This document shows, one piece after another, positions 1 through 64,000 of a DNA stretch of 64,000 bases. Position numbers and translations under genes: made by a program. The DNA is from Pempheris klunzingeri (lineage: Eukaryota; Chordata; Actinopteri; Acropomatiformes; Pempheridae). Within the stretch, counting starts at the first letter, position 1. Each line of letters opens with the position of its first letter. Where the stretch lies: positions 18,893,328 through 18,957,327 of the forward strand of contig NC_092019.1 in NCBI RefSeq assembly GCF_042242105.1, given 5' to 3'. The notes under the pieces were generated by a model that was given only the letters and a program-made list of their open reading frames with translations, ran no database searches and had not been told where the DNA came from.

Positions 1-607
1 CATCAAACTCAGCCTTCAAAACTATCAGACTCAGAAAAGTGCTGCCTCTTCCTGGCTGCTAAGTGTTAATAGATATATTTAATACACATTATGAATAAGC
101 ACTGCTGATAGAAGACTGTCATTTAAATAAAAGCAAGATCGGGTTTTAGGTCTGAGCTTATCTTAAAGTTTATCTGTTGCTTAGCTGATCTCAGATGTCA
201 GATTATCAAGATCATGTAACAAAGAGTAGTAATGCCCTCCAGCAAGTCCTCATAGGTTTACAGATATGATCAATATACACCTGGATATTATCAAACCTGT
301 ACCAAATAATAGATAAACCATATTTAGAGAAAACAATCACTTTACTACATGCAAAACTGGCATAAGTGCTGCTCAATAAAGAAGAAAGTGATAATTATTT
401 TTTTCTGTCAATGATATTACAGGTGCTTTCATCTGAGATCTGTATTGGCTTAAAAGCAAGCCAGCTGGACAGACTTTTCTGGACAGAGATTTTTTAGTAA
501 CATTCAGTGTCAGCAACAGGTGACCTGAATAATTACGATCTGATGAAACAGTTATGTATGCTTTCAAAGGGGTTTATCTCACACAAGCAAGAAAAATGAA
601 AGCCCAC
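1..607 (-). other. Presumed intron 1 of the left-edge CEACAM-like gene
   Basis: AT-rich sequence follows the donor at 607. No Ig-domain exon, conserved splice pair or recognisable repeat is visible on either strand. It is read as intron because the leader exon at 608-653 has a usable donor. Confidence 0.35.
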
Positions 608-653
608 CTGAGATGGCTCCCAAGATGATCAACAGTAGAACAGGTGTTTCCAT
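608..653 (-). CDS. First exon (signal peptide) of a CEACAM-like gene running off the left edge
   Basis: A 46-base exon opens with ATG at 653 and encodes METPVLLLIILGAIS, a short hydrophobic leader, then ends in phase 1 at a GT donor (GTGGGC) at 607. Length, phase and the Leu-Gly-Ala/Val-Ile-Ser ending match the first exon of the receptor gene at 12661-12706, whose leader ends LGVIS. I see no Ig-like exon in 1-607, so the rest of the gene should lie left of the window. The product is inferred to be a CEACAM-like surface protein only from this leader and from its neighbours; the domains themselves are not visible. Confidence 0.5.
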
Positions 654-2002
654 TGTCCCTCCGGCCTCCACGTACGTAGAAAGTGTTTTGAGAGAGGAGG
701 CGCTGTCAGAAGAGAATGTGTGTTTGAAGGGAGGGGCCATGGACGTCTTCACCTGTTACAATCATTTTATTCTATCTAAGTTAGTTACTCTTTTCGAATT
801 TTCGAAGGCTTTCACTTTGCGGATTCTGACAAGTCATAAATATTTACAAATTTGTGAATTATACATATTTTTTTTGTGATAGATGGGAGTTTAAACTCCT
901 GCATGTTGTCTGAACCTTCGGCCTCACATGCACTACTCTCAATACGATGATAAGGTTAATCCGAATGTACACTGTCGCCCATAAAGTTGAAATATAATAA
1001 TAATAATTGTTCAATAACCCCCAATTTTGTAAAAGCCTGAATACACAGTTTTCAAAGGTTAATTGTGGTTTAAGTTTCACTGTGATATGTTTGGAAGAGT
1101 TTGATCAATAAAGTTGAGAAGATATACACTTTATTTATCAAGAATAAATCACATTGTCACAATCATTTCATGAGAAGAGGGAAAAAACATTTTATTCCAA
1201 CTTTAAACAGTGTGTTTGAAAAAGTCATGTTTTGAGATATAGGTAGGTGATAATGCCTACTCCTCTTGCTGTGAAGTCCATGTAGGTGAAAGGAGGTTTT
1301 ATCAGTTGATGCTTTAAGGGTATATGGCAGGACATGAGCACCCCCTTGTGGAACAACAAATAGAAATGAGTGGATGGTGTGCTTTAACACACTACAGAAT
1401 CAGATGTAGAGATTTAATAAAAGTTTATTAGTAACCATTTGATAAGACATTATCAAGCTTCAGTCTAAGTTTAAGTCAATGTTTAAGAACCTTTGAGACT
1501 TTATCATACTTTGATGGCTGAATGACACTATAAGTATAGTCAAGTCTGTTACACAACACCTGAAACATCAAGTTGTGTCACGATTGATTTATTAAAGCTG
1601 AATCTGTTAGCAGTCATGAGACCACAAACTGTGGGGACAAACTGTACTTTGTACTGTACCTAAGCGAGAGGTGCCATTTAGAGATACTTAAGTTGTCTTC
1701 ATATAAATAAAAAGAAAAACTAAGACAGCTGATTAAACACAATTAAGCACAATAATGAAAACCACAGTTGGGTATTACAGAAAAACATCATACAGATGCT
1801 GCAGGGACAAAAGCAAATGTGAGGGAGCACTGGTTTGTCATTTCATCATTTATCATTTAAAGCTTGATTTTATATACATATATATATAACATTTCATTTA
1901 AATAGATATAGTGACGGTGCTAAACTCAGAGAAAGTGTTGATCAAAATGAGCAAGCATGTTATATAACATCTATCTCCACAGACAAAAGGAGGTCTTTAG
2001 AC
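654..2002. other. Intergenic stretch, nothing recognised
   Basis: AT-rich spacer between the left-edge leader exon and the last exon of the gene at 2003-3445. It includes the presumed promoter of the former and the 3' untranslated region of the latter; a minus-strand AATAAA lies at 1588-1593. Open frames here are short and show no domain. Confidence 0.3.
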
Positions 2003-3445
2003 CTATATGAGTGCCACCGAGGTCAGGACAGTGTAAACCATCATGGACATAGAAACACTGATGGAAGTAGAGGAGTCTGGATCAAAAGAAAAAAAATATT
2101 ACTCCGTTTTTTCCATTTGTAACCACACATCAGTGTTGACAAGGAAGACAGATATCAAAGAGAGCTCAAATGCCACGCAGTGTGTGGAATGCAGAGGCTT
2201 CCAGGCCAGTGATGGCATTACGGGCGGTGCATATGTACCTCCCCAGGTGCATCTCCTGCATCTGATGGATGTAGTGCATGGACCCGTACATCCACATGTG
2301 TTTGAACCTCCAGAAGAAAGTTGCCCTCGGTAGGGAGTGAGCAGAACAGAAAAGAGTAACGCTCCCTTCAAGTTCTGCTTCTATTGGCCTCTGAACGATT
2401 ACTGGTTTGTCAGGTCCATCTGAACAGATGAGGAGGAAGAAGAGGAGGAAGGAGATCACTAAGACAGCAATGATTATGATGGATTTCAACCCCTGTAAGA
2501 TAATGTAAAATGTATTGATGGTAGCTGTGTTGTATTGAAGTACATTTGAAAGTACTTACAATAGACTGTAAGGGCGCATTTGGTCGTATCAAAGCTCACA
2601 TCATTGCTGACATTGCAAAGAAACTCTCCAGTATCCATCCTGCTCACAGGGCTGATAGACAACACCCTGTTGCCATCATGAAAGCTGTATCCGTTTCCAG
2701 GAACCAAAGGTTTGCCATCTTTCATCCACACTCTGGTAGACACGAAGCCGTGAGCATTGCAGGTTAGGTTCACAGAGGTTTTGCCTTCTATTAAGTTTTC
2801 TGTGGGGCAGGCCATAGTGGGTTTTGTCACTTTGGCTGTGAAGAAGAGATGAATAAAAAGATCATAATAAAGTTAGTGACACCAGGCCCAGGCAATGTGA
2901 TTATACATCCAATTACACAAGCGTCGTTTTCAATCCCTTCCTAACATTAGATACAGTGTCAGAGTAATAAATCATACATACTGTGCACCTCCAGCTTGGC
3001 AGCTCCATGAAGCTGCTCTGCTCCCTGTGAGATGAGGAGTAATTCATATTCTCCACTGTCTTTTTCAGTCAGATTCCTGAGCACCAGAGAGCCAGTAGAT
3101 TTATCCACGGTGATCCTGTTCTCATAGCCTTGACCCACTACATCTACGCTGGTTGAGGTTATTACATTGATGGTACCGTTGAAGCTCCAAGTCAAAGCCA
3201 GAAATGGGTTAGCGGGCGGTTGTACAGATGTCGTGAAGGTCACGCTCTCCCCTGCTGCTCCACGAAGTGAGTCCACAGTGAGCACACCGGCTCCATAGCA
3301 AAGACCTACTGAAATATGGACACAGTTAACCAACAAATCACAACCTGTAGTTCTACTACTGATGAATCTGCAAATCATTTCTAATCCATTTCTCACCTGA
3401 GGAGAGGAACACAAGTATGATTGACCTGAGAAACGTGTAGTTCAT
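2003..3445 (-). CDS. CEACAM-like protein with three Ig domains and probable GPI signal
   Basis: Five exons: 3397-3445 (leader MNYTFLRSIILVFLSS), 2982-3308 (N-terminal V-like domain without a cysteine pair, with the DSGEYELLL motif), 2560-2835 (C2-like domain, LTCNAHG and DTGEFLCNVSN), 2177-2419 (domain opening YGPDKPVI, cysteines in LFCSAHS and YICTARN) and 2003-2076. The last exon encodes a Ser/Thr-rich stretch and a hydrophobic C-terminus ending LTSVALI, typical of a GPI-attachment signal. Introns are phase 1 and the model gives about 322 residues. The donor after the third domain is weak (GTGGCA at 2176). If it is not used, the frame meets TGA at 2166-2168, giving a roughly 301-residue product with no anchor. 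The role is inferred to be cell-surface adhesion or recognition; either the GPI form or a secreted form is possible. Confidence 0.6.
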
Positions 3446-4694
3446 TGTGTAATGCTCAGTGTGGTCCTCTTGTCGTGTCGGCTGACCTTCTGCTGTCTGT
3501 GTTCGTGCAACACTGGAGTGTTCCTGAAATGATGTGCAATAAATGGAACGTGTCACTGGAAGTCTGCCGGCTTTGAATGCTTAATCATTACCTCCATTAA
3601 CACTTGATGTGGTTCATGTGGCTCTTGAATCAAGCTAATAAAGCACAGCTGCATGTTCTGAACATCCGAGATTATGACCATGATTCACTATCGCATGAAG
3701 CTGAAGCTGGACAGAAACATTTCAGGACTGTAATGAGGAAAAGTCAGGGGAATCTTCGAAGTCAGTAGGATTCATCATCTGAGTGGTGGACTGACCGACC
3801 AACAGCACGCTGAAAATGAACATGTTAAATGTTATTTTTTCATTCATTTCAAAAACTTGTCCTTGCCAATGAAAAATCACTCCAACTAAGTGGTAAACAT
3901 CACGTGGACCCATGAAATCACGTGTTCATCCAAAGATTCTATTTCATTTCAGTACAGTTTAATCTAAAGACTAACGGTCAAATTACTTTACGATTACTTA
4001 AATATTAAACACTGAAGATGGTACTTGTGTCCTGAAGTGTTGCTCTGTGTCTGTACTCACAACTACAGTTACACCACAGGAGGGCAGCATACGGTGGTAC
4101 TTGGCAGGAAAAGGAAATACACAACTTCATTTAATCATTAACATTTCTTTTTTGTTTGTATTTATTGTTTGTTGCAAATAATTAAGGAAGAATCAAAGAT
4201 ATAAAGACAATTAAACAATAACAGGTTATACAGTATATACAGATTAATTCAAATACTATACTAAATAAGACTAATGCAAAACCTGGTTTGCAGAGAGTGG
4301 TCATATTCAGAAGACTGTTTGAGCCACATGACAGAGAAAACATTACTAATCTTTGGGTGTTGTTGATGTTTTTTGTTAAAAATTGCATAATGTCTTTCCC
4401 AAGCCCAATGCTCCAGCCCGACGCTGTAGAAATGAAAAGTAGACAAAGCATTGAAGCAGTTGCTTTATTGTTTCAGTTATCAAGCAATCAGCATTACATG
4501 CAAAAGTAAAAGCAGTCAAGAAATGGTTTTCATCTGTTTTATTGTGTTTTTTTCTGAGGTATCTATAGGTGCAAAGATAGAATTAGATAAATAAATAAAA
4601 AGATTTCATCCACAGAATCTGTGATTTGATGTGTCTATGCATCTGCGATGTTTTATCATTCATGCATGAGCTGTATCACATGCTGATAGCTGAC
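3446..4694. other. Spacer upstream of the short CEACAM-like gene
   Basis: AT-rich sequence with no Ig-like exon on either strand. A degenerate leader exon at 4695-4740 points into this stretch, but no matching domain exons survive here. Confidence 0.3.
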
Positions 4695-4740
4695 CTGAGA
4701 TGACTCCCAGGACAATGACAGGTATCAACTTTTATTCCCT
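4695..4740 (-). pseudogene. Degenerate orphan leader exon of a lost CEACAM-like gene
   Basis: On the minus strand a 46-base block ends at a GT donor (GTCAGC) and encodes PVIVLGVIS before it, clearly related to the leader exons at 608-653 and 12661-12706. The start codon position reads AGG instead of ATG and the third codon is TAA. Length and donor are kept, but no Ig exon follows in the next kilobase. I read it as the remnant of a further CEACAM-like copy in the array. Confidence is limited by its short length. Confidence 0.6.
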
Positions 4741-5916
4741 CAGGTTCCTGTTTACAGTTGATTTGTTTATTCAACACGGTACCCTGCATGCTAGAGGTGA
4801 TAAAGTCACACACTGTACAGAGGCGCCATCATGGGGTAGCTTGTGTTAAGGATCACCAGAACCTGTGCAGTGATGCTACGGCAATTTGCAGACAATGAAG
4901 AGACAGTCTACGGACATCTCTTCCATATGTGTGATGATGCAGGCCAAGATAAGACCGCCGAGCAAACCCATGAACAGACAGGGACGGAGACAGAGAAGGG
5001 TCAGGCAGCGACAGGTCCAGAGAACAGGGAAGTAGTAAGGCAGCAGGTCAGACAGGACACAGCTGTTCATCCTACTGCTGGACCAACAGGTGAGCTGAGA
5101 ACAGGGTCCCTCATGAGGAAATGAATGGCAAGAGAGTAACTTCACCTGGATAAACGTGTGGTAACAAGGTGTCAACACTGAGTTATGAATCCTGGTGCAA
5201 CAACAGAAAGCTTCTCATTCATGTTTACTGGTAGAAGAGTTTGAACAGTCAAAACAGAACTGACTGTGGGTCCATAATACAATTGTAATCTGGGATTACT
5301 ATGGACAGCTACTCATGTTATTATTGTTGGTTTTGCTGCTGCTGTTTTAAATTCAGAGTAACTTATTGTCCTCATGAATATGAGTACGTGATTCCTTAAC
5401 TGTCATATTGACACTGATTTTGACTAGCCTCAATACTTACAACAGCTTTTCTTCTTGAAATTCCGTTATTGTTTTTGGTTTTGGTGTGCCACCCCAGGAT
5501 TTTCACTGGCCCTATCTGGCCCCCCCTGTGAAAAATTTCTGGGGGCGCCCCTGACACTGTACCTGACATAATGTTGTATTGTTCTATGATATAACCACTA
5601 CCAGTGAAAGTTGGACATTTTGAAAAATGTCACCCTTCTTCCTCATGTTACTGACAGTAAATTAATGTTTGACTAATGGTAACTTCCACAATGAATTGCA
5701 TACATACAGTATATTTATACATTTTTATATGCTGTTTATTGCTGTTGCAAGTCTGGCCCTCTTTCCTTCCGATTGACAACTTTTTGGATTTGTCAAACTT
5801 TACTATCCCAGATGTGCCTCCAGACATATCTATATGAGTCAGGATAGGATAGCATCATCTGATTAGAATTCACCAGTAATATCAACACAGGCAAAAAACA
5901 GGTAAGCTGACATATA
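4741..5916. other. Spacer with a short GC-rich repeat-like patch
   Basis: Nothing coding is supported. Around 5490-5560 is a C/G-run-rich patch that resembles dispersed repeat sequence. The minus-strand frame at 4876-5178 contains one hydrophobic stretch but lacks splice or domain support. Confidence 0.25.
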
Positions 5917-6623
5917 CACTACTAACAAAAAGTTAAGGATATTCGACTTTCAGGTGAAATTTATGGAAAATGGAAAAAGTTAATTTAAGTTAAGTGATAT
6001 TATATCATGAAAGTAGGACATTTAAGTAGAAGCATGCAATGGTAATTTCTTCATTTTAAACAATTTATTAAAAGAAAATCTAACAACAGTGGTAGGTATA
6101 CCACAACAGAAAATGTTCAGTGTCTCAATAAATTGGGATGTGGCCAAAGGACGTCCACTCCTCTCCTTTCTGTGACTCTTCCAGTCACTCTGTATCACTG
6201 TTACAACCTCCTGATGACACTCTGTGACCCTCTAAGCTCAGTGAACACCTCCGTCTGAGGACTTCCTGTTTGAAGCCTCCAGTGTTGAGGTGCTGCTGAT
6301 CAATTGTTAGGTGTCGTCTTGGTCTCATGATGTCAGAATGTGAACAGCAGGATGAGGAGGACTGTTTAAAGACCAATTCTAACTGAACCAGGAAATGTAT
6401 TGGTCGATTCATGGATCAAACCTGTTGTGAATGTTGCTGTTAAGCTTCTTGTTAGAGAACAGCAACTGGTGCAAAAAGTACTGAAACACTGAACAGTTGG
6501 ACATGTGCATTCAAAGGTTTAGAGAAGGTCACATTAAGTTCACCTGGAAAGGTTAGAATGCATTTTAGGTTCATCCTGAAATTTCACCCGAAAGCCGAAT
6601 ATCCCTAACTTTTGTGAGTAGTG
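5917..6623. mobile_element. Tc1/mariner-like MITE with terminal inverted repeats
   Basis: The element begins CACTACTAACAAAAAGTTA and its right end, read on the other strand, begins CACTACTCACAAAAGTTAG; similarity continues for about 50 bases into both ends (the GGATATTCG-CTTTC stretch). TA dinucleotides flank it at 5915-5916 and 6624-6625, the target site of Tc1/mariner elements. It is about 707 bases long and carries no intact transposase; a short minus-strand frame near 6185-6412 may be a relic of one. It is therefore non-autonomous. It sits in the 3' flank of the receptor gene at 7247-12706. Confidence 0.85.
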
Positions 6624-7246
6624 TATATTTCTAATAAAACTGACTTTTTGAATAGGCCAAAATTTAACTGCATCCCACTGGTAGGACTATTTCTAATATA
6701 ATATAACCATCTAAAAGTGAAAAATAGGACCACATGTTATATTATAAACACTGCAAAGTTAATTTCCTGTTATGGATTGCTTACAGAAGCTAATGTTATT
6801 CTTGTTTGGTAAGCTACTTAAAATAACAGTTACATACAGGAGAAACATGACGGCAGCATCATTGCTAACATCGCTGTCGGCACATGAACCTAATATGGTA
6901 ATAATCGGGGCTGCTGCTGTCATCTTCTTGCCCAAGTGGAAAAAAAGTGGACAACAGCACATTCAGATATATTGGTAAAGGTAGCACTGTTCATTTTTCT
7001 TTGCTTCAGGCAGATTACGATGTTTGAACTTTTTTCATCTTCTGATCATTTGCTAGAAAAGAAGTGAAAGGCTCATAAGAGGAAATTGTCACCGTTTGGA
7101 TCAACTGTATGCTAGAATGCATAATAAATTGTCAGTAATCAATGGCCTATAGTCGTCTTCTCAGATAAACGGAGTGCTTCTCTTCAAAATAAATGCATCA
7201 TTTTCATTAAATCTTAGTAATTAGTTCAAAACTCACCTGTGAGAGT
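6624..7246. other. 3' flank of the minus-strand receptor gene
   Basis: AT-rich sequence just downstream of the stop at 7247, presumably including the 3' untranslated region. I saw no clear AATAAA on the minus strand and no domain-bearing frame. Confidence 0.3.
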
Positions 7247-10200
7247 TTATAAGTTCTCATATATCGCCGAAGTGTTCTCATACACATCATCTTCTTGTTC
7301 TAGACAAAAAATAGCTTTGATACATCTGATTATTCACATGAACAATTTGTGTCATTGTAATATACTGTAGTCTATTCTTATTATTTGTTATATATTATTA
7401 AATCTATACTGTATGAGGATGAAGTAACACCAGATAAATACTAACCTTTTTCATTAGCATGCAGCGGAGCTTTGTTGTTGATTCTGAAGTATTAAAAATA
7501 AAGCATTATTCAGCCATGCAACCAGGTATGACTCGAAATGTCTATTGTTTCAATAGGTCATGGTGTCTGGGTAATATTTATGAAAAACATTATATGGCAG
7601 ATTTCTAAACGTTAATATAAGATTGTACACTGGTACGGATTCATGTGATATGTATATAATGTCATTAATCATTTTATAAAGATTGATGTGACCGTTATTG
7701 TATAGACTAAAGTGTGTCTAATGTGTAATGTTAGAGTAAGTTTAGTGTTAAGTTAGGGTTAATCTGAGGTCAGTCATCTGTTAATACATGACAAAAATGG
7801 GAGAGATGTTCGGCGGATATCACTATGAGGGGGATTTTTCACGTACTTTTTAAAAAAAATATGGTATCCTCCAGCAACTACTCCTGCACAAGCAACTATG
7901 AAACATGCTATAACTATTCCAGCTATGGCGCCAGCTGAAGGTCCAGGTCGTCTCTCTGGAAAATTGTGACATGAAACAGAAAAAAAAAAGTTTTTTTCAG
8001 AGTGAGTGCAAAACACTTCAAATTGCATGCAGTACAACAATCATATTGTTTGATCAGGGGCAAACTGGCAGATATTTGCAGGAAAAGTTGCTTTGATTTT
8101 AGAATTTCAAAACACATTTATCACATCCCGGTGGTGCAGAAAAGCTGCAGATAACAGACGCCTTTGGAGTGCCTGCCACTCTTCAAAGGTGATAAAACGT
8201 GTATGTTTATCAAGATGAAGACTACTGGTTTTCTCCCCACTAGGCTTGTATCTAAAGGCTAGGTGGGTAATGGAGGTGAATAATCATTGCTAAATTTTGG
8301 ATAACTCTTTTTAAAAGGCAATTAATTGCAGTGCTGCATCTCAGGCCGTTGTCTCATAAACTTAAAGGCAGAATGAGTGGGATTTGTGTGGGATTAAGTT
8401 TGATCCTCGTCCCTGGTTCCCTGGCTGGGAGCTACACACCCACTGATACAATAAATATAATACTAATAACTGACTGGTGACCAGTCCAGGGCGTAACCTG
8501 CCTCTCGCCCAAAGTCAGCTGGGATTGGCTCCAGCCCCCCTGCAACCCTTAAGGATAAGTGGTACAGACAATGGATGGATGGCACGCTGTGTTGTTCAAT
8601 ATCCAGTCTACAATCAACACCATCTTTGTACCTGTTACAGACAATTGATGGACCACTGATGATGTTCTCCCAGTTACATCATTCCTCGCTTCACAGGTGT
8701 AGTTGCCACTGTCAGAGAGTTCAGTCGTTCTTTTAGTGAACACAGGAGAGTTGTGTATCTCCATCTCATTCAGTGTCCAGGTATAAGTAGCAGCAGGTGT
8801 GGACTCAGCAGAGCAGTGTAACGTCAAGGGCTTTTTCAAATGTATCTCACTTGGACCTTTGATTTGAACATTATCTGGTCCATCTGGAAAACAGCACCAA
8901 TAAGAAAGAAAATAAAAGTCAAAAATCCTGTGTTACAGCAAACATATTAGCATTACACTGTTATGGCAGTCATCGTTTTATACACTGTACAGTATGTTAC
9001 CTACAGTTAACAATCATGATGTATGTGGCTACTTCACTGTTGATGGGGTTGCTGATTCTACAGGAATATTTTCCCTTGTCTTTTTTACTCAGACTTTTAA
9101 AAGACAGCGTTTTTTTGTTGAAATCCTGAGAAAGATTTGAACCATCCTTCATCCACTCTCTGGTGAAGACAGAGCCAGCAGCATTGCAGGTTAAGTTGAC
9201 AGGGTTCCCCTCAATCGGCTGGTTTGGTGATGACGTGACAGAAGCACCTGATATTCTTTCTGTTGGGCAAAACAAAAACAAAGACATCATGGATTTTCTG
9301 TGAAAAAATCCAAATAACAGGAACAAAAGTAACTCACGGTTGGCTGAGTATACAACATGCCAAATACATGCCACTATCCACATACTTTAACAACAGCCAG
9401 TGACACATGACATAACAGTGAGTTCTTAGATCGACTGAATTGGAATTTGCATGGACTTTTCCAGTCAGAACTTTTGCCTGTAAGGTTAAACAAGTTCAAA
9501 GTTGTTAAATGTTGTTATTTTACTGCAATCCCAAATGGTACACAATGGTAATGATTTGAGTGTCTTTTAAATTATTTAATACTGAGGCCCACAGAATTCA
9601 GTACCCACCTTTGCCTATGCAGATAACTAAGTAACTAACTAACTAACTAACTACTATAGCCGCCAAATGTCTTAATTCCAACTTACCCAGTACAGAGACA
9701 ACTGCAGGCTGAGAAGTTTCATGTCTCAGAGTTTTGCTGTTAAAGGCCTGACAGCTGTAGTTTCCACTTTGACTCATCTGAATGTTAATCAGTCTGAGCT
9801 CTGGTCCAGTATCATTCAGCAAGTCTCCATTAAGAAACCACATAAACTGGGCAGAAGGTGTGGATACAGCTGAGCACATCAGTCTGATGTTTGACCCTTC
9901 TCCATAGTATTCTTGTGGGAGATCTAGTGTCAGATTAACATTTTCTGGGCCGTCTGAATGTAGGCAAGAAATGAACAGAAAAACAAATCATGCTGGTTGC
10001 ATGAAAACTAAAAAGGGAAATGGCATGCAGCTTAGCTCAGTGTGAGAGGATTAATATGCACAACTTCATCATTATACATCAAGTATATAAAAAAGATTCT
10101 GTATTTAATGTCATAGAGCACAGCAAAACACACTGACTGATAGTGATTTACTGCATTTGACACCCTGGTGACATACTGGATTTCATTAGTTTGATAAATG

Positions 10201-12706
10201 TTTTTTCTAATATTTTGTTCAACCCATGGGGTCACAAAAAAACATAAATAAACAATAAAACAGGGTAAGAACACTCCTCACTGAGCTGTGACAACAATCT
10301 AAACCCACTCTGATGTTTGCATGCAGATAAATAAAATACTGAGCGTGTAGGTTTTTAACTCACAGCTGATGGAGATGTTTACTGGCTCACTCTTGTCGTC
10401 ACTGACAGGATTGAAAACTTGACAACTAAACTGTCCCTCGTCATAGCGGGTCACATTGGTTATAGTGAGATTGGCGCCTCCATCAGTGAGCTGAACTCTG
10501 TCACTTTGTGTAACCTCAGAGCTGCCGTTCAGCCAGTGGAAAGATGGAGAGGATCCAGAGGAGGAGCAGGACAGACGGACAGAGCTGTTGAACTCCACCA
10601 AGTCTGTGCTGCTGAGAGTTACTATCACATCAGAGATTCGTGCTGTGGACGACAAAAAGGTGTGTTTTTGGTGGTCACTCTTTAGAATCAGATTTCAATA
10701 AAATGCAGTCCAATTTAGCACCAGTTAGTGTGTATGCCTTTGAAACTCCCATCAATGTCTCTCTAATACAGACTATACACAGCAAACTGTGCCATCTAGT
10801 ACAGAACATGTCCCTGCCTCTGTTCAAAGATGGCGTATTATGATTTAATACAACCGTCTGTTGTCACCTGTGATGACAACTGATTAAACTCCATCACTGA
10901 TGAAGTCAATGAGATGCAGTTTGAAAGAGCTGGAAATTATTAGTTACACTTTTCATACTTTTTTTGTACAAGTTGCTTTAAAGGAACCTAAAAAACACAG
11001 TTTTGAATGACTGATTTGAATTTGAGTTGACTGTCTTTTATTGATCATGTTTTTGTTAAACTGAGAGTCTATTTGCATGACGGCCACTATTTGGCTATTC
11101 AAACCCAGTCTGCAGTATAAAGAACAACAAATTCCTCAGATGAATGTGGCTGTGGGGGCAGAGTCCTATTGAATCCCATATGAGTCCAGCTGTTAAGATT
11201 GATACATTTATTTGTAGACTGAGTGAACTTATATATTTCAGGTTTCTTCTGTTATGATCAGTTTTCAGTCGCAGTTTGCTTTGGTTTAGGCACCAAAACT
11301 ACTTGGTTTGGGTTAAAATAATGAGTCAAATTCAAATATAAAAGGCGAGGTACATTAAACACAGCATATACTGTTTCCAAATTGCACCAGGTTTGAATAC
11401 AATTTTTGGCTGAAACAATATGTATTTCTTGCTCAACTGTTGTGAATAATGTCCATTCAGCATTATAGGAGATTCAACATGTGAAACATGTGCTCACCGT
11501 ATACGGCCAGTGTCGTGGTCCCAGAGATCTCTTCTGTTCCCTGTGGTGTGATGATAATTGTGTATTTTCCACTGTCATTTAAAGCCAGATTTCTGAGCTC
11601 CAGAGATGCAGTAGATGGGAAGAAAGTGATCCTGCCTTCATACCCTGGACTAGTTATGTTGACAATATTTGCGGTGATTATATTTTTAGCACCAAATTTC
11701 CAGTTTGCTGTTACAAATGGTTTTTCTGTTGGAGGCAGTGATGTGTTGAACATCACCATCTCTCCCACAGTTGCATTCAGGGGACCGTCTGGCAACAAAC
11801 CAGATCCTCTGGTTAAACCTGGGGGAGACAATATGGGCCACTGCGATGATGAGACAAAACAAACAACACAAAACATAACCTGTTGCACACAGAAGGCTCG
11901 TCACTCTTGTCTTAGCCCAGCTGTAGCTTTGGGTTTCTTCCCTAAATTCCAAATGACTGCAAACAGAAACAACACATCTGAATAAAGTTAAGGTGACTGT
12001 CAAATTGCTTTACACAGCAGGGTGTCAAAAATATGTGTGTGACCTCTTCAACCCTTACGTAAGGGTCTTCTAAGTGTCTTCTCACTGATAGAAAATAATG
12101 ATCATACCAACAGGGGAACTAATTTTCTGAGAGAGTCTCAGAGGTACTTCACTTTCTGCATGCTTAATGATTATCTCTGCTTCATGAGTACATTATCTAT
12201 TAGTAAATATTTTTTTGGACTGACTTCTGTCTTTTGTGATAGGCTTCTACGTAGAATATATTCAGACACTTGTTCTAATGCAATATTAATCACAAAATAG
12301 TATGTTGCCATTGCGTGTGCAGTGGACTCACGTTGTGTGAGTTAGGAAAAGACATCATTTGATTTTAGTCAATTATTCATCAAACAAAATATAGTTCCAT
12401 GATACAAAAAAGTCTGAGGTGTCATGTTATACTACGCTAAATGTGGACATCTATCAGTGATATCACTCTATTTGAGAAGCTCAAACCACCTTACATGCAA
12501 GTGTAAAAGGCTGAACTACCCATTTACAGTACCATTATACCGGCAAAAGCAAAACAGGGGGGGTGTAATCTGACACTGTAAAGCATCAATAATTGGTGGT
12601 CACAAATCAAGAAACAAGTCTAAAAATACTTGCTTTTTTTATCATTTGGTAAGAGCTCACCTGAGATGACTCCCAGGATGATGAAGCATATCACAGCTAT
12701 TTCCAT
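7247..12706 (-). CDS. CEACAM-like transmembrane receptor, five Ig domains, YEN-motif tail
   Basis: Nine exons: 12661-12706 (leader [15 protein letters not shown]), 11498-11818 (cysteine-free V-like domain), 10364-10642, 9687-9953, 9005-9259 and 8632-8883 (four C2-like domains), 7847-7955 (membrane segment, about residues 482-505), 7446-7483 and 7247-7299 (tail). All phases agree and the product is 539 residues. Two junctions create a Tyr-Gly-Pro linker, as in mammalian CEACAMs. The tail ends [14 protein letters not shown], with Tyr529 and Tyr536 in YxN contexts known to suit GRB2-type SH2 domains; there is no ITIM and the spacing does not fit an ITAM. The membrane segment has no charged residue. 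Exons 2-6 with their introns are near-identical, inverted, to those of the gene at 16541-26110. A surface adhesion/recognition receptor is inferred, with signalling unlike its ITIM-bearing twin. Confidence 0.85.
8460..8585 (+). repeat. Dispersed teleost repeat tail ending in ATGG repeats
   Basis: Sequence around the phrases CAGTCCAGGGCGTAACC and GGGATTGGCTCCAGCC, ending in GACAATGGATGGATGG, resembles a very common fish repeat 3' tail, probably LINE-related. It lies in intron 6 of the minus-strand receptor gene, just outside the end of the inverted-repeat arm at about 8607. Confidence 0.55.
8607..11830 (-). repeat. Left arm of a gene-sized inverted duplication
   Basis: Read on the minus strand, this block matches 16939-23317 on the plus strand almost base for base through exons and introns. 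It spans exons 2-6 of the receptor gene. The inner edge falls 12 bases upstream of exon 2 (shared TGTCTCCCCCAG), and the outer edge about 25 bases past the exon 6 donor. Exon 2 differs from its partner at 5 of 321 bases and exon 3 at 1 of 279, counted by eye. The arm lacks one exon pair and the 1.5 kb insertion present in the right arm. Confidence 0.9.
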
Positions 12707-13984
12707 TTCATCTGCAGTATCCCGTACGACTGGAGAAAAGAGCAATCACACTTGTAATAGAGGATGGTAGTACAAGGAAGTACTGCACGCATGGGATTTT
12801 CCCATCATCATACCTCTGAAGGCTCAACAACTCCACTCAGTTGATCATTAATGGTAAGCATGACAAACTTCTGATGGATTACCATCTATCATATCCATGG
12901 TGTTCAGACTATGAGTCCAAATGACTCATAGTCTTTGCCTCTATACCATCAACAGGTCACAGTTCTCATTCATCCTGTGAAATCTCAAAATCTACTTGAT
13001 GACTTGTTCAAAGAGTCATGCTTCTTTTTTCTGAACAATTAAAGACAAGTTTGAAAGACACTGCTGATACAATTGAACTGATAAAAGTTTGTTAAAGGTC
13101 CTGGGCGAAGTTGATTGCATTGCAGCAGCATCCAACTGATGCATGTTGAATCAGAAATCACCCCCCCTATTTCTTTTTCTTCTTCTTCTCAGAGTCATAA
13201 CTAAGTCAACACACAGATTAATCTAGCGGCTCCATGACATCATTACATTACCTCCTGTTTACATTACCATTAGCTGGTTAGCTTAGCTTAGCACAACTTG
13301 AGATAGTTGGCTTTGAAATTGTAAACTTTATCTTTAAGAAGTCATTTGAATTAGTGTCTCTTTAATAGAGCACAAGGCTAGTCTAGTAGAAGACTTAACT
13401 TCTGCGTGGCTCAATTTACCCCTCATCAGGGGCTGAGCTAAGTTGAACCAAAAGCTTTCATTTGGAAAGTCATATTTCCACTGTAACTGTTTTGTTTTTT
13501 TTTATATCCAAAGTGATTATTCCCATGGATGCACCACATTCTACGATATATGTACACATTTTGCCCCTACTTTAAAGATGCCTCAAGAAAAAACGTAACG
13601 TAATATCAATTGCAACAGTAAAATATGTGTTAAATTTAGTTCCAGCTCTTCATCTGAGCTGTGTGACATTTACACTGAATGAATATCAAATACCAGCACT
13701 CCATGCTCTTTATGGCCACACAATGAAAATATTCTAGATGACCTTTGCATCCTTTTAGAATTTCCTTCAAACTCATCCTGACACTTTCAGTGTCTTTAGA
13801 AAAGAAGGAACTCTCCAGTGCTCTCAGTGTGTCTATGTGGGGTGAGAGTGGTTTGGTCTCCTAGCTGATAGCTTTGCCATCATCCCCTCTCTCCCACCAC
13901 CTCCACTGGATCAAGGGGGCAGCCCAGGACAGAGCTGGCCTGTCCTGTTGGGGTGTGGTTACAGCTGCAGGTATCTTCATGAAG
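12707..13984. other. Spacer between the head-to-head receptors, left part
   Basis: This is the presumed promoter region of the minus-strand receptor. It includes an 11-base perfect hairpin at 12906-12934 that contains an AP-1-type TGACTCA site. Around 13260-13300 is a GCTGGTTAGCTTAGC-like patch common in dispersed fish repeats. No gene is seen. Confidence 0.35.
12906..12934. promoter_or_regulatory. Hairpin with an AP-1-type site upstream of the minus-strand receptor
   Basis: AGACTATGAGT and ACTCATAGTCT form a perfect 11-base inverted repeat around a 7-base loop. TGACTCA at 12923-12929 matches the AP-1 consensus and spans the junction of loop and right arm. It lies about 200-230 bases upstream of the start codon at 12706. 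A regulatory role is inference only. Confidence 0.3.
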
Positions 13985-15672
13985 GCTTCAGCTGCCAGAT
14001 GAGCTGAACGAGTTCTACGCCCACTTCGACGCACTCAACACTGACCGACGCAGAGAGATTACACCAACAGAGGCAGCGCAGAGCTCCTCTCTCACTGTCA
14101 TCAGCTGAGGTGTGTAAAGTTCTCAGCAAGACTAACCCCCGGAAAGCAGCAGGCCCTGACAACATCCCTGGCCGAGTTCTGAGCGTCTGCTCCTCAGAGC
14201 TGGCGGAAGTGTTTACGGACATCTTTAACCTGTCCCTCGTTCACTCATCTGTGCCTACCTGTTTCAAATCCACCACCATAGTGCCCCTCCCCAAGAAAAA
14301 AACAGTTACCTGCCTGAATGACTATCGTCCCATTGCACTCACCTCAGTTGTGATGAAGTGCTTTGAGAAAATAGTAATGACACACATAAAGAAGGCCGTC
14401 CCGGACACACTGGACCCCCTGCAATTCGCCTATCGTCAGAACCGCTCCACCGACGATGCCGTCAACACAGTCATCCACACAGCCCTCACACACCTCGAAA
14501 AGAAGGACACTTAGGTCCGAATGCCGTTTATTGACTACAGCTCAGCATTCAACACGGTCATCCCAAGTAGACTGGCTGAGAAACTGCTCACCCTCGGACT
14601 AACACCCCTCCTCTGCAACTGGGTACTGGACTTCCTCACAGACAGACCCCAGAAAGTCAAGGTTGGCAACAGGTCATCAGGCACAAGAACAGTGAGTGAG
14701 CCCTCTCCTGTTCACCCTCTTCACCCATGACTGCATCTCCTCCCAGGATGACGCCACCATCATCAAGTTTGCTGATGACACGACAGTCATTGGCCTGATC
14801 ACCGGTGGAGAAGAGGCAGGCTAGAGGGAAGAGGTGGCTCAGCTGGTATCCTGGTGCCATGAAAATAATCTCTCTTTAAATGCTGAGAAGACTAAAGAGA
14901 TGATCATTGATCCGAGGCAGCGGGTCTGAGGTGGAGAGGGTGAAAACCTTCAAACTCCTTGGCACTCACATCAGTGAAGACCTCAAATGGACTCACAACA
15001 CACAGCACATCATCAGGAAGGCTCAACAGAGACTGTACTTCTTAAGGAAGCTGAGAAAATTCGGTCTGCCCACCAAACTTCTCAGCAACTTCTACAGATG
15101 TACAGTGGAGAGCATCCTGACCAACTCCATCACAGTATGGTATGGGAACTGTACCATACAGGAGAGGAAGGCTCTCCAGCGTGTCATTAAAACCACACAG
15201 TACATCTGCGGAGCAGCCTTCACACCACTCCATCACATATACGACAGCCGTGCCACAAAGAGGGCACAGAACATTATCAGAGACAGCACACACCCACAAC
15301 ACACACTCTTCACACTCCTTCCATCTGGCAGACACTACAGGAGCGCCACCGCCAGAACAACAAGACTGAAAAACAGCTTCCATCCACAGGCCATCAGGCT
15401 CTTAAATAAATACATATAACCTGTCATAAGCTGTGAACCACACTACCTCTGCAACCATAAATACTTGTATACTTTTTGCACACTATATTTGCACTATCCT
15501 TTTAAATTATTCTTCTGTACATTGCCCTCTTTTTTTATATTTATAATTGTTTTTCTATTTTTTATTCTTGTGTCTATGTGGAGGGAAACGAACAAAGTAA
15601 GAATTTCATTGCTCAGTGTCACCATCGCGTTCTTACTGTGCACATGACAAATAAACATCTTGAATCTTGAAG
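13985..15672 (+). mobile_element. 3' fragment of an L2/CR1-type LINE, decayed
   Basis: Reverse-transcriptase and C-terminal regions are visible in several frames: [13 protein letters not shown] and [18 protein letters not shown] (14110-14514), [14 protein letters not shown] (14521-14730), the catalytic FADD at 14768-14779 in another frame, and a C-terminal part (14907-15419) with KAQQRLYFLRKL and LLPSGRHYRSA. A TAG at 14512-14514 and frame changes break the coding sequence. The 3' end at about 15672 is a short TTGAATC-type repeat after AATAAA, as in L2 elements. The 5' part is missing. It inserted in the spacer between the two inverted receptor genes. Confidence 0.85.
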
Positions 15673-16540
15673 CTACAAGATTTGAGGTGGATCGGATGAC
15701 ACCAAAAAATGGCCCAAAATGTACCAAATTTGGATATATAATGGAAAACGCTGGGCTTCCTGTGCTCTTGACGGTATAGCCTCAAGAGGCTTTTTTGCAG
15801 GTCTGGATGTGATGCACGTGCTCATCAAATTTCATCTTTCTAGGTCAAAGTACTGGGAAGGGCTTCAACTTTGAAATCATTCAGGGGGTGCTATTGAGCG
15901 AAAAAATATAACATTTTTCACCGGCCCTGACAAGTTTGCCAATTTTCATGAGTTTTTGATTATCCCTTGCACCTACTACAACTACTACTACTACAAATAA
16001 TAATGATAATAACTCTTTGAATTACAATAGGCACTAAAATAATGCAATAACTGTGAAATCTTCAGGCTTTTACTTGCTGGATTCATAGTTTAATTCAGCA
16101 GTCAATTAGTCTGGTTAAAGTTCAGCACAGATCCCCACCAACTAACTGTCTAATTATATGGGCATTGTTTTTTGCTGCATAATCATCAATATGGTCATTT
16201 TGAGCTACAGGCTTTTGAAGGTGCCTTAATCAACCAGTGTGAAAGTTAAGTCGCCTAAACAAAGTTTCCTAAATAATTACATTTTCCTTTGGGATTATTA
16301 AAACCACAATAGGTGACACATCTGTTGATCATTCACACCAGCATGACAGCACAAACACAAGTCCACCACAGGGGGGCAGAATCAGCGCCTTCATCTCATT
16401 ATGCCTTTAAAACTCAGCACGCAGACAGCTCCACATTTACTGAGTGATATAAGGAGAGCTGCCTCAGGCTCGCATTCATTTGGACACTCACCGTTTATGG
16501 ATGATCTTTGCTGCTCTTTGCATCTCACGAAGAGAAATCA
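15673..16540. other. Spacer and promoter region of the plus-strand receptor
   Basis: AT-rich sequence with no coding evidence. The last 200 bases precede the start codon at 16541 and contain a TATA-like element at 16446-16454. Confidence 0.3.
16446..16454 (+). promoter_or_regulatory. TATA-like element of the plus-strand receptor
   Basis: GATATAAGG lies about 90 bases before the start codon at 16541, a distance that fits a TATA box with a 5' untranslated leader of roughly 60 bases. Confidence 0.35.
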
Positions 16541-19500
16541 ATGGATGTATTACCCTTGCTTTGTATCGTCTCGGTGGCTTTCACGGGTAAGAAAGAAGTT
16601 TTAACTTCGCCTGTCATCATCGTCTGCAACTTGAAAAGTCAATGATGAAGGAGCAGATGGTTTTCTTATACTTCCTTATACTGTGCTGGTTCCCTGTTGT
16701 GATTGATCTGATCTCTTGATAACTGGGTCACTGTGTTACACTTGATTTCCATAATTAGATAAGCTTCAAATATTTATAATTAACTGTTTCTTGCTGTTTA
16801 ATAAACAGACATCCATATCAGGGTAATATGAAAATAGATGACAACTACTGCCTGGCTGCGCTCATCAGTTTTTTGTGCAAATATATTAAGATACATTGAG
16901 TATGTTGGGTACATTGTGATTGTCCTTCTCAAACCCGCTGTCTCCCCCAGGTTTAACCAGAGGATCTGGTTTGTTGCCAGACGGTCCCCTGAATGCAACT
17001 GTGGGAGAGACGGTGATGTTCAACACATCACTGCCTCCAACAGAAAAACCATTTGTAACAGCAAACTGGAAATTTGGTGCTAAAAATATAATCACCGCAA
17101 ATATTGTCAACACAACTGGTCCAGGGTATGAAGGCAGGATCACTTTCTTCCCATCTACTGCATCTCTGGAGCTCAGAAATCTGGCTTTAAATGACAGTGG
17201 AAAATACACAATTAACATCACACCACAGGGAACAGAAGAGATCTCTGGGATCACGACACTGGCCGTATACGGTGAGCACATGTTTCACATGTTGAATCTC
17301 CTATAATGCTGAATGGACATTATTCACAACAGTTGAGAAAGAAATACATATTGTTGCTATGCAAATAATTATATTTTATACTTTTATATTTGACTCATTA
17401 TTTTAACCCAAACCAAGTAGTTTTGGTGCCTAAACCAAAGCAAACTGCGACTGAAAACTGATCATAACAGAAGAAACCTGAAATATATAAGTTCACTCAG
17501 TCTACAAATAAATGTATCAATCTTAACAGCTGGACTCATATGGGATTCAATAGGACTCTGCCCCCACAGCCACATTCATCTGAGGAATTTGTTGTTCTTT
17601 ATACTGCAGACTGGGTTTGAATAGCCAAATAGTGGCCGTCATGCAAATAGACTCTCAGTTTAACAAAAACATGATCAATAAAAGACAGTCAACTCAAATT
17701 CAAATCAGTCATTCAAAACCGTGTTTTTTAGGTTCCTTTAAAGCAACTTGTACAAAAAAAGTATGAAAAGTGTAACTAATAATTTCCAGCTCTTTCAAAC
17801 TGCATCTCATTGACTTCATCAGTGATGGAGTTTATTCAGTTGTCATCACAGGTGACAACAGACGGTTGTATTAAATCATAATACGCCATCTTTGAACAGA
17901 GGCAGGGACATGTTCTGTACTAGATGGCACAGTTTGCTGTGTATAGTCTGTATTAGAGAGACATTGATGGGAGTTTCAAAGGCATACACATTAACTGGTG
18001 CTAAATTGGACTGCATTTTATTGAAATCTGATTCTAAAGAGTGACCACCAAAAACACACCTTTTTGTCGTCCACAGCACGAATCTCTGATGTGATAGTAA
18101 CTCTCAGCAGCACAGACTTGGTGGAGTTCAACAGCTCTGTCCGTCTGTCCTGCTCCTCCTCTGGATCCTCTCCATCTTTCCACTGGCTGAACGGCAGCTC
18201 TGAGGTTACACAAAGTGACAGAGTTCAGCTCACTGATGGAGGCGCCAATCTCACTATAACCAATGTGACCCGCTATGACGAGGGACAGTTTAGTTGTCAA
18301 GCTTTCAATCCTGTCAGTGACGACAAGAGTGAGCCAGTAAACATCTCCATCAGCTGTGAGTTAAAAACCTACACGCTCAGTATTTTATTTATCTGCATGC
18401 AAACATCAGAGTGGGTTTAGATTGTTGTCACAGCTCAGTGAGGAGTGTTCTTACCCTGTTTTATTGTTTATTTATGTTTTTTTGTGACCCCATGGGTTGA
18501 ACAAAATATTAGAAAAAACATTTATCAAACTAATGAAATCCAGTATGTCACCAGGGTGTCAAATGCAGTAAATCACTATCAGTCAGTGTGTTTTGCTGTG
18601 CTCTATGACATTAAATACAGAATCTTTTTTATATACTTGATGTATAATGATGAAGTTGTGCATATTAATCCTCTCACACTGAGCTAAGCTGCATGCCATT
18701 TCCCTTTTTAGTTTTCATGCAACCAGCATGATTTGTTTTTCTGTTCATTTCTTGCCTACATTCAGACGGCCCAGAAAATGTTAATCTGACACTAGATCTC
18801 CCACAAGAATACTATGGAGAAGGGTCAGACGTCAGCCTGACGTGCTCAGCTGTCTCCACACCTTCTGCTCAGTTTTTGTGGTTTCTGAATGGAGAAAAAA
18901 AGTCTGATACTGGAACTGGATCAAAGCTCAGACTGACAGACATTCAGGAGAGTCAGAGTGGAAACTACAGCTGTCAGGCCTTTAACAGCAAAACTCTGAG
19001 ACATGAAACTTCTCAACCGGTAGCAATTTCTGTTCTGAGTAAGTCTGACTAAAAGATTTTGAAGAACATTGGAAGACGTGTGGATAAATAGATGGGGTTT
19101 AAGCATGTGCCTGTGATAAGTCTGTCTTAGATATAAAAAAAAGGAAGCTCTAAACATTTGTGGAACCAACAGAACAATACATACATACATTTAAAATCTC
19201 CTGCAGTTTTTGCTCGCACAAACACAACTGATCGGTCTTGGAATGAAAAATGTTTGAGGTCGTACCAAATTACTTTGTGGAGCGGTCAAGCGTGCAGCAA
19301 AAGTCTGGCAAACAAATATAACTGATAAACCTGTAAGATCAGCTGACAGTGAATAAGCATTGCACCAAGTACAAGGTATCGGATAGGATAAGATATAATG
19401 CTGCACAGTGAGCCGGACAACTAAGTTCATCCTGTCTGGTGTATGATCTGTGTTGTCTTTGATTAATTATTGTACAGTAATTTGGTGACTCTATGCCTCA

Positions 19501-22500
19501 CCAGTCTTGTAGTGTACAGATCATTGGACCACAACATAATTTATGCTATGATTCAGGCAGCTGCAGTGATGCAAGAATCATCTTCCTGAAAACACACATA
19601 TATGAGAAAAACTGTTCAGTGTATCAATTCAGGCAGATTCTGAGTCATGACTGCTAAAAGTAAAGTACATGTTCCTCAGTCATACTTTTGTTATTGCTGT
19701 CAGATTTCAGTGTGTCAAAACTAACTCAGTGTCAAACAGTCAGGTCTCAAGAGGCCAAACTGCACAGCTGACAAGTCCATGTCTCAAGTCCACATTTCTC
19801 CTGACTACATGCATTTGTCCAGCTCAATTACACACCTTGGACATTAGTAATATTGGCCGTTTTATCATTTTAATGGTACCGATTGAATTGGATAGTATCA
19901 TTGAAATGGGATTTATTCCCACTCCCTACATTGCTCTCCTCTATTGAACACTGTTCCCTTTGATTGGCAAGAAAGTGCCACCTTTCATCAAATCACTGTG
20001 TTTTTCACCCACAGCGCGTGTTGCCAATATTGTGGTAACTTTAAACACCACAGACTTGTTGGAGTTCAACAGCTCTGTCCGTCTGTCCTGCTCGTCCTCT
20101 GGATCATTCCCCTCTTTCCTCTGGCTGAACGGTAGCTCTGAGGTTACACAAAGTGACAGAGTTCAGCTCACTGATGGAGGCGCCAATCTCACTATAGTCA
20201 GTGTGACCCGCTATGACCAGGGACCGTTCAGGTGTCATGTGTTCAATCCTATCAATAATGGCACCAGTGATCCCGTAAACATCTCCATCAGCTGTGAGTT
20301 TCTAACCTGCTCGTGCACATCATATGCTTGCAGCTTTCACTATACTGCGTACGTGCAGCTTCATAGTTGCATCTGTGCGCTTCAAAGTTGATGAATGAGG
20401 CTTCACACCACGCTAAGTTGTATGTCACGTAGCATTTCTTTCAAACTGCTAACATTACTTTCTGGTGATTTTATTTTTGTTATTCACTCCCCACATACCG
20501 CGCACTGTAGATGGCCCAGAAAATGTTAATCTGACACTAGATCTCCCACAAGAATACTATGGAGAAGGGTCAAACATCAGACTGATGTGCTCAGCTGTAT
20601 CCACACCTTCTGCCCAGTTTATGTGGTTTCTTAATGGAGACTTGCTGAATGATACTGGACCAGAGCTCAGACTGATTAACATTCAGATGAGTCAAAGTGG
20701 AAACTACAGCTGTCAGGCCTTTAACAGCAAAACTCTGAGACATGAAACTTCTCAGCCTGCAGTTGTCTCTGTACTGGGTAAGTTGGAATTAAGACATTTG
20801 GCAGATATAGTAGTTAGAGGTCAGAAAGTTGGTATTTGAGCATCCACCTGCAATATCTGCAAAGGCATTAAATTAGTTTAAAAAAAAAGACATGCAAATC
20901 ATTACCATTGTGTACCATTAGGGATTGCAGTAAAATAACTGACAACAACAACTTTGAACTTAACATTTAATTGTTCAACCTTACAGGCAAAAGTAATCAC
21001 CATTACTATATTGATGATGGAACAGGTGACTAATTGCAACACAAACTAAATGACTCCTCGCTTCCCCGCTCCCAAGGACCTGTGCCACAGCAGATGCAGT
21101 CCAAACAGAATTGATTTATTAACAGCTAGCAACAGAAGCTTTCAGCTTCAGGGTAAGATCAGCCAAAACAATGAACAACACATCTTATGAAAAACATCAA
21201 CTAAATTTCCTAACTGAAGAAAAGAAAAGAAAAGAAAATTCAGGGCTCTTACCTGTCTCCCCAACAACCCCTACATCTACCTGGTGCTGCTTTTAGTTTA
21301 CGCTTACAATCACCACACTTTGAAGTCAACTTGAAAGACACAAGATGACGCATCAGGGTCCACTTGGGAGCTGAGAAGGAGTGGAGTTGTTCTCAACAGG
21401 TGCCATTTTAAAGTAGGCGCTATCAGGGCCTCAGCCAATCAGCAGCCACCACCTGCAACTCAGTACAACACTGGATAAACAGAACAGCACCACCCTCATG
21501 CAGGGAGGAAACACAACAAACAGTAATCCAAAAACACATAATGACCCAGGTCATAACACATCTCATAGTGATTTTAGAGAATTATCACTTAGCTCTAATG
21601 TTTTCCTCAGATCGATGTACTTATTAGCGTCTTTCAGCTCATTGTTTTGGTTTTCCGAATTCTCAACTTGACTCTCAAAGCATCGTTTTTGACATCAGAC
21701 AGCCATTTTCAGTAAAACCTACTGTAGGCTAACTGCCGACACCAAACAACAAACAGACAAAGTGACTAGCCGGTGATCATAGTGGAGCATTTAGTAGCTG
21801 AAGCACCACATATTTCCCTCTGGAATTGGTGGAGACCAAAACAGATCTAAAAGGAGAGTGAAGATTGGATTCACATTCACCACCTGGCCAGAAACACGGC
21901 TGGTGTGACCGTGTGACCTAAACATTGTTGGGGGTAATACATACAATAATATATTACCTTTGGTAGAAATAAAATAATATAACGCATAAGTAATAGAATT
22001 TCAGTTACATTATTACATTTACCGTGTTAACAATTTCCAAGCTCACCGTGGAGCCAATTTGCCCAATGAGGACCAGACAGAGCAGGAGAGATCCTTCCAC
22101 ACCGACCAACTGTTTACCTCTCAATGGTTTCACACCCTCTTGAATGCTCTCTTCAAATTTTTTTCAGCTTTCTCTTGAGGTAGTTGTTGCCGATATTTAA
22201 TCTTAGATGGAATTTATCACCTGCTTGTGGCTGCCTGCCCATATGCTGCCACTGACCCTAAATAGCCACCTGTTTCCTAACAAGTTTGCCACATCAACTT
22301 AAACAGTAGTTAAGTGTTAATGTTGTGTTTTATCTCAGGTTTAAGGATTTTATGCTCCATTAACACATTACATGGTGAAGGTCATGAGTGAAACTGATGA
22401 AATTGATGACGGCTTTAGGTTAAGTATGGGTTATGTAGGTTTTAGTGGAACTCCGTTACTCAGTGTGTGAATTGACACACTATCTTCAGTCGATCTAAGA

Positions 22501-25500
22501 ACTCACTGTTACGTCATGTGTCATTGGCTGTTGTTAAAGTATGTGGATAGTGGCATGTATTTGGCATGTTGTATACTCAGCCAACCATGAGTTACTTTTG
22601 TTCCTGTTATTTGGATTTTTTCACAGAAAATCCATGATGTCTTTGTTTTTGTTTTGCCCAACAGAAAGAATATCAGGTGCTTCTGTCACGTCATCACCAA
22701 ACCAGCCGATTGAGGGGAACCCTGTCAACATAACCTGCAATGCTGCTGGCTCTGTCTTCACCAGAGAGTGGATGAAGGATGGTTCAAATCTTTCTCAGGA
22801 TTTCAACAAAAAAACGCTGTCTTTGCAAAGTCTGAGTAAAAAAGACAAGGGAAAATATTCCTGTAGAATCAGCAACCCCATCAACAGTGAAGTAGCCACA
22901 TACATCATGATTGTTAACTGTAGGTAACAAACTGTACAGTGTATAAAACGATGACTGCCATAACAGTGTAATGCTGATATGTTTGCTGTAACACAGGATT
23001 TTTGACTTTTGTTTTCTTTCTTATTGGTGCTGTTTTCCAGATGGACCAGATAATGTTCAAATCAAAGGTCCAAGTGAGATACATTTGAAAAAGCCCTTGA
23101 CGTTAAACTGCTCTGCTGAGTCCACACCTGCTGCTACTTATACCTGGACACTGAATGAGATGGAGATACACAACTCTCCTGTGTTCACTAAAAGAACGAC
23201 TGAACTCTCTGACAGTGGCAACTACACCTGTGAAGCAAGGAATGATGTAACTGGGAGAACATCATCAGTGGTCCATCACTTGTCTGTAACAGGTACAAAG
23301 ATGGTGTTGACTGCAGATTTTGTTGATTCTCTTGGATACTGTGATTAACCCACAGTACCTCTGATAATTTAAAGAGTAGCAGATTTCCTAAAGTGTTTTT
23401 TACAGATCCATCCCATTAGCACCATGAGGCAGATTTATTTTATGCTTATGGCTTATGGACAATAATGGCTTGCAATTCAAAACTCCACTTAATCACCTTT
23501 AAAAGAGCACTCCAACATTTAACATTGCACTTCTGTTTTTCATTGTCTGTCTCAATATGGACAGACTGGAAAAAATGAATGCATGCAAATAGGTATAATT
23601 ATAACTGGTCAACTGTGAAATCAGGGAGAAATGATTGTATGCTTTGAATCCATGGGTATAAGTTCCTGGTTAATGCACCAAAAATTATGTTCTTATCCCC
23701 TTTTTATATAAACAGTCCCAGGCAAAGCACGCTGTTTGGGTGGTTGCATCGCTGGAATAGTATGTGCAATTTGTGCCGTCGGTGGAGCAGTTGCTTCTGG
23801 AGGATACTACTTTCATACAAAACAGTAAGTGGGTAATAGCTTTAAGATATAACCATGAAGCCATTATTGCCATTTTTGGAAGACTCAGAGACCCGGCAGC
23901 TAAAGGTGAAAAATAAGTCATGGTCAAAAATAAGAAAAGGTCAATACCAGATAGGCAAGGGAGGCTGGGCAAACTTATCCACGTAAGGACCAAGTATAGG
24001 GACAAGTCCAAAAAGCAGGCAGGAATCAGGCAGGCAGGGATGATGGCTGGGTTACATAGCTGAGAGCACATAAGACAGCCTGGCAGAGAATGAATGGGAA
24101 TGGTGGGGACATGTGTGCAGGTGGGCGGGTTTAGGGATGCTTTTCTGTGGTTGTAGCAATGAAGAGAGGAGTCCAAGATTCATTCAAGAAGTTTATGTAG
24201 GTGTACGAGCTCGGAGTCTAAAATCACAGGCATAGATGAGACTAAGGAATACAGAGTAAAGCTACCACATATATAGGACTCTACAAACTATATCTGGTTT
24301 CGGATACATGAGAGCATGTCCCAAGACTTGATCTTTCCTTAGAACAACCAGTTGTCCAGACAAAGCGGAGTCGGAAGAGTAGTATGCTGACTTGAGAGTA
24401 ACATATATACCATGTAAGACACAAGTTCCTACAGAATCATGTGAATCATTCTAACAGCGGGGGAGGTCAGGTGATGGTGTGGGCAGGCATGTTGGCGCGT
24501 GACAAGAGAAGAGCACGGACAGAAAATGTGGAACTAGAATCAGGCTGTAACAATACATTTTTGTTTACTCAACCAACAAAAGGTTGATGTTCACTTGCCT
24601 ACGTGCTGCTAGCCTCGCAATATATGTTTTCTGTATAGTCCTAAGCCTGATTTTAGCTCTGACTTTTATGCTCCTCAGTGGAGATGCACCTTGACATGGT
24701 ACAACTTCATAGTTCAAACTGTGAGGGATTAAGATTTACTAATAAATGGATATATTTGTTTTCTTTGTGTTTTGGTAAACAAGCAGTAACAATGTAAAAG
24801 GAGTTGTGCAGATGTCAGGCTCCATTTTGTCAGCGTCAGCCATTATGTAACATCTGTGACAGACCTTACATATGATCATCAAAACAATTTAATAATTTAA
24901 TCAGAGGCACCAAGTCACTGAGTAAACCCAGTTATTGTCCATATTATGTTGCAAAAAGTCAGATGATGCCTGTCTAATTTACATACTAATGACTGATTAC
25001 CTCTTTAAACAGAAAACGGACAAAAAAATCCTCTAATAGCAAAACCGTCTCCAGAACAGGTAACTGTCTCAAATGTTTTTGTGTGTGTGGGTGTGAGTGT
25101 GTTGTATATGTGTTTCTGTATTTATACAGTATTATTTCTTCCCTGAATTGAATTCCTCTAAGCATTGTTTGTTTTTCTTGTTGCGAAGGTAGCGGAGGAC
25201 AGGACAACACAGCGTACGCAGGAGGCCAGGTACAAGTCATCCTTTTGTTAACATGAAGAAACCAAGTTACTCTGATTCAGGCTACACAAGTAATCGTAAA
25301 AGCATTTACATACCAAAACCCTAAATGATTTGCAGTTTCTTTCCAAAAAGTAAGTGAATTAGTAATTTGTAAATCAGGATATGTTTATGATTCACAGATT
25401 ATATATAAGGTATATTATGTTATCACATATAGTCCACAATGCGATAGAGTACAGATCATGTCTTTGTTCACTATTGGAAGCATATAATATATAGCACAAA

Positions 25501-26110
25501 AGCCTGTATTCATTAACATTATTAACAGTAGTAGTTGTAATAGATGTAAGAAATTAGTAACAATAAAATACTAAGTTGCTTGTGAATCTACATGAAATAC
25601 TAAAATGATGCAAAGAATTTTGATGCTGAAATCTTAAATGTGAAATTCTTTTAATAATTTGCTATTGTACATTAGTGTCCAGTCTGTGATCATTTGTTTA
25701 GGATTTGTTTAGGTTAATTCAAAGACGCCTCCTCTCCCAGTCTATCAGACTGATAGACTAATGTCAAGATAACTGTAAATGCATGTTGGATTTTGTAGAG
25801 TTTTAAACAGACATGATTGGACTCCGTGAACTTTAAATCAAGACAGTTATCTAATATTTTTCCCAATCTTTTTCTTTCCCAGGAGCTGAACTATGCAGAT
25901 ATCCGTTTTTTCCAGAACAACGATGGTGGGAGAGTCCAGCCGGAGTTACAGAATAACTCATCAGAATACGCTCAGGTCCAAGTGGCTAACAGTCCTCCTG
26001 CAGCATCCTCACCTCCTACCTATGATGTCCACATGCAGCAAATGAAGAGGTCAGCTCCTCAGTCAGGTGCTAACGATGCACAACTTTACTCTCAAATTCG
26101 CAAGACCTGA
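16541..26110 (+). CDS. CEACAM1-like inhibitory receptor, seven Ig domains, ITIM tail
   Basis: Twelve exons: 16541-16586 (leader [15 protein letters not shown]), 16951-17271 (cysteine-free V-like domain), 18077-18355, 18766-19038, 20015-20293, 20511-20777, 22665-22919 and 23041-23292 (six C2-like domains), 23716-23824 (membrane segment, about residues 665-688), 25013-25059, 25189-25229 and 25883-26110 (tail). All phases agree; the product is 798 residues. The tail has two ITIM-type motifs, LNYADI (Tyr727) and SEYAQV (Tyr752), plus PTYDV (Tyr770) and QLYSQI (Tyr792), which do not meet the strict consensus. In known ITIM receptors such motifs recruit SHP phosphatases, so an inhibitory surface receptor is inferred. 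The ectodomain is shared with the inverted gene at 7247-12706; this copy carries one extra pair of Ig exons. A candidate polyadenylation signal is at 27148-27153. Confidence 0.88.
18077..20777 (+). repeat. Tandem duplication of an Ig exon pair
   Basis: Exons at 18077-18355 and 18766-19038 are repeated by exons at 20015-20293 and 20511-20777. The first members share the TDGGANLTI and DRVQLTDGG motifs. The second members open with the same [20 protein letters not shown] and end with HETSQP. The inverted gene has only one pair, made of the equivalents of the first and the last of these four exons. Confidence 0.85.
20995..22490. mobile_element. Insertion of about 1.5 kb specific to the right arm
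   Basis: The two arms match up to about 20993 (the ...ACAGGCAAAAGT phrase) and again from about 22490 (AGTCGATCTAAGAACTC). In the left arm these points are only about 40 bases apart. The intervening sequence has no clear coding frame, and I did not recognise terminal repeats, so its type is open. It is an insertion in this arm or a deletion in the other; insertion is favoured because of its repeat-like character. Confidence 0.5.
23825..25012 (+). other. Long intron before the tail exons of the ITIM receptor
   Basis: Intron of about 1.2 kb between the membrane exon and the first tail exon. The sequence at about 23880-24180 is GC-richer than its surroundings and may be repeat-derived. The long minus-strand open frame there shows no domain and is not called. 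Confidence 0.3.
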
Positions 26111-29100
26111 CCGCACTGGATATGATAGATCATGTGGTTCGGTCAGACTGGAGGCAGCTGGCCATTGTGGTTAGAGAAACTCGCTGTTCCTCTTTTGACT
26201 TTACCTGTTAAAGCACTTTAGCTGGTTAATTATCAACCAGTTAATGACAGTTACTGCCATTACTGATGACAGATGGAACAATGTTCCCCTTTTATTTACC
26301 ATAACATACATACTGGATAATAGCTTTCCTATCCCTTGTGCCTATGTGCACAGTAAATGCAAACTACACATATCTGAGTGGAGATATTCTCTGTTTGAGA
26401 TTCACTTGTTTGTTTGAGGCTAATGTTTGACACTGGTGTGGTGTCAAATTGCACTCCATATGTACGTCAGTTGAGATTCCGGCTTATCAGTTTTGGATTG
26501 ATTTTCATATTTTATTTACATCGTATAAAATGAAAAATATTGGTTATGTTTAGTTGACTTTTCAATGTATTACAGTGTACTAATAACCTTGCAGTCTGTT
26601 GTTCCAAAGGAGCATTTGAAGGATTAATAGACATATACATCTTTCTAATTTACTTACCATAATGATTAAGTTAAGCTTTATTATTCCACACACTAGCATG
26701 CAAAAATACATAGCAAGAAGGGATTTCTCCCTAGTTCCACTTGAACCACAGAAATAATAGCTGACTGCCAAAGTTAGAAGAATCTCCATGAGGTGTCCAG
26801 AGGATATTAGATGGATATCTGTAGGCACATTCAATTCCCACAAGTGTGATCAAAGTAATTCCGGACAAGGTTACAGTCAGTAAAAATTGCTATGTGATAG
26901 GATAATAAGGTGCATTCTCTATCAGCATATTTCCCTGAAAGGCTACAATGAGGTAATTCAAATAACTCAAACAGTGCAAGTAGAAAATAGAAGCAAATTT
27001 ACAAAACACTGTGTGATTTGCCACACATATCCTGACTTATGAATAATATATTTTGTGCTGTATTATCGTTTTAAGGCATTAGATGCAGTATGTCTGCAAT
27101 TACATTTTTAAAGAGGGTTTTGTTAGTGAAGCAAACAAGCAGTGTGAAATAAAGTAATTATGTCTGGTATTAATACAGGAGGAAGGTAATGGCATGAAAG
27201 AGAACGAAATCAATAATTTCTTCGGATCACAATCCAAAACCTTCGACAACCAACAAATAAATAACTTGACATTTTCACCAACAACTGAAGCGAACCTTTG
27301 AGTAAATTTTGGAGGGTATAGGAAAATTCAGTAATGCAATCTAAGGTAGAATAGCAGTGGAGTGCTACCAGGACCACAAGTTGGTGGAGTGGAAATTGAG
27401 CCACATTGTTTGTTACCCAAAACAATGAATTTGTCCGCAGGCAGTATTGTATCATAGCTGGTGTTGCTTAGACACCAAGGAGGATATATTTAGCAACATA
27501 GCATCACTTTTTAAGCTGTTATGGCGAGGTTGTCAAGATCCAACAGTTATGTAGCAACATAAGCATCCATTTGAAGTCATGCTGAATAAGTCCAATATCC
27601 TGGTAACTCCTGGGAAATATCTGGCTCTTTGGTGGCCCCATTTTGGGGTCTCATGTGTTCACTATATGTATCTGTCTGCAATCTGTTGCTGTCGTGTACA
27701 GTGGGTTTTTAGAGCTTTCCATACACAGGTGTAAAATGGAAAAATTACATGTGATATTACTTAAAACAACAAATACATGAAATAACAAGCAATATATATA
27801 TATATATATAACAGGTGTCTTTCTCAGTTTTAAAGGTGTTTTTGCGGAGCGGGACTTCACTTAAAGGCAGACAGTCAGATTTGTCTTCAGCCAGATCGAT
27901 GTCATTCTCCTTTGTTAGACTGTTGAGCAGCCATGCAGTAATCAGCTGTTAATGTCTAAGCACAAGTCTCAGGAATCAGAGTTGTACAGTATATACAAGT
28001 TCTATTTTACTTATATCTTCTTTTTAAAACAGTGATTGGTTCAGAACAGATGTGATGAAGAGAATGAAGTCTCCTAAGCTGAGCTCAGAATGAATCCCAG
28101 TGTGCAGATTTTCCCTCCCTATTAGTTACTCATTAGCAAAGATCAAAGTCCCTGTGGTTTTGTCACAGTTGATGGATTGAAAGGTAACTTTTCCACACTT
28201 TAATCACATTTTTTTTAACCTTAAGCTGCCATGAATTTACTTGGTAACAATCATGAAATTAAGGTTTTTTAATGGGATTTTAAAACTACTACTGTACTTA
28301 AATGAATTTCATTTGCCCATGAGATTTTCATAAACACCTCAAGGCAGGCATGGAATACAGTGGAGTGTTTTCAGGGGTAAATTAAGGAGTAAGTCATGGT
28401 TTTTAATGGGTATTCTTCTTGTTTCACAGAGAATCGTGCTGTAATATTTGTTTACCATTAACCTCTCTCCAGTCTTTGTACAACCATTCAGCCTGAGCAT
28501 AGCTTTGTCTTTAACTAACACACTAGTTAATGTGTGAATAATATTTGACCAAAGAAAGAGCACAGTGAATGTAAATCTGGCATTAAAGACATTGCATTTG
28601 TAATAATTTGACTGCTTATTCAGATGAATAAACTATTTTTTTATTAGCTGACATTTGTGGACATCTCACGTGCATATCCACACACATTGCAGTTTGATTC
28701 TACAACAGATTGTGCTTGTCTTTTTGTTCCTATTTCCTAAAGTATTTATTTCTTAAATACAGTGTATGCTCGCATGCTCACATTCAAAAGGAGGAATAGC
28801 TAGAGGGTGTGGGTTATCTACGTGGTCTATGGTCAACCATAAATGCTGGGGAAAGTTCAGTGCAGGTATATAAACCTGTCTTGTAAAACAGGAAAATGGT
28901 TCACTGTGCAGGATAGTCTATGTTTTAGTTATCATGATATAATCTGTTTAATACTGACAATTACTATTGTGTTTTTATACTATATTGGTTACTATAGTAA
29001 TTTATTCAATATTTGTTTTAATGGCACATACATGTCTCAACACCCAAAGGGGAAATAAGACAAACACTTCTGTTATTGTCCCTCTTGTAAATAAGGATTT

Positions 29101-29574
29101 CTTCATTTGTTCATGCAAACAGGTAAAGGTTGTTTTCATGCTTGCTTACGTGATGAAAGTGTGGATTTTAAAAGAGAATAGAAAGAGAAACTAGAAAATG
29201 ATAACATAGAAAGAAGACAGGGAGAAAGGAGTTGTATGCGAATATGCCAATGATACTGCAGGTAAATTACAGCAATAAATTCAAAGTTCAGCATGAATAA
29301 ATGTGTTGCTGTGCCAACCTAATGTCATCACAGTAACACAATCTCCTCAAATGACAGTGCACTAAAAGTACAGGGAGAGTGAATGACCGACAGCCATAAA
29401 TGAAAATGTTTTCAATTCTGCCCTCCTTTGTCTCTTCTAAACAAAGTTAAATGACAACTAGTCTTAAAAGACTTCTCTCTGAAATATATTGGAGTTTTCA
29501 CACAACTGGTTTTACTGTCTTGCTTTCAAAGCCTTTCGCCAGAAGAGCCCCACCTGTATAAGATGTAAATGGTA
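26111..29574. other. 3' untranslated region and intergenic stretch
   Basis: The first kilobase probably is the 3' untranslated region of the ITIM receptor (AATAAA at 27148-27153). Beyond it are only AT-rich sequence and a TA microsatellite near 27792-27810. No gene is seen. Confidence 0.35.
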
Positions 29575-29812
29575 AAATGGGTCTGTGTTTGTATAGCGCC
29601 CTTTCTAGTCATTTCAACCACTCAATGCGCTTTTACATCAAATCCTCATTCACCCATTCACACATCAGTCATTCAGGAGGAATCTAAGTTGGAGGAGACT
29701 ATTCTTTCACACACTTGCACAAGGGCACTTCGATATGCTGACTCATAGCTGGGTGAACCACCAACCTTCCGATTGAGGGACCCACTCTACCTCTGAGTCA
29801 CACCCGCCTTAC
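29575..29812 (-). mobile_element. tRNA-derived SINE
   Basis: Read on the minus strand the element begins GGCGGGTGTGACTCAGAGG, followed by GTAGAGTGGGT (A-box-like) and GGTTGGTGGTTCACCC (B-box-like), the internal promoter of tRNA-derived SINEs. The rest, ending near GGGCGCTATACAAACACAG, is the body of a very common teleost repeat. About 235 bases. Confidence 0.65.
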
Positions 29813-30487
29813 TGCTTACTGGTCATAGTATAGTGTGATGCTGGGAAGAGGATGAGTCATCTTTCCCAAGAGATAATTAACTTTTAATGTAATAAAAGCT
29901 CATTGCTACTGAAGGAAATACTAAAGGACAATTTCTTACTGTAAGTGCACTTCACATTCATGTTCAAGGTGCATCTCTCATATAACAAGACTCAAATGTC
30001 ACATCCGTGAGACTAAATAGTGTCATAATTTGAGAAATAGAACATATCCTTCTCCACCCATTTCTAGGCCTGGGTTGGCTGAGAGGGAGTGCTAACAATT
30101 CAGGCCATTTACTCTACATCTACCTTAAAAAAAGGAGATACAGGCAGTGCCATCTACTGTTTCATGCAATGCTTGAGCGACTATCGAGAACAATTGTGCA
30201 CTGTTCTTCTTGATTTAGACTGATCCATTTTCAAAAAACAAAACAAAACTTGCCAGTGAATAAAAGTAATCAAAACTGCACGGTGTGCTGTGATTACAGA
30301 GTCCCTGTGATGGTTTAAGGAAATTTCCTTTTTTTGTAGACTGAATCGATTTCATTATCAAGTAAATTCTGGTGTTAAACAAGATGATGATTTTGTAATT
30401 TTGAAGATGACGTTCTGCCTCTAACTCATTGTTGGTGTAAGAAATAACAAATGAAAGGAAGTGTTGTAGTTATTGTTTGAATCCACA
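29813..30487. other. Intergenic stretch before the Ig pseudogene
   Basis: AT-rich sequence with no recognised gene or repeat; it includes the presumed former promoter of the pseudogene at 30488-34194. Confidence 0.25.
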
Positions 30488-30737
30488 GTGAAGGCAGACA
30501 TCACAGTGACGCCCTACTGGAAGAATCTTCTCTGTGTTTTGCTGGGGACAATGATGGGTAAGAGCACTTTATGTATTGCTGATTTTTACCGACTTTTAAT
30601 CCAGTGGATGATTTAAATGGTTTCGTGTGATATTAAGACAGCTGGTGATATCATGGCTAAGGTCTTTAGGAGGCTGAAAAACATTACCCTCTGTGCTAAT
30701 TGTTTAATTTTATTCTTCTTCTAACAAACTGTATCCT

Positions 30738-30921
30738 ACTGAAAAAAAGGATCACACAAAAAATGGTAGTTCCTCAGCAGTACAAAGAACCTCATATGGT
30801 TCTTTAAAGGTTCCCTGCTGGTTCTTCAGCTTAGTTTAGTTCAGTTGGGTAAAAGTTTTAATTTTACAAAGACGCTATGAACCACTTTGAGTGTTATTTA
30901 GCACCATTTTTGTTTAGTGTG
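30738..30921. mobile_element. Possible short MITE in the pseudogene's first intron
   Basis: The left end (CTGAAAAAAAGGATCACAC, AAAAAATGGTAGTTC) and the right end read in reverse (ACACTAAACAAAAATGGTGC) look like imperfect terminal repeats of a common fish element that carries GGTTCTTTAAAGG phrases. No target-site duplication was confirmed. Confidence 0.3.
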
Positions 30922-33338
30922 ATTTTAATGTTCACCCCTCAGTGATGTATTTAAAGTTTAAACCAGCCTTATAAACCAGCCAAATAAAGCACTTCTACAA
31001 GGGAAAAGAAACTACCTGTTAGTATACAGTATGTATTACATATTACATAAAGATCTCTGGTAACAAACTAACATTAAATTTTTAGTTACAAAATATAACA
31101 GACCAACAAATATGTCCTTAAATCTAAACACATCTGGGTGATGCATTGGTGCTCTAACAGAGACCTTTTATTTTCCAGCTTCATTAAAGTCTTGCAGCTA
31201 GTAAATTAATGGATGTCTATAAAACCACGAGTGGTGGCATAACTGTAGAACTGATCGTTATTAATCTAACCTGCGGCAGTTGTTCTCATTTTCCTCCTGT
31301 ATTTGTAAAAGTACAAAATGTGTTTAAATATAGGCTACTGACTTTTTTCTTTTAAATGCCTAAAAAAGCAACCAAAAAAAGCATGGAAGCAACAGATGTT
31401 TGTTTTTTAATCTTGTCTAAAAAGACACAATAGAAAATCAAACTGAACTGGGACTGATAGATGCTTCATGGACAGGTGATTGTTAACCCAGCCAGAGAAA
31501 GAACCTTTTATAAGTCATGTGTCAGTAAATTGAAAATGCATGTGTAATAGACTATCGTGTGATACAGCCATGCTGCCTCCTCCTCTCTCTCAGGTGCACC
31601 AGGTTTTGAGGCCTGGGAGCAGATTTCCTGGACTGGTGAGGTGACAGCTGGTTTCACTACCACTTTCACCTGTTCCTCCTCTTGCTTCCCAAACTGTGAG
31701 TACACCTGGTCCTTTATGGGCCGCACGGTCGTCGGGAGCACATTAACCTGGACACCAGATGGTCTGGACAGTACAGTGGAATTACAGTGCAATGTGCTAA
31801 ATCCAGAAACAGGAGTCTCCAGCAAAATGACCTCCATTGTAGAAATTAAGAGTAAGTACAGCAGGTTAAGTGCTATACCAGTTGTGCCCATGTACTATAC
31901 TTAAATGCAATTTTGTACTTTACATGTCTACATTCATTTAATGCTAGTTTATACTTCCACTACACTGCATTTCAGAGAGAAACATTGTGAAGAAAAACTT
32001 CTCACATGGTTTCATTTCAAGTGTTTGAGATAAACATATGTAATATTTCACATAATAAGCAAAGAATCAGTCCAAAATTGTGAATGAATTCAGGTTTGTG
32101 AAGCAGAACTTTCTTCATCTCACCCCATTAATCACTTCACAACCCTTCAGAGTTTTCTTGGGAACTTTTGAGGGGGCTGGAACAGAATATGAAGTATGAA
32201 GGAACAACTTACTTCCACATTGATGCATCACAATCTAATGTTATATGGTATAATGTATGAGTTACGGGGGCCATTTTTCTGCAGAACGAATACTTTTAGT
32301 TTGACACTTAAAGTACATTTCAATTATATTTAATGCTAAGTACACTGATAGAAGTAAAAGATCTGAATACTTCCTCTGCTGTAGCTGTAACAAAAATGCG
32401 CTGAATCCATTATTTTCTGCATAAGATGCAGATTTAGACTGACACACAATTTAAATGTATTATCTCTGATGTGTGTTCTTATTCCTCTCTTCATGAATTA
32501 GAAATCTTCCCCATCTGCCGTCCTTTGCTACAGATCGAGTGTCTGTGCAAATCAGTCCATCAAATGCAGTCACTGGATCTGGTCTGCCATGATGCTGCAT
32601 CAGGTGACCTCTCAGATCTACTGAACCTTCAGACCCAGGTGGTCTGGTGCAAAGATGGGCAGAAAGTGACCCTATTTGAAAATATGCAGCTGCTGCAAAA
32701 CTCACTTCACTTTGACTCACTGCTGCCCTCCAATGCTGGATTCTACCAGTGTAAGACTGGTGTGTCTACAGCACCACAGACAAGAGTTTTCAGCCTGGGC
32801 TATCTGCTTAACTGTGAGTATTCATGAAGAGAAGACTAGTCATTTATTATTATCACTGGAGTGAACTTTCTAATCTTCCATAGTTGATCCATGAAATGTC
32901 ACCATCAGCGGATCTGACACTGTGTTTCCTGGCAGACTGAGTAAATTCACCTGCTTACCGAGCTGTACCTTAAATGTGGAGTGTACTGTCAAATGGCAGT
33001 TCAGGGGGGGTTTCCCCATTGGAATCTACTTTTCCGTCCATGATAATGAGCTCAGGTGGACCCCTTCCATACCTGGGGCTTTCCAAAACTTCACTTGCGT
33101 TGCAGAAAATGCAGCTGTTGGACGCTCTGCTGAGGCCACCAAAGTGGTAGAGGTTAAAGGTACTGACAACTGTTTAGTATTTGCACTTGCAAATTACGTG
33201 TTAAATCCAGTTTAATGATTTGATTTGTTCTGTTTGTGACAAAGTGGGTGAGCACTTCTCTTGATGTTCTCACCACTTGTCCCTGGATATTTCTATTTTC
33301 TTTCTATGTGTGTTTTGCTTTAATTAACCAGGCTGGTG

Positions 33339-34079
33339 TGGCCAGGCATTTACTATCCCGGGTGTATGTGTCAGGTTACATCTTGCATGAGGAACTTCAG
33401 TAAAACACACAGTCATTTAGTTCAGTTATCCTTTTATTAATTTGCAGGTTTAATTATGGTTCAATTGGTCATTCCTTTGTTATATTTACCTTTTGTTTGT
33501 TCTGACTCACCATGTGGGAGGAGTGTTTAAGAGGAAGCTGGCCACACACTTCCACATGGTTTAGATGATGTCAGCATGACATCATTGGGTCAGACCATGT
33601 GGAGGGGTTTTTTATTTGTTTCCTTTTGATAAATGATGGATTATTAGACTACATAAATTGTTTTTGCTTGTTTAGTTTTGAGGGATTGGATAAAAGTTCC
33701 GAGGGTTGTAGTATGTGCTTTGATCCTTTATTTTGATTTGCAGATTAGTTGCAACTCGGAATACACACGGTCCCCATGACCCCACATGGTAGAGCTGAAG
33801 TGAGCACAGGGGGGATTGGAAGCACTATTTAAGGAGTGAGAACTTGGATGCCGGGGGGGCTGGAGGCTGGTTTGAGACAGGAGGGCTGTGCTGTGACAGA
33901 AAATATTTCCTTTTCAGTAGCTACAGTTTAATTTTGAAATAGTGTTTTTTTTGTAAATAATTTTGTAATTTAAATGATTGAGCACTGTAAAATAAAAGTA
34001 CCTCTTTTTGCATACAAGAAGTCTGCTGAGTCTGTCTGCTACCACCTTCCTTGACTACTTTGGCCTGACTATTCTACAC
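33339..34079 (+). mobile_element. Possible solo LTR fossil in the pseudogene's last intron
   Basis: The block starts with TGTGGCC and ends with CTACA, has a TATTTAA element near 33823 and AATAAA near 33991, and interrupts intron sequence. This is the architecture of a solo LTR. No internal retroviral or retrotransposon sequence accompanies it and no clear target duplication was found. Family and age are not determined. Confidence 0.35.
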
Positions 34080-34194
34080 TGTTTGTCATCTTTACCCATA
34101 TACAGGGATTCCTCTCTCTGGATCAGAGGTGGAGCAGCTTGCTGGGTTTCTTGCAATGATCAGCCTGGGACTGTTGGTGCTTTTTGATTTATAG

Positions 34195-37100
34195 AGCTGT
34201 CTAAGCTTTAATGAGTGTGTTTGCCATTTTATCATGTGTAGAAAAACACAACTTTTTTATCCTAAAATATACTTGTTCGCCAATTTTAATATGTGAGTAA
34301 GTGTTGATCACTGAAATGTGCAAAGCAAAAGGAGATTTTGAACAGAAAATAAAAAACTATGACTCCCTGGCTTAGTATAGGTGGAAGTCTGTATGGATGT
34401 AGACTGGCAGTCAAAGAGGAATTTGAGGCACTCTGGTGGTGAATATTAAAAACCTTTCATTTCCTTACCTTAACATTTCAGTCACTTTAAACCTCCTTTA
34501 ACATTTCATGGATGAGATGCTCAACAGTTTGGTTAGAAAAGAATTAGTGACTTCATCCTCAGTTATATAAAATCCCACAAATATGAATATATATATTTGT
34601 TTTATGAAGGCTGGGGAATTTATGTTTCTTTAGTTTTCACCTGTATTTTCTGCCTTGTTTCGTGAAAACCAATAAAAATGTACAAGAGAATGAATAAAAC
34701 TACTTCCTCTGCTGTCTGAAATCAGTCTGAACAGCAGGACTGCAATAACAGAAAATGTGTTTACATTATTCATTTTGTCACCTGGAGACACCTGGACAAA
34801 CAGTCAGAGTTTATTCCCATTTGACAGCAAAGTCTGGCTGATAAAATAAAAGTAATTCAGTGCAAATGTATAGTGCAGTTTCACCATGGCAATAGATAAA
34901 CTAACCACAAGTTGCATCACCACACAAGTAAAAAGGTGCGGTGTGTTTACTGCAGTGGAGTTAGACCACTCACAAATTCATGAGAAATGAAACTTATTCC
35001 GTGTTTAATGAATGTGTCTGAGGGATACATCTGTTAAAGCCCTTTGTCGATGGTGACGCCTGTTAATGGTGTTTCCTCCTCCTTCGCAAAAATGGATTTC
35101 ACATGATGAGACATTGTTTGACTTGAAGGTGACCTCTAACCTGGATGTGTTACTAATTTACTCAAATACTGAAAAGAGGCCCACATTAAGTCAGCTTCTA
35201 TCTAGAAAATAACTGACTCATTAATACTGGTGTGTTTTCAAAACACCTTTGCTTAGCGACACAATGAGCGTCTTACCCCTCTGAACCTGAACAAATAAGA
35301 CAGATAAGAGAACCACACAGCGCAAACAGGTGAGGGAGACAGAGGCCTCTGGTCTGCTTTGCTTTAACAGTTGCTTTGATAGACACAACTATATTATCTG
35401 TCCTCTTTGTTCCTTTGTCTCTATTCTATGTTATTTCACCTGTTTTGTATAATTTTAACCACATAGTTCTGTTGGAAGAAGGAAGAACGACCAAATACCT
35501 TTTCAAACTTTGCTAAAAAGGGTTTGACATTCTGCACTCTGTAGTTTCCCAACAGCACACTTGATAATCAGTGGACCATGTAGAAGTGTTAGCACGACAA
35601 ATGATCAATGTTGAGGCTCACACACATGGGATATGCTTTTCAAAGGCTAAAACACCTGTATACTTTGATCTAGCAATTATTGATTATTTTACTGGAATGA
35701 AAAACAAACCATTTAAATAACATCTTGTACTTTTATTTTCTTTGCTATTCTTGGCAAGCTGCCTGCTTTCCAGAGGGGGGCGCTCTCAGATACATAAGAA
35801 GTGAAAAAGTTAATACAATACAACAGTGCAATAATACAACAATAAAGTCCAAGAGTGGGTCAGACTGATGAAGATGCAGGACTCAGAGGGAAGAAGAAAA
35901 AAAAGAGGAAAAGGAGGACGAAAAAGAAGAAGAAGAAGTAGAAAAAGACACTATCCTAGATCACATACATTGTAGGGTAAGCTTACACTTCCAAGTTTCT
36001 GCAAACCATAATTTGACCTGAAAGCATTTATATCAAATAAATGTGGATTCTGATTAGTCATGCCACCCATGCATCCATATACCCCTGTCTGTCAAAGCAG
36101 TTATACATTTTAACAATTACAACAACAAGGCGCTGTCAGGACACACACTGGCCATTATTGGGCAGGTTCTCTTATTGGGGAATGTGGTTTCTTCAGCCAA
36201 TGGTGTTGGATTACAAGGCCCGGACATGAGGGCATCAAGCAGCCCTACACAGAATATTTGCTACCATATTTGCATAGCAGAATTTTGCATATGATATATA
36301 TCTAAAACAGAATGCATCAGAATTATAGCAGGTTTGACCATGTAGTGGGATGATGACAAACTTTCTCTCAGACATCCAAACTGATGTACCAGGTAAAACT
36401 GGTGAATATAAATTAACAGCTGATACTGGTTGTCAACTTTTTCTACACAAGCTCTTGAACAGAAAAACATATCTCACATAATAATGTGAGGGTTTTTATC
36501 GTGGGATACCATGACACTTTCCGAAGGTCATGGAGGCATTATTCAAACTAAATTCATTTGGATGTGAGGAGATTTTCCTCTGGCAGTTTCAAGTATATCA
36601 TAATTGTACACTATTTTCAATTTATACTTCTACTCCACAACATTTCAGATAGAAATATCGTACATTTTACATACACACAGTCCTACCAATGGTGCTTTAA
36701 TATCCACTGATCAAGGGGTGGAAATATCAGGAGATATGCTATAAGACAGAGAAGACTGCAGGAAGGAAAATGCTCATCAGGTTCATTTGATCTCAACCTA
36801 CCACACATCATGTTTTGGTGAGAACCACTCAGTGTGATAATTTTTGTATTTTTGTTTGCTTACAAGAAAACTCCACCTTTTCTAAAAGGATAAGTATGAG
36901 AATAAATGATACTACACAGTATATATGTTCAATATTGCCTGATGATGAATATTCAGTTCAGTAATTAGAAGCTGAATTCTAAGTCTAAACTGGTCATGCT
37001 GCTACTCCTACTCACCTTCATGCTCAACAAATAACACAGCATCAATCAGGCACAACAAAGGTGTGCTCAGATACTGACCTTTGTACAACCATTGCACAAA

Positions 37101-37927
37101 TAAAGCCACAGGTGTTTACTGAGCAGTATTGTGAAAGCTATAATGGTTTGCCTACTCAACATGTAATACTAGAAAAGAGTGCAAAAAAAAGATGGCAGGT
37201 ATGTGAAAATGTGAAATTTGTGAAAATATTAATCAGTGTGCTGGTCTATCATACAGTGGAGCATTTCTTGTTCTGTTTGTCTCATAGCACTAAGTCACTA
37301 CTTGTAAGATTCAGTGTACTGAGTACGCAGAACAGAGCAGATAGACTTCCTCAGTAAACACGTGCTACACAGAAATGTTGCAGGTGTATTCATTTTGAGT
37401 GTAAAGCTGGTGAACATATGTGGAATTGATAGGTGGTCTTTGTCTTTGCAACACACTCACTCACTCTCTCTCTCTCTCTCACGCACACACACACACACAC
37501 AAACAAAAAAAAGAGCCAAAAGTTTCATATGGGCACACTGAAACTGTCAAGAGTAGGAGTGGGATGTACTAAGCAACACCCTCCAAATCTAATGCTTACC
37601 CAATAATCAAGATAGGATCGAGGCAGAGATAGAGAGGGCATTGTTGCGGGAAAAAACAGCATAAACCTCTTAAGAAATTGTATTGTTTGACCAAGTCTTA
37701 CTAGCTGTCGTAATTTGTCATTTTGCTGTCATTTACACAACTTCACCCAAGATGGTAAATGAAAAAAGCAATGAACATTTTGTAACTTTGACAAGAGTAA
37801 ACACCAAATGACCAGAAACACCTGCAGATAAGAACTGGGGCTGCTGCTGTAGGTATTTATGAGTGGGGGGCTGGACAGGTATAATAGAGGAGAAACAGTG
37901 AGGACATCCTCAGACGATCGATACAAA
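34195..37927. other. Intergenic stretch with simple repeats
   Basis: 3.7 kb without supported genes. It contains a purine-rich GAA/GGA tract at about 35885-35950, a CT followed by CA microsatellite at about 37462-37500, and a TATA-like TATAATA at 37880-37886 just ahead of the next gene's ATG. Confidence 0.4.
37880..37886 (+). promoter_or_regulatory. TATA-like element of the 3-Ig GPI gene
   Basis: TATAATA lies 42-48 bases upstream of the start codon at 37928, near enough to act as a core promoter with a short leader. Only position and sequence support it. Confidence 0.3.
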
Positions 37928-40900
37928 ATGGAGAACAAACCTAAAAGGACATTGGCTATTGTATTTCTGAGTTTATTACAAGGTTGGCTCTGTTACAGCT
38001 TTTTTTAATATGATGACTTAATTACACTGGTGAGTAAAAATAAAGGTCTAGCTTTACAGTAAATAACAAACTCTCTCTTCGTAAGGTGTTCTGAGCTGTG
38101 GTGCTGTGGAGGTCCATCCATCCATCAACCCTGCAGTAGTCGGAGACACAGTGACGCTGTCTCTGTCTCCTCCGACGTCTCTGCAGAGTGGAAGCTGGGT
38201 AATCGGCGATACCCTCATCCTCACCTGGCTAGGGGACCAGGAGGCAGTCTTCCCCAGTCACAGCGGCAGGGCGTCAGTCAATGGCCTCACTGGAGCTCTC
38301 ACTCTGAGCTCCGTCACAGTGGCTGACTCGGGAGTCTACATAGTGAAGAGCAGTGACCCACAGCTCAAGGCCAATGCTTCCATCACTGTTGTGGGTGAGA
38401 CTAAACAAATGGTTGATATATAGAGTTGAGAGTGACTAGGAACTCTATAGCCTCTCAGTAAACTGTCCAAATGTCATTCGAGGTCAGAGTGTGGTTAGCA
38501 GCAAGGAGAACTGAAAAATGGATTTGCTTTGTGAGGAATTTCCAGCATAAAGAGTCACAGCACCGTCCTCTTTGCCTTATTGTGCTGCACTGAAAAGGTC
38601 AAATCCAACAATGCTGAATCAAGTCATTTGTGAGATCAATATAGTAATACTAGCCCGAAAAAGTAAAGCTGCTGACACATGTTTTGTGCACATGTTGTCT
38701 TTAGTATTTATTCTCAGCAGTATTATGTGGTGCAGATTGAATATCTTGTTCCGGGACCTTTCTGCGGGTGAATGGTTTCGGTCAAAGAGACTTGAGTCCT
38801 TATTCATTCTTCATCTCTAACATTATATTTGTCCTCATTGACTTTCACCTAGGTTAGTGCTCTGACGAAGGCTTTGACTGTAAGCATGGGTTTTGTCTCA
38901 CTTCCCTTTTAATCCACTTTAACCTATTTCCTCAAAGAGTATAGTTTGTTTTTTTTAAAGACTGTCACGTCAATGTAATGTAAAAGTAAGGCAGCGTCTT
39001 AAAAAAATAAATACATTTCTTCTAATGTTCAGTCAACCTGACTCATGCAAGCAAGTAAATCACAAATGTACAATGATATTAAGTCAACAATGTTAGAGGC
39101 ACACAAAAAAATGTAATAAAATAAGTGGTGTAGACAGAGTAAGCAAAACTAATATAAATCCTACGAGCAAATAAAGATGCAGGGACAGCCAAAAAAACAA
39201 AACTAAATTCAATAACAACTTAAAGGAACCCGTGTTTCCAGCTGGTTATATTTGGACTGACAACTTATGCTGTTGTTTGAAACTTGTTCTAGAGGCCTGC
39301 GTATGTTTTTGGTTTTGCTACCCTTTTGCTGACGTGACTATGTCCTCAGGATAGTTTCTGTCTGTATCTGTCAACATTCACCTTTATATTGGTCTTTTGT
39401 GTAACACTCAAGTTATTCTTTCAGATTCACAGAGTCTGCCTCTCTTCCTCCCCATACAACACAAAAGCTAGAAGAGTGACATCACTGTGTTGTTTATGTA
39501 TATCATGTATATGAACACATTATTTCACCTCACATGATTGTGTTCACTACATAATAGGTTTCATACAGCCTGATGGAGCATGAAAAGCATTTTTCAAGGG
39601 GTTTAGAAGTTGTAAGAAATACCTTTAGTGATGGTTAGTTAATTATTTTTGATGCTTTATGAATCAATAATAATCCTTCAGAAGAGGATCATTTGTGAAT
39701 AAGCCATTTGGCTCTGGTCTCTTTTAGCTCTAGGATTCATAAAAAAGAGTATCCAGACAAAAATACATACATTAGCAGTGACAAAAGCAGACTTAGGATT
39801 GGTTATTAATGACCTTTTAATGACTGCTTCCTTTTGAAAAAGCCGTCATGTCTGTGGTCAATAAGGTAAGTCGCTAAGAAACTACATTCCTCGCCATCTA
39901 ATAAGTCTGCTGTTACAAACACAGTATTAGTATTGTTAGTTAAAAGTTAAGTCTGCTTTTGTGAGACCTATCATGTTCTTTTTTTTTTTTAATTATATAT
40001 TTTAGCAATGGGGTCATACTTAGTGATGGTGTTGTACAGGACTATTATATTGAGCAGTGTTTCTAATATTCTGCCCTCCTTATGTAGCCTATGTATATTA
40101 AATGGACAGGACAAAGAAAATAAAAGCCACCTCTGAATATAAAGTAGTTCAATACATCATCATGTTAAACTGACCTCAGTAATAAACATATAATTAAATT
40201 TACAAGTTTCCAGCAATGTCACCAAAACTGATTACAAGCTTCATAAAGGTAGATATGACAGCACGGCTGTCGTGTTGACCTGCATTAGTACAGGTGTACC
40301 TAATAATGTCGACTGTCGGCTTCTTAAACATCAACATTGCCACGTTTTTGTATGGATGCTGTTCCTCTATTGCCTGCTCACAACAAAGCCTCATCCTTGT
40401 CTCACTTTTCTTCCACAGAGCGCATTTCAAATGTGACTCTACAAGCGAATCACACCAACCTGATGGAGCTCCACAGTTCAGCAGTCGTTAGGTGCTCGGT
40501 CTCCTCTGGATCCTCCCTCTCTTTCCTGTGGATGAACGGCAGCTCTGAGGTCACTGCCAGTGACAGTGTTCAGCTCAGTGATGGAAATTCCACTTTCACA
40601 ATTGTAAATGTGACCCGCTACGATCAGGGGCCGTTCAGGTGTCATGTGTCCAATCCTGTCAGTAACGGCACCAGCGATCCAGTAAATTTTACTATCAGCT
40701 GTGAGTAGGAGAGTGTTATTCTAATCATAATTTCCTGTGATGCCCCATGTGTAACTGTCCAGTCCCACTAACAGAACTGTATGCCTCTTCTCTTCTGTCT
40801 GTTTTTTTGTGTCTCTCTCTCAGATGGTCCAGATTATATGGCCCTAACAGTGAATGGACAGAACACGACTTCCTTTTCCATTGGGTCCAACCTGACCGTG

Positions 40901-41241
40901 GCCTGCTCAGCACAGTCCAATCCTCCAGCTCAGCTTCAGTGGGCCTTCAGAGGAGAGCTTGTGAACACCACAGGTCCATTGTTGGAGCTGCTCGGTGTCA
41001 GGGAGGACCACAGTGGTCCATATTCCTGTCTGGCCTTCAACAATCACACCAACATGAATAGCAGTATCACCACACACATCATCATAGCAAGTGAGTTTGT
41101 CAGTAAAGTGATGTCACCCTCCATATTTCTCCTTTGTCCTTACTCAGGTTTGTCTCTACAGAGTCGCTGTCAGGATCTGAACAACAGGCGGTCAAAATGT
41201 GGTTCCTTCCTCTGCTACTATTGGTCAGATCCTTCTTCTAA
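37928..41241 (+). CDS. CEACAM-like protein, three Ig domains, GPI-anchored
   Basis: Five exons: 37928-37982 (leader [18 protein letters not shown]), 38086-38394 (V-like N-domain without the usual disulfide, ending in [11 protein letters not shown]), 40419-40700 (C2-like domain, VRCSVSSG and FRCHVSN), 40824-41090 (domain opening YGPDYMAL, with VACSAQS and YSCLAFN) and 41162-41241 ([20 protein letters not shown] then a short end, a GPI-signal pattern). All introns are phase 1 and the product is 330 residues. The second domain closely resembles those of the paired receptors (shared [13 protein letters not shown]). Intron 2 is 2 kb with no further exon seen. A polyadenylation signal lies at 41319-41324. 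Role inferred: a membrane-tethered adhesion or decoy molecule without its own signalling tail, comparable in design to CEACAM6-type proteins. Confidence 0.85.
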
Positions 41242-43118
41242 TTGCCAGGCAAGTAATAGAATAACTTCTTATAAATAATAATAGATAAATCATACCTTTT
41301 GTCATTCATACACTCCAAAATAAACTTCATGGCTTGACATGAAACTCGGCATAGTTCCCCAAACATATGTCTCTCAGAAAAGACAAAGAAATACATTATG
41401 CCTTTAAAATGGTAACACTTCTACATTCATTCAGATCAGTTCAAGTACCAGACACAATATAATGGGTTAAATGGTGAGATATGCGCAGCAGGAAGTAGAT
41501 ATGGGCTTGCTGTTGAAATATTAATGGTGTAATAGGCGGCAACTACTGATTATTTCATTATCACAAAATTTTACTTCTTGACAAAGAATAAAGTGGAGCA
41601 GTGTTTTTGACCACAGTGGTATCGAATGAAAAAATAGACAGGCATATATCCCGACTAATAACTTGAATAACTGCCTCTCTTTCACAGATGTTGGTGACTC
41701 ATTCAGTCCACAAATGACTCTGACACAATGAAATAAATTGGATACAGTGAACATTAAAGGAATGTCCAACACAGCATTCAAAACCATTTCTACGTGTCTT
41801 TTTTGGCTTAGCAATTAAATTATGACAAAATGAATGTCACTATAACCAAATTTGATTGACATTACAGATGTTAAATTGTTTTTTCTTTGACTTCGTATGT
41901 TTACATGAACTCTGGCTGATAAGGAGTACTTAATGTGAGCAGAAAATACTTTGCACAACCACACCCACAAACACAAACAGCAGGAACAGGTGTACAACCC
42001 TGCAAAGTCTTTTTGTCTTTAATGAAAATGTCATTCCATTGGCTCTTTGTGCAGTCTGTAAGTGCACCTTTAGGTCTCTGTTGGCTGTTCATGTACTGTA
42101 CAGCACTTCATGTCATTATTAAGTAAGATAAGTGTTCAGTATAAAACTGAAAAAAGTCCTCTTCATGCTGCAATGACTAATGTTTCTGCAGTCTTACCCA
42201 ATCTGGCTGTGCTCAAAAGAAAAATATCAAAATGATTAATAAGTGACTGCTGATAGTGGGAAAAACAGAAAAGACTGTTGCAAAGACACCTATGGCATAT
42301 TCTTGAGAGCCATTTGGCATGTTTAAACGTTTTAATGCTAGGCTTGTGTATCCTAAAAAACACTTTTCTTATCTTCTTTGTTCACCATCAAATAAAATAT
42401 CAATTCTGTTAATCTTTTGCTGCACTAAACAGAGAGAAACGTCTTGCAATGGGACTTTATTAAACTTTGTTAATATTGTTATTAGGGATACAGCTCATTA
42501 CCAAATAAATCCAAAACCAAACTGTCTGATGACAAGACATTTATAGGTATAGGTGAAGAGTGATGAGATAAAAAGGAGTTAATTCACTGTCTAAGACCTC
42601 AACCTTAATATACTATAAATTTTAATTTCCCTTAGCATTCTTTTCCTCGATTTTTTTCAATGTTTGGTGCACCTGCATAGATGGAAGTAATGTTGTGTAG
42701 AGCACTGCTCAGCAACATTTGTCTAGCCTGTGACTCCACTGAAAGGGTCTCCACTCTTGTTTCTATCCAAGTCATATATAGCTATACACTTACAAAATAT
42801 CCCCACTTAGGTTATTTAAAAGTTGCAGAACACCCAAGGTTTATGGTAAATGCACACACCTTGGTGTACCAGTAAAAAACCCCAGTGGACCAGGGCAAAA
42901 CAAGGTGTGGCCAGGACTGTGAGGTGGTATGGTGGTGGTGAGCTAGGAGTAAGCACTTTCATCATGAGAACAGAGAGCTGGGTTGACGTAGATCAAATAT
43001 TTGCTGATCAGAAGGTGGCTGTGACCATACAATATAGTCAGATTTGAACTTATCAGGCCAGAGTCAAGGCCATTTGGCTGACAAGCAAGTTTCCAGCAAA
43101 AAGAAACTTCAGAAAAGA
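41242..43118. other. 3' end of the 3-Ig gene and intergenic stretch
   Basis: AATAAA at 41319-41324 probably ends the upstream transcript. The remaining 1.8 kb are AT-rich with no supported gene or recognised repeat. The last few hundred bases hold the promoter of the 11-Ig gene. Confidence 0.35.
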
Positions 43119-46100
43119 ATGGGGTATCAAGTGGCACTTGTCCTAATCCTGGCCACAACAACAGGTAAGGCTGAACTATCTTTAACTTGAATTAATTCTA
43201 CATTTTTTATATCATTAATCCTGAGTTCAGACAATGAGACTTTCAGAGAATTCATAGATCTTAATGATAAAAAAGGTTTTAAAAGTTGTACTTTAATGCA
43301 TTTAAGTGTCTTTAAAACTAAAAACAAATACCTCCAGATTTTTTGTGAGTCGATGATAATGATATTTAAGGCTGTCTTATTATCGTCTGTTCCTTGCTTT
43401 CTGTTTCTAGCTCCAGCATATAGCCAGAGCATATTTGCCTCTGAGAACCCCATACCGGTGGGCAGCCAAGTCACACTTTTCAGCCAGGCCAATGTCACTA
43501 CAGGGGTATGGATGTTCACCAATGACATTATTGTGATGATATTACCTGGAAATGAAATCATATCCAACACTTGGCGTGACAGGATTACATACAATTCAGC
43601 CAACTCATCGCTCACTATAAAGTCACTAGAGCTGCAAGACTCTGGAGTGTACACATTAGAAGCAATTAATTCTTTTCAAGCTCAGTTAACACTATCAGTC
43701 CAAGGTAAGGACCACATTATCACTTTTCATGTTTATTCATTGCCTCTTATACTTCCTCTGAGTCTGCAATGTTGAACAAAGCTCAATCTATACACAGATA
43801 TGCATACACACCTGCATACCTCTCCTGTATTGTACTGAAAAACAGTCAGACAATTAACAGACAGTATTTGCATATTCCAGTGAAATATTACTGCGTTTGC
43901 AAAGCATTGATTCGCAAGACAAAAGTATGGAGCAGTGTGGCAGTCTTGCAGTACAATGGTAACTTTGCTTTGGGCAATAGCTTGCAGATCTGGTTTCAGG
44001 TCTTTAGGTCAGGTCTACTTCTAGAGGCTTTCTAGGGCTGAAGTGAGCACTGCTTTGACTGTTCCTTATGTCCTATGATCCAGTCAGCGTGCTAACATGC
44101 TCAAATAAAAAAATACAATGCTGATGTGTAGCAGGTATGTTAACAATTTTTACCATGTTAGTTTAGCAGGTTAGCATGATAACATTTGCTAATTGGCACT
44201 AAAAACAAAGTAACGATGGGGAATAATGGGAATCTCATTAGTTTTGAAGGTATTTAGTCATGAACATAGACTATAAAAGAAGGGGGGCGTAACCACGTTG
44301 ATGTCACACATTGACCTGTGACCGCCATTTTGAATCCTCGGTTTGGCTTTATGGGTGTCGCAATCTCTAGTTTTTTGTGATGTTCGTTCGACAAAGATCA
44401 CTTCTGATTGGATAGTCATAACGTCGTCCCACCATTAAACCTGTTGTCCTGCTTTATTGTCCATTTTACTCTAAACGTACCAAAACTTACTAAATAAACA
44501 TCATGCTGTGTTGAAGAACACTTGAAACCAGCAATTGAGACCATAAACTAATTAAGAAAATGTTTACTGAGGCGTGACTTGGGCTGATAAATTGCTTGTC
44601 ATTTCTTTTTGTGCAGTACCTATTTCCAATGTGACTCTGAGAGCAAACGCAACCAACCTGGTGGAGTTCAATGACACAGCAGTTCTCACATGCTCTGTGT
44701 CCAACGGCTCGTCCCTGTCTTATGTTTGGCTAAAGGACAACTCTGTTGTCACAGCCGGTGGGGGAGTGCAGTTCAGTGATGGAGGCGCCACCCTCACCAT
44801 AGTCAGGGTGACCCGCTATGATGAGGGGCTGTTCAAGTGCAATGTGTCCAATGGCATCAGCCATGAAATCAGTCTCCCAGTATACCTGAACATCAGCTGT
44901 GAGTTTTTACCATATAAGTCGATGTATTTAAAAACCTCTAATGACTCAAAAACCCATAACACAAATTCCTTCCTCTTGCTCCATCAGATGGTCCAAGTAA
45001 CACAACAATGATGATCATACCCATGAGGCACACCTACAGAACAGGATCTAACATCACACTATCATGCTCAGCTGAGTCCAGCCCTCTACCGATGATCCGG
45101 TGGATGGTTGATGGGATGTACCTGAATGACTTTGGCCCAGAGCTCCAACTTGAGAGGGTTGCAGAGAGCAACTCTGGAAATTACCAATGCTTATTTCACA
45201 ACACAGTCACGTCCAGGTTCAGCAGCGCAAATGCAGTGATCAGGATTATGGGTAAAATTGGACTTTCAGCATTTTAGGGGTAATTTTTGACATTTTGGGA
45301 AACATTTTCTTTGTTTTCTTGCTAAGAGTTAGATTAAAGGATTAATGCCCCTCTCACATCTGTCCGTTCAATATGAACTTGGAGTCAGCAGCTAGCTAAC
45401 TTAGCTTTGCAGTAAAAGCCAGACAGAGAAATCCGGCTACCAGTTTACTAATAACGCTTTGCATCTCGTTTGCTTAACCCATGCAAATACCAAAGAGTAA
45501 AAAAAATGATTTGTGGTGTTGTGCGGGTTATATGCTATTTCCTGGCTGGGTGCAGTGAATTCCTGAAATCTTGATGTCCCATGAGAGAGACTAATTTTCA
45601 CACTTTGGTCTTTGGATAGTAATAAACAAATGATGTGTTAATTAGTGAGTGATTAGAGATGTTGGTGCATGAATTTTGTTGTGTCCTCTGTTTCCAGTAT
45701 GCAAATTCACCCAATCTGGGTGCCTGCCTTTGCTCCATATATTTAATGGACAGATATGAGAGTGGTATAAATCTTCTCATCAGGAAGGCGAATGAGATTA
45801 TTTCCTAAAAAGTCAAATCTTGCTTCCCTTCTCCTCCTACAGCACCTCTAGCAGCAGTTGTGGTGAATCATACAGGTGGACCAGCAATTCTTCACGAGCC
45901 TTTCAGTCTGCACTGTGAAGTGACTGGATCTGTCAGCAACATTCAGTGGTGGAGGAATGGTCAACTAATTTCTGCTGACAATACAACGGTCTTCGAAATG
46001 GAGAACAAGACACTGATTCTCAACCCTGTCCAACATTCAGATAATGGAGATTATCAGTGTCAGGCTTTTAATGCTGTGAGCAACATGACCAGCAGCCCCT

Positions 46101-49100
46101 ACACAGTTGAAGTAAACTGTATGTATAATCTCTCTCTCTGTTCTCTGCAGATGGATCTATTGTACACATCCAATACTGTCGATACACAAATTGCACACAT
46201 CATGAAAATGTAAATTTTTTAATTTTATTGTTCGACAAGATGGCCCAATGAAACCAGTGATCACAGGGCCGTCGGTGGCACTGATAGGAGCACAGGAGAC
46301 CCTGAAGTGCTCAAGCGCCTCTCATCCTCCCAGTCACATCAGATGGTACTTCAATGATTCCCTCTTGGCTGTCACCTCAGAGTTGGTGACTGGACCTTTG
46401 ACCTTAAGTATGAGCGGGAAGTACATCTGCATGGCCTTCAACAACATCACCGGCAAAAACAACACTGCCTACATGATGTTCACTGTTATTGGTAATTTAA
46501 TATATTCAAATAATATACATTGTAGTATAGTATTGTTTGTTGTAGTGTGTGTGTTAATTAGATTTTTTGCTGAGACTTACATGACTGTCCTAGAGCCTTG
46601 AGACAGTTAGCTTAGACTGAAAGCAGGGGGAAACAGCTAGCCTGGCTCTGTCTAGCATGTCTAAAACCACAAGAGCCAGGCTAGCTGTCTCCCCTGTATG
46701 TTGTCAGTCTTTATGCTAAGCTATGCTAAACAACCCCAAGCTGTAATGCAGCTTTTTACTTAATAGGCAGATCCTGATACTGGTAATCATTTTCTCATAT
46801 AAGAAAACGCATAATGTTTCCTAAAGTGTCAGACTATTCTATTAGTCCACCAGAAAACAAAAAATCCCCAAATCAGACAGTCAGTGTATCATGCATATTT
46901 TGGAGCTGCTCTGCTCACTGTAATTGCTGCCATCCCTGTATTCTTTATCTCTCCACAGCTCCGGTGACCATGGCGTCAGTAAAAGCTGTCAGCGCTCTGC
47001 CAATCGAGGACCACACTTTCACTCTAACCTGTGAGACGGCCGGAGGTGTCGAGTCAATTATTTGGATGCATCATTGGTCCACACTGTATGCTGACAACAC
47101 TAGAAACCTCTCAATGGACAACGCCACCCTAACCTTTGACCCTGTCATGCATTCTGACAACGGGTTATATTGGTGTGTAGCTTCCAACCCACTCAGCAAC
47201 TACACCAGTAAAACCTTCAAGCTGGATGTTTTTTGTGAGTACTCAGCAGGCAGTTTACCCAAAGCCCATATCACCTTTTGAGGGGGAGTGATTTTCCAAA
47301 CATAAAAAAGAACTAATTGCATTCTCAAACACATTAATACTACATTTTAAAAAAAGCAAATCTGAAAAATGTATGTAGTATGTAGATGAGACATTACAGA
47401 CAGAAATGAAAGAAACATCAGATTGTTAGCATCATGTTATCCAAAGGTGGACTTATCCATTCTGGTTCTGAGTTTTAATGTCTTCACATTCATGTGAATG
47501 TGTTTTCAGTGAGGGTGATTTAAAGTAATATACATGTCTTCAGATGGACCGGAGATACCAAAGATCACGGGACTACGTATGGCAAAGACAGGAGACAGCG
47601 TCACACTCCGCTGCAACGCATCCTCAAACCCACCCAGCTCCTACAAATGGTTCTTCAATGATTCTCTCGTGGCCAATACATCTGAGTATGTCACACCTCC
47701 TCTTACCATAGACACGAGTGGGATGTACACCTGCATGGCCTACAACAACATCACTGGCAAAAACAGCACTGCGTTCACAAGGCTTACTGTAACTGGTGAG
47801 ACTTGGAGGGCTATTAATTTTTATGTTTCTGTAAAAATGTTTTATTTACGTACAAACAGGAAACGCTCAGGCGACGGCCAAATAACTGTTGTGAATTTTT
47901 ACTTTGTCTTCAGATCCAATAATAGACGTACGTGTAGAAAAACCAATGAATCTTGCCATAGAAAGTCATGTTTATATGCTGACATGCAATGTGACTGGGC
48001 CTGCTGAGCATGTTTATTGGATGAAAAACGGTAAGCCACTGCATGAAGACAACACAACTGTTGTCTCGATGGATAACAAGACACTCACCTTCGACCCACT
48101 GGAACACAGCGATACTGGGACCTACCAGTGTGTGGCTATTAATGCTGTTTGGAACATGACCAGCCCTTCTTACGAGCTCCTTGTGAACTGTGAGTAACAT
48201 TTAAAGGATTCATGTTACTGTAAGTGACTTTTTTAAACTGATTGTTTTGTATACTGTAGTGAGTCATCCTTAGATATTTAAATGAATATGGTGCCATGAG
48301 TATGTTTGGAACTATTGTCTCCTTTTCTGTTGCAGTCGGACCAGAAACACCCGTCATTGATGGGCCAGCTTTTGCTGAGACAGGACTTAGCGCGGTCTTC
48401 CGCTGTTCTGCCATATCGATACCTCCCAGCCAGTTCAGCTGGTGGTTCAATGAATCCAAGGTGGCCAATACTTCAGTGTTTACAACTAGCCCTTTGTCTT
48501 TTAACATGAGTGGAGAATACATCTGTGTGGCTTACAATAATGTGACGGGAAAGAGCAGCACAAACTCCAAGATGCTCACAGTCATTGGTAAGAAGACTAA
48601 ACTATGGGTTCGACTCCCTCAAGGCATGTCATGTGACTCTATTACTGATCAAATGTGAATTTCTACTATATTTTATGTCTGCAGAGGCTATAGAGTCAGT
48701 GATGGTCAGAAACAACACAGTTCCAGTAAATTCTGAAAACTTCACTCTCACCTGTGAAGTTATTGGGCCCTATGACAGGATCTACTGGATGGTGAACAAC
48801 ACGTACCTCAACGCCTCCAGCGCTCACGCAAACATGTCCTACCACATTGAAAACAACACGCTGCATTTCACTCCAGTGACTACAAAAAATGATGGGACAT
48901 ATCAGTGTGTCGCGACCAATCTGGCCGATCCACACAAAAGCATGAAATACATGCTCCTGGTGAACTGTGAGTGTTGTAGTGTAAAGGAAAGAAACCAAAT
49001 GCATAATCTATCTGTGTCTGATCTATTATCATTCAGGTGAAAATAACATCACCTCCTCAATGTCTGATACTGTCTTTCATGACTCACACATGAGCACCCT

Positions 49101-49882
49101 GTGCTGGTGATTGGAAATTCATCAAAATGAGGAAAAGTGAATGAATGATGATGAATATATAACATTCACTATAATAGAAATTGCCAATGCAATGGTTTGA
49201 GTTTGAGCAAAAATATCTGAATGAGTTACTTTTTTGAATTGAGCATTATGTGCTAAAGCAACACAATTTTCATCATTTTGCATAATTCTGACCAGCCCTC
49301 TCTCTGTGTTTGCAGATGGTCCTCTGAGTGTGAATATCTTTGGTCCAGATTCAGCAAAGGTTGGCTCCTCCGTGTCCCTGACCTGCTCTGCTGACTCTCG
49401 GCCAAATTGTGTCTTCCACTGGTTCTTTAGCAATCACTCATCAGCGGCTGTGAAGACTGGCTCTGTTATCACGTTCTATGCGGCAAATGAGACAGAAGGG
49501 AACTACATATGTAAGGCGAGGAACCCTGTGACAAATATCACGATGTACCAGACTAAAGCCTTTTCTGTTACTGGTAAGTGAGCCTCTCTCCTCCTCTCTC
49601 TTTATTTTTGATGTGGTCACTATGCTATATAACAGGTTTTTTAATGGTCTTTACAACTTGGATACCTGATGAGCTCACAGGCAAATTATGAATGAAACAG
49701 GATCCAATATCTTGATAGGATAATTACAAAAGCATTTTATTTAACTTTTTTGTTTTCTCTTTATTTGTCATTATTTCTGTCTCTCCCTTTTAGCTCACGC
49801 CTCCACCCTCCATCTCCCGTCTCAAGGCGGTCTGATGTTGATGGGTCTGTTTGCGCTGTCTGTCACTGTGCTCTTCAACTGA
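43119..49882 (+). CDS. CEACAM5-like protein, eleven Ig domains, GPI-anchored
   Basis: Thirteen exons: 43119-43164 (leader MGYQVALVLILATTT), 43411-43704 (cysteine-free V-like N-domain), 44617-44898, 44988-45251, 45843-46118, 46240-46491, 46959-47234, 47544-47795, 47914-48189, 48336-48587, 48685-48966 and 49316-49573 (ten C2-like domains), and 49794-49882 (HLPSQGGLMLMGLFALSV and a short hydrophobic end, a GPI signal). All introns are phase 1; the product is 1032 residues. Domains alternate between two types. One carries W(M)xNGxx...DNxTLxFxPV and YQC; the other opens Y/F-G-P and has NNITGKN. This A/B alternation mirrors the layout of mammalian CEACAM5. Many N-glycosylation sites are visible. 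It is inferred to act as a long, glycosylated, membrane-tethered adhesion molecule of epithelial or mucosal surfaces; tissue is not shown by the sequence. AATAAA at 50765-50770 fits the transcript end. Confidence 0.9.
44085..44400. repeat. Dispersed repeats in intron 2 of the 11-Ig gene
   Basis: The GCTAACATGCTCA / GGTTAGCATGATAACA phrases and a following block with GTGATGTCACACATTGACC-like wording and CCGCCATTTTGAATCC resemble two abundant fish repeat types. Neither shows a coding frame. Confidence 0.4.
45843..49573 (+). repeat. Four tandem copies of a two-exon Ig unit
   Basis: Exon pairs of 276+252, 276+252, 276+252 and 282+258 bases start at 45843, 46959, 47914 and 48685. First members share the DNTT...TLTFDP(V/L)xHSD pattern; second members share PPSxxxWxFN(D/E)S and MSGxYxCxAxNN(I/V)TGK. 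This is unit-wise tandem expansion of an A/B doublet. Confidence 0.85.
46600..46760. repeat. Palindromic dispersed repeat in intron 6 of the 11-Ig gene
   Basis: ACAGCTAGCCTGGCTCT at 46633-46649 and its exact reverse complement at 46672-46688 form a 17-base stem with a 22-base loop. The surrounding TTAGCTTAGACTGAAAGC phrase is typical of a widespread fish repeat. Confidence 0.5.
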
Positions 49883-50764
49883 GACCGTCACACCAGACTG
49901 AGAGGCCTCTGGCTCCCTCCAAAGTATTAGTCAATAATCTCACAGCAAAGAGAATAGGAAGCTACAGGATATTAAATGTTCCAATGCCATGTGATCAGTT
50001 TGTGTGCGGTTTATTGGAAAGGCAAAGAGGAATGTAAATTGTGACTTTGAAGACTTTGGCTTCGTTTCTTCAGTTTTTTTTAACTCTTGTTGTGAACAAG
50101 GTGAGATCCAGAGGTGTAAATCACCCACAATGCATTATAGTTATGTATTTGGTGTCCTTATTGGAGAGTTTGGGATGAATGTGTACAAGGGCGGGTGCAT
50201 TCCATTTAACCCCGCCCACTTTCGCTCTGCTCTCCAGATGGCCTGAGTGTGACCTATGCTGTTACGCAATATCAAGGTCTGAGGGGAAACCAAAGAGGGG
50301 AAGTAGAGCTTCTTATGAAATGCAGGCTTTGATTCAAATTACAGTTTTTGTTGTTTCCTTTTATTAAACGTATTTTTTTATTAATGGCCAATACAGAACA
50401 GTGGCATTCACACTGGCAGTGAAGGGCAATTATCATTATTATTATTATTATTATTATCAATGTTACTGCATTGCCTGTTTTTTAAGTTAATTGTTAATAT
50501 TATTAGTGAGTAAAAGTAGTTGTGTTAGTGTTGTGTGGTGGTGGTGGTTGTTGTTTGTGCCCTTGAGCCAGTTTAATGAAAATACTTTAATACACTTGGA
50601 TGATTTAACAAGGGAAAAGTATATTCCTCCTGTCTTCATACACTTTTGGTATAAACTGCAATTCTTCACGCTGAGCACCTGAAGCTTTTCCTGATATTAT
50701 CAGAGGTGTGAAGGTACATGTAGCTCTTATAATGCTTTGATTCCCGGAATTTATTTCTTAAATT

Positions 50765-50770
50765 AATAAA
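50765..50770 (+). terminator. Polyadenylation signal of the 11-Ig gene
   Basis: AATAAA followed by an A-rich run lies about 880 bases after the stop at 49882, the only clear signal on this strand before the convergent gene begins. Confidence 0.5.
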
Positions 50771-50801
50771 AAAAAATCCATACAATCAATTGTGTGGAGA
50801 C

Positions 50802-50807
50802 TTTATT
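50802..50807 (-). terminator. Polyadenylation signal of the CXCL17-like gene
   Basis: AATAAA on the minus strand lies about 185 bases past the stop at 50990. It is only some 30 bases from the plus-strand signal of the 11-Ig gene, so the two transcripts converge closely. Confidence 0.5.
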
Positions 50808-50989
50808 GAGGAGGTTACAGTGTCTCTGTGATGATTCAGAAAGTTACAGCCATGCAAAATTTCTTCAGTGAAACATTGTTTTAGACACAATTTTAAACAA
50901 ATCTAAGTTGCATACAAAGAAATATGTACGAGAGCAATCTTTGGATAAACATCACACATACACTGCATATAAGGAGTGTTTCTTAGTAG

Positions 50990-51905
50990 TCATATGGGGA
51001 CACTGGGAGCAAACTTCCTGGTATTAGCACCACTCTTCGGTTTAGAAAACCAGCTGCACTTCCTCTGGTTCTTATTTTCTTTTTTCTTGCACAATCTTTT
51101 CACTGGTGGTTTGAGTAATCCAGACAAGTTAAAGCAATGGGGTGGGAGAAAAAAAAAAGGTTAAGTTCTCGATATAATGTACATTTAACACTTTTGAAGT
51201 GTCAATAAGTTAATGATCCCCTTTAAGTTTAAGTGAGGGGAATACACTGAATACAAGACAATGGGTGACTCACATTTTCTATGCCTGCGTCTGGCAGACT
51301 GCTGACAAAGGCAGTGTGTATTCATCACCTCTCTTCCCTTTCCTGGATGACTCAAATACACGAGAACAAAAGAGGAGAATAGGTTAGGGTAATGGACTCT
51401 AATACTGAGGCTCTGCTTATATATAAACTGATAAGATTCTAGCTAGATGTGTATTTTGTTAACTCTATACAATTGAAAACGCTGCCTTTACCTTTACAGC
51501 TACACTGTCTTTTGTTCTGTCTTGGGGTGTTGATTGGATTTGCACTTCTCTGTGGTTCTCCAATACCAAAGGCTACAACAAAACTTAACTTATTTAATTT
51601 ATATTAACAATAACAATTATATCAAATTAATGCAAATATAAACGCTCATTTTTGTGTGTTTTGAATATTAATGTCACATACCATCAGTGAAGCTGCTGAT
51701 AGTCGAGGATTGTTCACGTTCAGTGTCAGGAACACCTTTGAAAAACAGAACAAACAAAAAAACAAAAACCATAGATAAATATGCACAAGATGTAAGCTAA
51801 CTTTTAAAACGCGCTACATTGTTTTACATTGTATACATTACCTTGGCTGCGATCAGTAATTACTGGAAGTACAAGAAGCAACAGCAGAAGCATCCTTGAT
51901 TCCAT
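50990..51905 (-). CDS. cxcl17: Small secreted basic protein, candidate CXCL17 ortholog
   Basis: Five exons with consistent phase-1 introns: 51842-51905, 51682-51735, 51492-51572, 51274-51342 and 50990-51102, giving 126 residues. It begins MESRMLLLLLLVLPVITDRS, a clear signal peptide. Six cysteines (63, 65, 77, 79, 94, 105) form CxC...CxC...C...C. The mature part is rich in Lys and Arg, and the protein ends KFAPSVPI. As I recall human CXCL17, it has 119 residues, a leader, the same CxC/CxC/C/C order, many basic residues and a hydrophobic end SFALPL with a penultimate proline. The gene also sits beside a CEACAM cluster and PAFAH1B3/PRR19, as in humans. CXCL17 is a mucosal chemokine, reported to act through GPR25. 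Weak points are the last acceptor (CCACCAG at 51103) and low overall identity; it could be an unrelated basic peptide. Confidence 0.62.
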
Positions 51906-53923
51906 TTTGTCCGCAGAAGTCTACAGGAAGAAATCCTGCATGTGCACTAATTTCAGCCCCCGTGTGTGAATGAAATGGCCGTTGTTGTGGCGCCTTATAA
52001 AGGACGGTGTTGATTTCTGAAAATATATCCATGGCACATTCATCCTGTTATATGAGCGTCTTGCTCAACAGCACCTTCACGGTGGGTGGATGTGAATAAT
52101 AGGAAATATGTTCCTTTGCCAAAAAGACGGCTTCAAGTAACGGCCCGCATACTGACATGCACTGAAATAAACACAAGAAGCATTTGAACCAAATGTGCTC
52201 GTGTTTTTAAGTCTCAAGTGAAACTTTTCTTACAGGGTCTTGTTATTATATGATACCTTGAATGGTTAAGTATATCACATGTATCACAGTTTAAGTCCTG
52301 TGCTTTCTCTTATTTTGTCGGCATCTGCATCCTTGACCCTTTTTAAAAAAACAACATGGGAACAAACTGAGGGAAAAAAAGGATAATTATGCTCTTCTTT
52401 TTTACTGCTTGAGGTTGGTGTACAACACATATTGTGTTATTCTCCTATACAGGTGTGTTTACAACTCACAATTGTGTGCACTTGCCATCTGCCCTGTCAA
52501 CACCACTGCGAAGGATACGCCACCAGCTGTCACATGTTAGATCATGCTCGCTGTACTGTAGAACAGCCATTATCGAAAGTATGAAGTGTCTTGTTATGTG
52601 TGATGTTTGTTGGAAAAGTTTCTGTCTTGTCCAGAGGTAGAAGAGCAAAGCAAGACATGTTTACCCTGCTCAGGCTTCAGAAAAGCAGCTCTCTGCTTAA
52701 ACCTGCGCCTGTGACCGTAACAAAACCAGTCAACCTAGAGCAATAAATCTCTTGTGGTCCTGATTTCTGTATGTGTACTCTTAATGAACTTGCTGGTTTG
52801 TGATCAGTCATGAGGCATAAAAATGTAGCAAGCAATGTATCTGTCTCACTATCAGCACACAATCTCTCAATCAGGGGACACTGAAACTATCTTGTTTCCA
52901 TATTTAATGCACTCTTTCATCACTTACACAATCAGACACCCTGAAGCATAATTCAAGTTCTGCAGCACAATCCTGATCCAAGAGGCTCAGAAGCATTTTA
53001 GTGTGAAGTAAAGCCTTTTTAGAGGTTTCGATGGGCCATTGTGTTGCAGATGAGATTAAACTTGGAGCACAAGCAACTTCAGATGCATCTATACAACTTC
53101 ACAAACCTACTCAAATACATTGATGTCTGCAACAAAACACGGCCTCTCACGTCAAAACCTGTTGCTGTTACAATAGGTGAAGTAATAAAATACAAAGGAC
53201 AAAAACAAGCTAACGTGACATGATGAAAAGCAAAATGACAGTAATGGTCAAAAACATTTGGTCATTCACATGGACATATACAAAACACATCAGACTTCAA
53301 AACAGAGTAATTAAAGCTATTGCCAAGTAAATGTAACTCGTCAAAATTAGTGATATCAAGAAACCAAAATGACAAATTACAGCAATAAGGGCAGTTCTTG
53401 TATCTCTTATTTTCTACCAGCCACATTCTTTCACCTAAACAGCAAAGTCTCACACCCTCTTCCATCTAGTTCATGTTCCAGTAGCCTCAGGTTAACAATG
53501 TGTGTTCTCATAGAGGGCGTCTTCTGAAGAGCAGATATCTGTCCATATTCCGAGGTAAATTAGGCTTTGAGAGTTCCCCATATCATATTAATCATTTGTA
53601 TCATCAGTTGTCTATGGTAAACCACTTTGAGAACCAAAAGCTAGTGGAACAGATGCTCTCTGAGAATTGAGGCAAGGCTTTGTTTCTCTATAGCACAGCA
53701 CATGTAATCTGTATCATAAACACAAAAACCTTTCTGGTCCCATTGTCTGTAACAGTGGTCTCCATCCCTGGCCATGAAGAGGATTTACACAAATAATTTG
53801 TGCAGCTTTAACACCCAATAATTGATTCTATCCATCATTCAAGGTGTTAATCAGCTGAGTGTGGTGCTCTCTAGAAACAGGGATGAGGATCACTGTGGTA
53901 GTGTAGGTTTGTGCCTTGGTTGC
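51906..53923. other. Promoter of the CXCL17-like gene and intergenic stretch
   Basis: A TATA box is present for the minus-strand gene (51995-52001). Beyond about 52100 I see AT-rich sequence without supported exons up to the PAFAH1B3 stop; the last part should be the 3' untranslated region of PAFAH1B3. Confidence 0.35.
51995..52001 (-). promoter_or_regulatory. TATA box of the CXCL17-like gene
   Basis: TTTATAA on the minus strand, in the context TCCTTTATAAGGC, lies about 90 bases upstream of the start codon at 51905. That fits a TATA-driven, inducible type of promoter with a short leader. Confidence 0.5.
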
Positions 53924-55778
53924 TCAGTTCTCAGCAGGCTTATCTAGCATGGACTTGAGATGGGCATGCAGGGGTTCACACACAGCCTGGTAGCCCTGTG
54001 GGGTCAGGTGAAGGTAATCGTACATGTCCTGATGGGAGATGCTACCGTTGGAGTGGACGAAGCCTGGATCCACATTAAAGAAAGAAGCATGAGGGAGGGA
54101 TGATACGGCCTCCTGGACCAACTCGTTCACCTTGGTGTTTCGCTCCCGTAGAGGGTTTGGCGATTTTCCTCTGGGCAGTATACCCTGAAAGACAGATGAA
54201 TGGATGCTATTGTTTAAAAGGTAAAATACCTGTGAGAAATGTTGGTAATACTTTTAGATATAAATGCATCAATCTGAAAACTGTATAGCAAAAAAAGGTT
54301 TTCCCAAAATGATCAGTCAGACATTACCCACTCACCCACATGTCAGCTCAAACTCCAAAAAAGCTTGTGTTACCACCAAACACACAGAAAGTTCACATGC
54401 AATTCCACCTCAGCCCTCTCTAAAACCAGTAAAGCCTTTTAAATATGGTGTGAAAAAGGAACATATCTCCAAACGGTTCACACACAGTCTAAATCCCTAT
54501 TCAACAAACTACTGAACTGAGTCCAAAGGTCTTCCTAAAAGGCATGACATCAGTGTGGAGCTTGATGGCTGTATGCACTTCATTGGCCATTTTCATGCAG
54601 GACATGCAGGTGAGTGGATTAGCATTTCCTTTAAGGAATACATTAAAAAAAAAAACCTACAAGTACAAGCGTCCGGGCTTGAGGGAGCTTGTTCTTGATG
54701 ACTTGGACAATAGCCATGATGCCCCCGCAGATCTGCTCAGCAGTGTGACCATGATTGTTAGTGCCTACCCACAGCACTACGACCTATAACAACAAAAGAT
54801 AAAGGAATGCATGACACATGAGCACATGTCATTGATAGTTCAGGGTCAAAATACCTGGAATTTGAATCATAGCACAAAGGTAAGTACAATGAATCTACTG
54901 TGTGAACAAACAAGCACAATCATGTTCTCTATTTTTGGCTGTGATTTTTACCTTTGGGCTGATGTTATCTAATTCGCCGTTGCTCAGTCTCCACAGCACA
55001 TGCTGTGTTGCATCACCACCCACCCCAAAATTGAGGGCATGCAGAGGGGAGAACAGCTGGCGCCATACCTGCAGACAAACACAACAACAAAGCGTTCATA
55101 TGTTGAACACTTCATTCACACAATTTAAAAGTGTGCATAGATGTTTACGAGAACAAGTCAAGCTATCAAACACTGCACACAGAGCCGGACAAAGAACAGT
55201 GCGTGATCTATGTTTTACCCCAAACTGGTGCATGAGCTGAACAAGAGAGTCCCCAACAAACAGGACGTCTGGTTCTTTGTCTTTGCTGTCAGACACGAAG
55301 CGGTTGTGCTACATGGAGAAAACAAAGGCAAATATACAGATTTAGGTATGTGTTGTATAGCATGAAGCATCCCACTAGACGCAGCATCATAGGGTAGGTC
55401 TTGAAACATTACATGAAATTGCAGATACAAAATGTTTTTATGTTTTATATATGAGCTTGAATAGAAATAAAAGGTTTCTTCAGTTGACTGAATGTGAGTG
55501 CATATCCCCATGTCAGTCTAACAAAAAAACAAACAAACAGCTAATTTACAGAAGCATCTGATAATATACTATCTACAAAACGCAATGGCTGCACAGTTAT
55601 ATCTCAGCCTTGGGAAACCTGGTAATTGATTGCTGTTGTGGCACTGTAGCTGCCCCCTTACAAGTGATAAAACTCTAAATAAAAATATTTCACACACCAG
55701 AGACATCCATCGTCCATCTCCCTGGGTGTCTTGACAGGGGGTGGGTGTGGCGGCTGGGTTTGGGTCTTCAGCACTCAT
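53924..55778 (-). CDS. pafah1b3: Platelet-activating factor acetylhydrolase IB catalytic subunit alpha1
   Basis: Five coding exons (55698-55778, 55219-55308, 54952-55068, 54661-54783, 53924-54184), all in phase 0, encode 223 residues. The protein matches PAFAH1B3 nearly throughout: QGDGRWMSL, FVGDSLVQLMHQ, LFSPLHALNFGVGGD, WVGTNNHGHTAEQ, PNPLRERN and DMYDYLHL. The catalytic triad of this SGNH/GDSL hydrolase is visible as Ser48, Asp193 and His196. The enzyme removes the acetyl group of platelet-activating factor and works as a cytosolic dimer (with itself or PAFAH1B2) bound to LIS1. A noncoding first exon probably ends at about 56336 (GAGGAG before GTAAAC) in a CpG-rich patch that is also the start region of PRR19 on the other strand. 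Identity as B3 rather than B2 rests on the short N-terminus and the HGHTAEQ and DPGFVHS wording. Confidence 0.96.
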
Positions 55779-57095
55779 GACTCTATCTGTGTTGGGAAAG
55801 CAATCAAGAAAGGTTTTAGTTTCTTTTTTTTTACAACGGAAAGAAACCGATAAATCAGTAACCAGAGGCTATAATTGTTAGCTAAAGCTAAGGAGGCAAG
55901 TAGAATTAGCCACAGTAGCTAGCCTACAGCCTACTGCAACACAGGATAGATGCAGTTTAACAGAGACACCGGTCACACTAGTAACACAGATTATCAACGT
56001 TCAATTATGCAAGCCTGTAGTGTGCAAAAGGGAACAAGGTGAGCTTTATATATCGGCTACATTTAGAGATATTACTGAACATAAGCTACCATAAAATCAA
56101 AATATCGTCATGTCCCAATTCAGTTTCAGGAAGTAAATTTTCAGCATAACGTTGCTCGCAAGTACCATTGTTCTCCACGGGCAACAATATATGTACTTTC
56201 GGGCATTTTAGGTTCATCCGATAATTTACCACCACTATGTGCTTAGTAATATATTCTAAAGTATACCATATGAAAACATGACACATTTATCACTGTTTAA
56301 GCGATAAATACAATATCAAAGATGAGATAGTTTACCTCCTCCTCTGAGTAAGTGGATTCGCCCGGCGCCGCGGTGTTCGTGGGAGTTGATGCTGCGCACA
56401 GGAACACGTCTGCGGTACGTTGCCGAGCAACTACAAAGTTAAATGCAGGGCAATTTCGGTAAGTTAATAAGTTTGTATAAACATTTCATTGGCACATTAC
56501 CGTTTGTCTTCCATTACATGTGCTTAAAGGTTGAGGTTGATGTTGGTTGTGTTTCTTAGCAGCCACAGCTGAGTGCAAACACCTGGTGGTTGACGTTATT
56601 ATCACCTGTTGGTACCTAGCGCTAACTAGCTGGCTAACAGTTGGCTGAATCCAAATGTCGGATGGTGGTGTCACAGCCCTAAAAATGATTGTGGTTATTG
56701 ATATTATTGGTATTAGTCGGTCCTTAAGGTGGGTTAGAGAAAGGCCTGACAGTATTTGGATGCTGTACTTTTTGAGTGTTATGCAAATTTTAAAGTAGGT
56801 GACAGAAAGTCACCTACATTGTAACCATGAGGCGTGTTTCTGACCATGTAGAAAGTGTGAAGACACTCAGGATTTAATAGACACAAATGTTTTGTCAGGC
56901 TATAGATCAACTGAGTAAATTTATTTTTTGAATCTGTATTTTTTTATTTATTTTTTTTTACATCAGATGCATAATGGATTTGTTTCTTACTATCTGCAAA
57001 GTTAAAGCCCATTGGAAATTATTCACATCTACTCAAGCTTAAATTAAAGACAACTCCCCTGGTTTTTTCTATAAGGTTTCCTACCAAAAGACAAG
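55779..57095. promoter_or_regulatory. Bidirectional promoter region between PAFAH1B3 and PRR19
   Basis: The divergent genes are separated by about 1.3 kb. A CpG-rich patch at 56350-56430 (GGCGCCGCGG and several CG pairs) stands out from AT-rich surroundings, and there is no TATA box at it. It likely holds the noncoding first exon of PAFAH1B3 on the minus strand. The same head-to-head arrangement occurs in mammals. Confidence 0.5.
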
Positions 57096-60000
57096 ATGTC
57101 GGAGAGCCAGTGTGAATATAACGTGCAGATGTGAGTCCTCTGATATCAAATCTGCTCATAATAACAAGTAAATGTGTCCTTGGAGGGTGGGAGGATCAGC
57201 GGCCGTGCCGTGTTTAGATTAATCTGGTCTGCACTCATAAAATCCAACATATGATCCATCTCTTATCTTGTAAATAGTCACCATCTGCGCACCTTCTTTG
57301 AACTACAGTATCAGTGACTGTACATTTTTTGGTTGTTTTCTCAGTCTACTGCTGGCAGGTCTGAAGTGCCAATATCAGAGTGTGTTTGTTATGGGCTTTG
57401 TCACAGAGCACAAGCAGGGAGAGGTAATCAGTGAAGGAGTTAGTATGCGTTGCCATGTAGTTGTTGCCATATGTGGCATCACTAATTGCGTTTGGCTTAA
57501 TCTTTTTCAATACAGTTGAGTACAGGAGAAAATCAGCATCGGGGCAAATAAAATACTGTAAATGCCACATTTAACAGAGCATATTTTTGTCTTGTATATT
57601 GTTATTTCATTTAGTGATAGTTTTAAATGACATGTTAATTATTTGCCTCAAAATTTGCTATCTGAAAGTGCTTTTAGACCAGTTGGTTTTCAATTACCAA
57701 AGAAACAAAATCAGACCACCTCACGGCCACAAGGTCACAGTCCACAGGTCCAGAGGGTTGACTTTTGGATTCAGCTACTGTCAGTGAGACAGGCCCACAG
57801 GCATAAAAATGACTAACAGCGGTTATCTTTCCACAGAATCCGGTGCGCCATGAGCCACCTGTCTGGAAGTGCTTCACCAGACAACGGAAAGATCTTGAAT
57901 GTTTTCAACAAACAATTAAAAACAGAGAAAATCTCTTGCTCAGTAAACAGATTCGCTGCAGACGGCAAATGTTTAAACAGATTTAGTAAGACTGATGGGC
58001 AGCACAAAATGAAGAGACTGAAGAGCCGCAAGGAGAGGAGTCAGATGAGAGGTGGCGGGAAAGAAACCTCAAAGTCCAAATCACAACGCCAGCACTGCTG
58101 TCACCAAAACAATAAAGACATGGCACATTTCCATAACTGCTGTCATGGTAGCTGTCATTGTCCTTCACTGAGAGACGCACAGTTTACAAATGTCGTTGCT
58201 GCTGCACAGGAGCCCAGTATCATCACAGACAGTCGCCTGATAGGACACCACGGCCTCTTCAACCATGAAGTGAAGTCTGTGGACATTGAACGCTTGTTAA
58301 GTGATCAAAGGAAACAAAAGAAAAGTGGACAGCAAGTACAAGAAAAGAACAGTGCTGCTATACGCCCATCTTCAACATCTCACATTCCTTCCTCATTCTC
58401 CACTAATAATTTGATGGGTGCTGATACTGATGTGGTTGAGCCATTTGACAAAAAATCTGATCTTGCTTCTAAGGCTGATGATGATTGCCAGGAAAAAGAG
58501 GTAGCAGTCAGTCAGGGATCAGATCTCACACCAGGGCAGAGACCACAGCAACAACCCAATCTTTCATCTGAAAGCACTTTCTCATCTAAACACAGCTCCT
58601 TCGATGTTTTGATGGTCAAGAGAAAGAAGACCAACCCTGTCATGCTGGAAAAGGGCATAGAGTCACAGGTGACTCCCTCCGCTGACAGAGAAAATGTGAA
58701 GAAATCAAACAAGGAGATGGAGGATTACAAAGGGCACATGATTTCTAGTGTGGAGCACACCCCAAAGAACCATGCTTCTCCTGTCCAACAAACACAAGCT
58801 TGTGATCTCAGCCCAAGCCCACTTCAGCTTTACAGCTCACACACTGCCGACAGCTTGGACACACAGCACAGAGGACAAGATCCTGACCGTGTATCTAAGT
58901 CTGTCAGTGCACTGGCAGCATGTTTGTGTGACTGTCTGCAGTTCCCATTTCACAGGAGGAGAAACATGGTGGCAGAGAGCCGGGAGGTGCTGTTGAAAGC
59001 TCTGCAGGAGAGGCATGGACTCCAGCTTCAGGAGAACCTCCTCCAGGTGCAGCGATGCCTCAGGTTTGGTACTGATCCTGCAAAGGGCGTCCGGGATCAG
59101 GAGCCAACCGTGATAGATGAAGATGAGCTCCTACCTGCAGGTTGGCATTAAAACACCAGAGTGCTTGTCTTTGTGATGTTTTGTTAAACTAGTTGTGATT
59201 TGATAACTCTGTGTTCTTGTATGCTTGATAATCTGGAGTTTATGCTGTGATAATTATCCATGTTGCTCATCTTTAAAGCTGCCCTTTGTGATTTCATGGA
59301 AACAATGTTATGTTTACAGTTCAGTGTTATTTTACCAAAACGCATTGAGAGCATCCTTGAGTCAGACAAAGACATTGGATGCTTTTCCTTTCTCTCAAAA
59401 CATTTGCAAATCCAATTTCTTTTGAATCGGCAATTGTTTACATCTACAGTATGTTTACTAGTTTGAATGATAGACTTTAAATATTGTGAACCTATCCTTT
59501 AAAGTGACCTTTGTAAGGAGTTGAATGAGTACACCACAGTAAATGTCTTGTTCCAAAAAAGCAGTAGTAAACACTGTGCACATTATGGTTGGTGGGCAGT
59601 TTTTCAATTGTCTTCTTTTCAGATGGATTCACTGCAGCGTTTGAAGCCAACACTTGCAGTCAGCGATGCTTCGAAACCAAGAAAACCACAACTTTCAAAG
59701 TAACAGGAAGTAGGCATTTTAACTGGAACTCAAGTCCACAGCTACACCAAAACCTGAACCAGGTAAGACCTTAGATGTACTCTGCTACTTTAGTTTAGTT
59801 ATTTATTTAGTTCTTTTCACATGTGGACCAGCTGTTCTCCTCCTTTTAGTAATCCACAATAATTGCAATGATGCTGAAATAAAATGCTTTGTGGTTTTCA
59901 TGTTAAGACTGCTGAATGGTTGACAAGCCCTATGGAGACTTCTGTCAGTCTTTTGGATGACATCCTCAGACCCACTCGCTCTCCTCAGCTATGGTTGGAC

Positions 60001-60549
60001 ATTAAGCCCTCTGGAGTTTCATCAAGTGGTCATTTGTTCGCTCCCTCTCCCACCTCATGCTGGGGAGAAAAAGCCTCAGCATATCACCAGTGGGAAGACA
60101 GTTTCATCAGGCCGAGGCGCAAAGAGGCTGTTATGTTTGGTTCCTTTGAAAACAGCTTGATGAACCACACCAGAGCACTTAGAGAGAGGAGCAGTGGGTC
60201 TCAGTACAGCAACAGCAACTTCCAGCCTTTCTCTCCTTGCCAAGCACAGCTGCCAGACAGACATCCAACAGAGCCAATGCACTGTTCCCAGGAGCAAGAC
60301 CCATTTGAAAGTGACAGATACTCTTTTGCTAACTCCTTCTCTGCCCAAATGCACAATCCTCAGCAGAGCAACCACCTCCATCCTTTCAGCCGCCTCAGTC
60401 ACCGCTCAGCTTGCCCTCCCCTCAGGTCTCACCACACTGACATGATGCATTACCCCCCATCTTACATGCTTGAAAGAGACCCAGCACCTCCACCTTCTTC
60501 TTTCCCAAGCCCTGAGCACTGGTCCTTCCCTCCTATGAGACTGTACTAA
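57096..60549 (+). CDS. prr19: Proline-rich protein 19, meiotic crossover factor
   Basis: Certain coding exons are 57837-59140 (ATG at 57850), 59623-59762 and 59908-60549; from 57850 they give 690 residues. An upstream exon, 57096-57130, with ATG and a good donor (GTGAGT) would join in frame and add 16 residues (MSESQCEYNVQIIRCA); whether it is used is open. Three blocks match PRR19 as I recall it: HHGLFNHEVKSVDIERLLS, RRNMVAESREVLLKAL and the extreme C-terminus SPEHWSFPPMRLY. The rest is low-complexity, rich in Ser, Gln and basic residues, and poorly conserved, as usual for this protein; it is longer than the mammalian protein. In mouse, PRR19 works with CNTD1 in the nucleus to mature meiotic crossovers. 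ATTAAA at 60993-60998 may end the transcript. Confidence 0.92.
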
Positions 60550-61195
60550 TGTGTGGTGAACCTCTGCATAGAGATGTGTCTTTTTTTTTTTTTTGCTAAC
60601 TGAAGAGCAGTGCCTTCTTAATTCACACCATCAAGACTTTTTTTTGTTCAAGATATGTGTTGTGTGCCCATGTATCAAATGTAATGGCAACAGCTTTCAT
60701 CTCAAGAGTTACCTTTTTATTCTTTTGTCCCATAAAGAAACACACAATTATGTATTGTTTGCATCCTTGAAGCATTTTTTTGATATGCAGAACTGTATAT
60801 TAAGACTTATCTTCATTAACACAGGTGCTATAATGGGACATTGTTTACACACCAAAAGTTTTAGCCAAGAATGAGCTACTGTGAAAGCTGTTGGATATTT
60901 TGTTGTATACGTGGGCTGCATTTAATGTCAGAAAACACATTTGTACAATTGTGCAATAGAGACATGCAATATCAAGCATTGCTAAATTTCAAATTAAACT
61001 GAATACAAGACATTACATAGCTGGTATTTGTTTAGTTTTTTTCTAGTTCATGCTTGCGTATATGATGTTATTGGTCTTACAATGCATCACTCTACACATT
61101 TACACCATGTTTCCATGACCCTCAAAACATTGAAGCATTCATTTTACATACTAAGAGGTTTGTTTTAACATTTATTTTTTTTCCTCAGTTCTTTT
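60550..61195. other. Shared 3' region of PRR19 and the Toll-like receptor gene
   Basis: The two genes converge here. ATTAAA (plus) at 60993-60998 and AATAAA (minus) at 61171-61176 are candidate polyadenylation signals. Nothing else is seen. Confidence 0.4.
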
Positions 61196-64000
61196 TTAAG
61201 GGAGCAAGAAATCTGATGTGTGAGTCTCAAAATCACTTCTGTCATTTTCCTCTGTTTCGAGTTTGCTTCCTGCTCTCATTGCCCTACGCAGCTGATTCCA
61301 AAACAGGTCCTGGGCCTGCATCGGATCAGTGCAGTCCGAGCCAGGCCACTGCAGGTAAGTCTTTTTTAGCATTACTTTCCTCATGCGGTGATAGGACGAC
61401 AGCTGCCTCTCCGAAATTTGCTCCAGAAACACGAGCAGGAGAACGTCCCGGTGCTCGCTGAAGAGTCGGTAGCTGGCCAGTTGGATTTCCAGAGAACACC
61501 ACTCACTTCTCATGAAATTCCTGCTCACCACACAAATAGTTTTACGGCTGCTATGCACAGCACAGACGATGTTGTCCACAATGTCACGACCCAACTCAAA
61601 GTCCCTGTGATGCAGACAAAGTTTAAAAGACGATCCATTTCCCTCCAGGTTGGGCAGCAGCTGGTCCATAACCCATTGTTCATCAGACGAGTTATAGGAG
61701 ATAAATGCATCATACTTGTAGTTTTCCTCCTCGTCTCTAAATCTGCGCCACTGCTCACTAAACCAGGAACAGAACACGTAGTAGCTGTACTTAATTTTCC
61801 AGTAGAGTTTCACATAAAGTAAAGGAGTAACTGTGAACAGAAAGATCACAGCTGCTGTGCTAAAGAACAGGTACTCCCCTAAATCGATGTAGCAAACTTT
61901 GGTATCAAAGTTGTAGAATTTGAGTTTTGCATCATGTGGACACATCAGATTGTAGAGATAGACCACTTGGACATTTTGGTTCTGTAGGGTCCAGTTTTGC
62001 AGCAAGCTGTTCTTGCAGGTGCAGCTTAAAGGAGTATTGCGTATGTCCAGGTAATGGAGTTTGGGTAAACGTTCCAGTGCTTCGGCCTGAATGTGCTGCA
62101 TCACATTGCGATTGAGCTGCAGCGTGCGTAACTTTGTCAGATTCCCAAAGACCTCCTTTGAAAAGTTCTGAATGCCCATATTCTCTACAATCAGTTTGGT
62201 CAAATTTCTTAGATTTTTAAAGACTCCTGGTTGTAGTTGTGTTATCCCAACACAGCAGTTATCCAGTGAGAGGAAATGTAAGCCCGTCAGATCATCAAAG
62301 GCATCAGAAGACAGATGAAAGATGTTATTGTTGGTAAGATACAGAGATTTCAGTGAGTGGAGCCCACGGAAAAAAGAGCGAGGTAGAGCAGTGAGGCCAA
62401 AAGGCCGCTGGCCATCCAATTTCAGATCACTGAGTTTGGTGAGATTAATAAATGGTGAACTGATGTGTTCATTGAGGAAGCGAATCTGATTACTTTGTAA
62501 GTCCAGCACTGTTAGTGTGTCTTGAAATACGTGATAGAGGGAAGCGTCAATCTGTTTGAGATTGTTTCCATCTAGGTAGAATTTGGACAGACTTTTTAGT
62601 CCGTCAAGGCCAGATGGCTGAAAATGAGTGATCTTATTCCCCCCTAGGTCCAGTGTCGTCAGGTTCCTGAGATTGAGGAAGGTCCCATTAAAAATGACAG
62701 AAATACGATTGTTGCGCAGATTTAGGATTTTCAGGTTGACATTATCTTCAAATGTGTTATTGAACAAATCAGTTAAGAGGTTATTGTCCAAACGGAGTGT
62801 CTCAAGCCTTCCCAGCCCTTTGAGAGCTTTACGGTGCAGGAAAGCAATCGTGTTTATGTTAAGTTGTAGCGTCTTGATATTTGGTGCATGATAGAAAGCA
62901 AAAGAGTTGACTGAGAGGATGCGGTTGTAACGATAGCTCAGCTCCTTCAAATTTCGGAAATAGACCATATTTTGTGTTTTACAGGATGGGAGGGAGGTGA
63001 AATGGTTGTGCTCTGCATTGAAGCTTGTTATATGTGTCTGTTGGCTAAGAAACCTGAGACAACTTGGGCTTTTCAGGTTGTTGCGGGAGAGATCCAAAGC
63101 CCCTGTGATATTTGGACAAAAGTGCAGTGTGTTGTTTGTTAGATCCATGATCCCATTACTAGCCAGTATCATATTTTTAATCACTTTCACCGTTGTATTT
63201 AACAACGTGCATAGCTCTATGAGTACTTGGTCATTTTTCAGACCAGTGCCAGAGAAATCAACATGGCCTGCATTGACATTAGTGATCTTTAAAAACTCCA
63301 CCACCGCGACATTTGTTGAACGCAAACGCAGATAGTTTATATGCCTTAAATCCACTCCTTGGAAAGCCATTGTAGGGAGCCTAGAATTGTATGACAAATC
63401 TAGCAGCTGGATGGACCTGAGAAACGAATTTTCACATCCTAATGTAAACAGATTATTTCTACATATATATAACACAGTGAGGGATTTGGGTAGTAACACA
63501 TTTGAGTGGCTGAGAGAGGTCAAATTGTTAAAGCAAAGATCTAGTGTCGTCAGATTTATTAGATGTGACACGGACTGGGCAATCCCCGAGAAATTTGTCA
63601 TGAAGTTTTGTCTCATGATTAAAGTGTTGAGATTGAGAAGAGTGGAGAAAATTTCCTCAGGAAGCTGCTTTATTTTGTTCTTTGTCAGCGAGAGAAACGT
63701 GAGGTTGTGCAGGTCCTTAAACACAGAAGGGTCGAGCTCTGATATGTTGTTAAAGGACATATTTAGAGACTTCAGTTGGGTTAAGTTTTGGAAAGCAAAT
63801 TGGTCGATGATCCTCAAGTGATTGTGATCTATTTTGAGGTGCTGAAGGTTTGGTAGGTGAACAAAGCTATTGTTGGGAATGTGCCACAGGGGATTAATGG
63901 AGATGGTGACATTGATGGCAGATGGCGGCAGGTCATTTATAATATCCGACACTTTCTTATCCTTCCGCCGGATGCATTTGAAACTTTGTCCCTTTGAGTA
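61196..64000 (-). CDS. Toll-like receptor of the TLR11 subfamily (TLR22/TLR23-like), 5' end outside window
   Basis: One uninterrupted exon encodes at least 934 residues, open to the right edge, so the signal peptide and true start are missing. The visible start, YSKGQSFKCIRRKDKKVSD, looks like the end of the N-terminal cap. About 25 leucine-rich repeats follow, then a cysteine-rich C-terminal cap (SCTCKNSLLQNW), a membrane segment at about residues 710-730 and a TIR domain from about residue 763: box 1 YDAFISYN, box 2 LCLHHRDFELGRDI, box 3 FWNQLRRAM. The tail after box 3 is acidic. Box 2 has RDFELG in place of RDxxPG, as in TLR13/TLR21-type receptors. TLR11-subfamily receptors sense microbial nucleic acids or proteins and signal through MyD88. 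Whether it is TLR22, TLR23 or a TLR13-like form cannot be settled here. Confidence 0.93.
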   Translation of the reverse strand, partial: YSKGQSFKCIRRKDKKVSDIINDLPPSAINVTISINPLWHIPNNSFVHLPNLQHLKIDHNHLRIIDQFAFQNLTQLKSLNMSFNNISELDPSVFKDLHNLTFLSLTKNKIKQLPEEIFSTLLNLNTLIMRQNFMTNFSGIAQSVSHLINLTTLDLCFNNLTSLSHSNVLLPKSLTVLYICRNNLFTLGCENSFLRSIQLLDLSYNSRLPTMAFQGVDLRHINYLRLRSTNVAVVEFLKITNVNAGHVDFSGTGLKNDQVLIELCTLLNTTVKVIKNMILASNGIMDLTNNTLHFCPNITGALDLSRNNLKSPSCLRFLSQQTHITSFNAEHNHFTSLPSCKTQNMVYFRNLKELSYRYNRILSVNSFAFYHAPNIKTLQLNINTIAFLHRKALKGLGRLETLRLDNNLLTDLFNNTFEDNVNLKILNLRNNRISVIFNGTFLNLRNLTTLDLGGNKITHFQPSGLDGLKSLSKFYLDGNNLKQIDASLYHVFQDTLTVLDLQSNQIRFLNEHISSPFINLTKLSDLKLDGQRPFGLTALPRSFFRGLHSLKSLYLTNNNIFHLSSDAFDDLTGLHFLSLDNCCVGITQLQPGVFKNLRNLTKLIVENMGIQNFSKEVFGNLTKLRTLQLNRNVMQHIQAEALERLPKLHYLDIRNTPLSCTCKNSLLQNWTLQNQNVQVVYLYNLMCPHDAKLKFYNFDTKVCYIDLGEYLFFSTAAVIFLFTVTPLLYVKLYWKIKYSYYVFCSWFSEQWRRFRDEEENYKYDAFISYNSSDEQWVMDQLLPNLEGNGSSFKLCLHHRDFELGRDIVDNIVCAVHSSRKTICVVSRNFMRSEWCSLEIQLASYRLFSEHRDVLLLVFLEQISERQLSSYHRMRKVMLKKTYLQWPGSDCTDPMQAQDLFWNQLRRAMRAGSKLETEENDRSDFETHTSDFLLP

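Follow-up and report, generated by a model that had tools for sequence, protein, structure and literature searches.

Two opposed CEACAM-like genes of a fish with matching ectodomains and differing tails, probably homogenised by gene conversion between old paralogs

CEACAM paired receptors have been published for mammals, frogs and reptiles. Passages of PMC2832619 describe mammalian CEACAM1 as an ITIM receptor of the CEACAM locus with a partner, CEACAM3 in human or CEACAM28 in dog, whose N domain is matched to it by conversion. In Xenopus, the ceacam301/303 and 350/351/368 sets likewise combine an ITIM gene with a partner in opposite orientation, and sections of PMC5112662 report conversion bounded by splice borders next to diverged flanking introns. 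Crocodilian and turtle CEACAM1/CEACAM1L pairs, presented in parts of a preprint (PMC13278318), also lie in opposite orientation, and their identity can run from the N exon into introns. Among teleost CEACAMs, zebrafish ceacamz1 is composed of N and Ig-C2 domains and has pafah1b3 among its neighbours (passages of PMC8274849), whereas catfish LITRs, fish Ig receptors in which YxN has been considered a site for GRB2, belong to another gene family (passages of PMC4810170). The two genes reported here lie in a 64-kb stretch of Pempheris klunzingeri DNA (hereafter the window) and resemble the CEACAM systems in the features just named, with conversion as the probable reading.

A first-pass annotation of the window had proposed two CEACAM-like genes in opposite directions. 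Both were recovered, gene A on the minus strand and gene B on the plus strand, pointing away from each other. They were annotated by hand, then checked by script, and are predictions from DNA alone, with GT/AG borders and consistent phases at all junctions.

7247..12706 (−): gene A, CEACAM-like receptor of 539 aa with leader, N, four Ig, TM and a short tail with two YEN, as predicted (splice check, Pfam Ig)
12706-12661, 11818-11498, 10642-10364, 9953-9687, 9259-9005, 8883-8632, 7955-7847, 7483-7446, 7299-7247 (−): gene A exons
12661..12706 (−): gene A leader exon (nucleotide similarity search)
7847..7955 (−): gene A TM exon, homologous to that of gene B (alignment, shuffles)
7247..7299 (−): gene A last coding exon (splice check, motif scan)
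16541..26110 (+): gene B, CEACAM1-like receptor of 798 aa with leader, N, six Ig, TM and a tail with LNYADI and SEYAQV, as predicted (splice check, Pfam Ig, PDB matches)
16541-16586, 16951-17271, 18077-18355, 18766-19038, 20015-20293, 20511-20777, 22665-22919, 23041-23292, 23716-23824, 25013-25059, 25189-25229, 25883-26110 (+): gene B exons
23716..23824 (+): gene B TM exon, 109 nt, entered in phase 1 and left in phase 2, like the A exon (splice check, alignment)
25883..26110 (+): gene B last exon, predicted to carry LNYADI and SEYAQV in frame (splice check, motif scan)

The leader exon of A is kin to two leader-like stretches on its own strand, 676-601(−) (74% over 76 nt, E 3e-8) and 4727-4674(−) (78% over 54 nt, E 1.6e-6), and the leader region of B found no leader match within the window. 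Between both leaders, at 14008..15419 (+), lie LINE-type remnants, namely a reverse transcriptase piece and an ALKBH8_N-type piece.

Pfam placed a V-set domain on the N domain of B and Ig_3 stretches on A (four) and B (six). The four best PDB matches of the first 306 residues of B were CEA, CEACAM1 (twice) and CEACAM6, and the 14 best of the N domain alone were all CEA/CEACAM entries, Biliary glycoprotein included, led by CEACAM6, 8, 5 and 1 (best E 7e-7). A profile built from five N domains of the window nonetheless ranked titin first and CEA second, so that distant N-domain matches are not specific when taken alone. Each Ig domain is encoded by one exon, and in either gene the leader exon, the N exon and the Ig exons all end in phase 1. 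To the right lie a PAF acetylhydrolase IB piece, matching alpha/gamma entries (1.3e-28 to 7e-28) and the beta entry (6e-24), the gamma form of which we take to be PAFAH1B3, and PRR19, above the Pfam cut-off and presumably a CEACAM-locus neighbour gene. As judged from these matches, the locus of A and B is a CEACAM locus.

We then compared the ectodomain blocks of both genes, which had been described as a near-identical inverted duplication.

8607..11830 (−): left arm, gene A ectodomain exons from N to Ig4 with their introns (inverted-repeat detection, alignment, scan)
16939..23317 (+): right arm, the same block in gene B with a further 1745-bp unit and some 1.5 kb of intron that A lacks (inverted-repeat detection, alignment, scan)

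Two methods recovered the inverted repeat with these outer limits. A scan of gene A in 150-bp steps against the B region revealed short, scattered matches only upstream of 11850, identities of 94.7–100% across most of each step from there down to 8607, apart from 9600-9451 (best match 82% over 111 bp only), and short matches again beyond 8607, two of them collinear with B (71% over 66 bp and 65% over 88 bp). The inner edge falls 12 bp before the N-exon acceptor and the outer edge 25 bp beyond the donor of the last Ig exon, just where the first-pass annotation had seen the homology stop. The limits of the block are thus upheld, but not its uniformity, as the arms measure 3.2 kb in A and 6.4 kb in B and their identity is uneven. 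Compared exon by exon, as had been advised, with A Ig2 paired to B Ig2', the arms are 98.4–99.6% identical (1/279 to 5/321 sites differ), whereas A Ig2 matches B Ig2 at only 235/260 sites. The introns range from 93.6 to 100%: three of them differ at 10/803, 0/410 and 3/121 sites (98.8%, 100% and 97.5% identity), and the poorer Ig2-Ig3 intron retains 366 identical positions out of 391 aligned (93.6%), with 25 differences and 1532 gap columns. After exclusion of the indel-rich stretches 11431-11332 and 9661-9440, which hold 30 of the 53 alignment mismatches, we scored 5/399 mismatches in segment I (11830-11432), 4/1670 in segment II (11331-9662) and 14/833 in segment III (9439-8607). Segment II departs from I and III together (p=1.4e-4) and, for introns alone, from III (3/1124 vs 8/326, p=5e-4), the segments having been set post hoc, after viewing the alignment. 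Mismatches this uneven would be hard to obtain from a single duplication with steady drift thereafter, which suggests that there was probably more than one homogenisation event.

The unequal length of the arms traces to the following features.

18768..20512 (+): 1745-bp unit present in B but not in A, spanning the remainder of Ig2, Ig1' and the start of Ig2', with ends that may be set at any point of a shared stretch of ~60 bp (clean alignment gap)
20994..22484 (+): 1.5-kb stretch in the B intron Ig2'-Ig3, absent in A (alignment, window search)
9687..9953 (−): junction exon, gene A Ig2, with its first 62 nt as in B Ig2 and 265 of its last 267 nt as in B Ig2' (exon comparison, clean 1745-bp gap)

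The array of B holds one additional Ig1/Ig2 exon pair, and the protein accordingly seven Ig domains against five in A. The crossover in A Ig2 falls within ~60 bp that are identical across A Ig2, B Ig2 and B Ig2', and the intron that precedes this exon matches its B counterpart at 410/410 sites. B Ig1 and B Ig1' are only 88% alike (239/272), so that, in the simplest reading of the alignment, the longer array of B predates the shared block and a recombination between Ig2 and Ig2' removed one 1745-bp unit from A. This layout hints at copying from B to A; A could also have been the donor, with a longer array that later shed the unit, or B could have acquired it from a third gene. Neither further copies of the 1.5-kb insert (window search, E 1e-3) nor repeats at its ends were found.

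To date the ectodomain and the membrane exon separately, we counted synonymous changes in each, leaving out the split codons at exon starts of the ectodomain. The five shared ectodomain exons accumulate 11 nonsynonymous changes and a single synonymous one on 315 synonymous sites. The TM exons of A and B, in contrast, share length and phase but differ at about 12 of the 24 synonymous sites on which this count rests, that is, a dS of 0.79 (Fisher 9e-15 for the two ratios), comparable to that separating Ig1' (0.79) or Ig1 (0.90) of B from Ig1 of the neighbouring gene D. Homology of the TM exons is nevertheless firm, as none of 300 DNA shuffles and none of 2000 protein shuffles reached its score, and it continues into the preceding intron.

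8285..8350 (−): remnant of old intron homology beyond the arm, a collinear 66-bp patch with 71% identity to 23464-23527 (alignment, scan)

Elsewhere outside the arms, shuffles scored as high as the A-B comparison for leaders (280/300), leader introns (133/300), the 1.2 kb upstream (97/100), C1 exons (298/300), C2 exons (127/300) and the TM-C1 tail intron (100/100), and the C1-C2 intron (7/100) was not convincing either. The leaders, leader introns and upstream DNA being without detectable homology, descent of A and B from a common gene is supported by these alignments at the 3' side only. Leader and membrane/tail exons do lie outside the arms, as noted in the first pass, yet the membrane exons turned out to be homologous rather than unrelated. 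The dS of the TM exon rules out a simple whole-gene duplication, given the single synonymous change in the ectodomain. The shared tract is far more alike than its homologous 3' flank, and this discordance, together with the differing kinships of the leaders, makes it probable that A and B are old paralogs with recently homogenised ectodomains. By the same tokens of leader kinship and TM divergence, gene A looks like an old member of the minus-strand cluster on the left and not like a fresh copy of B.

The coincidence of the arm edges with exon borders had been taken to suggest gene conversion under selection. In a random-placement test, done post hoc, edges this near exon borders had P=0.018. 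The intron between B Ig1 and Ig2 aligns with that between Ig1' and Ig2' no better than shuffles do (score 13 vs a shuffle maximum of 15). Between old paralogs, exons would thus be islands of homology and introns would not, which accounts for tracts ending near exon borders; on the evidence of these alignments, selection is not required to explain the edges. The conversion half of that proposal, by contrast, gains from the discordant ages and the TM homology. As to selection on the protein, the excess of nonsynonymous changes in the ectodomain was not significant (P=0.195) and was set aside as evidence for it.

The two N domains are identical at 102/107 residues and differ at 21, 55, 57, 89 and 101; Xenopus CEACAM pairs share 80–93% in this domain, according to parts of PMC5112662. 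One of these differences creates an N-glycan site in B only.

17215 (+): changed base in B N-domain codon 89, Asn in the sequon NIT (Ile in A, base 11554); the residue aligns with Gln at CEACAM6 chain position 89

The sequon (Asn-Ile-Thr) was probably gained by B, since the residue is Ile in A and Leu in the N domain at 2983-3306(−); two right-hand genes of the window have gaps there. In human CEACAM1, Q89 sits in the GFCC' interface (passages of PMC7979749), and two Opa adhesins fail to bind the common Q89H variant (passages of PMC8860441). The alignment of B with CEACAM6, modest in itself (7e-7 for the chain, 7e-4 for the stretch), thereby points to the binding face as the likely location of the B glycan site. 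The claim that both receptors present the same ligand face is consequently qualified by these five residues, one of them adding a sequon. A scan of viral contigs returned two pattern matches and no relatives of the N domain.

The tail motifs read in the first pass were all found again: LNYADI and SEYAQV in the predicted B, as expected of the ITIM-bearing member of a receptor pair, and two YEN in A, whose predicted tail shows, by eye, neither a canonical ITIM nor ITAM spacing. The YEN tail is read from two small predicted exons, and the membrane segment of A has no charged residue to couple with an ITAM adaptor. In these respects A departs from the usual partner in paired receptors, which carries an ITAM, an ITAM-like tail or such a charged residue. 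A tblastn search with the B tail against the window retrieved the exon of B itself and no ITIM exon downstream of A. ITIM pairs recur in the window, with at least two matches within 60 aa in 12 ORF fragments of at least 20 aa, B's included; such a pair was consequently discarded as proof by motif alone. Two YEN in one ORF fragment, on the other hand, occur in gene A only. Its YENL presumably reads as a YxxPhi sorting/uptake signal. The B tail would suit phosphatase recruitment, and for gene A we favour a role as activating or uptake/decoy partner. We infer opposite signalling of A and B from these motifs only; the paired-receptor logic of the first-pass annotation is therefore retained as anatomy, in which it matches the consulted parts of the published CEACAM cases, and its signalling contrast is a matter of motifs.

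Gene conversion between opposed old CEACAM paralogs, yielding matching ectodomains and differing tails, is in our view the probable history of this locus. Non-reciprocal copying across the inverted pair would have homogenised the blocks from N to Ig4, introns included, recently and probably repeatedly, with tracts anchored in homologous exons and thus stopping near the acceptor of the N exon at one end and shortly beyond the donor of Ig4 at the other, while the leader with its promoter side and the membrane and tail exons would retain separate histories; the 1745-bp unit would most simply have been dropped by A during or after copying. A recent inverted duplication, in which a single inverted copy of the B ectodomain block came to lie between an unrelated leader and unrelated membrane/tail exons and made A a composite, could claim the sharp inner edge, the unrelated leaders, and the three of four arm introns that are as alike as the exons. 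We nevertheless deem it unlikely, because its insertion would have had to land frame-compatible at both ends, the divergence along the arm misfits a single event, and the TM exon and the patch of preceding intron are collinear homologs outside the arm; this older 3' paralogy likewise makes the composite gene built by inversion, an alternative raised in the first pass, less likely. Segment II does show mismatches at allele level, as would be expected if one arm were a misplaced haplotype or if consensus polishing had blended the arms. Such an assembly artefact is, however, very improbable in a window with 0 N bases, given sharply different flanks, 1745-bp and 1.5-kb differences between the arms, uneven identity, and splice sites and frame kept in both copies.

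Whether matching as such was selected is a different matter. Inverted homology alone may have kept the ectodomains alike by neutral concerted evolution, a possibility of some substance, though not one we would lean towards: the edges lie at the ends of homology and the nonsynonymous excess is not significant, but both frames are intact, similar arrangements recur across several vertebrate classes in the published passages, and edges this close to exon borders would be rare under the random placement of the post hoc test (P=0.018). Conversion that left a matched pair would give both receptors nearly the same N-terminal face, with B engaging SH2 phosphatases via its ITIMs and A engaging GRB2-type or clathrin adaptors via YEN/YENL. 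A could instead be an endocytic or adhesive form and not an activating partner, which we consider only somewhat less than an even chance: YENL, as we presume, fits a YxxPhi signal, and the tail without ITAM spacing and the uncharged TM agree with it. Parts of PMC13278318 describe reptile CEACAM decoys with endocytic motifs; against this, both YEN also conform to YxN, the GRB2 motif considered for a fish receptor (parts of PMC4810170). More tentatively, A and B may be a receptor/decoy pair in which repeated long-tract conversion matched the entire ectodomain, the decoy signals through a non-ITAM tandem-YEN tail and keeps a bare hydrophobic residue, and B, the inhibitory receptor, has started to escape through the N-glycan at residue 89, which aligns with CEACAM Q89. 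If this were true, an arms race would have been caught between two rounds of matching.

In relation to known systems, A and B are probably a case, in a fish, of CEACAM paired receptors that conversion has homogenised and, as such, would extend this class to bony fish; it would then become possible to test whether receptor-decoy matching by conversion arose repeatedly. Paired or converted teleost CEACAMs were absent among the matches listed from the open-licence literature, judged by title and abstract start, and may be in print elsewhere; the text of the ceacamz1 paper (PMC8274849) has 0 occurrences of 'paired', and that of two older surveys including teleosts (PMC3628338, PMC4079198) 0 of 'gene conversion'. 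In the passages cited, conversion is described for N exons in Xenopus (PMC5112662), for part of the N exon in human (PMC5112662) and for leader and N, 2.2 kb, in dog (PMC2832619), all shorter than the whole ectodomain, whereas here it would span N to Ig4 with introns. The partner tails are ITAM-type in mammals (PMC2832619), ITAM or ITAM-like in Xenopus (PMC5112662) and mostly equipped with ITAM/endocytic motifs in crocodilians and turtles (PMC13278318, preprint), unlike the YEN/YEN tail of A; catfish LITRs unite YxN and ITIMs within one tail (PMC4810170). Two tails and a single glycan-site difference would allow clean experiments on what a decoy requires. As far as the predicted genes tell, what is unusual at this locus is that the block covers an entire ectodomain, that the partner has a non-ITAM tail and that one glycan site, on the likely binding face, sets the two N domains apart.

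Within the CEACAM1-like gene B, two successive pairs of Ig exons (Ig1/Ig2 and Ig1'/Ig2', 18077-20777, + strand) proved to be 88-90% alike when Ig1 was compared with Ig1' and Ig2 with Ig2', and the first ~60 bp of Ig2 and Ig2' are identical to each other. However, the one pair of introns tested, Ig1-Ig2 against Ig1'-Ig2', revealed no similarity above that of shuffled sequences. Close resemblance of the exons alongside this unlike intron pair thus points to exon-sized homogenisation within a single gene.

Further CEACAM-like or Ig-like features flank gene B and the short-tailed, oppositely oriented gene A, as follows.

676-601 (-), leader-like stretch related to A's leader by sequence match
2003-3445 (-), additional CEACAM-like gene with an N exon and two Ig exons
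4727-4674 (-), second leader-like stretch with a sequence match to A's leader
31563-33215 (+), three Ig-like ORF pieces in the interval from gene B to the right-hand GPI-type genes
37928-41241 (+), CEACAM-like gene comprising, by Pfam, an N exon and a pair of Ig exons
43119-49882 (+), CEACAM-like gene with N and about ten Ig exons (counted by eye; two Ig exons tested)

The N domain of the gene at 2003-3445 is 44% identical to that of gene B, and its terminus, read by eye, is short, hydrophobic and tail-less, that is, GPI-like; GPI-like ends were likewise recognised by eye in both right-hand genes. One of the three ORF pieces yielded a weak, below-cut-off Pfam match, and the other two had none. 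The leader-like stretch at 676-601 may be part of a gene extending beyond the window's left end.

At the 3' end of gene A, visual inspection uncovered a strong splice donor consensus (CAG/GTGAGT, 7231-7246, - strand) 10 nt past the stop codon, and a non-coding exon may therefore follow the YEN-encoding exon. Immediately beyond A's outer edge, where the inverted-repeat arm ends, lies sequence resembling an interspersed repeat (8480-8570), which may be akin to a common fish repeat.
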